Positions 1-64,000 of a stretch of DNA of 64,000 bases are shown here, piece after piece; position 1 is the stretch's first letter, and each line of letters starts with the position of its first letter. Location of the stretch: contig JABBOH010000003.1 in the NCBI GenBank assembly GCA_019351895.1, positions 1 through 64,000 of the forward strand, read 5' to 3'. This DNA comes from Pseudomonadota bacterium (lineage in GTDB: Bacteria; Pseudomonadota; Alphaproteobacteria; Acetobacterales; Acetobacteraceae). A program made the translations under genes and the position numbers. The notes beneath the pieces were generated by a model. The model had not been told where the DNA came from. It did not search any database and saw only the letters and a list, made by a program, of their open reading frames with translations.

Positions 1-303
1 ATCTGCCAATCGGGGCAAGGCGTGATGCTGATGGAGTTGGAAGACGGCACGATCCGCGCCGAGCCCATGGTGCCCAACGCCATCGTCTATGTGGCGCCGC
101 ATTGGATCCATCGCAGCGTCAATGTCGGCGCCACCCCCTTCATCACCCTGTTCTGCTATCCCGCCGATGCCGGCCAGGATTACGACATCATCGCCAAGGC
201 CGGCGGCATGAAGGAGCGCGTCGTGGACGACGGGCGCGGCGGCTGGAAACTTGCGCCCAATCCTCGCTACCGTGGCCGCGTGACGGCGACGGCCGAACCG
301 TGA
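1..303 (+). CDS. Cupin-type glucose-6-phosphate isomerase (C-terminal part, truncated by window start)
   Basis: Open frame continues upstream of the first ATG (ICQSGQGVMLMELEDG...); C-terminus 'VYVAPHWIHRSVNVGATPFITLFCYPADAGQDYDII...NPRYRGR' resembles the archaeal/cupin GPI family. Confidence 0.7.
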   Translation: MCQSGQGVMLMELEDGTIRAEPMVPNAIVYVAPHWIHRSVNVGATPFITLFCYPADAGQDYDIIAKAGGMKERVVDDGRGGWKLAPNPRYRGRVTATAEP

Positions 304-1280
304 CCGCTCCCCTCAGCCCCGCCATGCAGCCGACGCTGCATTTCATCGGTGTCCCGACACGGCAATCCTCCATCATGTCGGTCTTTCCGCGTTGGGCAGA
401 GGCGCTGGGGCTAGGGCCTTGCGCGATCCACGGGATCGACCTTCCGCTGCACGCCCCGCCGGCGCAATATCGTGACGTGGTATCGTTCATCCGAAGCGAC
501 CCGCTTTCCATGGGCGCGCTGGTGACTGCGCATAAGATCGACCTGTTGCACGCGGCCGAAGACTTGTTCGACGACCTCGACCCGCATGCGCGTGCGCTGC
601 ACGAGGTGAGCTGCCTGTCGAAGCGTACCGGACGGTTGATCGGGCATGCGAAGGATCCGGTCTCCGCGCGGCTTGCGCTGGAACCGATCGTGCCGACCGG
701 GCATTGGCGGAAGACCGGTGCCGAGGCCTTCGTGCTCGGCGCGGGGGGCGCGACGACGGCCATCACCTGGAACCTCATGCAGCGGCACCATGGGGAGAAC
801 CGCCCGCGGCGCATCGTCGTCTCGGACGTGAATCCCGAACGCCTCATCATGCTGCGCAGGTTCCACGGAACGCTCGGCGCGTCGCTGCCGGTGGATTATG
901 TCCTGACGCGCACAAACGCCGACGCCGATGCCATCCTGCACGGCTTGCCCGATGGCTCTCTCGTTGTGAACGCCACCGGCCTTGGCAAGGACCGGCCGGG
1001 CTCTCCGCTCGGCGTCGAGGCGCTGTTCCCTCGGGGCGGCCTGGTCTGGGAGTTGAACTATCGGGGCGACCTGCTGTTTCTCGATCGCGCCGAGGAACAG
1101 GCGGACCGGCTGGCGCTCCGCACTTTCGATGGCTGGAACTACTTCCTGCATGGATGGACGCGGGTGATCGCCGAGGTCTTCGACGTGGAGATCGCGTCGT
1201 CCGGCCCTGACTTCGAGAGACTGTCAGCGGTCGCCGGCGGACCGCCGCGCCCGACCACCGGCAGCACGCGGGCACCGTGA
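300..1280 (+). CDS. Shikimate dehydrogenase-like protein (start uncertain: GTG 300 or ATG 324)
   Basis: 'FIGVPTRQSS', 'GALVTAHKIDLLHAA', 'AFVLGAGGATTAITWNL', 'LVVNATGLGKDRPGSPL' follow the AroE-like N-terminal and Rossmann pattern. Confidence 0.7.
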   Translation: MTAPLSPAMQPTLHFIGVPTRQSSIMSVFPRWAEALGLGPCAIHGIDLPLHAPPAQYRDVVSFIRSDPLSMGALVTAHKIDLLHAAEDLFDDLDPHARALHEVSCLSKRTGRLIGHAKDPVSARLALEPIVPTGHWRKTGAEAFVLGAGGATTAITWNLMQRHHGENRPRRIVVSDVNPERLIMLRRFHGTLGASLPVDYVLTRTNADADAILHGLPDGSLVVNATGLGKDRPGSPLGVEALFPRGGLVWELNYRGDLLFLDRAEEQADRLALRTFDGWNYFLHGWTRVIAEVFDVEIASSGPDFERLSAVAGGPPRPTTGSTRAP

Positions 1281-2200
1281 TGTCAGCCTCCGGCACCGTC
1301 AACCGGCTGCTGCCCCTGAAACCCGGCCGCAATGTTCTCGAACTCATCCTCGTCAGCCTGCCGCAGCTCCGCAAATCGGACCGCCGCGTGGCCGAGCATA
1401 TCCTTTCCGATCCGCAGGCGGCGCTCGGCGCGACCGTCGCGGAGACCGCGCGCGGCGCCGGGGTCAGTGAGCCGACGGTCATGCGCTTCTGCGCGGCGCT
1501 CGGCTTCGATGGCTTCCAGGACTTCAAGCTCAAGCTCGCCCATAGCGCGGCCCTGGGCGTGCCGGCGACGCAATCCGTTCTGGATGCGACAGACTCGCCG
1601 CGTGCCATCACGGACAAGGTCTTCGACTATACGATGACGAGTCTCGATTGGGCCCGCGCGCGGCTCGATCATGATGCCGTGGCCCAGGCTATCGATATGC
1701 TGGCGGGCGCGCGGCGCATCGAGTTCTTCGGATTCGGCGCTTCGTGGATCGTTGCCGCCGACGCGCAGCAGAAGTTCCCGCTGTTCGGCGTGCCCTGTGT
1801 CGTCCATACCGACAGCCACCAGCAATTCATGGCCGCATCCATGATGCATTCGGGAGATGTGGCTGTTGCCATCTCCAACACTGGCGAGACCATTGGGCTG
1901 CTCGATATCATCGACGCGGCGAAAGGCGCGGGCGCCACCGTCCTCGGAATATCCGGCCGAACGGGACGGATGAGCAGCCTCTGCGATCTGTTGCTCGTGG
2001 TCGAGACGCTGGAGAACACCGATATCTTCACCCCGACGATCTCGCGGCTGGCGGCGCTCGTGCTCGTGGACATTCTGGCCGTGGGCGTCGCGATGCGCCG
2101 AGGGCCCGATCATCAGCATCGGCTTGCGGCGATGAAAAAGAACCTGCGCAAAATGCGTTCCGGTCCGGACGAGCCGAGTTTCGATGACGGAGATGAGTAG
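1277..2200 (+). CDS. MurR/RpiR family transcriptional regulator (HTH + SIS domain)
   Basis: N-terminal 'SDRRVAEHILSDPQAALGATVAETARGAGVSEPTVMRFCAALGFDGFQDFK' HTH_6; C-terminal SIS 'VAVAISNTGETIGLLDIIDAAKGAGATVLGIS'. Confidence 0.9.
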   Translation: MMSASGTVNRLLPLKPGRNVLELILVSLPQLRKSDRRVAEHILSDPQAALGATVAETARGAGVSEPTVMRFCAALGFDGFQDFKLKLAHSAALGVPATQSVLDATDSPRAITDKVFDYTMTSLDWARARLDHDAVAQAIDMLAGARRIEFFGFGASWIVAADAQQKFPLFGVPCVVHTDSHQQFMAASMMHSGDVAVAISNTGETIGLLDIIDAAKGAGATVLGISGRTGRMSSLCDLLLVVETLENTDIFTPTISRLAALVLVDILAVGVAMRRGPDHQHRLAAMKKNLRKMRSGPDEPSFDDGDE

Positions 2201-2357
2201 CGCCTGCGGAATCGTCCGCACGCATCACGGCATCGAACGCGAGACCGTGATCGGCTGAAGCAAATCCTTCCGGCCTTGATCTGCCGGGATGCGTGTATGA
2301 TAACGCGACGGCGAGGGTCGGCTGACCCGCAATCTTCGCTCGCGGGGGAGAACCAAG

Positions 2358-3782
2358 ATGAACGCTGTTCCACCGCCAAATCGCGCCGCTATCGACGCTC
2401 TGCTGGCCGCGCTGCCCGCCGATCTCGTGCTGACCGCCACGGAAGATCTCGGACGCTTCAGCCGCGACTGGTCCGGTGACTATCATGGCCGCCCGCTTGC
2501 GGTCGCGCGGCCGCGCGACACCGCGGAAGTTTCGCTCGTGCTGCAGCATTGCCACCGGCTGCGCATCCCCGTGGTGCCGCAGGGGGGCCTGACGGGGCTC
2601 GTCGGCGGCGGCGTACCGGCGGACAAGGCCGAGCTTGTTCTAAGCCTCGAGCGCATGAACAAGGTGCGGCGGGTCGATCCCTTCGACTTCGCCATGATCG
2701 TGGAAGCCGGCTGCGTTCTGGAGGTCGCCAAGCAGGCGGCGGACGCGGCAGGCTGCCTGCTGCCGATCACCTTCGGCGCGCAGGGCAGTTGCAGGATCGG
2801 CGGCAACGTGGCCACCAACGCAGGCGGCTTCAACGTGCTGCGCTACGGCATGACGCGCGATCTCGTCCTCGGGCTCGAGGTCGTGCTGGCGGACGGGCGC
2901 ATCTGGAACGGCCTCAAGCTGCTGCGAAAGGACAATCGCGGATACGACCTCAAGCAGATGTTCATCGGCAGCGAAGGCACGCTCGGCGTGGTTACCGCAG
3001 CGGCGCTCAAGCTGTTTCCACGACCTGAGCAAGTCGAGACGGCGCTTGTGGCTCTCAGCAGCGTTCCCGACGCGATCGCCTTCTACGCGCATGTGCGCGC
3101 CGCCTGCAGCGACCTCGCCACCGCCTTCGAGTTGCTGATGCGACGCACGATCGATGTGTCGCTCACGGCCGATGAGCGGCTCGCCGACCCCTTCCCGGAG
3201 AAGTTTCCCGTCTACGTGCTGCTGGAGCTTTCCTGCGGCGCTGGGATCGATCTTCGCGCGCTGCTGGAAGGGGCGCTGGTCTCGGCAGGCGACATGCTGC
3301 TCGACGCCGTCATCGCTTCCAGTCAGGAACAGGCGGCGCGTCTCTGGCGGCTGCGTGAGACCATGGTGGAGAAGCAGGGCGGCGGAGAGCCCTATCTCCG
3401 CACCGATGTGTCACTCCCCATTTCACAGATTCCGGCCTTCGTGGCGGCTGTAGAAACAACCATGGCAGAAGGCTTTCCGCAGTCGGGGATCAATATCTAC
3501 GGCCATATCGGCGACGGCAATCTGCATATCAACGTCATCCCTCCGCGCGGCTTGGAGCGTGAAGCCCGTGCCGCGCTGATCCACGACGCCGAGACGACGC
3601 TATTCGGGGTGCTCGACCAGTTCGGCGGCAGCATCAGCGCCGAGCACGGGATCGGGCGCGCGAAGCGGCCGGCTTTTCTGGAACGCGTCGACGAGGTCTC
3701 GCTCGACATCATGATGCGGCTGAAATCGGTGCTGGATCCGGACGGCATACTGAGCGCCGGACGGCTGCTGCCGTCGCCATGA
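2358..3782 (+). CDS. FAD-linked oxidase (GlcD / D-lactate dehydrogenase-like)
   Basis: 'VVPQGGLTGLVGGGVP', 'GSCRIGGNVATNAGGFNVLRYGMTRDLVLGLEVVLADG', 'IGSEGTLGVVTAAALKLFP', 'GHIGDGNLHINV', 'SAEHGIGRAK'. Confidence 0.92.
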   Translation: MNAVPPPNRAAIDALLAALPADLVLTATEDLGRFSRDWSGDYHGRPLAVARPRDTAEVSLVLQHCHRLRIPVVPQGGLTGLVGGGVPADKAELVLSLERMNKVRRVDPFDFAMIVEAGCVLEVAKQAADAAGCLLPITFGAQGSCRIGGNVATNAGGFNVLRYGMTRDLVLGLEVVLADGRIWNGLKLLRKDNRGYDLKQMFIGSEGTLGVVTAAALKLFPRPEQVETALVALSSVPDAIAFYAHVRAACSDLATAFELLMRRTIDVSLTADERLADPFPEKFPVYVLLELSCGAGIDLRALLEGALVSAGDMLLDAVIASSQEQAARLWRLRETMVEKQGGGEPYLRTDVSLPISQIPAFVAAVETTMAEGFPQSGINIYGHIGDGNLHINVIPPRGLEREARAALIHDAETTLFGVLDQFGGSISAEHGIGRAKRPAFLERVDEVSLDIMMRLKSVLDPDGILSAGRLLPSP

Positions 3783-3809
3783 AGCAAGCAGAGATGGGAG
3801 AGGTCGATC

Positions 3810-4793
3810 ATGCGGACACGGACGTTTGGACGCACGGGACGGGCGGTCAGCGAAATCGGCTTTGGCGCCTGGGCCATCGGCGCAAGCTGGGGGCAGGTTG
3901 ACGACACGGCGGCGAAGCAGGCGCTGCACGCGGCGCTGGATGCCGGCGTCACCTTCATCGATACCGCGGATGTCTATGGCGACGGCCATTCCGAGCAGTT
4001 GATCGCGGGCGTCCTGAAAGAGCGCGGCGAGAGGCCCTATGTCGCGACGAAAGCGGGCCGCCGCCTGCCTAAGCAGGTCGTCGAGGGCTATTCGCTCGAG
4101 AACCTGACGGGCTGGATCGAGCGCAGCCTGCGCAACCTCGATGTCGAGACACTCGATCTCGTCCAGCTGCATTGCCCGCCCACGGACCTATACTATCACG
4201 CCGAGGTGTTCGGCTTCCTCGACAGGCTGAAGGCGCAAGGCAAGATCCGCGACTACGGCGTCAGCGTCGAACGTGTCGAGGAGGCGCTGAAGGCGATCGA
4301 GTTTCCGGGCGTCGTCAGCGTGCAAATCATCTTCAACATCTTCCGCCAGCGTCCGGCTGGGCTATTCTTCGAGCAGGCGCGCAAGCGGGACGTTGCTGTC
4401 ATAGCGCGTGTACCTTTGGCAAGCGGCCTGCTCTCCGGCAAGTTCCGCTCCGACACGACGTTCGAGGATACGGACCACCGGCAGTTCAACCGCAACGGCG
4501 AGGCCTTCGACGTGGGCGAGACCTTCTCGGGCGTGCCCTATGAGGTGGGCCTGAAGGCCGTGGACCGCCTGCGGCCGCTGGTGGGCGGCGACACCACGAT
4601 GGCCCGGTTCGCGCTCCGCTGGATCCTGATGTTCGATGCCGTCACCGTCGCCATTCCCGGCGCACGCACGCCAGAGCAGGCGAAGTCAAATGCCGCCGCT
4701 GCTGCTCTGCCGCCGCTGCCGGACGAGGTGATGGGCGAACTGCAGCGCATTTACGACGAGGACATCCGGCCGCACGTCCACGCGCGCTGGTAG
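3810..4793 (+). CDS. Aldo/keto reductase
   Basis: 'RTFGRTGRAVSEIGFGAWAIG', 'FIDTADVYGDGHSEQLIAGVL', 'LDLVQLHCPPTD', 'IPGARTPEQAKSNAAA'. Confidence 0.92.
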   Translation: MRTRTFGRTGRAVSEIGFGAWAIGASWGQVDDTAAKQALHAALDAGVTFIDTADVYGDGHSEQLIAGVLKERGERPYVATKAGRRLPKQVVEGYSLENLTGWIERSLRNLDVETLDLVQLHCPPTDLYYHAEVFGFLDRLKAQGKIRDYGVSVERVEEALKAIEFPGVVSVQIIFNIFRQRPAGLFFEQARKRDVAVIARVPLASGLLSGKFRSDTTFEDTDHRQFNRNGEAFDVGETFSGVPYEVGLKAVDRLRPLVGGDTTMARFALRWILMFDAVTVAIPGARTPEQAKSNAAAAALPPLPDEVMGELQRIYDEDIRPHVHARW

Positions 4794-4836
4794 CGCAGAC
4801 GCCCGGGGTCCTTCTCCCACAGCCGCGGATTCAGTC

Positions 4837-5694
4837 ATGGCATCGCCGATCATCGACGCGCATCAGCACTTCTGGGATCCGGATCAAGGTGACTACGGCT
4901 GGCTCAGCGGTCCCTTCCAGCCGATCCGCCGAATCTTCGGGCCGGATGATCTGGCGCCGTCCGTCGCCGAGTTCGGCATCGGCGGCACCGTACTGGTGCA
5001 GACCCAACACAGCTTGGCCGAAAGCTGGGAGTTCCTCGCAATCGCCGAACGCACGACGTTTGTCGCCGGCGTCGTCGCCTGGGTCGACCTCACCGATCCG
5101 GCGGTGGCCGAAACTCTGGCGCGTCTGAGGACGAGCGCCGGCGGCAGGTGGCTCGTCGGCATCCGTCACCTGCTGCATTTGGAAGCCGATGCTCAGTGGC
5201 TGCTGCGGCCCGATGTTCGACGAGGACTGGCGGCCGTCGCCGATGCGGGGCTCGTCTACGACCTCGTCGGCAACAGCACGCATCTCCCGGCGATGTTGCG
5301 CACCGTCGAAGACTTTCCGCAGTTGCGCTTCGTGCTGGATCACATCGCCAAGCCGGACATCAAGCACGCGGCCCGAGAGCCATGGACCACGCTGATGCGC
5401 GGCTTCACCCCACACCGGGATCACGTGTGGTGCAAACTCTCCGGCATGATCACGGAATCCGATTGGGGCCGTTGGTCGCCTGAGGACCTGAAACCCTATG
5501 TGATGGAGGCGCTCCGCATCTTCGGCTGGAACCGCTGCATGTTTGGGACCGACTGGCCGGTCTGCCTCGTCGCCGGAAGCTATGCCCAGGTTGTCAGCGC
5601 ACTCCGCAGCTGTCTCATTGACCTCGACGACACTCAACACGCGCAGATCTTCGGCCGGTCCGCGATTGAGGCCTACCGCCTTCCAGAGCTTTGA
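4837..5694 (+). CDS. Amidohydrolase family protein (L-fuconolactonase / L-rhamnonolactonase-like)
   Basis: 'IIDAHQHFWDPDQGDYGWL', 'FVLDHIAKPDI', 'KLSGMITESDW', 'MFGTDWPVCLVAGSYAQ'. Confidence 0.87.
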   Translation: MASPIIDAHQHFWDPDQGDYGWLSGPFQPIRRIFGPDDLAPSVAEFGIGGTVLVQTQHSLAESWEFLAIAERTTFVAGVVAWVDLTDPAVAETLARLRTSAGGRWLVGIRHLLHLEADAQWLLRPDVRRGLAAVADAGLVYDLVGNSTHLPAMLRTVEDFPQLRFVLDHIAKPDIKHAAREPWTTLMRGFTPHRDHVWCKLSGMITESDWGRWSPEDLKPYVMEALRIFGWNRCMFGTDWPVCLVAGSYAQVVSALRSCLIDLDDTQHAQIFGRSAIEAYRLPEL

Positions 5695-5800
5695 CGGCTC
5701 ACAATTTGTAGTTTCTCTTCAAATATGGCGCCCGGTAGACCCTGAGGCCGTTGACGACGGCGTTTTGACACGCTTAAGATGTAGATAATCTAGAAATGCC

Positions 5801-6916
5801 TTGATGAAGGGGCAGCACATGGGAGAACCTATGACACTCGATCAATTCGCGCTCTCGCGCCGACGGCTGCTGGCGGCGGCAGGGGCCACTGTCGCGACGG
5901 GTCTTGCTACGACCTCGGCCTTTGCGCAGGGCAAGCCATTCGTTCCGTACAGCAACAAGAGCCTCGACTACTACTTCTTCGTGGTGCAGCAGGATGCGGT
6001 TCGCCGCGCCGTGGAGGCGCAGGGCTGGACGTTCCAGGCCGTCAACGCAAGCTTCGACAACACCGTGCAACTGCAGCAGTGGGCCAGCCTGCTTTTGCGC
6101 AGCCCCGCCGCAATCATCAGCGATCCGATCGACAGCCAGGCGATCGTCAGCGCAATCCGGCGCTACAACTTCAAGCACATTCCAGTCGGTATCATCGACA
6201 CGCCGGCAACGGGCGGCGATGTCGCCATCACCGTCGACTTTGACAACCGCCAGGGCGGCGTCATGGCGGCACAGCAGATCGTGAACGCCCTCAAGGCACG
6301 CTACGGCTCGCCTCGCGGCATCGTGCTGAACTGCTACGGCGCGCTGCAGAGCGTCGCCTGGAGACTCCGCAAGGAGGGCTTCGATGCCGAAATGAAGAAA
6401 TACCCCAACATCACTCTGCTCGACCGCCCAACAGAGGGGTTGCTCAACAATATGTTGAGCGTCACGATCTCGACCTTATCCGAACATTCCAATCTCGATG
6501 CGGTTCATGCGCCGAGCGACACGCCGTCTCGCGGCATCGTCACGGCGTTGCAGCAGCGCGGGCGCTGGAAAAAACGCGACGAGAAGGGGCACGTCATCTT
6601 CGTCAATATCGACGGCGAGCCGATCGGCCTGCAGTGGATCAAGGAAGGCTACATGGACGCCGACATCTCGCAGGACCCGATCGCTTACGCGCAGATCACG
6701 GTCGATATGCTGTCGAAATACGCGATGCACAAACAGGCTGTGCCGCTCGGCCCTTACGAGAACAAGAATTACTATTGGGAGAAAGGCGAGATCGCAAAAT
6801 CGGCATCCGGCCCGTCGCTTGTGATTCCGCCCGTCGTCGTCAACGATAAGAACGTGGACGACCCTCGCCTGTGGGGCAATGTCGCCTACAACAAGTGGGG
6901 CCTGCATTACACCTAA
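5801..6916 (+). CDS. Sugar ABC transporter substrate-binding protein with Tat-like signal (start uncertain; internal ATGs at 5819 and 5831)
   Basis: 'SRRRLLAAAGATVATGLATTSAFAQG' twin-arginine-like leader; periplasmic-binding-protein body; followed by ABC ATPase and permease. Confidence 0.82.
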   Translation: MMKGQHMGEPMTLDQFALSRRRLLAAAGATVATGLATTSAFAQGKPFVPYSNKSLDYYFFVVQQDAVRRAVEAQGWTFQAVNASFDNTVQLQQWASLLLRSPAAIISDPIDSQAIVSAIRRYNFKHIPVGIIDTPATGGDVAITVDFDNRQGGVMAAQQIVNALKARYGSPRGIVLNCYGALQSVAWRLRKEGFDAEMKKYPNITLLDRPTEGLLNNMLSVTISTLSEHSNLDAVHAPSDTPSRGIVTALQQRGRWKKRDEKGHVIFVNIDGEPIGLQWIKEGYMDADISQDPIAYAQITVDMLSKYAMHKQAVPLGPYENKNYYWEKGEIAKSASGPSLVIPPVVVNDKNVDDPRLWGNVAYNKWGLHYT

Positions 6917-6926
6917 GCTCGGAACC

Positions 6927-8471
6927 ATGACCGCCATCGCACCCGGTTCCGAGGCGCCCCGCGACCCTATCCTCAGGGTCACGGGCCTGACCAAGGAGTA
7001 TCACGACTTCGCGGCTCTGCGCGATGTCTCCTTCGACATCCGGCGCGGCAGCATCCACGGCCTGCTGGGCGAGAACGGCGCGGGAAAGTCCACGCTCGTC
7101 GGCCTCATCGCCGGGATGCGCGTGCCGACGCGCGGCAGGATCCTGCTCGATGGCCGCGAGGTCCAGGGCTTGGACGTGAAGGCGGCGGAGCAGGCCGGGG
7201 TGTTCCTGGTGACGCAGGAGCCGATGATCGTCGGACAGATCACAGTGGCCGAAAACCTGCTTCTCGGCCATTGGCCGCAACAGGGTGGCGTCATCAACTG
7301 GAAGGAGCTGCGGCGGCAGGCTCGCCGCATGCTCGAAGGCACGGATATCGATCCCGAGGCACTCGCCGAGAACTTGAGCGCGGTCAATCGCCGCAAGCTC
7401 AACATTCTCCGTGCGCTGTTCAGCGGCGGGCGCCTGATTATTCTTGATGAGCCAACCGCCGCGCTGACCGTGGACGACCGGACGGTGCTGTTCGACTTCA
7501 TGCGAAAGCTGCGTGAGCAGGGCATCACCTTCGTGTTCATCTCCCACTACAACGAGGAAATCCTCGATATCTGCGACGCTGTCACGGTACTGCGCAACGG
7601 ACGCCTCGCGGGCAGCAGCGACGATATCTCGACCATGAACTCGGCACGCCTTTCGGAACTGGTTCTGGGGCGTGATCTGCAGCTTTTCGAGCGCCGGACG
7701 GCTGGCGTGGCGGCACCCACGGAGGCAGGCTTTCGCGTCCGCGGGGTGAAGGCGCCGCTTGTCGACATCGTGGAGTTCGCCATCCGCCCCGGGGAGGTCG
7801 TGGGTTTCGCGGGACTTCCCGGGTCGGGCGCGAAGGAGTTCGCCCAGACGCTGTTCGGGCTCAACCCCGCCGAGACCGGCGTGATGCGTCTTGCCACCGA
7901 TGGCGGCGAGACGCCCCTGCCTCCCGGGCCGCCCGAGGCCCTGGCGCGCGGCATCGCCTACCTGTCGGATGATCGGCGGCGCGACGGCCTCGTGGCGTCG
8001 CTGTCTATCGGCGACAACCTCTCGCTCTCCAGCCTGCCCGTCCTGTCCCGCCTCGGCTTCGTGAAGCGGCGCGCGGAAGCCGGTCTGATCCGGCGATATT
8101 TTCGCGAGATGGGCGTAAAGGCGCCCGATCCGGCGGTCTCCATCGATACGCTGAGCGGCGGCAACCAGCAGAAGGTGTGCCTCGGCAGACTTCTCGCGAC
8201 GAAGCCGAGCGTCCTGATCCTCGACGAGCCGACGCGCGGCATCGATGTCGGCGTCAAGGAAGACGTGCATCGCATGGTGGATAAGCTGACCCAGGAAGGT
8301 CTGAGCGTCATCGTCGTCACCGCGGACCTGGGCGAGATGTCCCGCGTCGTGGATCGGGTCTGCATTTTCTCGGGCGGCACCATCGTCGAGACATTGCATG
8401 CGCCCGACATCACCAAGGAGCGCCTGCTCAAAGCCGCTTTCAATCGGCGCGACGCGCGCGCCCTCGCCTAG
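6927..8471 (+). CDS. Sugar ABC transporter ATP-binding protein (tandem ABC domains, RbsA/MglA-like)
   Basis: Walker A 'GLLGENGAGKSTL', 'IILDEPTAAL', second domain 'LSGGNQQKVCLGRLLATKPSVLILDEPTRGIDVGVK'. Confidence 0.93.
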   Translation: MTAIAPGSEAPRDPILRVTGLTKEYHDFAALRDVSFDIRRGSIHGLLGENGAGKSTLVGLIAGMRVPTRGRILLDGREVQGLDVKAAEQAGVFLVTQEPMIVGQITVAENLLLGHWPQQGGVINWKELRRQARRMLEGTDIDPEALAENLSAVNRRKLNILRALFSGGRLIILDEPTAALTVDDRTVLFDFMRKLREQGITFVFISHYNEEILDICDAVTVLRNGRLAGSSDDISTMNSARLSELVLGRDLQLFERRTAGVAAPTEAGFRVRGVKAPLVDIVEFAIRPGEVVGFAGLPGSGAKEFAQTLFGLNPAETGVMRLATDGGETPLPPGPPEALARGIAYLSDDRRRDGLVASLSIGDNLSLSSLPVLSRLGFVKRRAEAGLIRRYFREMGVKAPDPAVSIDTLSGGNQQKVCLGRLLATKPSVLILDEPTRGIDVGVKEDVHRMVDKLTQEGLSVIVVTADLGEMSRVVDRVCIFSGGTIVETLHAPDITKERLLKAAFNRRDARALA

Positions 8472-8482
8472 AAGGTCGTCCG

Positions 8483-9508
8483 ATGTCCCAGAACGCCTCT
8501 CCGCCCGGAACAGCCGTCATGCCGCAACCGCAGCCGCAAACCCGTGGCGCCGGGGGCAGCCGGGGCGCGCTGCGCTGGATGCTGCAGAACGTCGTCTGGC
8601 TGTGGCTCGTCGGGCTGATCGTCATCTTCGGCGTGCTGAACAACTTCTTTTTCACGGTGGCCAATCTCCAGAACATTCTGATCCAGGCGACAGTGCTGGG
8701 GCTGCTGGCCCTTGCCGTCTCGCTCCCGCTTCTCGTCGCGGAGATCGACCTCTCGATTGCCAGCAACATGGGCTTCTCCTCGGTCGTGGGCGCCATGCTG
8801 CTGAGCGGCACTCACCTGCCCTGGTGGCTCGGCATGCTGATCGGCATCGCGGCGGGCGCGCTCATCGGCCTGTTCAACGGGCTCTGCATCACGCGGCTGC
8901 GCATGGTGTCGCTCATCGAGACGCTGGCGATGATGATCATCCTGCAGGGCGCGCTACTGGCCATCACCCACGGCAACACGATCACCGACATGCCGATGGC
9001 CTATGACTGGATCGGTCAGGCGAACGTCCTCGGCTGGCCCGTCATGCCGATCATCTTCGCGCTGGCCCTCATCGCGGTCGCTGTCGTGCTGCGCGCCACA
9101 GTCTTCGGGCGCAGCGTCTATGCGGTGGGCGGCAACGCGCTCGCCGCCGCGACCGCCGGGATCCGCGTCAACCGGATCAAGATCCTCGCCTTCACCGCCT
9201 CGGGCTTCCTCTCCGCGGTCGCCGGCTACCTTCTCGCGGCGTGGCAGATGGCGATCACCTCCAACCAGGGCGCGGGGTTCCTACTCTATGCCATCGCAGC
9301 CCCGATTATCGGCGGCGTGAGCGTATTTGGCGGGCGTGGACGCGTCATCGGCATTCTCGGCGGGGTGCTGCTCCTCACCGTGATCCATGTCGGGCTGTCG
9401 ATCGTCAACGTCCCGTCCTTCTATGTCGACATGATCGGCGGATTGGCGATCTTCGTCGCGGTCGCGATCGACGCGATGCGCGTCCGGCTGTCCGCGGGCG
9501 CGGCGTGA
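8483..9508 (+). CDS. Sugar ABC transporter permease (RbsC-like)
   Basis: Multiple hydrophobic segments; 'FGRSVYAVGGNALAAATAGIRVNRIKILAF', 'IAAPIIGGVSVFGGRGRVIGILGGVLLL'. Confidence 0.93.
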   Translation: MSQNASPPGTAVMPQPQPQTRGAGGSRGALRWMLQNVVWLWLVGLIVIFGVLNNFFFTVANLQNILIQATVLGLLALAVSLPLLVAEIDLSIASNMGFSSVVGAMLLSGTHLPWWLGMLIGIAAGALIGLFNGLCITRLRMVSLIETLAMMIILQGALLAITHGNTITDMPMAYDWIGQANVLGWPVMPIIFALALIAVAVVLRATVFGRSVYAVGGNALAAATAGIRVNRIKILAFTASGFLSAVAGYLLAAWQMAITSNQGAGFLLYAIAAPIIGGVSVFGGRGRVIGILGGVLLLTVIHVGLSIVNVPSFYVDMIGGLAIFVAVAIDAMRVRLSAGAA

Positions 9509-9531
9509 ACATGGTGAGGGAGGCCGGCGAC

Positions 9532-10980
9532 ATGAACGGCGAGCGCGCGCAATCCATGTTTATCGACGGCCGCTGGCTGCCGGCCGAGTTGAGCCAGGAG
9601 AGCTTCACCGTCGTCAACCCGGCGACCGAGCGACCGCTGGCCCGCGTCGCGGCGGCCGACGCCGCGGTTGTCGATCAGGCCGTGTCGGCGGCGCGGCGCG
9701 CGTTCCCCGCGTGGCGCGACCTCGGCCCCCATAAACGAGCCGCGCTGCTGGTGGCCCTTGCCCGGCAGGTGGATGAGCGGCGCGACGCCATCGCCCGGGT
9801 GTTGACGGCCGAGCAGGGCAAGCCGCTGGATGAGGCGCGGGGCGAGGTCGCGAAGGTGGCCCGCACCTTTGAATACTATGCCGGCGAAGCGGTGCGCGTT
9901 CTGGGACAGACGATCCCGAACGAGGACAAAGGCTTCCTCAGCCTCGTGGAGAAGGAGCCCATCGGCGTCGCCGCCGCCATCGCGCCCTGGAACTACCCGG
10001 TGGAGCTGATCGGCTGGAAGCTTGGCGGCGCGCTTGCCGCCGGCTGCACGATCGTCGTGAAGCCCTCGGAGTACACGCCGCTCTCGGCCATCGCGCTGAT
10101 CGGCTGCGTCGAGGCGGCCGGCTTTCCGCCCGGCGTCGTCAATCTGATCCAAGGCGCGGGCGCGGTCGGCGCGGCTCTCGTCTCCCATCCCGGGATCGAC
10201 AAGATCGCCTTCACTGGGTCGGCCAAGGTGGGCGCACGCATCTTTCAGACCATGGGCGGCATCAAGTCGGTCTCGCTCGAACTCGGCGGCAACTGCCCAT
10301 TGATCGTGGCGCCGAGCGCCGATCTCAACGCCGCCGTCACCGGCGCGCTGCGGCGTGGTTTCCGCAACATGGGCCAGATCTGCATCGCGGTGAACCGCGT
10401 CTATGTCCACGCCTCGCTGTATGAGGCTTTCACGCAGCGGTTGGCGGAGGGTGCGGCGCGTCTTGTTCAGGCCGACGGACTGCAGCACCCAAGCGCCGAC
10501 ATCGGCCCCATGACGAACGCCGACGGTGTCGCCAAGGTCGAGCGGCATGTGGCCGATGCGCGAGCGAAAGGTGCCCGGGTGCTCTGCGGCGGCGGCCGTC
10601 CGCAGGGGTTCGACGCCGGCCACTTCTACGCGCCGACCATCCTCGCCGATTGCACGCCCGAGACGCTGGTGATGAGCGAGGAGACCTTCGGCCCGGTCAT
10701 CGGCATCGCGCCCTACGAGACGCTGGGCGAGGCGATCACGCTCGCCAACGCCGGTCCCTACGGGCTGGCGGCCTATGTCTATGCCCGTGACGTGTCCGAA
10801 ATCTTCGCGCTCACCAAGGCGCTGTGCTTCGGCAGCGTGGCGGTCAACAACGTCGACGCCGGGATCATGAACGCGCCCTACGGCGGCCGGAAGAACAGCG
10901 GCATCGGCTATGAGCATGGGCGCGAGGGTATGGAGGGCTACTTTGCCCTCAAGCATATCCGTCTGCGTCACGGCGCCTGA
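9532..10980 (+). CDS. NAD(P)-dependent aldehyde dehydrogenase (succinate-semialdehyde dehydrogenase-like)
   Basis: 'IAPWNYPVELIGWKLGGALAAGCTIVVKPSEYTPLSA', 'FTGSAKVG', 'LELGGNCPLIV', 'RNMGQICIAVNRVYV', 'EETFGPVIGI'. The ORF call starts at 9241 but overlaps the permease; ATGs at 9511/9532 fit better. Confidence 0.92.
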   Translation: MNGERAQSMFIDGRWLPAELSQESFTVVNPATERPLARVAAADAAVVDQAVSAARRAFPAWRDLGPHKRAALLVALARQVDERRDAIARVLTAEQGKPLDEARGEVAKVARTFEYYAGEAVRVLGQTIPNEDKGFLSLVEKEPIGVAAAIAPWNYPVELIGWKLGGALAAGCTIVVKPSEYTPLSAIALIGCVEAAGFPPGVVNLIQGAGAVGAALVSHPGIDKIAFTGSAKVGARIFQTMGGIKSVSLELGGNCPLIVAPSADLNAAVTGALRRGFRNMGQICIAVNRVYVHASLYEAFTQRLAEGAARLVQADGLQHPSADIGPMTNADGVAKVERHVADARAKGARVLCGGGRPQGFDAGHFYAPTILADCTPETLVMSEETFGPVIGIAPYETLGEAITLANAGPYGLAAYVYARDVSEIFALTKALCFGSVAVNNVDAGIMNAPYGGRKNSGIGYEHGREGMEGYFALKHIRLRHGA

Positions 10981-10983
10981 GCG

Positions 10984-12534
10984 GTGGCCATGGGCGCGCC
11001 ACTCTGCCTGATCGGGCTCGATCTCGGCACCTCGGCCTGCAAGGCACTGGCAATCGACGGCAACGGCGAGCTTGTGGCCCAGGCCTCCGCCAGCTACCCG
11101 CTCGCCACGCCGCAGCCGGGCTGGGCCGAGCAGTCGCCCGCGGATTGGCGGGACGGCGCCGACCGCGCCATGCGGGCGTTGACGGCAGCCCTGCCCACGG
11201 GCGCCGAGGTCGCGGCCATCGGCCTGTCGGGTCAAATGCATGGGCTGGTGGCACTGGATGACGCTGACACGGTGATCCGGCCCGCGATCCTCTGGTGCGA
11301 CAACCGCACGGGACCGCAGTGCGACGCGCTGACGGCACGGATGGGCGGCATGGAGGCCATGGTGGCGCTGACGCGCAACCGCATGCTGCCCGGCTTCACC
11401 GGCGGCAAGTTCCTCTGGCTGCAGGAGCATGAGCCGCGGACCCTGGAGCGGATGCGCCGCTTCCTCCTGCCTAAGGACATGCTGCGGCTCGACATGACGG
11501 GCGAGCATGCGACGGATGTATCCGACGCCTCGGGCACCGGGCTGTTCGATGTGGCCGCGCGGCGCTGGTCCCAGCCGATGGTGGAGGCTGTCGGTCTCTC
11601 GGCCGATCAACTGCCCCCGGCGCTGGAATCGCATGAGGTGACCGGCCGGCTGCGGCCAGCGCTGGCCGAGCGCTGGGGCTTGCGGCCCGGGGTGCCGGTC
11701 GTGGCGGGCGGTGGCGATTCCGTCATCCAGACCGTGTCGATGGGCGTGATGGGACCCGGCATGGTCGGCATCACCCTGGGCACGGCCGGGCTGATCGGGG
11801 CGAGCACCGCGGAATGCCCGGACAATCCGGGCGGCCTGCTGCAGGTCTCCTGCAGCAACGCGCCGAACCGCTGGCACGTCATGGGCGTCAGCCTCAACGG
11901 CGGCGGCGCCTTCCACTGGTGGCGGGACGCGATGCGCACCCTGTCCGGCGGCGGCCCCGACTTCCACACGATGGTCGCGCTCGCGGCCGAAGTTCCGCCC
12001 GGAGCGGACAATCTCCTGTTCCTGCCCATGCTGCTCGGGGAGCGCTGTCCGCATGTGGCGCCGGACGGGCGCGGCGCCTGGATCGGTCTGACGCATGCCC
12101 ACGACATCCGCCACATGACCCGCGCGGTGATGGAGGGGGTCGCGCTCAACCTGCGCTCGATCCTCGCGCTTGTCGCCGGGGCCGGTGCGGGGGCCGAAGC
12201 CAGCGCCGGGGTGGATTGCCGCAGCCTGCGCGCGTCGGGCGGCGCCACCGCCTCCCGCGCGTGGCTGCAACTTCTGGCCGATGTGACCGGTCAGCCCGTC
12301 GGCACGCCCACCGGCGCCGCCGAGGGCGGGGCCTTCGGCGCGGCCCTTCTGGCGGGCGTCGGCGCAGGGCACTGGTCGTCCCTGGAAGACGCCGTCTCCG
12401 TCATCCGGCTGCGCGAGGTCGTCACCCCCTCACCTCAGGCCATGAAAATCTACGATCGGTTGCACCCGATCCATGCCGGGCTCTATGAGGCGGTCCGGGC
12501 GAGCACCGAGCGTCTCGCAGAGCTGCCGCTATGA
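10984..12534 (+). CDS. xylB: FGGY carbohydrate kinase, xylulokinase-like
   Basis: 'LIGLDLGTSACKALAIDGNGELVAQASASYPLATPQPGWAEQSPADW', 'GLSGQMHGLVALD', 'RPAILWCDNRTGPQCD', 'VVAGGGDSV'. Confidence 0.85.
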   Translation: MAMGAPLCLIGLDLGTSACKALAIDGNGELVAQASASYPLATPQPGWAEQSPADWRDGADRAMRALTAALPTGAEVAAIGLSGQMHGLVALDDADTVIRPAILWCDNRTGPQCDALTARMGGMEAMVALTRNRMLPGFTGGKFLWLQEHEPRTLERMRRFLLPKDMLRLDMTGEHATDVSDASGTGLFDVAARRWSQPMVEAVGLSADQLPPALESHEVTGRLRPALAERWGLRPGVPVVAGGGDSVIQTVSMGVMGPGMVGITLGTAGLIGASTAECPDNPGGLLQVSCSNAPNRWHVMGVSLNGGGAFHWWRDAMRTLSGGGPDFHTMVALAAEVPPGADNLLFLPMLLGERCPHVAPDGRGAWIGLTHAHDIRHMTRAVMEGVALNLRSILALVAGAGAGAEASAGVDCRSLRASGGATASRAWLQLLADVTGQPVGTPTGAAEGGAFGAALLAGVGAGHWSSLEDAVSVIRLREVVTPSPQAMKIYDRLHPIHAGLYEAVRASTERLAELPL

Positions 12535-13184
12535 AGGCGGTGATCTTCGACCTGGACGGCACGCTGGTGGACAGCGCGCCCGATATCGCCTGGGGCATCA
12601 ACCGCATGCTGGCGGGACACCAACTGCCGCCGCAGGACACGCGCGTCGTCGAGCAGTTCATCGGCGAAGGTGCCGCCGTCCTCGTGGCGAAGGTGTATGC
12701 GCATCTCGGCGAGCGGGTGGACGAGGATCGCGTCGAGCGTGACACCGCCGTCTACCTCGACCACTACCGCAGCCGCCCGGTGGCGGAATCGAGGCTCTAC
12801 GCCGACGGCGCGACTGCCTTGCCGGCGCTCCGCCGGTCAGGCGTGCGGCTCGGCGTCTGCACCAACAAGCTGCAATCGCTCGCCGAGGTGGTGCTCGCGC
12901 ATTTCGGTCTCAGGGACTGCATCGAGGTCGTCGTCGGCTCCGACACCACGCCTTACCGCAAGCCCCATCCCGCGCCGCTGCTGCATGCGATCGAACGCCT
13001 CGGCGTCGACGTGCCCGACGCCGTCTTCATCGGCGATACGGCCATCGACTACGAATGTGCCGTCGCGGCCGGAGTGAGCTGCCGCATCGTCGACTGGGGC
13101 CTCGGGCCCGGGCTCAATCTCCCTCAGCGCACGCGGCTGCGGCGCTTCGCCGATCTGCTCCCCACCAGCGCGCTTCCGGCCTGA
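12531..13184 (+). CDS. gph: HAD-superfamily phosphatase, phosphoglycolate phosphatase-like
   Basis: 'VIFDLDGTLVDSAPDIAWGINRML', 'GVCTNKLQSLAEVVLAHFGL', 'YRKPHPAPLL', 'FIGDTAIDYECAVAAGV'. Confidence 0.82.
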   Translation: MKAVIFDLDGTLVDSAPDIAWGINRMLAGHQLPPQDTRVVEQFIGEGAAVLVAKVYAHLGERVDEDRVERDTAVYLDHYRSRPVAESRLYADGATALPALRRSGVRLGVCTNKLQSLAEVVLAHFGLRDCIEVVVGSDTTPYRKPHPAPLLHAIERLGVDVPDAVFIGDTAIDYECAVAAGVSCRIVDWGLGPGLNLPQRTRLRRFADLLPTSALPA

Positions 13185-13195
13185 ACTTGGACCAT

Positions 13196-14029
13196 ATGCT
13201 GAGTCTCGTCGCCCAGGCCCGTGGCAGCCTCAGCAAGGCGGAGCTTCGCGTGGCTGAAATCATCCTCAGCCGGCCTGAGGATGTCATCACCATGAGCATG
13301 ACGGATCTCAAGCACATCGCGGCCGTCAGCGACCCGACCATCATCCGCTTCTGCCGACGCCTCGGCTGCGCGGGTTACGGGGAGTTCAAGGTGCGGCTCG
13401 CGCAAGGCCTCGCGCCGGAGCCGCCCTTCGACTACCAGCCGATCACCGGCCGCGACACCATCGCCGAGGCGACGACGAAGCTGCTCGGCAATTCGATCAA
13501 CGCCGTGCGGCGCTTCGCCGAGGATGTCGACCCGCAGGTCATCGAACTGGCGGCGGAAAAGCTGATGGCGGCGAAAAGCATTTTCCTCCTCGCCCTCGGC
13601 CTGTCGGAGACCGTCGCCTTCGATGCCGAGCACAAGCTGTTTCGGCTTGGGCTGCATTGCCGGCTGGTGGTCGATGCGCATCGTCAGACGCTCATCATGC
13701 CGACCTTGCGGCCGGACGAGGCCGTGCTGTTCTTCTCCCATTCCGGAGCGACCCGCGTGCTCGTCAACGCCGCCGCTGTCGCCCGGAAGAACGGCGTGAC
13801 CACGATCGCGCTCACCGCTCCCGGATCGCATCTGGCGCGCGGCTGCGACATCGTGATCGGACTTCCGCGCTACGAGCACAGCGAACTGTACACGCCGCTG
13901 ACCAGCCGGTTGAACCATTTCCTGGTCGTCAACCTGCTGGTGGTCGCGATCGGGCTGAGGCAGGGACGGCCGATGCCGGACAACCTCGCCGCCCTCGAGC
14001 CGTGGCTTACCGAGAAGCTGGCCGACTAA
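13196..14029 (+). CDS. MurR/RpiR family transcriptional regulator (second copy)
   Basis: 'LSKAELRVAEIILSRPEDVITMSMTDLKHIAAVSDPTIIRFCRRLGCAGYGEFKVRLAQGL' HTH; SIS-domain C-terminus 'VLFFSHSGATRVLVNAAAVARKNGVTTIALT'. Confidence 0.88.
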   Translation: MLSLVAQARGSLSKAELRVAEIILSRPEDVITMSMTDLKHIAAVSDPTIIRFCRRLGCAGYGEFKVRLAQGLAPEPPFDYQPITGRDTIAEATTKLLGNSINAVRRFAEDVDPQVIELAAEKLMAAKSIFLLALGLSETVAFDAEHKLFRLGLHCRLVVDAHRQTLIMPTLRPDEAVLFFSHSGATRVLVNAAAVARKNGVTTIALTAPGSHLARGCDIVIGLPRYEHSELYTPLTSRLNHFLVVNLLVVAIGLRQGRPMPDNLAALEPWLTEKLAD

Positions 14030-14049
14030 TTCCGAGAAGGAGTGACCAC

Positions 14050-14766
14050 ATGGAACCGCAGACACCGCAGGATCGGGCGAAACTGGCCGCCGGCCATAAG
14101 GCCATCGAAACCTATCTGCGCAATGGCCTGCGGATAGGGCTCGGCTCCGGCACGACCTCGCACTGGTTCGTCCGCGCGCTCGGCGAGAAGGTGAAGGAGG
14201 GGCTGGATGTGGCGGGCGTGCCGACCTCCACCGCGACGCGCGAGCTCGCGATCAAGGTCGGCGTTCCTCTGCTGGAGTTGAACGATGTCGAGGAACTCGA
14301 CCTCACGATCGACGGCGCCGATGAGATCGACCGCCACGGCCGCATGATCAAGGGCGGCGGCGCGTGCCTGTTGTGGGAGAAGATGGTCGCCCGGATCTCG
14401 CGGCGCATGGTGGCCGTCGTCGATGACGGCAAGGTGGTGGAGCACATCGGCCGCTTTCCGCTGCCGATCGAGGTCATCCCCTATGGCTGGCGCAGCACGG
14501 AGCGCGAATTGCGCAAGGTCTTCGCGCGTTTCGGCCATGAGGGGATGCCGATCCGCCTGCGCGGCGGGCTGGAGAAGCCGGTGCTCACGGATAGCGGCAA
14601 CTACATCCTCGACTGCGACCTCGGGCGCATCAACGATCCGGACCACCTCGCGCCCTGCTTCAACGAAATCCCGGGCGTGGTGGAGCACGGGCTGTTTGTC
14701 GGCATCGCGAACGAGATCGTGATCGGGCACGCCGACGGCAGCGGCGAAGTCCTGCGCCTCAGCTAA
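14050..14766 (+). CDS. rpiA: Ribose-5-phosphate isomerase A
   Basis: 'GLRIGLGSGTTSHWFVRALGEKV', 'DLTIDGADEIDRHGRMIKGGGACLLWEKMVA', 'GNYILDCDLGRI', 'IPGVVEHGLF'. Start ATG 14050 inside the longer reported ORF. Confidence 0.93.
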   Translation: MEPQTPQDRAKLAAGHKAIETYLRNGLRIGLGSGTTSHWFVRALGEKVKEGLDVAGVPTSTATRELAIKVGVPLLELNDVEELDLTIDGADEIDRHGRMIKGGGACLLWEKMVARISRRMVAVVDDGKVVEHIGRFPLPIEVIPYGWRSTERELRKVFARFGHEGMPIRLRGGLEKPVLTDSGNYILDCDLGRINDPDHLAPCFNEIPGVVEHGLFVGIANEIVIGHADGSGEVLRLS

Positions 14767-14837
14767 GCGCTGGATCGTTGACATCCTTAGCCAGCGCATC
14801 CCCATATCCGGCATCCTTGGCAGTAAAGGGCGCCGCA

Positions 14838-15488
14838 ATGGTCCGTCAGATGAAGATCGATTTCGTGTCGGATGTGTCCTGTCCCTGGTGCATCATAGGC
14901 CTTCGCGGGCTTGAGGATGCGCTGGCGCGGCTCGATGGCGAGGTCGAGGCCGAGATCCGCTTCCAGCCCTTCGAGCTCAATCCCGATATGGCGCCCGAGG
15001 GCCAGAACATCGGCGAGCACATCAGACAGAAATACGGCTCCACGCCCGAGCAGTCGGCGGCGAACCGCGAAAGGATCCGGGGGCGCGCGGCAGCACTTGG
15101 CTTCACCATGGCGACCTCGGAGCAGAGCCGTATCTACAACACCTTCGACGCCCACCGCCTGCTGCACTGGGCAGAGCTCGAGGGCCGGCAGATGGCGCTG
15201 AAGCATGCGCTGTTCCAGGCCTACTTCACCCGGGGCCAGAACCCCTCGGACCACGAGGTGCTGGTGGCCGCCGCCGAAGAGGCGGGGCTCGATGGCAGTA
15301 CGGCGCGCGCCGTGCTGGCGTCCGGCCGCTATGCCGAGGAGGTCCGCCATGACGAGGAAATCTGGCGGTCGCGCGGCATCGATTCGGTGCCGGCGGTCGT
15401 GATCGACGGGCGCTACCTCATCTCGGGCGGTCAGCCCCCGGAGATGTTCGAGCAGGCGCTCCGCCAGATTGCGGCCGAAGCCGCCTGA
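14838..15488 (+). CDS. DsbA family / FrnE-type oxidoreductase
   Basis: 'IDFVSDVSCPWCIIGLRGLEDAL' (CPWC), 'FQPFELNPDMAPEGQNIGEHI', 'DSVPAVVIDGRYLISGGQPPEMFEQAL'. Confidence 0.88.
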   Translation: MVRQMKIDFVSDVSCPWCIIGLRGLEDALARLDGEVEAEIRFQPFELNPDMAPEGQNIGEHIRQKYGSTPEQSAANRERIRGRAAALGFTMATSEQSRIYNTFDAHRLLHWAELEGRQMALKHALFQAYFTRGQNPSDHEVLVAAAEEAGLDGSTARAVLASGRYAEEVRHDEEIWRSRGIDSVPAVVIDGRYLISGGQPPEMFEQALRQIAAEAA

Positions 15489-15494
15489 AGGCCG

Positions 15495-16394
15495 TCAAAG
15501 CGGCCGGGTCTCCCTGACATAGACCTCGAAAAAGTCCGAGAAGGTGGCGACGCGGAGCGGTAGTTGCTCGTATGGCGGGTAGTAGAGCGTCAACCAGATA
15601 TCCGGCGCGCTCCAATCCGCAAGAACCTGCTCCAGCGCGCCGGATAGGAGCTGCTTCTCGACTATGAACCGCGGCAGGAGCGCGATGCCCTCGCCGTTCA
15701 CCGCGAGTTGCGCCAGCAGATCGCCGTTGTTGGCGCTGAACCCGCCCGCCGCTTTGTGGGTGCGATGGGTCTGCCGCCTCGATAGGTCCCACTGCTCGCC
15801 TCGCGCATCATCGCCGTAGCTGAGGCAGTCGAAACCCGCGAGATCATCGGGCGTCAGCGGCCTCCCCTTCACGCCGAGATAGGACGGTGCCGCGACCAGG
15901 ACGCGCGGGACCTTGCAGATCTTCCGCCATATCGTGGACTTGTCCGATGGCGGACCGGAGATGCGGATGGCGAGATCGTAGCTCTCCTCGATGATGTCGA
16001 TGAAGCTGTCGGAGAGCGTCAGCGCCACATGGGTGCGCGGATGGATCGCCGCGAACTGTGAGAGCACCGCTGGCAGCACCTTGAGCCCGAGCGACATCGG
16101 CGCTGAAACACGGATCAGTCCGGAGGTGAGGCCATGCAGTTCGCGCGTCTCCTCCGCCGCCGCGGTGAGCGCAACCGCGAGGGGCGCCACCCGCGCGGCG
16201 TAGACCGCCCCTGCCGAGGTGAGAGACACCTGCCGCGTCGTCCTCAGCAACAGTTGCACGCCGAGCCGCTCCTCGAGCGCCGAGATTGTGCGGGTGACGG
16301 ATGCGGGCGTCATCCCGAGCTGCCGTGCGGCAGCGGTGAAGCTGCGCTGCTCGGCGACGGCCACGAAGGTGCGGATGGATTCCAGTTCGCCCAT
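15495..16394 (-). CDS. LysR family transcriptional regulator
   Basis: 'MGELESIRTFVAVAEQRSFTAAARQLGMTPASVTRTISALEERLGVQLLLRTTRQVSLTSAG' canonical LysR HTH. Confidence 0.93.
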   Translation of the reverse strand: MGELESIRTFVAVAEQRSFTAAARQLGMTPASVTRTISALEERLGVQLLLRTTRQVSLTSAGAVYAARVAPLAVALTAAAEETRELHGLTSGLIRVSAPMSLGLKVLPAVLSQFAAIHPRTHVALTLSDSFIDIIEESYDLAIRISGPPSDKSTIWRKICKVPRVLVAAPSYLGVKGRPLTPDDLAGFDCLSYGDDARGEQWDLSRRQTHRTHKAAGGFSANNGDLLAQLAVNGEGIALLPRFIVEKQLLSGALEQVLADWSAPDIWLTLYYPPYEQLPLRVATFSDFFEVYVRETRPL

Positions 16395-16527
16395 CGCGAA
16401 CCATTACGCCGGACGCAACAATGTCCGCAAGATTATGCCCATTCTCTGCGGCTGGGCGGTGGAGCATCCTGCGTCTCACGGAAACAGCGCGGAGCGCCAC
16501 GCTCCGCCCCGGAAAAGGACCCGGACC

Positions 16528-17460
16528 ATGCTGACCCAGATCAAAGGCCTGCACCACGTCACGTCGATGGCGGCGGATGCCCAGCAGAACAACGACTTCT
16601 TCACCAAGGCCCTCGGGCTGCGCCGCATCAAGAAGACCGTGAACTTCGACGCGCCCGACGTGTACCATCTCTATTACGGCGACGAGATCGGCACGCCCGG
16701 CTCGGTGATGACCTATTTCCCCTTCCCGAACATCGCGCGCGGGGCCCGCGGCGCGGGTGAGGTCGCCGAGACCGTCTTCTCGGTGCCCAAGGGGACGCTC
16801 CCCTATTGGACGGAGCGGCTCGGGCGGCGGGGCGTCGCCGGTCTCCAGCCGCAGGAGAGTTTCGGCGAGAAGCGGCTGCGCTTCCTCGGGCCCGACGGCG
16901 ACGGCTTCGCCTTGACCGAGGTCGAGGGCGACGCGCGGCCAGCCTTCGGCGGTGGCCCTGTGCCGGTGGATGAGGGTGTGCGCGGCTTCCACGGCGTCAC
17001 GATGCGGCTGCGTGACGGCGGCGCGACCGGCGAGTTGCTGCAGTACATGGGCTTCGCGCCCGTCGACCGCCAGGGAGACCTGACCCGCTACGCGGTGAAG
17101 GGCGGCAACGGCGCGGATACCGTCGATATCGAGGTGCTGCCGAGTGCCAGCGCCGCCCGCCCGGGCGCCGGTTCGGTGCATCATGTCGCCTTCGCCGTGG
17201 AAAACCGCGCAGCCCAGCTCGAGGTTCGCAAGGCGCTTCTGGATACGGGCTACCACGTCACGCCGGTGATCGACCGCGACTACTTCTGGGCGATCTACTT
17301 TCGAACCCCCGGCGGCGTGCTGTTCGAGGTGGCAACGAACGAGCCGGGCTTCAACCGTGACGAGGATACCGCTCATCTGGGCGAGGCGCTGAAGCTCCCT
17401 CGGCAGCACGCGCATCTGCGCGCTCAGCTCGAGCAGCTGCTACCGCCCATCACCGATTGA
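16528..17460 (+). CDS. Glyoxalase-fold ring-cleaving dioxygenase (MhqO-like)
   Basis: 'IKGLHHVTSMAADAQQNNDFFTKALGLRRIKKTVNFDAPDVYHLYYGDEIGTPGSVMTYFPF', 'HHVAFAVEN', 'PGGVLFEVATNEPGF'. Confidence 0.88.
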   Translation: MLTQIKGLHHVTSMAADAQQNNDFFTKALGLRRIKKTVNFDAPDVYHLYYGDEIGTPGSVMTYFPFPNIARGARGAGEVAETVFSVPKGTLPYWTERLGRRGVAGLQPQESFGEKRLRFLGPDGDGFALTEVEGDARPAFGGGPVPVDEGVRGFHGVTMRLRDGGATGELLQYMGFAPVDRQGDLTRYAVKGGNGADTVDIEVLPSASAARPGAGSVHHVAFAVENRAAQLEVRKALLDTGYHVTPVIDRDYFWAIYFRTPGGVLFEVATNEPGFNRDEDTAHLGEALKLPRQHAHLRAQLEQLLPPITD

Positions 17461-17524
17461 TTGTCGAGGCAGTTTCCCGGGCCGCTGCGCGGATCGGCGG
17501 CCCGGACATGGAGAGGACACAGCG

Positions 17525-18169
17525 ATGTCGCGGGCAAGCTACCACCACCTTCTCAAGGCACCGGCAGAGGGCGCGCCGCTCGTCTTTGCATTCCACGGCA
17601 CGGGCGGCGACGAGCACCAGTTCGCCGGACTGATCGGCCGAAGTCTTCCCGAAGCGGGCATCGTCGCGCCGCGCGGCGATGTCTCCGAACGCGGCGCCAA
17701 CAGGTTCTTCCGTCGCACGGCCGAGGGCGTCTATGACATGGCGGATTTGGAGCGCCGCACCGTGGCGATGGCCGCCTTCATCCGCGCGCACAAGGATGAA
17801 AACCCCGGCGTGCCCATCTTTGGGCTCGGCTATTCCAACGGCGCGAACATCCTGGCGTCCGTGCTGTTCAGCACGGCCGACCTGTTCGACAGGGTGGTGC
17901 TGATGCACCCGCTGATCCCGTTCAAGCCGAAGCCGAATGCCGCGCTTCAGGGTCTCGATCTGCTGATTACCGCAGGGCGGCGCGATCCGATCTGCCCGCT
18001 GCCGCTCACCCAGTCGCTCGACGAGTATTTCCGGGCGCAGGAGGCCTCGGTCGAACTCATGCTGCACGACGGAGGGCATGAGATCGCGCCACCTGAGGTG
18101 AGCAGGACCCAGTCTTTTCTGGCGAAGGCGGCCTCCGGCGACGTTACGCGCGGCGGCGTTTCTGGTTGA
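17525..18169 (+). CDS. Alpha/beta hydrolase, phospholipase/carboxylesterase-like (MhqD-like)
   Basis: 'LVFAFHGTGGDEHQF', 'GLGYSNGANILASVLF' (GYSNG nucleophile elbow), 'ITAGRRDPICPL', 'LHDGGHEI'. Confidence 0.87.
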   Translation: MSRASYHHLLKAPAEGAPLVFAFHGTGGDEHQFAGLIGRSLPEAGIVAPRGDVSERGANRFFRRTAEGVYDMADLERRTVAMAAFIRAHKDENPGVPIFGLGYSNGANILASVLFSTADLFDRVVLMHPLIPFKPKPNAALQGLDLLITAGRRDPICPLPLTQSLDEYFRAQEASVELMLHDGGHEIAPPEVSRTQSFLAKAASGDVTRGGVSG

Positions 18170-19130
18170 GGCTATCGATCAGCACGGCGCCGAAGATCAC
18201 GGCCCCCTGGATGAATTGCACCCAGAAGGGCTGCACGTTCTTCAGCGTCAATCCGTTGTTGATCAGGCCGATGATGAGCACGCCCAGAAGGGTGCCGAGA
18301 ATGCTGCCCTTGCCGCCGAACAGGGACGCGCCGCCGATGACCACGGCGGCAATGGCGTTGAGCTCCAATCCGACCGCGGCGATCGGCTGCGCACTGTCGA
18401 GCCGGCCTGCCAGAATGACGCCGCCGAGGCCGGCGAGCGCGCCGCTGATGATGTAGACGAGGCTGAGCGTCCGGTTGACGGGAATGCCGGCGAGCCGGGC
18501 CGCCTCCCGATTGCCGCCGACGGCGTAGACCTCGGCGCCGAACACCGTTCTCGCCAGGACCAGACCCGCCACCAGAAAGACCACCAGGGTGATGAGCGCC
18601 GCCACGGGGAAGGGACCGAGATTGCCGCCGCCGATATTGTCGAAGGAATCCGGGAACGAGAAGATCGTGTTGCCGTTGGTGACGATGAACGCCAACCCCC
18701 GCGCCATCGCCAGAACCGCGAGGCTGACGATGAACGGGCTCATGTTCAGGAAGGTCACCGCGAAGGCGATGAAGCCGCCCGAGAGGGCGCCGATGCCGAT
18801 GCCCACGAGGATCGCGACGGGCACCGGAAGATGCGCGTTCAGTGCGAGGCCGGTCATGACGCCCGTGAAGGCGACGACAGAACCCACCGACAAGTCGATG
18901 CCACCCGTCACGATGACGAAGGTCTCGCCAACGGCCACAATCCCGATGAGGGAGCTCGCGAGGAGGATGGACAGGATATTGGCCGAGGTCAGGAAGGTCG
19001 GCGTCGTGACCGCGAGATAGATCGAAATCGCGAGGAAGCCCACGATGATGGTGAGTTCGTTCACCGCCCGGACAAGAGATCCGAGGCCGAACCTGCGACT
19101 TTCGGCGGGTTTGGTTAAGTTGGATGCCAT
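18144..19130 (-). CDS. Sugar ABC transporter permease (RbsC-like)
   Basis: 'GETFVIVTGGIDLSVGSVVAFTGV', 'FGAEVYAVGGNREAARLAGIPVNRT', 'VVIGGASLFGGKGSILGTLLGVLIIGLINNGL'. Confidence 0.94.
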   Translation of the reverse strand: MASNLTKPAESRRFGLGSLVRAVNELTIIVGFLAISIYLAVTTPTFLTSANILSILLASSLIGIVAVGETFVIVTGGIDLSVGSVVAFTGVMTGLALNAHLPVPVAILVGIGIGALSGGFIAFAVTFLNMSPFIVSLAVLAMARGLAFIVTNGNTIFSFPDSFDNIGGGNLGPFPVAALITLVVFLVAGLVLARTVFGAEVYAVGGNREAARLAGIPVNRTLSLVYIISGALAGLGGVILAGRLDSAQPIAAVGLELNAIAAVVIGGASLFGGKGSILGTLLGVLIIGLINNGLTLKNVQPFWVQFIQGAVIFGAVLIDSLNQKRRRA

Positions 19131-19168
19131 TGGAAGCCTTGCCTGTTGGTCTGCCGCGGTCTCTCGTT

Positions 19169-20656
19169 CTAGCCTAAGGCCGCGAAGTGCATGATCCGCT
19201 CCTGGCTGAACTCAGCCCGCGGTACCGCGCCGGCGATACGGCCAGTGCGCATGATGAGGATGCGGTCGCACAGTCCGAGCAATTCGATCATGTCGGATGA
19301 TACGACCAGGATCGCCGCGCCCTGTTCCGCCAGCGCGTTGATCAGCCGGTAGACCTCTACCTTGGCGCCGACATCGATGCCGCGCGTCGGCTCGTCGAGC
19401 AGGAAGATGCGCGGCTTGGTCGTGAGCGCCCTGCCGATCACCACTTTCTGCTGGTTGCCGCCCGACAGCGACTGCACGGTCTGCCCGATGCCCGAGGCGC
19501 GGATGCGCAGATCCGCTACCGCATGCTCCGCCAACCTGTCCATGCGTCCTGGCGCGAGCACGGTCCGAAGCCAAGACAGCCGCGGCAAGGTGGACATGGC
19601 CACGTTGCTGCGGATCGAGAAGGGCAGCACCAGCCCTTCGGCCTTGCGGTCCTCCGGCACCAGGGCGACCCCGGCGGCGATCGCGTCCCGGGGCGCGCGA
19701 ATGACGACATCGCGCGACTGCACCCTGACGCGCCCACCGCTGATGGGCAAAGCGCCGTAGATCGCCTTGAGCACCTCGGTCCGACCGGCGCCGATCAATC
19801 CGGCGAGGCCGAGGACCTCGCCCGCGCGCAGCTCCAACGATACATCCTCGAAGTGTCCGGCGGAGGTCAGTCCCTCGACCGCCAACACCACGTCGCCGAT
19901 GGCGGCATGACGGGGCGGAAACAGGGCGTCGATCGGCCGGTTGACCATCGCCTGGATGAGCCCGGTCTCGTTCCACTCGCTGGTCGGGCGCATCTCGACC
20001 GCCGCGCCGTCCCGCAGCACGACCACGCGATCGCAGATCTCGAAGACCTCCTCGAGGTGGTGGCTGATGAAGACCAGCCCGACGCCTGCCGACCGCAGCG
20101 CGCGGATGGTCGCGAACAGGATCGTCTGCTCCGCCGTCGTCAGCGTCGCCGTCGGCTCGTCCATAACGATCACGCGGGCCTGACGGGAGAGGGCGCGCGC
20201 GATTTCCACGAGTTGCTGCTGAGCGATGCCGAGTTGGCGAACCCGGGTCTGGGGCGCCACGTCGAGGCCGACGCGCGCCAGAAGGGTCTTCGCGTGCTGG
20301 TTGAGCGCCTTCCGCCGCACGCGGCCCAGACGGTCATGCGGAAGATTGCCCAGAAAGATGTTCTCCGCCACCGACCGGTCGGGGACGAGGCTGAGTTCCT
20401 GGTGAATGACGATGATGCCGGCATCGAGCGAATCACGCGGCTGGCGGGGCGCGAAAGCCTCGCCCTCCAGACGCAACTCGCCATCATCTGGCGTATAGAC
20501 GCCGGCGACGATCTTCATGAGCGTCGATTTACCGGCGCCGTTTTCCCCCACGATGCCAAGCACCTCCCCCTTATCGAGGAAGATGCTGACATCCGTCAGG
20601 GCCTTCACCCCTGGAAATGCCTTGGAGACGCCCGTCATCTCCAGGAGATGCGCCAT
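19169..20656 (-). CDS. Sugar ABC transporter ATP-binding protein (RbsA/MglA-like)
   Basis: 'GEVLGIVGENGAGKSTLMKIVAGVY', 'IGVAQ..', 'LSGGNQQKVVIGRALTTKPRIFLLDEPTRGIDVGAKVEVY'. Confidence 0.94.
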   Translation of the reverse strand: MAHLLEMTGVSKAFPGVKALTDVSIFLDKGEVLGIVGENGAGKSTLMKIVAGVYTPDDGELRLEGEAFAPRQPRDSLDAGIIVIHQELSLVPDRSVAENIFLGNLPHDRLGRVRRKALNQHAKTLLARVGLDVAPQTRVRQLGIAQQQLVEIARALSRQARVIVMDEPTATLTTAEQTILFATIRALRSAGVGLVFISHHLEEVFEICDRVVVLRDGAAVEMRPTSEWNETGLIQAMVNRPIDALFPPRHAAIGDVVLAVEGLTSAGHFEDVSLELRAGEVLGLAGLIGAGRTEVLKAIYGALPISGGRVRVQSRDVVIRAPRDAIAAGVALVPEDRKAEGLVLPFSIRSNVAMSTLPRLSWLRTVLAPGRMDRLAEHAVADLRIRASGIGQTVQSLSGGNQQKVVIGRALTTKPRIFLLDEPTRGIDVGAKVEVYRLINALAEQGAAILVVSSDMIELLGLCDRILIMRTGRIAGAVPRAEFSQERIMHFAALG

Positions 20657-20673
20657 GGTTTGCGTGTCCGCGC

Positions 20674-21690
20674 TTACTTGCTCACCTCGTCGCCCCAGAG
20701 GCCGTAGCTCTTCGCGGCGGCGCTATCGATATTGGCCTTCGTCAGCAGCATATGCGGCCAGTACTGGTGCGCCGGGATCTTGGATTTCTCGCCGTGCAGA
20801 TAATCTTCCACGTAGGCCACGGACTGCTCGGCCATGGTCACGGGGTTCTGCGAGAGGGTGGCGTCCATCTGACCCTTGCGGATGGCGGCCAAGCCCTGCT
20901 CGGTACCGTCGATGCCGATGATGATGATGTGCTTGGGATTGCCGATCGGGTAGAACCGGTCCGCCTGCTTGATCGCGCGCATCGCGCCGACGGCGTTGTC
21001 GTCGTTGCCGTTGAAGATGGCATCGATCTGCTTGTGTGCGGCGAGCAGCTGCGTCGTGATGTTGAAGCCCTTGTCGGCATCGAAATCGGCCGCCTGACGG
21101 GCGACCAGTTTCAGGCCCGGATTGTCCTTCTGCAGCGCCGCGAATTCCGTGGAGAAGCCCTGCTCACGCTCATCGCCCGCGGTCGTGCCGAGCAGGCCCT
21201 CAAGGTCCACCACATTCCCCTTGATGGACCCGTATCGCTTCTTCAGCTGGTCCGCGATGAAGTCGGCTCCCTCCTTCCCAAGCTCCACGTTATTGGTCTC
21301 GAGGAAGTTCACCTGGCAGGACCCGCAGGCTGCACCACGATCCAGCGTGAAGACCGGGATGCCTTTCTTGTTGGCTTCCTTAACCACCGGGACGATCGAA
21401 TCCGCATTGATCGGATTCAGGATCAAGGCCGAGACATGCTGATTGATGAGGTCGGTCACCTGGTTCGTCTGCGTGTTGGCGTCGCCGTTCGCGCTGGTGT
21501 TAATCAGGCGCAAGTCGGGATATTTGGCGATCCCATCCTTCACGCCCTTGGTCATGCCTTGGAAGAACGGATTGGCCAGCGTCGCCACGCTGAGCCCGAC
21601 GGTATACTCAGCCGCATGCGCCATGATGGGTGAAAAAGCCAGGCAAGCGGCCGACAGAGTTACGGCAAGTCGAGCCTTGAACGCGGACAT
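20674..21690 (-). CDS. Sugar ABC transporter substrate-binding protein (RbsB-like)
   Basis: Sec-type signal 'MSAFKARLAVTLSAACLAFSPIMAHAAE'; 'YTVGLSVATLANPFFQGMTKGVKDGI', 'IFNGNDDNAVGAMRAI'. Confidence 0.92.
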   Translation of the reverse strand: MSAFKARLAVTLSAACLAFSPIMAHAAEYTVGLSVATLANPFFQGMTKGVKDGIAKYPDLRLINTSANGDANTQTNQVTDLINQHVSALILNPINADSIVPVVKEANKKGIPVFTLDRGAACGSCQVNFLETNNVELGKEGADFIADQLKKRYGSIKGNVVDLEGLLGTTAGDEREQGFSTEFAALQKDNPGLKLVARQAADFDADKGFNITTQLLAAHKQIDAIFNGNDDNAVGAMRAIKQADRFYPIGNPKHIIIIGIDGTEQGLAAIRKGQMDATLSQNPVTMAEQSVAYVEDYLHGEKSKIPAHQYWPHMLLTKANIDSAAAKSYGLWGDEVSK

Positions 21691-22197
21691 AATGGTTTCC
21701 CCTGCTGCCGTGTAGAATTTTTTTGTTGGAACGCACAAAAGTCTAGTGGCTTCTTCCATTGGTCGTCAAGGTCGCGCGGCCGCCCATGTGAACAGCCGCA
21801 AGGCGGTGCGACCGGGGTCACGCGCCCCCTATCTGTATTGGCAAGCTGCGGCCCAATCCGCCATCCGTGTGTCAGCGGCTCGCGAATGCTCCGTCCTGAG
21901 CCACGCGCTGACGCGAGAGCGGCACCCTTACACAGAGCATTGTAGAATCGACATGAAATCGGAAGAGTGTTATGAAACCCAGCCAACTGGATGCGAGGCT
22001 CTCTAGCGGTTGGCCATCGGCACGTCGCAATGGTTGTTATAAAATAACTACATTGAATTCGGCTGCGCATTAAGCTGACTGTCCTCAGGTTTCGACTGTC
22101 GACGAGCCTCATTTTGCGCCAAATCGCCAAGCCCTTAGTAAAACTGGGACGAGTTTTCCGCTCTACGTAATGGTTATGCAATCTCGGGAGACGATCG

Positions 22198-22950
22198 ATG
22201 GATTCCGACATCTTTGATCCGAGCATTACTGCCTCCGGCATAGCCCCAGCTTCAAGAACCGACCGAGCTCATGCGGGAGGACAGGATGTAGGCGTTTGCA
22301 TCGGCTGGATCGATGCGTCCCGCATGACAAGAGAATGCATGGCCCAAGCGATCACGCGCGCCGATCCGCACTTTCGTATCCTGACCTACGAAGCGGCACA
22401 GGAATGTATCCGTGACGCAGAGCACATCATCGACATACTCGTATACTGTCTCCATAGGGCGAACGCAGCGTCGTTCTCGGATATCGTTTCATTGCGGAGA
22501 TCCCTGGAAAAGACGCCGCTCGTGCTGATCTCCGACACGACCGCGATCAGCGCCGCGGTTGTCAGAAACCTCCTCCTGGAAGGCGTATCGGGTTTTTTGC
22601 ACTCTACCGTAACAAGTGTGGACGTCGTCGTGGGCACGCTGACCCTGATACGATCCGGGGGCTCGTCCCTACCAAAGGAGTTCGTGTTTCTTGACGAGCG
22701 ACCGGAGCGCCGAACCTGGCCGTCCGGATCATCCGATCAATGCGTTCTGACATCGCGCGAACTCGCTGTCCTGCATCAAGTCAGGGAGGGGCAGCCCAAC
22801 AAGGTCATCGCCAGCGAACTCGGCGTGCGCCCCAACACAGTCAAAGTTCATATGCGCAACATAATGCGCAAGATGGGCACGACGAACAGGACTCAAGCCG
22901 CAATCCTCGCCAACAATGCGCAAAGCCGGCAGAGCCTGCACTTGGAGTAG
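22198..22950 (+). CDS. LuxR-family transcriptional regulator with degenerate receiver-like N-terminus
   Basis: C-terminal 'LTSRELAVLHQVREGQPNKVIASELGVRPNTVKVHMRNIMRKMGTTNRTQAAI' = GerE/LuxR HTH; N-terminus has receiver-like strand order without obvious acidic/phospho-acceptor Asp residues. Confidence 0.85.
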   Translation: MDSDIFDPSITASGIAPASRTDRAHAGGQDVGVCIGWIDASRMTRECMAQAITRADPHFRILTYEAAQECIRDAEHIIDILVYCLHRANAASFSDIVSLRRSLEKTPLVLISDTTAISAAVVRNLLLEGVSGFLHSTVTSVDVVVGTLTLIRSGGSSLPKEFVFLDERPERRTWPSGSSDQCVLTSRELAVLHQVREGQPNKVIASELGVRPNTVKVHMRNIMRKMGTTNRTQAAILANNAQSRQSLHLE

Positions 22951-23123
22951 AACCGAGTTTGGCCGTGTCGCCGTGTCATCGGCGGCTCAGGCCCTCCAAC
23001 CGCCGCGCGGCGTGATCCCGCCTGCGCCACACGGCGGGGCGGGGCCACACGGCGGGGCGGCGTTCGGCGCCCTTCGCACAATTGGGACCAGAAGCGCCGT
23101 GCCCGCGCAGAACGCCCTCGCGC

Positions 23124-24200
23124 CTACGTGCCTTTGACGACCATCGCGCCGGACCTGACCGACCTGCTCCGGATATAGCGACGGACCGGAACATCAAAGA
23201 GCGTCAACGCGGCATACGAGAAGGCCAGGATGACGCACGCCTCGGCGAGGCCGAAGATCCAGATGCCGCCGGTCCCGAGATGCACATGCTTCAGCGCCTC
23301 CTCACCGATGCGGAGAATGGGGCTCTGCAAGATGTAAAGCGGATAAGATAGCGTGCCCGCGAACCGGCAGGCGTTCGAGACGCGCGGACCAACCTCGACC
23401 GCCGCTCCAAAGAAGATGATGCACGGAAAGAGCAGGAGCACGAATGGGAGGGTCATCAGGCCCGGCTGACCGCCAGGAATGAGGAGGCAGAGGAGAAGCA
23501 GCGCCATGAGGCCGAAAGCCGCTTTCGGTGCCAAGCGCGGGCTAAGCCTAAACCGGAAGATCAGGACCCCCGCAAAGAACGGGAAAAGGACGCGCCCAAA
23601 CCCATAGACAAAGTTCCCCTGGTCGAACCCAACGTAGGTGCTGCCGTTCAAAAGCGCCACGGCCACGAGCGCGGCGGCGCTCAGTGCGAGCACGCCGACC
23701 AGGACCCGCGTCGTGAGCTTCGGCGCGACCAGCGCGAAGACCGCGTTGGCAAAGATCTCGAAGGTCAGCGACCAACTCGCCATATTGAACGGGAAGGCCG
23801 AGCTCCATTGCGGAAATACGTACGAGGGAAGAAGGAAAAGACCGAGGACCCCGCTCACCGCTATCTGCTGAGCCGTGACATCGCCTTTGACGGACGCCGC
23901 CAGGAACCCCAGGGCGATCCCCATCGACGTTCCGAGAAACAGCAACGGATAGAGGCGCACGAAGCGTGTCCAGGCAAAGGACTTCAAGTCCATCTTGCCG
24001 GTCCGGAGCTTCTGCTCGTACGCAAAAGCCATAACAAAGCCGCTCAGCATATAGAAAAAGTCAACCGCGAGCCCCGCGAAGGGGAAGCCAGACTGCTTGT
24101 GCTGCTGAAAAAGATGGAAGCCGAGAACACTGAGCGCACCAAGGCCTCGCAGGCCATCCAGTACCGCGAACTGATGCTTCTTCAAAGCTGGTAGTTGCAT
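23124..24200 (-). CDS. Acyltransferase family 3 (OafA/YrhL-like) membrane protein
   Basis: 'FAVLDGLRGLGALSVLGFHLFQQHKQSGFPFAGLAVDFFYMLSGFVMAFAYEQKL', 'YPLYILQSPI'; about 10 hydrophobic segments. Confidence 0.9.
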   Translation of the reverse strand: MQLPALKKHQFAVLDGLRGLGALSVLGFHLFQQHKQSGFPFAGLAVDFFYMLSGFVMAFAYEQKLRTGKMDLKSFAWTRFVRLYPLLFLGTSMGIALGFLAASVKGDVTAQQIAVSGVLGLFLLPSYVFPQWSSAFPFNMASWSLTFEIFANAVFALVAPKLTTRVLVGVLALSAAALVAVALLNGSTYVGFDQGNFVYGFGRVLFPFFAGVLIFRFRLSPRLAPKAAFGLMALLLLCLLIPGGQPGLMTLPFVLLLFPCIIFFGAAVEVGPRVSNACRFAGTLSYPLYILQSPILRIGEEALKHVHLGTGGIWIFGLAEACVILAFSYAALTLFDVPVRRYIRSRSVRSGAMVVKGT

Positions 24201-24685
24201 CGTCAGGATCGACCTTTTGACAAATTTTGTCCGCCGTAGCAGCACACAGCTCGAATGCGGCATATGTTAAAAAGTGTTACTCAGCCGGGGGCGGTGTACA
24301 CCATCGCTCATCGCATCCAAGTTTCCGTTTTTCACGAAACTAACGATCTGCGGCACCCAAAATATTCCCAGCGCCCATTGCAAAGCCGGTCAGGCCATTC
24401 TGAAGTCACGGATAATTGAGGCTGGCTCTGGGGCTTTTCCGCCGGTGGAATGCACGAGGCAGACCCACAAATCGCTCGGCTCCGCGCGGGTTTTCCGTGG
24501 TTTTGTAGCGATCCTGGACAAGTCTTCCACCCTTCAACCTAGCCGAAGGGATGAGCCGGCAGGCGGCAACCTTCCTCCTAAAGCGCAGGCATAAAACCGG
24601 CACGACTAGACGTAGGAACGGATGGTCTAGTGCAGAGCGCCAAATGTTATTTGGCCATCCGCCCGCTAACGTTTGAGAAGCCGCG

Positions 24686-26134
24686 ATGAACCACGATCAC
24701 GGCAAAGCACCACATCGGGATGAAGACATGGCCGTGTCGGACCGCGTTTTTGGGCTGGTTATCGTCGGCGGCGGCCCCGGTGGCCTAGCTTCTCTTCTCG
24801 CAGCCCACAAGATGGGTCATCTCGAGGATCTTCTATCGGCCGGCGTCGCCGTCGTCGAGATGGCAGACCACCTCGGTGCAGGCTCAATTGGCCGATACGC
24901 GATCAACTCCGACAGTGGCGGACGCACCTTCGTCGATTGCCTTGACGGCAACCATCCGAGCGAACTGACTGAACTTCGTGCTCATCCGCTCACCAGGAAA
25001 CTAGCGGCGGCGGGCGATGGTCCCGTTGCTCTGGCCGATGCCGGGCGCTTCCTGTCACTCGTCGGCGAGGCTGTGGAACGCATGATGCGGTCTCACCCCG
25101 CAAGTGCTGTCCTGACGCGGCACGAGGCTCTTTGCGCTCACCAGATCAACGACGGCTGGCAGCTCGAGACCCGCGATCTCGAAACAGGGGCCGTACGGAA
25201 GATCAAGGCGCGCCACTTGATCGTCGCTTCGGGAGCTCATCAGCCGCTCCAGCGCATGGCGAGCGAGCAGGTCGGCGCGCGGAGCCTGTCGGAGCGCTGC
25301 GGCGACCGTCTGCTGCAGTCCGGTGACGTGTTGACCGCTGCAGGCCTCGCGCGCGTCCAAGGCATGCTGACCGGCAAGGCAGAACCGCGCGTCGCGATCA
25401 TCGGCGGATCGACGAGTGCGGCCGCAGTTGCTCATGCCCTCTTGAATCGTCTGCCGCAAGTCTCGTTCGGCACGGATGGCGTCACGCTTCTGCATCGCCG
25501 TCCTCTCCGAATCTACTACCCCGACCGACAGTCGGCTCTTGCCGAAAGCTACGCGGAATGGACAGAGGAGGATGTCTGCCAAATCAGCGGGCGAGTGTTT
25601 CGCTTCGCCGGCTTCAGGCTGGACTCCCGCGAGTTGATCATGCAGGCGCGCCGCATCGGCGACAGGCCGCCGGAACCCCGTCTGCGCCTGCATCATCTTC
25701 GCCAGGACGACGATGAGGCTGGACGCATCATCGATGCGGCCGATGTCGTCATAGCGGCGCTCGGCTACCGCCCCCGCGCCATGCCGCTGTTCGATCACTC
25801 TGGCGCAGCCATCGAGCTTTTCTCGCATACAGGGCCACAGGCCCCGATGGTCGACGGCCACTGCCGCCTGCTGGACGCGTCGGGCACGCCGCTCCCACAT
25901 ATCTTCGGGATCGGACTCGCAGCCGGCTTCGTTCCACGCGGACGCTTGGGAGGCGAGGCGAGCTTCCGTGGTCAGGCAAATGGGCTGTGGCTCTGGCAGC
26001 ACGACGTGGGCGCGCTCATCGTCAACGCAGTCCTTGAGGACGCGCAGCCACCGCAGCCGAAGCCTGATGTCATGCTGTCCGCCGTGCAGGCCTTCTTCAA
26101 GGCCGCCCTTCCTCTTCCAGCCCCGATCGGTTGA
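24686..26134 (+). CDS. FAD/NAD(P)-binding oxidoreductase (flavin monooxygenase / SidA-like fold)
   Basis: 'LVIVGGGPGGLASLLAAHKMG' (GxGxxG), second dinucleotide motif 'VAIIGGSTSAAAVAHALL', 'VVIAALGYRPRAMPLF'. Confidence 0.72.
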   Translation: MNHDHGKAPHRDEDMAVSDRVFGLVIVGGGPGGLASLLAAHKMGHLEDLLSAGVAVVEMADHLGAGSIGRYAINSDSGGRTFVDCLDGNHPSELTELRAHPLTRKLAAAGDGPVALADAGRFLSLVGEAVERMMRSHPASAVLTRHEALCAHQINDGWQLETRDLETGAVRKIKARHLIVASGAHQPLQRMASEQVGARSLSERCGDRLLQSGDVLTAAGLARVQGMLTGKAEPRVAIIGGSTSAAAVAHALLNRLPQVSFGTDGVTLLHRRPLRIYYPDRQSALAESYAEWTEEDVCQISGRVFRFAGFRLDSRELIMQARRIGDRPPEPRLRLHHLRQDDDEAGRIIDAADVVIAALGYRPRAMPLFDHSGAAIELFSHTGPQAPMVDGHCRLLDASGTPLPHIFGIGLAAGFVPRGRLGGEASFRGQANGLWLWQHDVGALIVNAVLEDAQPPQPKPDVMLSAVQAFFKAALPLPAPIG

Positions 26135-26142
26135 GAACAACC

Positions 26143-27327
26143 ATGTCTGTCGCCTTCATCAGACCTGATCCGCCGAGATTGAGCGAAGTCAGCGGCAAGC
26201 TCCGCGAGATCGAAGATCGGAGGATGTTCAGCAACTTCGGACCGGTCAACGGGGCATTCGAGCAGGACATGCTCTCCCGCATGTTCGGCGGGGTTGGGCA
26301 CTGCATGACAACATGCAACGCCACGATCGGGCTCATGCTCGCCATCCAGCAAGCCATCGGAGGGAGGCCAAAGGGCAGGCGCTACGCCCTGATGCCATCT
26401 TTCACTTTCGCCGCCGCTGCTCAGGCTGCCATGTGGTGCGGGCTCACCCCGTTGTTCTGCGATGTCGATCCAGAGACATGGGCGGCCTGCCCGCAGGAAG
26501 AGGAGCGCCTCCTGGCGCTCCATGGCGATGACATCGCAATCGTGGTACCTTACGCTACCTTCGGCTATGACATCGATCTCGATTACTACGAGCGGATGAC
26601 GGCGCTTTATGGCGTGCCGGTGGTCGTCGACGCTGCGGCATCGCTCGGCACCACCTCCGCCAACGGCCGCGGCTTCGGCACCGGCTTCAGCGGCGCCATC
26701 GTGTTCTCGATGCATGCTACAAAGGCATTTTCGACCGGAGAGGCAGGCCTCATCTATAGCGGCAGCGAGGAGCGGATCGCCGAGTTGCGGCAGATGTGCA
26801 ACTTCGGCTTCGGCCAGGCCCGGTCCGCGACGATGCCCGGCCTCAATGGAAAACTCAGCGAGATCGGCGCACTCCTGTGCCAGGAACGGCTGAACACATT
26901 CGGCGAGACCATGTTCCACCGCGCCACCATCATGGCGCGCTACCGCCTGCAGCTGCCAGAGCTCACATTCCAGCCGCCACGGGCGGGCAATCAGGCGCAT
27001 CAGTTCGGCGTCGGGCTTCTTCCCGTGGGCTGCGCCCAGGATCGAGGCGCGTTCCTATCGGCGCTGACGGAGGCCGGGATCGGCAACGCGACCTATTTCA
27101 GTCCGCATCTGGCGCAGCAAAGCTACTTTGCCGAGCACGCTCGGTTCGGGGATTTGCCCGTCACAGACGATGTTGCAAGCCGCGTGGTCTGTCTTCCGAT
27201 GTTCGATACAATGACGGAGGCGGATGCCGACGAGGTGATCGCTGTCGTGCGGCAGGAGCTATGGGCGCTGATCGCCAAGCGTTCGAAGCCTGCGCGGGCG
27301 TCTTGGGCGGCCATCGCCGCCGAGTGA
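26143..27327 (+). CDS. DegT/DnrJ/EryC1/StrS-family aminotransferase
   Basis: 'MFSNFGPVNGAFEQDMLSRMFG', 'MPSFTFAAAAQAAMWCGLTPLFCDVDPETW', 'VVDAAASLGTT', 'IVFSMHATKAFSTGEAGLIYSG' (Lys in SMHATK). Confidence 0.9.
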   Translation: MSVAFIRPDPPRLSEVSGKLREIEDRRMFSNFGPVNGAFEQDMLSRMFGGVGHCMTTCNATIGLMLAIQQAIGGRPKGRRYALMPSFTFAAAAQAAMWCGLTPLFCDVDPETWAACPQEEERLLALHGDDIAIVVPYATFGYDIDLDYYERMTALYGVPVVVDAAASLGTTSANGRGFGTGFSGAIVFSMHATKAFSTGEAGLIYSGSEERIAELRQMCNFGFGQARSATMPGLNGKLSEIGALLCQERLNTFGETMFHRATIMARYRLQLPELTFQPPRAGNQAHQFGVGLLPVGCAQDRGAFLSALTEAGIGNATYFSPHLAQQSYFAEHARFGDLPVTDDVASRVVCLPMFDTMTEADADEVIAVVRQELWALIAKRSKPARASWAAIAAE

Positions 27328-27375
27328 ACGAGGACATGGAAGGCTGAGAACGATCAGCCTTCCACCGTTCGGCTT

Positions 27376-28260
27376 CTAGACCTCCAGGACACGTTCGGGC
27401 GTCATCCGCCCCCGCAGCAGATCGGCGAGGGCGATCACATTGCCCCGCAGCCGCCCACGGCGGTCGACATGGGCTTCCGGCCAAATCGCGCGCACCATGT
27501 TCTTCGACATATTTCGAAAGATCAAGTTGAGGGCGACGGCAATGGGATAACCCGACCGCTTTGCCGCCAGATAAAGCGGGTTGGCGATTTGCGAGTAGCC
27601 GAGCTTCACACCGGGACTGCGTCCCCGCTTGACGCCGAGATGCACGCCGCGGGCACCCTCCAGCAGAACGATGTCGCCGAACGCTGCCAGCCGCCGCGAC
27701 AAGTCCACGTCCTCCTGCCAGCAGTAGAGCTGCAGGCGCTCGTCGAAGCGCAAGCCATGCGCCTGCAATGGTTCGATGCGCACGGCCATGTTGCAGCCGT
27801 AACCGGCAAACATGGGCTTCGCTGCCCCCTGCCCCTCGGCATGTCGCCGGGTCAGGATTCTGCGGCCATCCGTCGGTGACAGGCCAGGGCCGTTGATCCC
27901 GTCCGCCAGAACCTGCCCCGTAGCCACCACGGTGGCGGGATGACGGCTCATATGATCCTCGACGATTGCGATATAGGATCGATCAGGGAAAAAGTCGTCG
28001 TCGAAGAACATGAGGAGATCGGCATCGAGAGCCGCTTCGACGATCGCATTTCGTTGCCGACACAGCCCCGGATCCCGGATCAGGATCTCGACGTCGGGAA
28101 ACTGCTCCGCGACACCCTCCACATCGGATGCGTCTCCACCGCAAACGATCACGTGGTCTGCGAGGCGCGTCTGTTGTCTGAGTTCCGCCAATGTCTCGAG
28201 CAGGATCGAGGCACGCCCACGTGTCGCGATGCCGACGACTATTCTAGAAGCTGCAGTCAC
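27376..28260 (-). CDS. Glycosyltransferase family 2
   Basis: 'VVGIATRGRASILLETLAEL', 'RQRNAIVEAALDADLLMFFDDDFFPDRSYI' (DDD), 'YCWQEDVDLSRRL'. Confidence 0.87.
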   Translation of the reverse strand: MTAASRIVVGIATRGRASILLETLAELRQQTRLADHVIVCGGDASDVEGVAEQFPDVEILIRDPGLCRQRNAIVEAALDADLLMFFDDDFFPDRSYIAIVEDHMSRHPATVVATGQVLADGINGPGLSPTDGRRILTRRHAEGQGAAKPMFAGYGCNMAVRIEPLQAHGLRFDERLQLYCWQEDVDLSRRLAAFGDIVLLEGARGVHLGVKRGRSPGVKLGYSQIANPLYLAAKRSGYPIAVALNLIFRNMSKNMVRAIWPEAHVDRRGRLRGNVIALADLLRGRMTPERVLEV

Positions 28261-28282
28261 AACCCTACCTTCGTTCAGGGGT

Positions 28283-29176
28283 TCAGTTCGGAACGCATGC
28301 TTCTGCCGCCTGCTCACTTGGCGGCGACACATCGAGGCTGCGCGTGGCCGCCAAACCAGAAAGGCGCCCCCGGAACGTCAGCCAGTAGTATCGCGCATTC
28401 AACCGCCGGCGCCGGAGCAGACTGACGATCGCGCCGCCGAGCGGGCGCAGCAGGAAGGTGAGACAGACGCTCAACGGCATGCGGTGCTTGCGCAAAACGA
28501 AACCTACGCCGGCACCGTAGACATAGGCGCGCTCCACCGCCACGGGCGTCAGGCGCTTGTCCGGGTGCGTGACGCGCAACCTTGGATCATACACGGCGAC
28601 GCCACCGGCGCGCATTGCCAGCAGAATGAGATCCTGCGCATCCCCCGAGGCGAAGGGCGTGCCGAGGCCCATGCCTCTGTCGAAGCCGCCGATCTGCTCA
28701 TAGAGGCTGCGGCGGATGAACAGGTTGAACTCGATGGCGCTGGTCCAGACCGTTTTTACCGAAATCGGACCGGGGCGCTCATGCCACCGGCCGGAGCCGA
28801 TGTCGCCCGAGGGTGAAACCGCGATCCCGCTCAGCACGTCGACGCCCGTTCCGCCAGGCGCGCGAAAGCTCTCATCGACCTGCCGAAGCAGGTCAGGGGG
28901 GTAGATACAGTCGTCATCCGGGAAAGCCAGAATCTCGCCAGAAGCGACAGCCGTGCCGACATTGCGGCTATGGTTGATCTGCCGCGGCAGGGAGCGGATG
29001 ACGCGGAGCGGAAATTTGCCCTCGAACCGAGCCACAATGTCGGCCAGACGGTCATCCGTATTCTGCTGCACGACGATCAGTTCGAAGTCCTGGAAGCTTT
29101 GGGCGCAGAGCCCCTCCATGAACTCGGCGACCTCCGTCGTCCTGCCACCCGTTACCATGACCAGTGAGAAGCGCAT
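28283..29176 (-). CDS. Glycosyltransferase family 2
   Basis: 'SFQDFELIVVQQNTDDRL', 'HSRNVGTAVASGEILAFPDDDCIYPPDLL', 'GTPFASGDAQDLI'. Confidence 0.88.
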   Translation of the reverse strand: MRFSLVMVTGGRTTEVAEFMEGLCAQSFQDFELIVVQQNTDDRLADIVARFEGKFPLRVIRSLPRQINHSRNVGTAVASGEILAFPDDDCIYPPDLLRQVDESFRAPGGTGVDVLSGIAVSPSGDIGSGRWHERPGPISVKTVWTSAIEFNLFIRRSLYEQIGGFDRGMGLGTPFASGDAQDLILLAMRAGGVAVYDPRLRVTHPDKRLTPVAVERAYVYGAGVGFVLRKHRMPLSVCLTFLLRPLGGAIVSLLRRRRLNARYYWLTFRGRLSGLAATRSLDVSPPSEQAAEACVPN

Positions 29177-29497
29177 CTTAGTTACAAGCCGGGGTTACGT
29201 GGCGCTGGCGGAGGGCATGCAGCGAAACTTGGCGCGGCAGCGGCGGGAAAGGCTGGACTTGCTCAATTTCGATCATCCATGGGATGTTACCCCTGGCTCA
29301 GGGTCATAGGGTAGACGCCCAATGTGATCCTTGCCTATCATTGAAATTCCGTCATATCCGTTCAGCACTCTGGTCAGGGTCGCGCTCTCGCTTATCACCC
29401 ATTGGGCTGATTTAGCGCTCTTTCAGCGGGGAGCTGCGCCCGTCGATGCGACCGCACCGATCATGGGATAGGTGGGACTAGCGTGGTTGGACCCAAT

Positions 29498-29932
29498 TCA
29501 GTTACGCAAGCTGTCGGCTCTGACCCAGCCCTCGATAGTGCCCTCGGGCGTATCCGCGTCTATCTTCAGAACCTGGACCTGCTGGTCGTTCGTGACGAGC
29601 GCCACGACGCTGACAGGTGACCGGGTATCGGCGACGAGGCAGCCCTGGGAATCCGCCTTGGAGTAAAGCGCGAGCAGCCCTTGATTTGGGCAAAGCGCGC
29701 CATTGACGAAGATCGGTTTGGATAGATCGAGCTTTGGACTGTTGGCCGCAATCTCACTCGACAGCCCGAGTTTATCCGTCAACCGGCCTGGTATCACCCC
29801 TGCCTGCCAGGATACGGCAGCAACCGAAAGAACAAGCGCCGCGACGAGGGCAGTGGTTCTGCCCCCTCTGCCGCTATCGGCCGACGTAGCGACGATATGA
29901 TGCCGCCCATCGCATGAAAGATGACTGCTCAT
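29498..29932 (-). CDS. Hypothetical single-TM protein with SH3-like C-terminal region
   Basis: One hydrophobic segment 'TTALVAALVLSVAAVSWQAGVI'; C-term '...VQVLKIDADTPEGTIEGWVRADSLRN' resembles bacterial SH3-type repeats. Confidence 0.5.
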   Translation of the reverse strand: MSSHLSCDGRHHIVATSADSGRGGRTTALVAALVLSVAAVSWQAGVIPGRLTDKLGLSSEIAANSPKLDLSKPIFVNGALCPNQGLLALYSKADSQGCLVADTRSPVSVVALVTNDQQVQVLKIDADTPEGTIEGWVRADSLRN

Positions 29933-30333
29933 TGCAATTTGTCATTTCTTTGCGGCGCAGAATGGTTTTGGCTGCTTTCTGCGCTCGATCAGAACTATGA
30001 CCGCGATGGGCATATTCGCGAATACTGAGTTCGACCTACGGCTCTTGTACAATGAGAACCGCCCCAGATGGGGCTTGATTCGCCATCGACAGAAAACGCC
30101 GTGCAGCGCTGGCCGATGAAACACTTATCGGTGGCTTCACCCGAAGCCAGTAAGCGCGGCAAACGGTCACGGCGCTCGGCCATCAAGCGCCAGGCTCTTG
30201 GGCATGGTCGTCAGGCGCGTAGTGACGCTGCGACGGAGACGCGATGGACGAAGCCCGCGTGGGCTGGAGGCCGGGCACATCCCATCCCGTCAGGGCAGCC
30301 GAGGATGCTTCTTGCCGGAGTGTGTTTGGGGAG

Positions 30334-30423
30334 TGGCGGAGAGAGTGGGATTCGAACCCACGGTACGCTTTCACGCACACACGCTTTCCAAGCGTGCGCC
30401 TTAAACCACTCGGCCATCTCTCC
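30334..30423 (-). tRNA. tRNA-Ser (anticodon GGA), CCA encoded
   Basis: Reverse complement GGAGAGATGGCCGAGTGGTTTAAGGCGCACGCTTGGAAAGCGTG...GTGGGTTCGAATCCCACTCTCTCCGCCA: acceptor GGAGAGA/TCTCTCC, TTGGAAA anticodon loop, long variable arm, TpsiC arm. Confidence 0.96.
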
Positions 30424-30506
30424 AGCGGGGACGGTTCCTAGCCATAACCGCCCCTTTCCGCAACTGCCGCCACCTCATGGCACCGCGGACGGCGCCGATA
30501 CCCGCC

Positions 30507-32312
30507 TCAGGCGTCGATCTTCAGCGCCGCCAGGAAGGCGCTCTGCGGGATTTCGACCTTGCCGAACTGCCGCATCCGCTTCTTGCCCTCCTTCTGCTTC
30601 TCCAGCAGCTTCCGCTTGCGGCTGATGTCGCCGCCGTAGCACTTGGCGGTCACGTCCTTCGACAGGGCCCCGATCGTCTCGCGCGCGATGATCCGGCCGC
30701 CGATCGCCGCCTGGATCGCGATCTTGAACAGCTGCTTCGGGATCAGATCCTTGAGCTTGGCGCAGATCGCCCGCCCGCGCGCCTCGGCCGCCGAGCGGTG
30801 GGCGATGAAGCTCAAAGCATCCACGGGGTCCTGGTTCACCAGGATCGAGATCCGCACCAGATCACTCTCGGCGTAGCTGTCCATCTGATAGTCGAAGCTC
30901 GCATAGCCCCGCGTCGTCGACTTCAGCCTGTCGTAGAAGTCGAACACCACCTCGTTCAGCGGCAGCTTGTAGACCGCCATCGCCCGCGTCCCGACATAGG
31001 TGAGGTCCTGCTGCTGCCCCCGCCGCTCGTTGCAGAGCGTCAGCACCGAGCCGAGATGGTCGTCCGGCACCATGATGGTGGCCTTGATCCAAGGCTCCTC
31101 GATACGGTCGATCGCCATAGGGTCCGGCATGTCGGCCGGGTTGTGCAACTCGGTCATCTGACCCTTGGTGTCATAGATGCGGTAGACGACCGACGGCGCC
31201 GTCGCGATCAGGTCGAGGTCGAATTCCCGGCTCAACCGCTCCTGGATGATCTCCAGATGGAGGAGGCCCAGGAAGCCGCAGCGGAAGCCGAACCCGAGCG
31301 CCGCCGAGCTTTCGGCCTCGTAGTGGAAGCTCGCATCGTTCAGCCGCAGCTTGCCCAAGGAATCCCGCAGCTTCTCGAAGTCATCGGCGTCGACTGGGAA
31401 CAGCCCGCACCAGACGACGGGGATCGACGGCTTGAACCCTGGCAGCGCTTCGGCCGCGGGCCGCCGGTCATCGGTGATCGTGTCGCCCACGTCGCAATCC
31501 GCCACCGTCTTGATCGCGGCGTTGATGTAGCCGATCTCCCCGGGCCCCAACTCCTCCACCGGCTCCATCTTCGGCCGGAAGAAGCCCACCTGATCGACGG
31601 TATGGACCGCGCCCTTCGCCATCATGCGAATTTTCTGGCCGCGGCGCAGCTTGCCGTCCTTGATCCGCACCAGGATGATGACGCCGAGATAGGGGTCGTA
31701 CCAGCTATCGACCAACAGCGCCTTCAGCGGCGCATTCGGATCGCCCTTCGGCGGTGGCAGCCGCGTCACCAGCGCCTCCAGCACACCTTCGATGTTGAGC
31801 CCGGTCTTGGCGCTGATCATGACCGCATCCGAGGCGTCGATGCCGATGACATCCTCGATCTGCTCGCGCACGCGGTCGGGTTCGGCCGCCGGCAGGTCGA
31901 TCTTGTTGAGGATCGGCACGATCTCGTGGTTCGCCTCGATCGCCTGATAGACGTTGGCCAGCGTCTGCGCTTCCACCCCCTGGCTCGCATCGACGACGAG
32001 GAGCGAGCCCTCGCAGGCGGCGAGGCTGCGGCTCACCTCATAGGCGAAGTCGACATGGCCCGGCGTGTCCATGAGGTTGAGCGCGTAGGTCTCGCCGTCC
32101 TTCGCCGTGTAGCTGAGGCGCACGGTCTGCGCCTTGATGGTGATGCCGCGCTCCTTCTCGAGCTCCATGGTGTCGAGCACCTGCTCGGTCATCTCGCGCG
32201 CGGTGAGGCCGCCGGTCGCCTGGATCAGCCGGTCGGCAAGCGTCGACTTCCCGTGGTCGATATGGGCGATGATCGAGAAGTTGCGGATATGGGAGAGCGG
32301 AGTGTCGGTCAT
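30507..32312 (-). CDS. lepA: Elongation factor 4 (LepA)
   Basis: '[59 protein letters not shown]', C-term '[33 protein letters not shown]'. Confidence 0.98.
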
Positions 32313-32343
32313 GCGCGTCACATAAGGGAACGGCTCGAGGATG

Positions 32344-32751
32344 TCAGCCGGATTGCGCCCCCGCCGTCGCGACCCGGCCCTGCCACCAGCAGAGGAGCGG
32401 CGTGACGCCAAGCTCCATGGCGAGGCCGAAGAGCATGGGTTCCGGTGGCAGTCCCTCGACGGCGATGCCGTAGAGGCGCCCGAGGCCGCCAGTCACGACC
32501 AGCGCGGTGAGCAGCCTGAACCGCGCCGTGCGGCGGCGGATGTCCGGGATCGTGCTCCAGAAGCCTAGGCCGATGGCGAGCAGCAGGCCCGAGAGGTAGC
32601 GGATGTGACTGTCGATCGCGAGATTGGCGGCCGGATGACCGCCTGCCATGCCGACACCGGCGATCATGCCCGCAAGCCCGGCGCCCACCGGCACGATTCC
32701 GCCGAGGCCCACGGCGATCCTCAGGGCGAGCGCCTCGCGATCAGATGCCAC
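32344..32751 (-). CDS. DUF4345-like membrane protein
   Basis: '[48 protein letters not shown]' pattern typical for DUF4345. Confidence 0.7.
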
Positions 32752-32872
32752 GGATCGGCACCGCCATCATCCGGCGCGCGCTTCCGCCTTGTCGTGCCGC
32801 CCGTCTCCTGCCATAGCCCCGGCCCTCTTCCGATAGCCTCATCCCGCACCTCTTTCGTATCGATCGCACGCC

Positions 32873-33799
32873 ATGATGAAACGCCGCAGGCGCGGCCGTC
32901 CCTTGGACGGCTGGCTCATTCTCGACAAGCCGCAGGGCCCGACCAGCACCGACATGGTCAACAAGCTCAAACGGCTGTTCGACGCCGAGAAGGCCGGCCA
33001 CGGCGGAACGCTCGATCCGCTGGCGACCGGTCTGCTGCCGATCGCCTTCGGCGCCGCCACCAAGACCGTGCCCTATGTCATGGACGGCACCAAGCGCTAC
33101 CGCTTCACCCTCCGCTTCGGCGAGGCGCGGGACACGGACGACGCCGACGGGCAGGTGACGGAGACGACCGAGGTTCGGCCGGACAATGCCGCGATCGAGG
33201 CCGCCCTGCCCGCCTTCCGCGGCAGCATCATGCAGGTGCCACCCATCTATTCGGCCATCAAGGTGGCGGGCGAACGTGCCTACGACATGGCGCGCGAAGG
33301 CCGCCCGCCGGTGCTGGAGGCTCGGCCGGCGCAGGTCGACCGCTTCGTGCTGATAGAGCGACCCGACGCCGACACCGCTGTGTTCGAGGTGGAGTCCGGC
33401 AAAGGCGTCTATATGCGCAGCCTCGCGCGGGACGTGGCGCGCGCCTGCGGCAGCCTGGGCCACATCGCCGTTCTGCGCCGGTTGCGGGTCGGCCCCTTCA
33501 CTGAGGAAATGGCGATTTCCCTGGACAAACTGGATCAGGGGGAGGATACGCCCCCAATCTCCCCGGCGCTTCTGCTGCCGGTCGCGACCGCGCTGGCCGA
33601 CATCCCGGCGCTGGCCTTGACCGAAAGTGAAGCCGTCAGCCTCCAGCACGGCCAGGCCCTCAGCCTGGTTGATCTGATGGGGCGGATACCGGAGGGCGCC
33701 AATCCCGCAGGCGGGCTTGCGCGCGCGATGGTGGGGAGCCGCGTGATCGGATTGTGCCGGCTTGAAGATGGCTGGATGAAGCCCGAGCGCCTGTTGTAA
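32873..33799 (+). CDS. truB: tRNA pseudouridine(55) synthase
   Basis: '[48 protein letters not shown]' catalytic GTLDP. Confidence 0.97.
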
Positions 33800-33822
33800 C
33801 CCCGGACCACAGGAACAGAACG

Positions 33823-34092
33823 ATGTCGATGACCGTAGAGCGACGCACGTCGCTGATCTCCGACTACGCGCGCGGAGCGAATGATACCGGCAGCCCGGAA
33901 GTCCAGGTCGCCCTCATCACCGAACGCATCTCCTACCTCACCGAGCACCTCAAGACCCACGCCAAGGACTTCCATAGCCGTCGCGGGTTACTGATGCTGG
34001 TCGGACGCCGCCGTCGCCTGCTTGACTATCTCAAGCGCACGGATAACGAGCGCTACACCACGGTGATCGGCCGCCTCGGCCTGCGCCGCTAG
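33823..34092 (+). CDS. rpsO: 30S ribosomal protein S15
   Basis: '[69 protein letters not shown]'. Confidence 0.98.
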
Positions 34093-34103
34093 ACTGTCGC
34101 GCA

Positions 34104-34142
34104 CACCTTCCGTCCCGGTGCCTCATCTGGGGCCGGAAGGTG
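34104..34142 (+). promoter_or_regulatory. Stem-loop between rpsO and pnp (9-bp perfect outer stem CACCTTCCG/CGGAAGGTG)
   Basis: Read directly: CACCTTCCG (34104-34112) ... CGGAAGGTG (34134-34142); no downstream T-run. Confidence 0.6.
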
Positions 34143-34419
34143 CCCCGCCACGCAAGCGGCAACGCCATCGCCGCTTCCGGGGCACAACACAAAGAGCCGC
34201 GGAAGCGGCGGTACGTAAGATAAGCCGGCCGGGCAGCACGAAGAGATCCCGGGACATCTCCGGCGTTTCCGGCCACATGGCCTGCGGATGCGGTCTCCAT
34301 TATCTCGGGGCCACGCATTCCGCGCCCCATGCCGCCCGAGACGCCGAAGTCCCGCTTCGGAAGACCCGGTTCGCCCGTCCCTCGCCCGTCGCATCCGTTC
34401 GCAACGAAAGGATGTTTGA

Positions 34420-36567
34420 ATGTTCAACTACTTCCGCAAGGAAATCGAATGGGGCGGCCGCCCCCTCATCATGGAGACGGGCAAGATCGCTCGTCAGGCT
34501 GATGGCGCCGTCGTCATCACCTATGGCGAGACGATCGTTCTCTGCACCGCCGTCGGCGTCAAAACCGCCAAGCCGGGCCAGGACTTCTTCCCGCTGACCG
34601 TCAACTACCAGGAAAAGGCGTTCGCCGCCGGCAAAATTCCCGGTGGGTTCTTCAAGCGCGAAGGCCGTCCGAGCGAGAACGAAACGCTCGTCAGCCGGCT
34701 CATCGACCGGCCGATCCGGCCGCTCTTCCCCGAGGGTTTCCGCAACGAGGTCCAGGTCGTCGCGACCGTGCTCGCGCATGATTTCGAGAACGACCCCGAT
34801 ATCGTGGCGATGATCGGCTGCTCGGCGGCATTGACGCTCTCCGGCATTCCCTTCTTCGGCCCGGTCGCGGCCGCCCGCGTCGCGCGCATCGACGGCGAAC
34901 TGATCCTCAATCCCACCATGGCCCAGACGGAGGAGAGCGATCTCGACCTCGTCGTCGCCGGCACCGCCGAAGGCGTGCTCATGGTGGAGAGCGAGGCGCG
35001 CGAACTATCCGAGGACGTTATGCTCGGCGCCGTCACCTTCGGCCATGCTGCGTTCCAGCCGGTGATCGCCGCGATCATCGAACTCGCCGAGCATGCCGCC
35101 AAGGAGCCCTGGGCATTGGCCGAGCCCTCGACGGAGGCGACGACCCTCCGCAGCCGCGTCGATGCTCTCGCCCGCGCCGATATCGCCGCTGCCTACAAGG
35201 AGAGCGGCAAGGCTGCCCGGCAGGAGAAGATCGGCGCCGCCAAGAAGACCGCCGCCGCCGCACTCGTGGCCGAGGGTCTGGACGCCGACGCGGCTAAGGG
35301 CCTGTTCAAGGACCTCGAGGCCGACATCGTCCGCAACGCGATCCTGGACAACGGCATCCGCATCGATGGCCGCGACACCCGGACGGTCCGTCCGATCGTC
35401 GCCGAGGTGGGCGTGCTCCCCCGCGCCCATGGCAGCGCGCTTTTCACCCGCGGCGAAACCCAGGCGCTCTGCGTGGCGACGCTCGGCACCGGCCAGGACG
35501 AGCAGATCATCGACGCGCTGGAGGGCGAATATCGGGAGCATTTCATGCTCCACTACAACTTCCCTCCCTACTCCGTCGGTGAGGCCGGCCGCATGGGTTC
35601 GCCGGGCCGTCGCGAGATCGGCCACGGCAAGCTTGCATGGCGCGCCATCCATCCCTTGCTGCCGGCGAAGGACAAGTTCCCGTACACGCTGCGTGTGGTC
35701 AGCGAGATCACCGAGAGCAACGGCTCCTCCTCCATGGCGACCGTCTGCGGCACCTCGCTGGCGCTGATGGACGCCGGCGTGCCGCTCGCCCGTCCGGTGG
35801 CTGGCATCGCGATGGGCCTGATCAAAGAGGATCGCGGCTTCGCGGTACTCTCGGACATTCTGGGCGACGAGGATCACCTCGGCGACATGGACTTCAAGGT
35901 GGCCGGCACCGAGCAGGGCGTCACCAGCCTGCAGATGGACATCAAGATCACCTCGATCACGCCCGAGATCATGAAGATCGCGCTGGATCAGGCGAAGGAT
36001 GGCCGTCTGCACATCCTGGGCGAGATGGCGAAGGCGATCACAGGGGCTCGCGGCGGGGTTGCCGCCACGGCGCCGCGCATCACGATCATCAATGTGCCGA
36101 AGGACAAGATCCGCGAAGTCATCGGCCAGGGCGGCAAGGTCATCCGTGAGATCGTGGAGATGACGGGCTGCAAGATCGACATCGACGACGACGGCACGAT
36201 CAAGATCGCGTCGACCAGCGACGAGAAGACCCAGGCCGCCATCGATCGCATCCAAGGCATCGTGGCCGAGCCCGAAATCGGCCGGATCTACAACGGCAAG
36301 GTCGTGAAGGTCGCCGACTTCGGCGCCTTTGTGAACTTCCTCGGCGCCAAGGACGGCCTCGTTCATATCAGCGAGCTGTCGTCCAACCGCGTGTCGAAAA
36401 CGGCGGATGCCGTGACCCAGGGCGACGCTGTGAAGGTCAAGGTCATCGGCTTCGACGACCGTGGCAAGGTCAAGCTGTCGATGCGCATGGTCGATCAGGC
36501 GACCGGCGAGGACATCAGCGACAAGGTCGGCACCAAGGGCCGGCGCGAGGATCGCGCGGCGGAATAG
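34420..36567 (+). CDS. pnp: Polyribonucleotide nucleotidyltransferase (PNPase)
   Basis: '[22 protein letters not shown]', '[35 protein letters not shown]', C-terminal KH and S1 domains. Confidence 0.98.
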
Positions 36568-36859
36568 CCACCGCGCCTCCGCTTGCGCCGTCCACGCCGC
36601 CAGGCTCCGGTGGGTGGCGTGGACGGCGTTTTCTTTCAGGCGGGACCGGCTCAGGCTGGCCCGCCTTTCTTTGTTGAAGGGCCTTTCTTTGTTGAAGCGC
36701 CCCTCTTGCTAGACTGCTTTCGCGGTGGCCCCGACCAGAGCCGCTTTTATTGCCGCCGCCGTCCTCCTTGTTGACGGTCGCCCAAGCCCGCCGCTCGGCC
36801 TTGCTCTCGGGCACGCCCCGGTACTCGAAGCTCTCGGCGCTATGGTCGCGCTTTGGCAT
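36515..36859 (-). CDS. Small KGG/plasmid-stabilisation-like protein with long unusual C-terminal extension
   Basis: N-term '[35 protein letters not shown]' matches a common short alphaproteobacterial family; rest is low-complexity and antisense to the pnp terminator. Confidence 0.5.
36586..36635 (+). terminator. Rho-independent terminator of pnp
   Basis: CGCCGTCCACGCC (36586-36598) / GGCGTGGACGGCG (36616-36628) 13-bp stem followed by TTTTCTTT. Confidence 0.9.
36663..36698. repeat. 18-bp tandem duplication GCCTTTCTTTGTTGAAG(G/C) x2
   Basis: 36663-36680 and 36681-36698 differ only in the last base; translated in the minus ORF as [12 protein letters not shown]. Confidence 0.9.
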
Positions 36860-36964
36860 GGCTGCCCCCCCTTCTTCGGGCCGTAAGGCGTGCTGCCCCG
36901 CGCTTCAAGACCCTCCGGTATTGTACTCACCTTCCGGTGAGATCCGGCTATGATATGAGGAGGC

Positions 36965-37930
36965 ATGTCGGGTACAGGCTCAGCTTCCTCTCCACCCCCG
37001 AAAGCTATTGGGGACGCCCTGGCGCGCGCGGCCCTCACAGCAGGAATGATGCTCATGCGTCGGCTGGGGCCGGTGCGCTCATCCAACCTCGCGGGCTTCG
37101 TCAGCCGGATCGTCGGCATGCGCTTGCCGGTCTGCCGGGTAGCCGACGAGAACCTTCGCGCGGCGATGCCGGGCATGACGGCCGCGGAGCGCAAACGCGT
37201 CATCGGCGGCGTGTGGGAGACCATCGGACGCAACGTGGGGGAACTTCCGCATCTCGCCGTTCTGCACGAAACGGCCGAGGGCCCTGGCTGGGAAATGGTA
37301 GGCCGCGAGAACATCCCCAGCGGGCAGGCGATCTTCTTCTCGGCGCATTTCGGGAACTGGGAGATGGTCCTGCCAATCGCCTCTCAACTTGGGATGGCGG
37401 TCTCCGGCTTCTATCGCAGACCGTCCAATCCAGTCGTCGACGAGGTCATCCGCAGCCAGCGAATGGCGGCTCTCGGCGCGGGCGTCGCGATGTTTCCTAA
37501 AGGCGCCAAGGGCGCGCGCCAGGCTTTGGCGCATCTGGCGGCGGGTGGTTCGCTCGGGCTGCTCGTGGACCAGAAGATGAACGACGGTATCGCCGCGCCA
37601 TTCTTCGGCCGTCCGGCCATGACAGCCCCAGCGGCCGCGCAGTTCGCCCTGCGTTTTGATCTTCCTCTGGTGCCGATCCGGGTGCAACGGCTGGGGCCGG
37701 CCCGCGTGCGGATGATTTGCGAGCCGGCGCTCGCGGTGCCGCGCACGGGGGACCGGCAGGCGGATATCCTGGCGCTCACAACGGCGATGAACGCGACGGT
37801 CGAGCGATGGGTGCGCGGCGAGCCGGGCGCGTGGCTCTGGCTCCATAAGCGCTGGCCGAAGCCGGCCGAGGCACCCGATGCCGCAGCCGCATCGGTCTCA
37901 TCGAGGCTGCTCCCGGAACATTCCGACTGA
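36965..37930 (+). CDS. Lysophospholipid/lipid A lauroyl acyltransferase family protein
   Basis: 'IFFSAHFGNWEMVLPIASQLGMAVSGFYRRPSNPVVDEVI', 'LLVDQKMNDGIAAPFFGRPAMTAPAAAQFALRFDLPLVPIRVQR' LpxL/HtrB pattern. Confidence 0.87.
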   Translation: MSGTGSASSPPPKAIGDALARAALTAGMMLMRRLGPVRSSNLAGFVSRIVGMRLPVCRVADENLRAAMPGMTAAERKRVIGGVWETIGRNVGELPHLAVLHETAEGPGWEMVGRENIPSGQAIFFSAHFGNWEMVLPIASQLGMAVSGFYRRPSNPVVDEVIRSQRMAALGAGVAMFPKGAKGARQALAHLAAGGSLGLLVDQKMNDGIAAPFFGRPAMTAPAAAQFALRFDLPLVPIRVQRLGPARVRMICEPALAVPRTGDRQADILALTTAMNATVERWVRGEPGAWLWLHKRWPKPAEAPDAAAASVSSRLLPEHSD

Positions 37931-38112
37931 TTGCCGGGGGCTGGGTCATGACAGTTCCGCGCCCTATGAAAATGGGCCCGTACCTTGCCCTTGGGCGGGA
38001 TTCAGGGCATAGAAACGTTATGTCTCATCGCATTTGCGGCGATGGATTCCCGGCGATGGTCGCACTGAGACCCGCCTTCCCCCGCTCCTGATCGAGCATC
38101 TCCGAGAGACCG

Positions 38113-40959
<2,847 letters not shown>

Positions 40960-40960
40960 C

Positions 40961-41479
40961 ATGCCGAGAACCGAGAAGATCGGCGTCTATCCCGGAACTT
41001 TCGACCCGATCACCAATGGCCATCTCGACATCATCGCGCGCGGGGCGCGTGTCGTCGACCGGCTGATCGTGGCGGTCGCCGTCAGCACCGGCAAGGGACC
41101 GATGTTGTCGCTCGACGATCGCGTCGGCCTGACCCGGGCGGTCACGTCGGATGTCGCACAGGAAACGGGGATCGTGATCGAGGTACGACCGTTCTCCTCG
41201 CTCCTCGTGCAGTTCGCCCGCGAGGTCGGCGCCAGCGTCATCCTGCGCGGCCTGCGTGCAATCTCGGACTTCGACTTCGAATTCCAGCTCGCGGGCATGA
41301 ACTACCGGCTTGATCCGTCGATCGAGACCGTGTTCTTGATGGCGAGCGAGCGGCACCAGTTCATCTCCTCCCGCTTCGTGAAGGAAATCGCCTGGCTTGG
41401 CGGAGATGTGTCGAGCTTTGTCCCTCCTCTGACGGAGCGGCGGCTCGAAGCTTGGGTCAAGGAACAAAGACAGTCATGA
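40961..41479 (+). CDS. coaD: Pantetheine-phosphate adenylyltransferase
   Basis: 'IGVYPGTFDPITNGHLDIIARGARVVDRLIVAVAVSTGKGPMLSLDDRVGL', 'ILRGLRAISDFDFEFQLAGMNYRL', 'ISSRFVKEIAWLGGDVSSFVP'. Confidence 0.97.
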   Translation: MPRTEKIGVYPGTFDPITNGHLDIIARGARVVDRLIVAVAVSTGKGPMLSLDDRVGLTRAVTSDVAQETGIVIEVRPFSSLLVQFAREVGASVILRGLRAISDFDFEFQLAGMNYRLDPSIETVFLMASERHQFISSRFVKEIAWLGGDVSSFVPPLTERRLEAWVKEQRQS

Positions 41480-42021
41480 TTATCACCCGAAGAGGCGCGA
41501 TCACGGTCGCCCTCGGCGCAACCATGTTGGGACATGCCATGAGCGAAGCACAAGCTGCGTCCGACACGCTGGACATGCAGCTGAAATACGGCACCGTCGT
41601 CATCAAGCTGCGGCCGGACCTCGCGCCGAAGGCGACGGCCCGGTTGCTGGAGCTGACGAAGGAAGGCTTCTACGACAACACGCCGTTCCACCGCGTGATC
41701 GCGGGCTTCATGGCGCAGGGCGGCGACCCGACGGGCACCGGCACGGGCGGCAGTTCGTTGCCGAACCTGCCCGCCGAGTTCACCAATCAGGCGAAGTTCC
41801 TCACCGGCACCGTCGGCATGGCGCGGACGGGCGACCCGAACAGCGCCAACAGCCAGTTTTTCATCTGTCTGGCGCCCACGCCCTGGCTCGATGGCCAATA
41901 CACCATCGTCGGTCAGGTGGTGAGCGGTATGCAATTCGTCGAGGACATCAAGAAGGGCGTGGGGCAGAGCGGGTCCGTCACCGATCCGGACCGGATCATC
42001 CACATGACGGTAGCGCAGTAG
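41476..42021 (+). CDS. Peptidyl-prolyl cis-trans isomerase (cyclophilin)
   Basis: 'GFYDNTPFHRVIAGFMAQGGDPTGTGTGGSSLPNLPAEFTNQAKFLTGTVGMARTGDPNSANSQFFICLAPTPWLDGQYTIVGQV'. Confidence 0.96.
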   Translation: MIITRRGAITVALGATMLGHAMSEAQAASDTLDMQLKYGTVVIKLRPDLAPKATARLLELTKEGFYDNTPFHRVIAGFMAQGGDPTGTGTGGSSLPNLPAEFTNQAKFLTGTVGMARTGDPNSANSQFFICLAPTPWLDGQYTIVGQVVSGMQFVEDIKKGVGQSGSVTDPDRIIHMTVAQ

Positions 42022-42037
42022 CTGCGGACGACTGTGC

Positions 42038-42066
42038 GGGTGCCCCGCGTTCTGCGCGGGGCGCCC
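42038..42066 (+). terminator. Strong hairpin downstream of the cyclophilin gene (terminator-like, no T-run)
   Basis: GGGTGCCCCGCG (42038-42049) / CGCGGGGCGCCC (42055-42066). Confidence 0.55.
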
Positions 42067-42126
42067 ATAGCCTCTGAGGCTTGACGCGCCGCCCTGCTTC
42101 GCCTTCAAGGCAGGCGCGTATGGTGA

Positions 42127-42202
42127 GAGCCCGTAGCTCAGCCGGTAGAGCACGTGACTTTTAATCATGGGGTCGTGGGTTCGAGTCCCACCGGGCTCAC
42201 CA
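42127..42202 (+). tRNA. tRNA-Lys (anticodon TTT), CCA encoded; integration target
   Basis: GAGCCCG...CGGGCTC acceptor, CTTTTAA anticodon loop, GTGGGTTCGAGTCCCAC TpsiC arm, A-CCA end. Confidence 0.96.
42156..42202 (+). repeat. attL: 47-bp direct repeat within tRNA-Lys
   Basis: GACTTTTAATCATGGGGTCGTGGGTTCGAGTCCCACCGGGCTCACCA, identical to 59797-59843; flanking bases diverge. Confidence 0.95.
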
Positions 42203-42259
42203 ATGTTTTCAGGGACTTAAGAGCTTCCGGCGCTCCTGTTGCAGTTGGTATTGAGGTTC

Positions 42260-42280
42260 GCGGGTAACGGAGCGGGTAAC
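42260..42280. repeat. Direct repeats GCGGGTAAC x2 (12-bp period), candidate integrase arm sites
   Basis: 42260-42268 and 42272-42280 read directly; same GGGTAAC core recurs near attR. Confidence 0.55.
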
Positions 42281-42313
42281 AAAAGCAGTCTTTTGTTGAA
42301 CCGAATCCCACCT

Positions 42314-42613
42314 ATGCGCTTTTATCACTATGCATATCCGCTATGTGCAGATAGCTTATTACGGGGTGAGTTCGTGCCCTTATCGGAGGACAACCCATTG
42401 CGCTTGTATTCGTTAGCGTCTGAGCCAACCACGTCAGCGGCGCTGCCCGACAAGCGCGAAGAGCGCTCCGAGCCAGAGAGCGTTTACGATTGGGCGCTCG
42501 GACGCCGTCCTGCGGGGACGGCAAAGGAAAGCGCTCACGTCCAGATCGAAAGCGCGGCACGCCATCTTGGTGCGCGCGAACTGGCAAAATTGGTGCGCGG
42601 AGAAGAGATGTAG
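42314..42613 (+). CDS. Hypothetical small protein encoded immediately upstream of SDH protease
   Basis: ATG 42314 (MRFYHYAYPLCADSLLRGEFVPL...), stop 42613, 4 bp before the next ATG. Confidence 0.6.
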   Translation: MRFYHYAYPLCADSLLRGEFVPLSEDNPLRLYSLASEPTTSAALPDKREERSEPESVYDWALGRRPAGTAKESAHVQIESAARHLGARELAKLVRGEEM

Positions 42614-42617
42614 GCGC

Positions 42618-43442
42618 ATGTCGGGTTCTCCGGAACCCTTCCCCCGCGGCATCGGGCTACCGAAGCAGAGCCCGCTGTTTTGGGCGGCAGAAAAAGACAG
42701 GTATCTTCGACAACTTCTGCTTCGCGACTTGGCTGCCCGATGGAAGCGAAGGCAACTTGTTTATTTCACGCGTTGCGATGGTGTCGCTCAGATTGACATG
42801 GACGATGACCGTCCGTTTGCAGAATTACTGTCGGACTGCGGGACTGATCCCATTGATCTGCACCTTGAGACCAATGGCGGCTACACTGACGCTGCTGAGA
42901 AGCTTCTTACCATGCTTCATCCGTACCGGCGGCAACTTCGGGTAATCGTAGCCAGACGTGCCAAAAGCAACGGGACACTTCTTGCGATCGCCGCAGATCA
43001 AATTGTGATGGGCGAAGTATCAGAACTTGGTCCCATCGATCCAAACATCACGTTGGGACCAGGTCAGTCCGTGCCGGCGCAATTTGTCCTGCAAGCGCCC
43101 GGCGCCGACCCGATTCTTCACCAGATTGCGGCGTCGGCAGTCAGTCAAACAAAGGGTCTTGCCACCCAACTTCTGACGACGGGGCAGTTTGCTTCTAAAG
43201 TCGCAGACGTTGCGAAGACAGTGGATGACTTGTCTGGACGAAGCACGTATCCAAGCCATGGCTCGGTGATTGACTGCAAGGAAGCTCAGCGCTTGGGCCT
43301 GAACGTTACCTACTTTGCGCCAGACACTGACGACTGGAAGTGGGTATGGATGTTGCGCTGCCTTTACGAGCAGGATGCGCGACGTAATGGCTTGGTCAAA
43401 ATCTTTGAAGGTCACGCTATTAGCAACAGCGTTAGGCAGTAG
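42618..43442 (+). CDS. Serine dehydrogenase proteinase (SDH_sah / SppA-ClpP-crotonase fold) family protein
   Basis: 'PIDLHLETNGGYTDAAEKLLTMLHPYRRQLRVIVARRAKSNGTLLAIAADQIVMGEVSELGPIDPNI' aligns by eye to the SDH_sah signature with Ser in KSxxT. Confidence 0.8.
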   Translation: MSGSPEPFPRGIGLPKQSPLFWAAEKDRYLRQLLLRDLAARWKRRQLVYFTRCDGVAQIDMDDDRPFAELLSDCGTDPIDLHLETNGGYTDAAEKLLTMLHPYRRQLRVIVARRAKSNGTLLAIAADQIVMGEVSELGPIDPNITLGPGQSVPAQFVLQAPGADPILHQIAASAVSQTKGLATQLLTTGQFASKVADVAKTVDDLSGRSTYPSHGSVIDCKEAQRLGLNVTYFAPDTDDWKWVWMLRCLYEQDARRNGLVKIFEGHAISNSVRQ

Positions 43443-43543
43443 GCATTAGTCGGTAGTCTTTCGCTACCTGAGCATGCTGCGGACCTCCTCAACCTCACGC
43501 CCGCGCCACAAGCGCTTTTCGACAACTGATCTACCCCCCCGTC

Positions 43544-43792
43544 TTACTGCCCGTTCTTGGTCGGCCGGTCGCCCTCTTTCCGGGCCGCCTTCTCGCACTC
43601 AAACTGCCCATGCTCGGTGCGGCCGAACCAGCGCTCGCCCTGGTAGTGATAGACGCGGCTTGCCGTATTGACCCAGACGATGGGGTCACCGGGGCATGAA
43701 ATGTCGGGGTGGACCGGCGGGTAGGTCTTCTTCGCGAGCGCTGGAGCGGCCACGACCATCAAGGCCGCAAGCGCCAGTGCAACAGCGCTCAT
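43544..43792 (-). CDS. Small secreted hypothetical protein
   Basis: Signal peptide 'MSAVALALAALMVVAAPALAK' then 'TYPPVHPDISCPGDPIVWVNTASRVYHYQGERWFGRTEHGQFECEKAA'. Confidence 0.7.
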   Translation of the reverse strand: MSAVALALAALMVVAAPALAKKTYPPVHPDISCPGDPIVWVNTASRVYHYQGERWFGRTEHGQFECEKAARKEGDRPTKNGQ

Positions 43793-43812
43793 GCTTTTTC
43801 CTCCCGCCGCAA

Positions 43813-44079
43813 CTAGCCTTGCTGGGCCAGATCAGAGCATACGCGCAGTGTGCTGGCGAGGGCTTCGGCGCGTTCCTCCGGGTCGTCCGGTAGGTTGCTG
43901 AGGGTGTAGAGGGCCAGGGTGAGAAGACGCTCTTGAAGCTTCTTTTGAGATTTCAGGCGCGGCAGCGCGTCGGCAGGAACGCCGCCGCCGAGGGCGAGGA
44001 CGCCGCCGATCACCGGCAGCGTCTCTTGGGCGAGCTTGACGATCTCGCGTAGCCTCGTCTCGGCACTCAGCTCCGCCAT
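43813..44079 (-). CDS. Hypothetical protein
   Basis: Complete ORF of 88 aa in a compact array with no competing overlap. Confidence 0.55.
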   Translation of the reverse strand: MAELSAETRLREIVKLAQETLPVIGGVLALGGGVPADALPRLKSQKKLQERLLTLALYTLSNLPDDPEERAEALASTLRVCSDLAQQG

Positions 44080-44167
44080 ATTGACTGCAATGACATCATC
44101 CCTTGCTCAGTCTCACGCCCGGTCCGCCGCCATCCTCGGCGATGAACTCAACGCCGGCTGCCCGCCA

Positions 44168-44188
44168 GGGCGCAGCGGGGCTGCGCCC
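44168..44188. terminator. Hairpin GGGCGCAG-CGGGG-CTGCGCCC downstream of the 44192-44500 gene
   Basis: 8-bp perfect stem, 5-nt loop, lies at the 3' side of the minus-strand gene. Confidence 0.5.
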
Positions 44189-44191
44189 CCT

Positions 44192-44500
44192 TCAGTCCAA
44201 GATGGCTGCCCATATCTGAAGAGCGGTTCCAACTGCGATCGCGATCAGGCCTACGAAGGCGTAGTGAGATTGCGAGATTAGGTTCTGCACCGCGGGAAGA
44301 TTCAAGTCCTGCTGCTCCGTCTCGCCGGCAAAGCGCATTACACCAATCTGGACAGCATCATGCGGGGAAACGAACACGCCCTTTGCTGTGACCACTACCC
44401 CAATGAGGGTAAGGATCAGCCCAGCAACCAGCAGCGACTTGGCGACGATGCGGTTCCGGGGATTGTGATATATCTGCCTTAAGCCGCTCAAAGCGTTCAA
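44192..44500 (-). CDS. Small two-TM membrane protein
   Basis: Hydrophobic segments 'VAKSLLVAGLILTLIGVVVTAKGV' and 'YAFVGLIAIAVGTALQIWAAIL'; overlaps the upstream RHH gene by 4 bp. Confidence 0.65.
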   Translation of the reverse strand: MNALSGLRQIYHNPRNRIVAKSLLVAGLILTLIGVVVTAKGVFVSPHDAVQIGVMRFAGETEQQDLNLPAVQNLISQSHYAFVGLIAIAVGTALQIWAAILD

Positions 44501-44694
44501 TCCTTTCCCGCGGCCTTTAGGCTTTGCCCAATCAGGCGGCGGATAGCCTCCGGCCTTGATGGCAGATCGTGCTGAGCGCGGCGCCAGTCATCTATGACCG
44601 CCAGCTGTTGGCGCCCCATACGGACCGTCACCGGCTCAGTGTCGACCGGTGGGCGCCCCCTGGTAGATTTCTTGACATTATCAATTGTTGACAT
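44497..44694 (-). CDS. Ribbon-helix-helix (CopG/Arc-like) DNA-binding protein
   Basis: 'GRPPVDTEPVTVRMGRQQLAVIDDWRRAQHDLPSRPEAIRRLIGQSL'. Confidence 0.75.
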   Translation of the reverse strand: MSTIDNVKKSTRGRPPVDTEPVTVRMGRQQLAVIDDWRRAQHDLPSRPEAIRRLIGQSLKAAGKD

Positions 44695-44787
44695 CTAGAA
44701 TTTATAACGGCATGAATTGCGGGCCGCAAGCGAGTTACGACCTCGCCCGCGGCCCTACCACCACCGCTCTTTAGAGGAGAGACGGCT

Positions 44788-44991
44788 ATGGCTGATCATG
44801 CCCATACCACATCTAGGCCGAAACTAGCCATCAACCGACTAAATCTCGATGATCACCCCGACGGCCTGTTGATGCGCCTCTGCGCCCACCTGGGCCGGTT
44901 GCGCGCTCAGTTGGAGGCGCTGGAGCGCGCTATAGAGTGCATCCCGGCCGTCACCGTCGAGGGCCGCCGTATGAAGGAGTGCTCCCTGTGA
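44788..44991 (+). CDS. Hypothetical small protein (67 aa)
   Basis: First ORF of a four-gene overlapping array; Shine-Dalgarno-like AGAGGAGAG upstream of ATG 44788. Confidence 0.6.
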   Translation: MADHAHTTSRPKLAINRLNLDDHPDGLLMRLCAHLGRLRAQLEALERAIECIPAVTVEGRRMKECSL

Positions 44992-45320
44992 GCACACGCA
45001 AGAAGGGCGGGGCCAGCCATAGCGCCCGCGCTCAGAGCGCGGGCGCTACGCCCCCTCTGCCACCGCGGCCGACGCCCGCCCCCACTGCGGAAAGCCGCGC
45101 GCAGGAGGCTGAGATTTCGAGGATGATCCGCGAGCTTGCGCAGTCCGTCACAGAAACCAACCTGTTGCGGACGCGCCGACTGGTAGACATGGCCCTGCGT
45201 GGCCAAGTGCCGCAGGAGCTGATCGACCACCTCAGCCTGATCGGCCGGGACTACTACAAGCTCGCGGAGCAGGGGCCGCAGAAGCCCACGCTTAGGGTGA
45301 TTGAAGGGGGCGACCGATGA
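44988..45320 (+). CDS. Hypothetical protein (about 110 aa, GTG start)
   Basis: GTGA overlap with the previous stop; '...SRMIRELAQSVTETNLLRTRRLVDMALRGQVPQELIDHLSLIGRDYYKLAEQG'. Confidence 0.6.
   Translation: MSTRKKGGASHSARAQSAGATPPLPPRPTPAPTAESRAQEAEISRMIRELAQSVTETNLLRTRRLVDMALRGQVPQELIDHLSLIGRDYYKLAEQGPQKPTLRVIEGGDR
45020..45048. repeat. Perfect 29-bp palindrome (14+1+14) within coding sequence
   Basis: TAGCGCCCGCGCTC-A-GAGCGCGGGCGCTA read directly. Confidence 0.85.
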
Positions 45321-45514
45321 GCGCCGTCATCATCAAGTTCCCCGATCGGCAACCGGCCAAGCCTCGAGCACCGGCGGCGCCCCCGGCTTCTTCCGCTTAC
45401 TCCGAGCAGCTCATCCTGGACATGCTCCGCGACCTCGCTGCCAAGCTCGGCCTCCCGCCTCTGCACTCCGAGAAGCCCACACGGCGGCCGAGGAAGCCGA
45501 GGAAGCCGAAGTGA
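45317..45514 (+). CDS. Hypothetical small protein (65 aa)
   Basis: ATGA overlap with the preceding gene. Confidence 0.55.
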   Translation: MSAVIIKFPDRQPAKPRAPAAPPASSAYSEQLILDMLRDLAAKLGLPPLHSEKPTRRPRKPRKPK

Positions 45515-45756
45515 GCGTCTCCTTCATCGACCGAGACTACCGCGTCACACCCGCGGAGAAGGCAGCGTGGAGCTTCTACCTATCGCTGCCCGCACCGCTC
45601 ATGCGACCTGCCAAGCGGGCGTTCCGTTCGATCGAGGGAGGGGTGTCGCCTAGCGACGCCCTGACCCGCTTCGTCCTCGACAGCGGTGTGACTGACGCTG
45701 ACATGCTCGGGAGCCTGTGGGAGGCTCTGGAGGGGCTGGCTGGGAATAATGCGTAG
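45511..45756 (+). CDS. Hypothetical small protein (about 81 aa, GTG start)
   Basis: GTGA overlap with the preceding gene; 'FIDRDYRVTPAEKAAWSFYLSLPAPLMRPAKRAFRSIEGGVSPSDALTRFVLDSGVTDADML'. Confidence 0.6.
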   Translation: MSVSFIDRDYRVTPAEKAAWSFYLSLPAPLMRPAKRAFRSIEGGVSPSDALTRFVLDSGVTDADMLGSLWEALEGLAGNNA

Positions 45757-45868
45757 CTTATCGGGAGTTCCCAACTCCCGGTGAGCGCTTCTCTCGATCC
45801 GCTACTTTCTGCCCCCGCTGACCTGTGAGATTGTCGGCCTCGGAAGCGGTCGCGGATGGGAGAGAGGC

Positions 45869-47107
45869 TTGGATTCCCCGAAAAGGATTGAGTGGCTCGA
45901 AGGTCTGCGCGGCGTCGCGTCGATTCAGGTGGTCTTACTGCACTATTTCAGCGCCTTTCTACCTGCGATCGGGCTCTTTGACCCGTCGATAGCGCGCTAT
46001 CGGTGGGAGGAGCTCATCGGCGGGGGTTATGGTTTCATTGTTCTGAATGGCTACGGTGCCGTCTGGATGTTTTTTGTTCTTAGCGGTGTTGCACTAACTA
46101 TCTCATTCAATGAGCGCCCGTTCTCGCTAGCCCCGTCCATCGTGAGACGCATCATTCGTCTTGGATTGCCGATGACGGCCGCCTTGGCATTCGGCGCGAT
46201 TCTTCTACCCACGCTGCCACACGCAGCGACTAATGCAGCTGCGATCACTCGATCCAGCGCTTGGCTTGGAGTGTTGCACAACGAGGCGTTCCACTGGAGA
46301 CACCTCTTCCACCAAGCGTTGATCGAGGGGCTGTTCACGGGCTACTCAGAAGCAAATGTGTTCCCACTCGCGTGGCTATCAGAGCGAGGTATACACCTCA
46401 CCTCTGTGACCCAGTCGCTGAACGCCCCTCTATGGACCTTGAGCATAGAGTTTTACGGCTCCCTTCTTGTTTTGGGGCTCACTGTGATGCGCGCGTCGAT
46501 GCCACGCTGGGCACACTCGCTGGCAACCGTTCTTGTTCTGGTGCTGAGTCTCCCAAGCCCCTTCTGGCTCTTCGTGGCAGGACATCTTCTTGAGCCGATT
46601 GTTCGGCGTCCGCCGCGCCAGCGCTTCTTCCAGTTGCTTGGTGTAGTGCTTGTTGTTGCGGGAGTTGCTCTGTGCGGTGCCGTCCCCGATCGGGCAATCA
46701 TTGAACTCGCGGCCAGGTTTCCGTTGTTTCGGATGGCGGGGCCGCCGCTAACCGGCACGCAGTTCAGCATCGGCGAGACGCTCCTGTTTGTCGGGATATG
46801 CTTAATCCCGGCTCTGAGATCGGGATTGGAAAAACCCTTCCTGAAGAAACTGGGAAAGCTCTCTTTCTCGATTTACCTAGTGCATTTCCCGATTCTTTTG
46901 ACGATCTCCTGCGCGACGTTCCTCCTCCTCAACGGGCACACGTCGTATGCTCTCGCAGCGACTGGCGCCTCGATTGTTGGCATTGGGTTGACTGTCCCCG
47001 TTGCCGTCGCGTTCCAAATGCTGATCGACCAGCCCGCGATAAACCTCAGCCGCCGGGTCGCTCGCTGGCACTTCTTCTCCCCGCAGAAGGTGGCGCAACC
47101 TTCGTAA
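45869..47107 (+). CDS. Acyltransferase family 3 (OafA-like O-acyltransferase) carried by the element
   Basis: 'IEWLEGLRGVASIQVVLLHYFSAFLPAIGL', 'GYGAVWMFFVLSGVALTISF', 'APLWTLSIEFYGSLLVLGL', 'KLSFSIYLVHFPILLT'. TTG start likely. Confidence 0.87.
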   Translation: MDSPKRIEWLEGLRGVASIQVVLLHYFSAFLPAIGLFDPSIARYRWEELIGGGYGFIVLNGYGAVWMFFVLSGVALTISFNERPFSLAPSIVRRIIRLGLPMTAALAFGAILLPTLPHAATNAAAITRSSAWLGVLHNEAFHWRHLFHQALIEGLFTGYSEANVFPLAWLSERGIHLTSVTQSLNAPLWTLSIEFYGSLLVLGLTVMRASMPRWAHSLATVLVLVLSLPSPFWLFVAGHLLEPIVRRPPRQRFFQLLGVVLVVAGVALCGAVPDRAIIELAARFPLFRMAGPPLTGTQFSIGETLLFVGICLIPALRSGLEKPFLKKLGKLSFSIYLVHFPILLTISCATFLLLNGHTSYALAATGASIVGIGLTVPVAVAFQMLIDQPAINLSRRVARWHFFSPQKVAQPS

Positions 47108-47141
47108 TACGGGATGCGGACCTTCCTCTGGAACTCGCATC

Positions 47142-47471
47142 TTAGATCAGACTTCGACGCGAGCACAGCGCCGCCTCCAACAGCCGCCCCCGCTCCTCGT
47201 TCACCTTGGCTAGGAAGGCTTCGACCATCGCTTCCGTGGCGAAGCTACCTGCTACCGTGTGGGAAACCGGCTTGGCCATGTCGCGGACGATCCCCTCCGC
47301 CTGCACGAGAGCCGCCGCGAATAGATCGTCTCCCACGGTGGCGGTCGAGGCGGCAAACTGGATTGCCACGCTGTGGACGGCGCCGAGCAGGATATCGAAC
47401 TTTCGGCGCGCCTCTGCGGCGAGCAACACGCCGATGTCGCCGTCGTCAGGTGGAAGTCGAGTTGCGGTCAT
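47142..47471 (-). CDS. Hypothetical protein, likely last gene of the phage-type operon
   Basis: ATG 47471 'MTATRLPPDDGDIGVLLAAEARRKFDILLGAVHSVAIQF...'. Confidence 0.55.
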   Translation of the reverse strand: MTATRLPPDDGDIGVLLAAEARRKFDILLGAVHSVAIQFAASTATVGDDLFAAALVQAEGIVRDMAKPVSHTVAGSFATEAMVEAFLAKVNEERGRLLEAALCSRRSLI

Positions 47472-47481
47472 GATGTGTTTC

Positions 47482-48372
47482 CTAGTAACCCGGTTGGGAA
47501 AGGGCGTAGGAGAGCGACCACAGCTCCAGACTGCTGAACCATGCGCCGCCCGGTGTGAGGCTTTCGAGTTCGTGCGAGAGGGCGCCGACATACCAATCAC
47601 CGCAAGCGGGCTTTAGACTGCTCGACAACGTCACCGTCGCCCCATATTCGAGCGTCGGATCGAACAGCGCCGTCAGGTCAAAAACCTGGACGCCGTTGAT
47701 GCTGGGGTAGCCGACAAGCCCATTTGCAGGAGAGATCGTCACGGGCGCCACCGGCCGCTTGCCATTGCGCGGCCAAATGTAGAGGCAGCCGTTGTGAATC
47801 TCGCCGTTGATGTTCGCGGCGTGGAAGACACTCCTGATCTGGTCCAGCAGGCAGCCATAGAAGTATGGGTTCGACAGGATGACGTTGACGCCGAAGTTCT
47901 GGAAGTTCAGTGCGGGGGTCATCCTCGCCGCCATCCCCTTCAGAATGTCGGCAACGTTCATGTCGCCCGCGAAGCTGGTGGCGTCTGCGGGCTTCACCAG
48001 GTCGAGCATCCCAGGGAACGCCTCAGCCACGAAGCAGGTCTCGGGCATGCCGCTGTAATCCTGCCACGCGTTGGAAATGACGCCCTCGAAGATCTGGTTC
48101 ATGCCTCCGACAGCGTCTCCAGCGGAGATCGAGAGGGTGTTCAATCTACCGTTGAGCTTCGGATTTCCGCCGAGCGTTGAGAGCTGGTTCATCAGACTTT
48201 GCGACATCCCGTAGATGCGGGCATTCGCGAACCCCATCCCCGGCATCGCAGCACGCTCGATCTGCACCGAGCAGCGGTATCCGGCCAGCGTTACCGTATC
48301 GAAGCCGCTCTCCCCGTAGCTGCCCTGGCCCAGCTTGATCGTGATCGTGATCTGGCGCTCGACGAAGCTCAT
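47482..48372 (-). CDS. Phage baseplate hub-like protein
   Basis: 'MSFVERQITITIKLGQGSYGESGFDTVTLAGYRCSVQIERAAMPGMGFANARIYGMSQSLMNQLSTLG...GDAVGGMNQIFEGVISNAWQDY...' resembles hub proteins of Mu/BcepMu-type tails. Confidence 0.72.
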   Translation of the reverse strand: MSFVERQITITIKLGQGSYGESGFDTVTLAGYRCSVQIERAAMPGMGFANARIYGMSQSLMNQLSTLGGNPKLNGRLNTLSISAGDAVGGMNQIFEGVISNAWQDYSGMPETCFVAEAFPGMLDLVKPADATSFAGDMNVADILKGMAARMTPALNFQNFGVNVILSNPYFYGCLLDQIRSVFHAANINGEIHNGCLYIWPRNGKRPVAPVTISPANGLVGYPSINGVQVFDLTALFDPTLEYGATVTLSSSLKPACGDWYVGALSHELESLTPGGAWFSSLELWSLSYALSQPGY

Positions 48373-49994
48373 TGCATTCCCCCCGATGACGTTATCACGG
48401 AACGATTAGTCACCCGTTTCAGTTCGTGATGAACCGCTTGTGCGATCTTCTGCGGATCACCGCTCGGCACGTTGACGCTCACGTTGATCTCAGTCGCGCC
48501 GTGGTGATGCACAACGCCCGAGGCGTAACGCGACGACGGAGAGCGCAGGCCCTTGAGCACATTCGTGACGCTGCCCGGAAGGCCCGACGCATTAGGTATC
48601 CACATCGAGCCGTTGCCCTCTGCCACCGACATCGCGGAGATCAACGCCTGCGCTGTCTTAGGGTCTCTCAGATCCAGCTTGCTGTCGCCCGTCAGGTTGT
48701 AGCCGTAGCTCTTCATCTGCTTGAGAACAGTAGCCGTGTAGGGGCCGCGGTCGGTCGTCGTCCACGCGGGCACGAGCTTGTTGATCGTGTTGTCGCCGCG
48801 GCCGTAGTCCAGAAGCATCTGGTGGTAGTCAGCCCCGACGCCTGCTTCCATTGACGAGAAGACGGCGAACCCGCCGCTGTCAGCGTGGGCGCCAGGCTGA
48901 CCAGCAAACTTCAGGTTCAGCGGGTTGTTATTCCGCAAGCCCCGCGGCCCAACGCCAGGCAGCGGATTGCTATCGCTCGACGGGAACTGCAGCGCCTCAG
49001 AGACCCACTTATGAACCCAGGCACCAGCCCGGTTAGCATCGCTCTGCATCGCGTTGAGCCCGGAGCCGCTCTCGGTCGTGCTGCTACTCGCAATCAGCTT
49101 GTAGAGGGCAGAGTGCGTGAAACCCTGGACAAAATCCGTCATGGTCCTGGCGAAGGCGGTCATCGCAGGAGCGGCCTGGGCCGTGAGTTCCAGGGTGACC
49201 TGCTCAAACGACTGCCGGAGCAAATTTGTCTGCTCGACCAGCTTCTGCAGCGCCGCTGCCTGGGCGGGCGTCTCGTTGCCCTTCTTCGCCTGGGCGGCGA
49301 GATACTTCGCGACTGCCGCGGGACCCTGCGAAACGACATACGCGGAGCCTTGATCGAGCCCGACCATCCCCTGCAGAAAATACGTCCGTTCGCTCGGCGA
49401 CATCGCCTGCACCGTTCGGTTGGACGCAAGGTCGCGCATGATTTGAGTCGGGTCCTCGCCCGGCCGGATGCCCACCTGAGCCAGTGCCATCATCGCTGCT
49501 GAAGGGCGCTGCCCGAACCGAACCGCCGCCTGCTGACCCGCCAGATTGGCAAGGGACTGCTCGGCTGCCGCGGCGTTGCCGCCGCTAGCCGCCACCGCGT
49601 TGCCCCAGGCGGCAAACTTCGTAACGTCGATACCAGCCATGCTCGCTGCACGCGCAATCGCCGCTCCTGATGCAGCCGTCGACGCAGCATTGAACGCCTC
49701 TTTCAAGGCGCCAAGTCCTACCGCAGCCAGCCCAACATGCATGGCAAGGTCGGCAAAGGGAGCCAGCATAGACCGACCGGATTCCGCCACGCTTTTGCCG
49801 ACCGACGAAGCCTGCACGTCAACCGAACGCAGCGCCGTGTTGGTGCGCTTCGAGTGCTTCTCGATGTCGGTCGCGGTCCGGTCGACGCGGCGCTTCGTAT
49901 CTTCGAGGCTCTTGTTGGCTTCCTCTTGCCCGCGCTTAAAGCCGGTGGCATCGAGGTTTAGCGCAACGATGAGGCTATCAATGATATTAGGCAT
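48369..49994 (-). CDS. Tail tape-measure-like protein with lysozyme-like domain
   Basis: N-term 'MPNIIDSLIVALNLDATGFKRGQEEANKSLEDTKRRVDRT' tape-measure style; C-terminal 'GLRNNNPLNLKFAG...GFAVFSSMEAGVGADYHQMLLDYGRGDNTINKLVPAWTTTDRGPYTATVLKQM' structural-lysozyme-like. Confidence 0.8.
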   Translation of the reverse strand: MPNIIDSLIVALNLDATGFKRGQEEANKSLEDTKRRVDRTATDIEKHSKRTNTALRSVDVQASSVGKSVAESGRSMLAPFADLAMHVGLAAVGLGALKEAFNAASTAASGAAIARAASMAGIDVTKFAAWGNAVAASGGNAAAAEQSLANLAGQQAAVRFGQRPSAAMMALAQVGIRPGEDPTQIMRDLASNRTVQAMSPSERTYFLQGMVGLDQGSAYVVSQGPAAVAKYLAAQAKKGNETPAQAAALQKLVEQTNLLRQSFEQVTLELTAQAAPAMTAFARTMTDFVQGFTHSALYKLIASSSTTESGSGLNAMQSDANRAGAWVHKWVSEALQFPSSDSNPLPGVGPRGLRNNNPLNLKFAGQPGAHADSGGFAVFSSMEAGVGADYHQMLLDYGRGDNTINKLVPAWTTTDRGPYTATVLKQMKSYGYNLTGDSKLDLRDPKTAQALISAMSVAEGNGSMWIPNASGLPGSVTNVLKGLRSPSSRYASGVVHHHGATEINVSVNVPSGDPQKIAQAVHHELKRVTNRSVITSSGGMQ

Positions 49995-50010
49995 ATTGGC
50001 GGTTCCTAAT

Positions 50011-51462
50011 TCAGATGCAGGCGAGGGCTTCTGCGGAGATCCGCATCGGGCGGCGCGTCTTGCTGAGCAGCAGCGCGCCAGCCGCCGCGTTCGCCACGTC
50101 GTCGTGCGAGCCCGGAGCGTGGTCGATTGAGTCTCTGCCACCGCGCGCCACACGACGCTCCAGCCCCACCAGCTGCGACGAGAGGCGCGGCAGATCGAGA
50201 AGGCTGCAGCGCTTGGCGTTCAGAAGTGGCAGCAACTCGCGGTAGAGGTCCGACTTCGGCTTCGCGCACGGCGTGATCGTGATCCCGGCTTTGCGGAAAG
50301 CCTCGACCACCCAGTCTCCGCCCCACCGATCCGCTTCGGCGCGGTTGATGCCGTACGACTTCATCAAGGCGACGAACTCGGCGACAACGTCATCCGGTGA
50401 GAATGGCGGTTTCCGCTCGCGCACGAGATCCAGCACCGCGATCTCGCCTTCTAGATGGGCGATGGACATCGTCATGCTGTCTTGGCCCGAGCCGCCGGCA
50501 GCATCCACGAAACAGCTATAGCGGCGGCCCAGACTGCGAGCTGCGGGCCGCTCAGCCACGCCAGGATCGGTGCAGGCGTCAATGACAGCCTGAGAGACGA
50601 AGTCGTCGATGTCGTCGCGGAACTGTGCGCCATACTCAGAAGCCGCACTGGCAGGATCTTCGTCATAAGCCTCAGCAATGATCGCCGGATCAATGCTCGG
50701 GTTCATGTCCGCGGTTGAGGCCTGCCAGACCAGAACTCGCCCGTTGTCCTGTCCGAAGTGCCGCTTGTAGGTCTGCCACAGCACCCCACGCCGGGCGTAG
50801 GGGCTGGACGCGTTGAGCAAGATCGAGCCCGGTATCGATGCCATGCCAGGACGCAGCGCGCGGAAGATCTCAACATCGGGATTGGCAGTCGCGTCGTCGT
50901 TCCGCCAGAATGCAGTCTCGTCACAGAGCACCGCTGCAAACGAGTAGCCACGCGTCACCCGGAAAGACGCCGTCGCGATCTCGATGACGACGTTGTTCGT
51001 CAGTTCGATGATGTCGGCCTTGTCGTCAGCGATCATCGCCGCCAGTGCCGGCACGTTCTCCAACATCCCGCGCGCGTATCTGTAGATGCTCCGCGCCTGC
51101 TTGCGATCGCTCGCGATGACAGCACACGTCGCCTTCTCTCCGGGCGCTAGAAATTCATCGTAGTTCCTGAAGCAGGCGAGATAGACCGCGATCAGCGCGA
51201 GAATGCGGGATTTGCCCCCGCGTCGGCCGATCACCAGAGCAACCTCATTGAAGGGTGCTACTGGTGCCCCTTGGCGGCCCGTGTGGCGGCGGAACAGCTC
51301 CAGCGCCTCCTCGTCCATCGGGAGTCCAAAGATGGCCGCCAGCACCGCCCGCCAAGGCTTCCACGTGTTGCCCTTGAAGAACGGCTTGAACAACGCCTCG
51401 TTGTCCATCACGTCGAGGATGGAGGCGTTGATGGCCATGTCCTGCTTCGGAGCGCGTTTCAC
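50011..51462 (-). CDS. Phage terminase large subunit
   Basis: Walker A 'VALVIGRRGGKSR', Walker B 'FAAVLCDETAFW', nuclease-type 'CFVDAAGGSGQDSMTMSIAH', 'GSHDDVANAAAGALLL'. Confidence 0.88.
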   Translation of the reverse strand: MKRAPKQDMAINASILDVMDNEALFKPFFKGNTWKPWRAVLAAIFGLPMDEEALELFRRHTGRQGAPVAPFNEVALVIGRRGGKSRILALIAVYLACFRNYDEFLAPGEKATCAVIASDRKQARSIYRYARGMLENVPALAAMIADDKADIIELTNNVVIEIATASFRVTRGYSFAAVLCDETAFWRNDDATANPDVEIFRALRPGMASIPGSILLNASSPYARRGVLWQTYKRHFGQDNGRVLVWQASTADMNPSIDPAIIAEAYDEDPASAASEYGAQFRDDIDDFVSQAVIDACTDPGVAERPAARSLGRRYSCFVDAAGGSGQDSMTMSIAHLEGEIAVLDLVRERKPPFSPDDVVAEFVALMKSYGINRAEADRWGGDWVVEAFRKAGITITPCAKPKSDLYRELLPLLNAKRCSLLDLPRLSSQLVGLERRVARGGRDSIDHAPGSHDDVANAAAGALLLSKTRRPMRISAEALACI

Positions 51463-51809
51463 GCTGACTTGCCCCTTGCAACCACCTCGGCCAATGTCGG
51501 CGCCTTGGGCGCAGGCCCCTTCAGACCCAGTTCACGCAGCAGCCGGGACAGCGACGAACTCCACGCCAGATACGTCGCCGTGTCGTGCTCCGTCATCGTG
51601 CCCATTGCCGTGAACTTGCGGTCCATCGTCGCCACCCTCAGCGACAGGTTCACGATCCGCTCGATCAGCATCGACTGCGTGACGGAGGGCTTGCCGCCCA
51701 CGTGCGCGACCAGGTCGTTCCTGATCTTGCGCATCAGCCGGGCTTCGCTGGAGCGGCCGTCCATCTTCGCCAATGCCGGCGCCCGGCTGTAAGGACCTAT
51801 CTCCGCCAT
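51459..51809 (-). CDS. Putative terminase small subunit / packaging accessory
   Basis: Overlaps terL start by 4 bp; 'ALAKMDGRSSEARLMRKIRNDLVAHVGGKPSVTQSMLIERIVNLSLRVATMD'. Confidence 0.5.
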   Translation of the reverse strand: MAEIGPYSRAPALAKMDGRSSEARLMRKIRNDLVAHVGGKPSVTQSMLIERIVNLSLRVATMDRKFTAMGTMTEHDTATYLAWSSSLSRLLRELGLKGPAPKAPTLAEVVARGKSA

Positions 51810-51814
51810 CGCAC

Positions 51815-52555
51815 TCACCGGTCGGCACCAGGTAGCGGCGCATTCGCGTCCTGCATCAGCGCGGCAAGGGCGTCGTCCCAGACCTGCCGCCCGTTCGCCA
51901 CGAGACCGAGATTGCGCCAAGCGGAAGGCGGCGCGCCACGGCGGTAATTCACGGCCCGCGCATAGTCGGCTTCAGGGCTGTGGATGTCGGTCTGGCTGGG
52001 CGTCTTCGTCGCGATGATGCGACGCGAGATGAGCCATTCCAGCGCGTCTGCCATCTCCAGCATCCGCTTCTGCAGAACGTCGAGCTCAACCACCAACGAC
52101 CGGGCGATGGGGCTCTCGCGGAGGACATCGAGAGCGGCATCACGAACCCGATCAACCATGCGATCAGCGGTCGCCTTCGCCTCGTCAATGCGGCCCGTCA
52201 GACCGTCCCTGGCAGCCCTTGCAAGCTCCAGCGCCTCCTCCGCTTCGGCCAACTCAGCACGCGCCGCCTTGACCGTCTTAGGCGCCTTCCCAGCGCTGCC
52301 AGTGGCGACGGCCGTGAGATGCGATACGGTCGCCGCCTTGGCATCCTCGACCGCCTGGCGCGCAGCCTCTGCGGCTCGGTCTGCGTCAAAGGCGGCGATG
52401 CGCAGGCTCTCGCCAGCCGACGCGAGTTTGCGATGCGTCTCGTCGGCGACCCTCTTCTCCTCAATGGCGATCGCCAGCGCAGCGCGCGCCTGACCGTCAA
52501 AGCCGCTGTCGGCCACCAGCTTCGGGCGCGCCGATGACCTAATCGCCGCGAGCAT
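51815..52555 (-). CDS. Coiled-coil-rich hypothetical phage protein
   Basis: ATG 52555 'MLAAIRSSARPKLVADSGFDGQARAALAIAIEEKRVADETHRKLASAGESLRIAAFDADRAAEAARQAVEDAKAA...'. Confidence 0.6.
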   Translation of the reverse strand: MLAAIRSSARPKLVADSGFDGQARAALAIAIEEKRVADETHRKLASAGESLRIAAFDADRAAEAARQAVEDAKAATVSHLTAVATGSAGKAPKTVKAARAELAEAEEALELARAARDGLTGRIDEAKATADRMVDRVRDAALDVLRESPIARSLVVELDVLQKRMLEMADALEWLISRRIIATKTPSQTDIHSPEADYARAVNYRRGAPPSAWRNLGLVANGRQVWDDALAALMQDANAPLPGADR

Positions 52556-52848
52556 CAGATGCCCCCCGTCTTGGAGCGCGACCGGCCCGGATACCGCTGG
52601 TCGAAGCCTTTTGCGGCAGCAGCGTCCTGCGCCAGTTCGCGCGGCGCCCGCTTGCCCTTCAGCGCGGTGAAGATCGGCTTCATCGACGCATAGGCGGGGA
52701 CGGCCGTGACATCGTGGCCCAGCTTCGCCAGCGCAGCGCGATAGACGGCGTTGGCGGAATCCATGCCCAGGATTTGGCCGGCGTATGGCGCGACCTCGGC
52801 CTCCGCCGCGCGGATGGCCTGCAGTTCTCGGATCGTTGCATTGTTCAT
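52555..52848 (-). CDS. Hypothetical phage protein
   Basis: ATG 52848 'MNNATIRELQAIRAAEAEVAPYAGQILGMDSANAVYRAALAKLG...', abuts next gene. Confidence 0.6.
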   Translation of the reverse strand: MNNATIRELQAIRAAEAEVAPYAGQILGMDSANAVYRAALAKLGHDVTAVPAYASMKPIFTALKGKRAPRELAQDAAAAKGFDQRYPGRSRSKTGGI

Positions 52849-52862
52849 GGTGGTGGTCCTTC

Positions 52863-53192
52863 TTAAAGGGCGAGCCAGGTGTTGGCCGCGGCATACCAAG
52901 TGAGGCGGAGTGTCCCGAGGCTGGCGACGTTCGTCGTGCCTGCAGTTCCATCGATGGTCGATGTCAGCGTGAGAGCGCCGGCACCGAGGTTCTTGATAGT
53001 CAACGGGCAGCCATCGCGCGGACCTGCAGGCAGTGTCAGGGCAATCGCAGAGGCCGATTGCACCAAGCTCATGCGGTCGATGGGCGAGATCGTCCCGCCG
53101 GTCGTGGTGTAGACGTTGCGAACCTGGTCGCCGTGGAAGTTGGGGTTGAGCCCTAACCACTGAGCGAATAGTGCGCCGGTTGGATCAGTCAT
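52863..53192 (-). CDS. Putative phage structural/fibre-like small protein
   Basis: 'TTGGTISPIDRMSLVQSASAIALTLPAGPRDGCPLTIKNLGAGALTLTSTIDG' beta-rich virion-protein style. Confidence 0.55.
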   Translation of the reverse strand: MTDPTGALFAQWLGLNPNFHGDQVRNVYTTTGGTISPIDRMSLVQSASAIALTLPAGPRDGCPLTIKNLGAGALTLTSTIDGTAGTTNVASLGTLRLTWYAAANTWLAL

Positions 53193-53652
53193 TGACGTTC
53201 CTTGTGATCTTGATTGAGAGGGGGGAGGTTTCAGCGTCTGGGAAAGCGCCGAGGATCGATGACCAGACGCGTCTGGCGAAGATGTTGTGGGCGCGACTGT
53301 CCCGAAACTCGACAGCGAGTTCTTGCGTCGACTGCGTGATCGTCACGCGGGGAGGCATCGAGATGACGATCGCATCGTCGGCGCTGCGGATCGCGACGCC
53401 CACGTTGTGAATGATCATGCCCAGTTCGAGGATCATGACACTGGCACGGCCACGGACCCGAAACTTGTCGTTCGGTTCCTTGCGCCGCCAGTTGATCGCC
53501 GCGACGCGGTAATGGCGCGTCAGAGGGGCGGCGTAGATGTCGTCGCCGATTGGGGTATCAGGACGCGCGTCGGAACCCTCCGGTAATGTGCCGGTGATGC
53601 TGTCGGTAGCCTCGCGATACCCTGTCTCAACTGCGTCCAAACCGCACTCCAA
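53185..53652 (-). CDS. Hypothetical protein of the element
   Basis: Overlaps next gene by 8 bp; first gene after the putative origin; start uncertain. Confidence 0.5.
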   Translation of the reverse strand: MECGLDAVETGYREATDSITGTLPEGSDARPDTPIGDDIYAAPLTRHYRVAAINWRRKEPNDKFRVRGRASVMILELGMIIHNVGVAIRSADDAIVISMPPRVTITQSTQELAVEFRDSRAHNIFARRVWSSILGAFPDAETSPLSIKITRNVND

Positions 53653-53919
53653 CGCGCTCTAGTTACCCGTGGGTTACCCACCGGTCTCATACAGAATAAC
53701 ATCTGAGACTAAACTTGTTCAATAACAATAGTTTATAACAAACCCGCACACTTCTGAACATCATGTGCTCATGCGAGGATCGAGCGCGAAAATTCGTCGC
53801 TTTTTTGCTAGGCTATTGTTCCTGCGAGATTGGCGCGTCTCAGCGGAAGCATCTAAGTTCCTGATAAGGCAATATGTTTCTGGTAGAAGTTTCTGACCGT
53901 GCCGAGCAACCTGCCATCT

Positions 53920-54062
53920 GCGGGAGATGCGGGAGATGCGGGACTTGTTTTGGCCGACCCACGGTGGGGAAATGACATTCCGGGAGTTATCCACAGCCCG
54001 GGAATGTTGGTTTGCTCCCGCGTAGCGGCTAAATAAAGTCCCGCAAGTCCCGCAAGTCCCGC
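53920..54062. promoter_or_regulatory. Putative replication origin: inverted triplets of 9-bp iterons around a DnaA box
   Basis: GCGGGAGAT,GCGGGAGAT,GCGGGACTT at 53920-53946; (AAGTCCCGC)x3 at 54036-54062 (reverse complement GCGGGACTT); TTATCCACA at 53987-53995. Confidence 0.75.
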
Positions 54063-54065
54063 AAA

Positions 54066-57000
54066 TCACACTCTGACGGCAACATAGAACGTTGCCATCT
54101 TGGCGTGCGGGTCCTGCCCCGCCTTGAGCGTCAGCGTCCGTTCCCCAGCCATAACGGGCTCTCCTACCCTCGCCTTCAGCCGCTTGCCGGCCGCCATGGG
54201 TGACACCGGCTGAGCGTGAGGCAGGGTCGGGAACAGGAACTCGCGGACAACTATCGCGCCCTGCTTCTCCCATTCCGGACGGGCTTCCCAAGTGTCATTG
54301 AGGAACTTCACCAACTCCGATGCAGAGAAGGCCCTGTCTTGGAACTTTGCGTGGAGGGCTGACAGCGCGTCCACAAGGGCAGCGCCCTCCTCATCGTCAA
54401 CCTCTTGGGTCATGAACACATCGCGGAAGTGCAGATCATGTCCGTTGAGCGATGCAGCGTGCTCCACAGCCGAGCCGACCAGCCTCCACCAGCCCTTGAA
54501 CCTTGTCTCGCCGGCTTCGGCGCGATGCGGATTGCCGAGCAAGATGAGGTACAGGGCGCGCAGGATCTTCCCGCGGTTCGCTTCTGTCCAGGCGATCGGG
54601 TCAGGGTGCTTGAACTGGCGGTTCTCAGGATCGGCTCGGTCCACCTCGATGCGGGCCTGCAGGCTACGCGAAGCCAGGTCGCCTTTGGGGGCGATATTGT
54701 TGCCGGTGAAGGTCAAGATCGTGGACGATGACACGGTGACGGTCTGGCTCACTCCCAGAACGCGGTCAGAGTAGGTCGCCGAGGTGAGCGCCTTCTCGAT
54801 GTGCGGGCACGACAGCTGAGCGCCGCGGGGGATGTTGTCATAGATGAGGGCAGGCAGCCCTTCCATGAGATAGGCCAGCAGGCCTTTGCGGCGCTCCTCA
54901 TCATTGGTGCTCCAGGCTGCTGCGCACGGCCGGACGCCGGTTGCCGCGGCCATCACCATGCCGAGTGCCGTTGTCTTGCCACCGCCGCGCCTACCGGCTG
55001 TGACGAAGAACGCGGGGCGCTCGGGCAGGAAGGCGCGCTCAATGATTGTAAGCGCCGCCGTCACCAGCACGGCTTTGCCGGTGTCGTCGGTCAGCACGTC
55101 GAAGAGCCAATCGTTGACCAGGAAGTCATAGGCGGCTCGGATGCGCTCGTCGGTGATGGTGCCCAGGTTGTCGGTGTATTTCAGGATCTCGGGCGCCACT
55201 CGGAACAGCAGCCCAAGATCGCGATCAAGGCCATTCTTGGCGCGCAGGTTGCCGTCGAGCCCGACGAGCGGCAGCGTCGAGACGCCGGTCACCACGGGCA
55301 AGGCTGTGTCGCTGCGTTGCAGGTAGTGCTTCACGAAGCCAGAATTCAGATGAACCGGGATACCGTCCTTCGTGACGTATTCGATGTGGCGCTCGATCAG
55401 TTCTGACAGTTGAGCTTCGTCAAGACGGGTCAGGAGCGGCTGCTCCGGCGCCGGAAGCCGAGTGTCTTTGGTGTCGCCGTCGTTGCTGCTCTGCGCCGTA
55501 AGTGAGTGAAGGTCGGGCACACGACGCACGCGGACTTGGGTGACGACGCCGTCTATATCTCGCATGGGCGGTTCCTGCGCCTTGGAGGACGACAGCACGT
55601 CATTGAGCGCGCCCATCACGGGAAGCCATTCGGCTTCATTGTCTGGTGCGTCGAGCTGAGGTCGGGTGTCCTTCCGCATGGCGGCGCGGCGGTTCTTGGC
55701 TTCCTCAGCATCGCGTGCCTTCTTCGCCTTCTGCGCACCCTTTAGTTTCTCCATGAGCGTGCGCTTACCGATTCCACTGCGTGCTGAGGCGACGTTGCGC
55801 AGGTCCTCCAGCTCGGCCGGATCGAGATCGCCGCCGACGGCCACGTCAACGAACACATCGGTTACCCGCGCGTCATCTGCCGCGTCGATTGCTGCCCGTG
55901 CCGCGGCGGCGTCGAGCTTCAATTCGTAGATGGTCCGGCCGTGGGCGAAACTGTGTATCCAGGGTGTGCCGTCAGCGCGGCGCATGACCATGGCCTTGGT
56001 CTTGCCGTATTGGATGCCTTCAAGCGGGTCAGCTAATGTCTCACCGACATAGGCGGCGGACGTGGCCAGCACGTCAGCGACGGTGACGTTGGCAAGCGCC
56101 GGATCATCGAACGGCAGGACAATGCCGGGGTGCAGGACACCTTCGCACTGCCGGATGATCGCCTGGCGCGCGATTGAAAGGGACACGGACGTGCGTTCGG
56201 CGAGGGCCTTGGATTGCTTGACGATGAAGCGCTCGCGCTCAGCCGCGCGATCTGGCGTGAGTGCGTCGGCAGACTTCGCCTTCATCTGCTTTAGGTCAGC
56301 CGTCTCAACGATCCGCAGCGGCGGGCACGCCTCGCGAGTATCGAGCACGTCGCCATCGTAGGCCACGGCATCGCGGGTGGCTTTATCCTGATGCAGCGGC
56401 GCCTCGACGACGGGTGAACCTTCGAACACCAACCGCTCGGCGGCGTGCACCATGCGGTCGACGAGGCTGCGGTCAAGGAGCTGTCCGCCCGCGCCGACCA
56501 TGTGCCACCCCAAGCCCGCCAGCCAGCAGCGGTCATGCAGGGTATAGAGGAAGCGCTCAGCGTCGGCGCCGTCAGCGATGTGCAAGTAAATGTGCTGGCC
56601 ATTGCTGCCGGGCATGTCCTCGCCCGTATCCGTGCGGCTGAGGCCCGAACTGGTAGAGTTCCGAACGATGCGAGCGGTGGTCGCGAGCGCGGGCAGGACG
56701 CTGCAGAGGGCGGGCCAGTATCCGCCTTCGGCGGAGATGCGGGCCTTGATGGCGTCCGGCATTCCTTTGACATCGACATCGATTAGCGCGAGCGCAGGTT
56801 GACCAGCCTGATAGGCGATGAAGTCTGCCGTGCGTGCGATGAGGTCGGGTGTAGCTTTCCCGTTCAACCCGGCTAGGCGTGTCTGCGTCGTGACGTGCAG
56901 TTCGGTGCCCAGGTTGCCGCGCAACCGGCCGAGCGACAGAGCGTCGGTCGCGGGCATGTCGCTGATGAAGGCGGCAGCGGACGATAGATCGGAGAAGCGA

Positions 57001-57128
57001 GCGCGGCGGGCAACACCGGTCGACATAGTGCAGGCGCTGCCGTCGCTGATGAGCTTTCCATCTTCGTTGAGAAAGATGCGCTTGGTGAGCGGGCCGCCCA
57101 TCTTCGTATAGTGCACAAGCTCGATCAT
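54066..57128 (-). CDS. Large primase-helicase (AEP-like primase N-terminus, P-loop helicase C-terminus)
   Basis: N-term 'ALALIDVDVKG...SSGLSRTDTGEDMPGSNGQHIYLHIADG'; C-term Walker A 'FFVTAGRRGGGKTTALGMVMAAATG', 'LIYDNIPRG', 'LTFTGNNIAPKGDLASRSLQARIEVDRAD'. Start 57128 or 57176. Confidence 0.83.
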   Translation of the reverse strand: MIELVHYTKMGGPLTKRIFLNEDGKLISDGSACTMSTGVARRARFSDLSSAAAFISDMPATDALSLGRLRGNLGTELHVTTQTRLAGLNGKATPDLIARTADFIAYQAGQPALALIDVDVKGMPDAIKARISAEGGYWPALCSVLPALATTARIVRNSTSSGLSRTDTGEDMPGSNGQHIYLHIADGADAERFLYTLHDRCWLAGLGWHMVGAGGQLLDRSLVDRMVHAAERLVFEGSPVVEAPLHQDKATRDAVAYDGDVLDTREACPPLRIVETADLKQMKAKSADALTPDRAAERERFIVKQSKALAERTSVSLSIARQAIIRQCEGVLHPGIVLPFDDPALANVTVADVLATSAAYVGETLADPLEGIQYGKTKAMVMRRADGTPWIHSFAHGRTIYELKLDAAAARAAIDAADDARVTDVFVDVAVGGDLDPAELEDLRNVASARSGIGKRTLMEKLKGAQKAKKARDAEEAKNRRAAMRKDTRPQLDAPDNEAEWLPVMGALNDVLSSSKAQEPPMRDIDGVVTQVRVRRVPDLHSLTAQSSNDGDTKDTRLPAPEQPLLTRLDEAQLSELIERHIEYVTKDGIPVHLNSGFVKHYLQRSDTALPVVTGVSTLPLVGLDGNLRAKNGLDRDLGLLFRVAPEILKYTDNLGTITDERIRAAYDFLVNDWLFDVLTDDTGKAVLVTAALTIIERAFLPERPAFFVTAGRRGGGKTTALGMVMAAATGVRPCAAAWSTNDEERRKGLLAYLMEGLPALIYDNIPRGAQLSCPHIEKALTSATYSDRVLGVSQTVTVSSSTILTFTGNNIAPKGDLASRSLQARIEVDRADPENRQFKHPDPIAWTEANRGKILRALYLILLGNPHRAEAGETRFKGWWRLVGSAVEHAASLNGHDLHFRDVFMTQEVDDEEGAALVDALSALHAKFQDRAFSASELVKFLNDTWEARPEWEKQGAIVVREFLFPTLPHAQPVSPMAAGKRLKARVGEPVMAGERTLTLKAGQDPHAKMATFYVAVRV

Positions 57129-57355
57129 ACGCGGCGGCCCCGCATCGCTTCGGCCCATTCGGCGAGCGAAAGCCATGGACCATTCGGCTTGGACGTTGTA
57201 TCAATCTTGCCGGTTCTATCGCCTTCGACTGTCGCCCGCGGCGCTGTGTCACCAGTGCCCGGGCGTTTTCGTTCCAGAGGCGGTGCCAACCACCTTCGAC
57301 TGAAGTTGTAGTTCTTTGCGGGATCGCTCATGGCGGCGTATACGGCAGCGTCCAT
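57125..57355 (-). CDS. Hypothetical small protein (76 aa)
   Basis: ATGA overlap with the primase-helicase start at 57128. Confidence 0.5.
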   Translation of the reverse strand: MDAAVYAAMSDPAKNYNFSRRWLAPPLERKRPGTGDTAPRATVEGDRTGKIDTTSKPNGPWLSLAEWAEAMRGRRV

Positions 57356-57357
57356 GA

Positions 57358-57603
57358 TCAGGCTGCCTTCTGCACACGCGCAGCCTGCCAGCGACGCAGA
57401 TCACCAAGACGCCAGTAGTTGCGGCGATTGATCTGGATAGGCTGAGGGAACTGCACCCGCTCATCGCGGATCCAGCGCCAGATGCACATGTGCGACACGT
57501 TGCCGACGCGCGCCCGGGTCTGGTTGCTGGTGAGCAATGTATCGTCGTCAGTAGAAGCCGTCGTGTCCGCCGGCTCTCTGTGGTGTCCTGAAGTCTGCAG
57601 CAT
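57358..57603 (-). CDS. AlpA/MerR-type helix-turn-helix regulator (excisionase-like)
   Basis: 'LLTSNQTRARVGNVSHMCIWRWIRDERVQFPQPIQINRRNYWRLGDLRRW' typical AlpA arrangement. Confidence 0.82.
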   Translation of the reverse strand: MLQTSGHHREPADTTASTDDDTLLTSNQTRARVGNVSHMCIWRWIRDERVQFPQPIQINRRNYWRLGDLRRWQAARVQKAA

Positions 57604-57655
57604 GTGGCCTCCGTTCCATTTGGAGGCCTCTAGTTATCGGGTGTGATAACGTGGG

Positions 57656-58264
57656 TCAGTCACGCGATCGGGGCGCAGGTTTGGTGATGGTCTTGGAGCG
57701 TCTTGGGCTCTGCCGTGCTTTGGACAAGCGGTTTCTGAAGGCGAGTGCGCTAATGCTTTCCTGCTTCTGTATCAAGTCAGAGAGAGAGCCCTGCACTTCT
57801 TTCCGGAGTTGCCGATGGTCCTCCAGCTGAGGACTGTCGTGTATGGAAAGGTGTAAGTCATCTGAAGTCTCCCGATCATGACGCTGGAAGGCGCTCCAGC
57901 CCTTCCTGACAAATCCCAGGGCCTGTCCGACGTAAGATGACCGCTTGTCGGTATACCCCCCCTCTGCGTCGGGTACTTGACGAAGCGCTCCCACCTCATC
58001 GAAAGGAATGCTTGGCAACGGACGTTCGTCTGCAGGATCGATGCCCAAGGACAAGCGCCCGATCTTCTCGGCGCACTGCGCAAGGTAGCTGTTCATCCAA
58101 TCTGGCATCGGATATGGGGTTAGCCCGCGCTCTGCCTGTTTGCGGTTGTGCTTAGTCAGGCGCTCGATCGCATCCCAGGCTGCGATCACGTCTCCATCCT
58201 GAGAGTATCTGTCGCGCAGGTCATCCAGCGCACGAGAAAGGGTGCTGTCACTGATCTGCGTCAC
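57656..58264 (-). CDS. Hypothetical protein translationally coupled to the integrase
   Basis: 4-bp overlap with the int stop; 202 aa. Confidence 0.6.
   Translation of the reverse strand: MTQISDSTLSRALDDLRDRYSQDGDVIAAWDAIERLTKHNRKQAERGLTPYPMPDWMNSYLAQCAEKIGRLSLGIDPADERPLPSIPFDEVGALRQVPDAEGGYTDKRSSYVGQALGFVRKGWSAFQRHDRETSDDLHLSIHDSPQLEDHRQLRKEVQGSLSDLIQKQESISALAFRNRLSKARQSPRRSKTITKPAPRSRD

Positions 58265-64000: not shown

Follow-up and report, generated by a model that had tools for sequence, protein, structure and literature searches.

The window analysed here, a 64-kb stretch of DNA from a member of the Acetobacteraceae, contains two inverted triplets of 9-bp repeats directly behind a primase-helicase gene, and this raises the question of whether the block is a replication origin and, if so, which protein would read it. 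The distal array, on the forward strand at 53920-53946, consists of the iterons GCGGGAGAT GCGGGAGAT GCGGGACTT, and the proximal array, on the reverse strand at 54036-54062, of three copies of GCGGGACTT, seen on the forward strand as (AAGTCCCGC)x3; both read inward. Between them lies the consensus DnaA box TTATCCACA (53987-53995, forward strand), bracketed by CATTCCGGG at 53976-53984 and CCCGGGAATG at 53997-54006. The stop codon of the primase gene occupies 54066-54068, so the gap between it and the proximal array is 3 bp. The triplets, the central box, its bracket and this gap had been listed separately in a preliminary description of the locus, and all of them were letter-exact on recheck. 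The gene itself had to be redrawn at its other end, because the longest open reading frame spans 54066-57176, not 54066-57128. These repeats and the box are one structure, an imperfect dyad of 151 bp (53916-54066, no strand) with arms of 69 nt each (53916-53984 and 53998-54066) that are 71% complementary, a centre of 13 nt and an axis at 53991, on which the DnaA box is centred; the bracketing words form the inner ends of the dyad (53976-54006, no strand). With the iterons left out, the inner arms gave a self-alignment score of 31, against 2.8 ± 5.2 for shuffles.

The structure proved rare. The triple iteron occurred once per strand in the 4.7-Mb host genome and nowhere else in it, and was absent from 298 sampled genomes of the same order. 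Scanned strictly for inverted tandem 6-mers, the window gave one match, the 53916-54066 site, and the same kind of scan gave three matches in 2.0 Mb of dinucleotide-shuffled DNA; a far looser criterion, allowing up to 3 mismatches per copy, was satisfied in 4 of 60 shuffled windows. The spacer was only mildly GC-poor (0.58, against 0.63 in the primase gene). A clearly AT-rich stretch (up to 72% AT) was seen at 53700-53740, about 180-220 bp outside the distal array, and is a possible unwinding or promoter region.

The dyad lies in a 17.7-kb element (42156-59843) integrated in tRNA-Lys and bounded by 47-bp attachment repeats of the 3' end of this gene. The repeat at 42156-42202 is the 3' end of the intact tRNA-Lys, and the identical one at 59797-59843, also on the forward strand, was recognised as a tRNA remnant. 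Read leftward, the element encodes a tyrosine integrase (58261-59634, reverse strand), a small AlpA/excisionase-like DNA-binding protein (57358-57603, reverse strand; phrog_66, E 4e-6) and the primase-helicase (54066-57176, reverse strand), followed by the dyad, a short protease-like gene, the element's own terminase large subunit (50011-51462, reverse strand), a tape-measure-like gene, a baseplate hub and then other genes, including those for an acyltransferase and a ClpP-like protein. Apart from the tape-measure-like and baseplate-hub genes (47482-50153), few virion genes were found in the element. The genes for the ClpP-like serine protease and the acyltransferase, at 42567-43442 and 45869-47107, are possible cargo. 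The integrase, the AlpA-like regulator, the primase and the origin site share one direction, as is expected of Gram-negative PICIs, and the order int-alpA-pri-ori-late genes is that described for these islands (PMC10111431, PMC6092414). We nevertheless did not file the element as a PICI because its tail-type genes misfit the satellites described in PMC10111431, where tail markers are present in none of 273 other satellite models; it is either a satellite or a reduced prophage. The GC-skew minimum over the whole element fell at 52660 (block-shuffle P 0.0055), and this turn near the dyad agrees weakly with an origin.

The presumed initiator has 1036 amino acids, with an N-terminal primase (phrog_16593) and a helicase like phrog_10537. 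Searches of Pfam and NCBIfam gave no primase match at the thresholds used, and a profile search of PDB sequences with the primase returned nothing relevant. The AlphaFold model of residues 560-1036 had a mean pLDDT of 83, and its top Foldseek matches in the PDB were 7ola, 7pds and 7om0, all SaPI5 PriRep1 (E 2e-6, with a TM-score of only 0.37), followed by viral D5/E5 primase-helicases with low TM-scores. The last 112 residues (925-1036, encoded at 54069-54404 on the reverse strand) formed a confident domain, with a pLDDT of 91 and a winged-helix-like order of helices and strands, and we presume that this C-terminal domain reads the iterons; its isolated model had no significant Foldseek match in the PDB.

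Whether the layout is a property of this gene family was addressed with relative loci that had been retrieved by primase protein and not by repeat. Relatives on viral contigs were found with an alignment of close relatives; a single-protein search of these contigs gave no matches, and a 16-sequence alignment was too diverse. Primases of the direct relatives were 40-56% identical to that of the window. In nearly all primase relatives the primase gene was followed directly by two sets of two to three 9-bp iterons that face inward, and the iteron word changed from locus to locus (TGCGGGACT, TGCGTAGGT, TGTGGAACC and GTGGAAACC are examples). An array immediately 3' of the primase gene was also present in eight direct relatives. 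Inverted sets flanked a spacer of about 75-100 bp right past the stop codon in L194 and L196 (both TGCGTAGGA), L195 (TGCGCAGGA), L278 (GTTGCGCAG), L280 (AGAGGGGAA), L281 (TGTGGAACC), L282 (TGCGTAGGT), L283 (TTTGCGGGT) and L285 (GTGGAAACC, two plus two copies). The preliminary description had counted homologues that keep the primase and lack the repeats against an origin; most direct relatives keep the arrays, with other words. In L284 the array lay past one further gene, about 400 bp further on, and in genome G019 (L060/L167) it was about 5 kb from the primase. No array was found beyond the primase in L197 by the scoring scan, in the 229 bp past the primase of L286, or beyond the primase gene of several phage and plasmid relatives, and none was clear in the stretch examined in L287. 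The primase and helicase are apparently fused in some members and split in others, the helicase part being a separate open reading frame of about 490-550 amino acids in L281, L282 and L194.

Arrays of 9-bp period were also counted family by family, with near-duplicate loci included in the counts. Past the primase gene, 66/67 phrog_2249 loci scored at least 6 (0/246 among control pieces from these loci), as did 4/5 direct-family loci (1/72 control pieces) and 20/77 loci from a third family (7/348 control pieces); at a score of at least 5, the third family had 38/77 loci against 13/348 control pieces. In non-redundant cases the spacer was 53-137 bp long, and its GC content was below that of the gene in 31 of 31 (mean -16 points). 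A central hairpin was rejected as a general feature, its spacer fold z-scores, which averaged -1.2, being suggestive only. The arrangement extends to the 6.5-kb Psychrobacter plasmid pA32H2, where three plus three GGTAGGGAT iterons were found 103 bp past a primase-like gene, and in Shewanella phage SFCi1 the array stands in front of its gene, not behind. Of 54 viral contigs that matched the bare iteron pattern, most had a single array and no inverted partner, many of these resembling coding repeats; the later analysis excluded them and was confined to arrays past primase genes.

One part of the putative origin did not follow the iteron word. In the window, the inner box TTTTGGCCG (53948-53956, forward strand) adjoins the distal array and TTTAGCCG (54026-54033, reverse strand) the proximal one, and the former is kept in relatives with other iteron words. 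In an alignment trimmed by eye, TTTnRGCC(GG) stood 0-3 nt inward of the array in most arms of the direct family, and the constant TTTnRGCC box was seen in the window (both sides), L167, L194, L195, L278 and L281-L285. Since the box stays constant while the word changes, box and iteron are constrained separately. Loci of the third family (e.g., L211, L213, L265 and L276) repeatedly show AAACTGTC some 20 bp inward of each array, as a second symmetrical element of those putative origins.

Across 11 direct relatives, iteron distance correlated with C-terminal distance (Mantel r 0.60, P 0.0009), and its correlation with helicase distance was r 0.26 (P 0.06); the partial r for the C-terminus given helicase divergence was 0.63, in a test with arrays trimmed by hand and statistics that ignore kinship. 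In the 24 loci of the third family, iteron divergence correlated with both the C-terminus and the helicase core (0.58 and 0.66), and C-terminal specificity was rejected there as inseparable from overall divergence (partial r -0.03). Single loci point in the same direction as the direct family. The primases of L060/L167 and L284 are 85% identical and their origin flanks are alike, with iterons GTTTCCCAG versus GTTGCACAG, and L127, the only close family member in which SPNQSRKRF replaces the HPDRARKRY of about sixty relatives, has GTGCAAGGC where these have GTGCGGGAC. Both comparisons are informative natural swaps. Whole modules also seem to move. Two elements of 16.2 and 16.5 kb, L288 and L290, have terminases related to that of the window (52% and 42%, respectively) and inverted iterons (TGTAGC at 3998-4097 and GTCCGC at 5026-5336) directly after primase genes unlike the window's; the replication modules look as if they were swapped as a unit between such elements.

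This anatomy is that of known satellite origins. The C-terminal domain of the SaPI Rep reads iterons that directly follow the rep gene, apparently as two hexamers, and SCCmec initiators likewise bind iterons directly downstream of their gene through this domain (PMC7581432). In PICIs the origin is located 3' of pri-rep, with two sets of iterons always flanking an AT-rich region, and a pri-rep-ori construct has been tested for plasmid maintenance (PMC6092414). The origins of SaPIbov1, SaPI5 and E. coli PICIs (Ubeda et al., cited in PMC7581432; PMC6092414) served for comparison. As in these, the site is directly 3' of the primase-helicase gene and has two opposed iteron sets around a spacer, the initiator helicase is predicted to have the SaPI5 PriRep1 fold, and the gene order runs int-alpA-pri-ori-late genes. 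Unlike them, it belongs to an Acetobacteraceae element that carries terminase, protease and tail-type genes, its spacer is just mildly AT-rich, and it has a full dyad, constant inner boxes and, at the axis, a DnaA box that fits the consensus. The putative origin of SCCmec Cch2 also has iterons directly downstream of a gene for a SaPI5-Rep-like helicase, bound by the C-terminal domain, a reading that we presume for the window; it differs in having three 5-nt iterons (AAGTG), against two inverted 9-bp sets (PMC7581432). The PLE RepA origin (PMC7145576) also serves a satellite, whose own initiator binds the iterons there, but RepA is a RepA_N initiator without primase or helicase, and PLE repeats are semi-palindromic and about 30 bp long (PMC8263062), against the 9-bp iterons here.

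The preliminary description had assigned the initiator to the P4 alpha type. The alpha protein of P4 is a primase-helicase initiator that binds short iterons (ori/crr), and P4 uses two separated sites. Set against this general description of P4, a primase-helicase initiator stood as proposed, with one compact dyad in the window instead of two sites, and SaPI/PICI elements are the better comparison because SaPI5 PriRep1 is the closest solved structure and the origin anatomy is theirs.

Other functions for the dyad were weighed against an origin. The iterons could be operators that let the primase, or some other protein of the element, control transcription of the late genes (53652 leftward) or its own level, with replication secondary; the array does separate the primase from the late-gene block, which share a strand, and iterons can serve both replication and control. 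No sigma-70-like promoter was found in 53600-54300, though, and the large two-arm symmetry, the position past primases with differing downstream genes and the same structure after the primase-like gene of the 6.5-kb plasmid fit an origin better, which leaves control as the main role improbable. If the primase gene ended in a transcription terminator or an RNA element, a hairpin-forming dyad directly 3' of the gene would be accounted for, and one weak terminator-like match was found at 54056-54040. Such matches were not more frequent than in shuffles (1 versus 0.9), no Rfam family was found at the site, and an RNA hairpin leaves the 9-bp tandem period and the concerted change of all copies unexplained; we consider this explanation scarcely credible.

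A contribution of host DnaA would add to an origin bound by the primase-helicase and not compete with it. DnaA would bind the central TTATCCACA and open the DNA or load helicase at the axis alongside the element's protein. The box is exact, is the only TTATnCACA on either strand of the window and sits on the axis, and none of 500 shuffles of the window spacer contained it. Against this, just 2 of the 112 non-redundant regions downstream contained a consensus box, the spacers of ten relatives had none and matched the consensus no better than shuffles, and the predicted helicase type is held to self-load (PMC7581432). The use of DnaA suggested in the preliminary description was therefore rejected as a general feature and conserved component; the box would be a lineage-specific feature or chance, outside the conserved design, and its use in this one element appears unlikely.

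We conclude that 53916-54066 very probably serves the tRNA-Lys element as its replication origin, of the SaPI/PICI type and presumably bound via the C-terminal domain of the element's own primase-helicase, as supported by the SaPI/PICI-type anatomy and by the layout kept in relatives; an origin for the excised element, proposed in the preliminary description, is thus well supported. We infer that the element would excise and its primase-helicase would then bind the iterons through the C-terminal domain. Each array of three inward-facing iterons most likely seats one helicase hexamer, and the two hexamers, facing each other, would melt the lower-GC spacer, so that bidirectional replication could start, primed by the fused primase.

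As far as sequence comparison can tell, this origin type would be new to the host group. It would also belong to a wider pattern of constant layout and rewritten address words: the same layout, with other 9-letter words, stands by primase genes in many phages and satellites and in at least one plasmid. A broader proposition, which we hold tentatively and rate somewhat below an even chance, is that a portable half-origin is common to the self-loading primase-helicases found in phages, satellites and small plasmids. It would be made of a fixed inner box, a fixed spacing and two to three 9-bp iterons as a lineage-specific address, rewritten in every copy at once when the recognition residues of the C-terminus change. 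If this is true, a layout that was described in 2018 as confined to PICIs would be a general class of phage and plasmid origins, its specificity code would be readable from sequence, and the axial DnaA box would be a local hand-off to the host. The analysis supplies an origin that can be tested for a family of small, uncharacterised elements of Acetobacteraceae. It also suggests that a simple rule, a primase gene followed by inverted 9-bp iterons, can locate the origins of phages with primase-helicases, and the near-isogenic natural pairs, L060/L284 and L127 versus its relatives, could yield the DNA-recognition code of these initiators.
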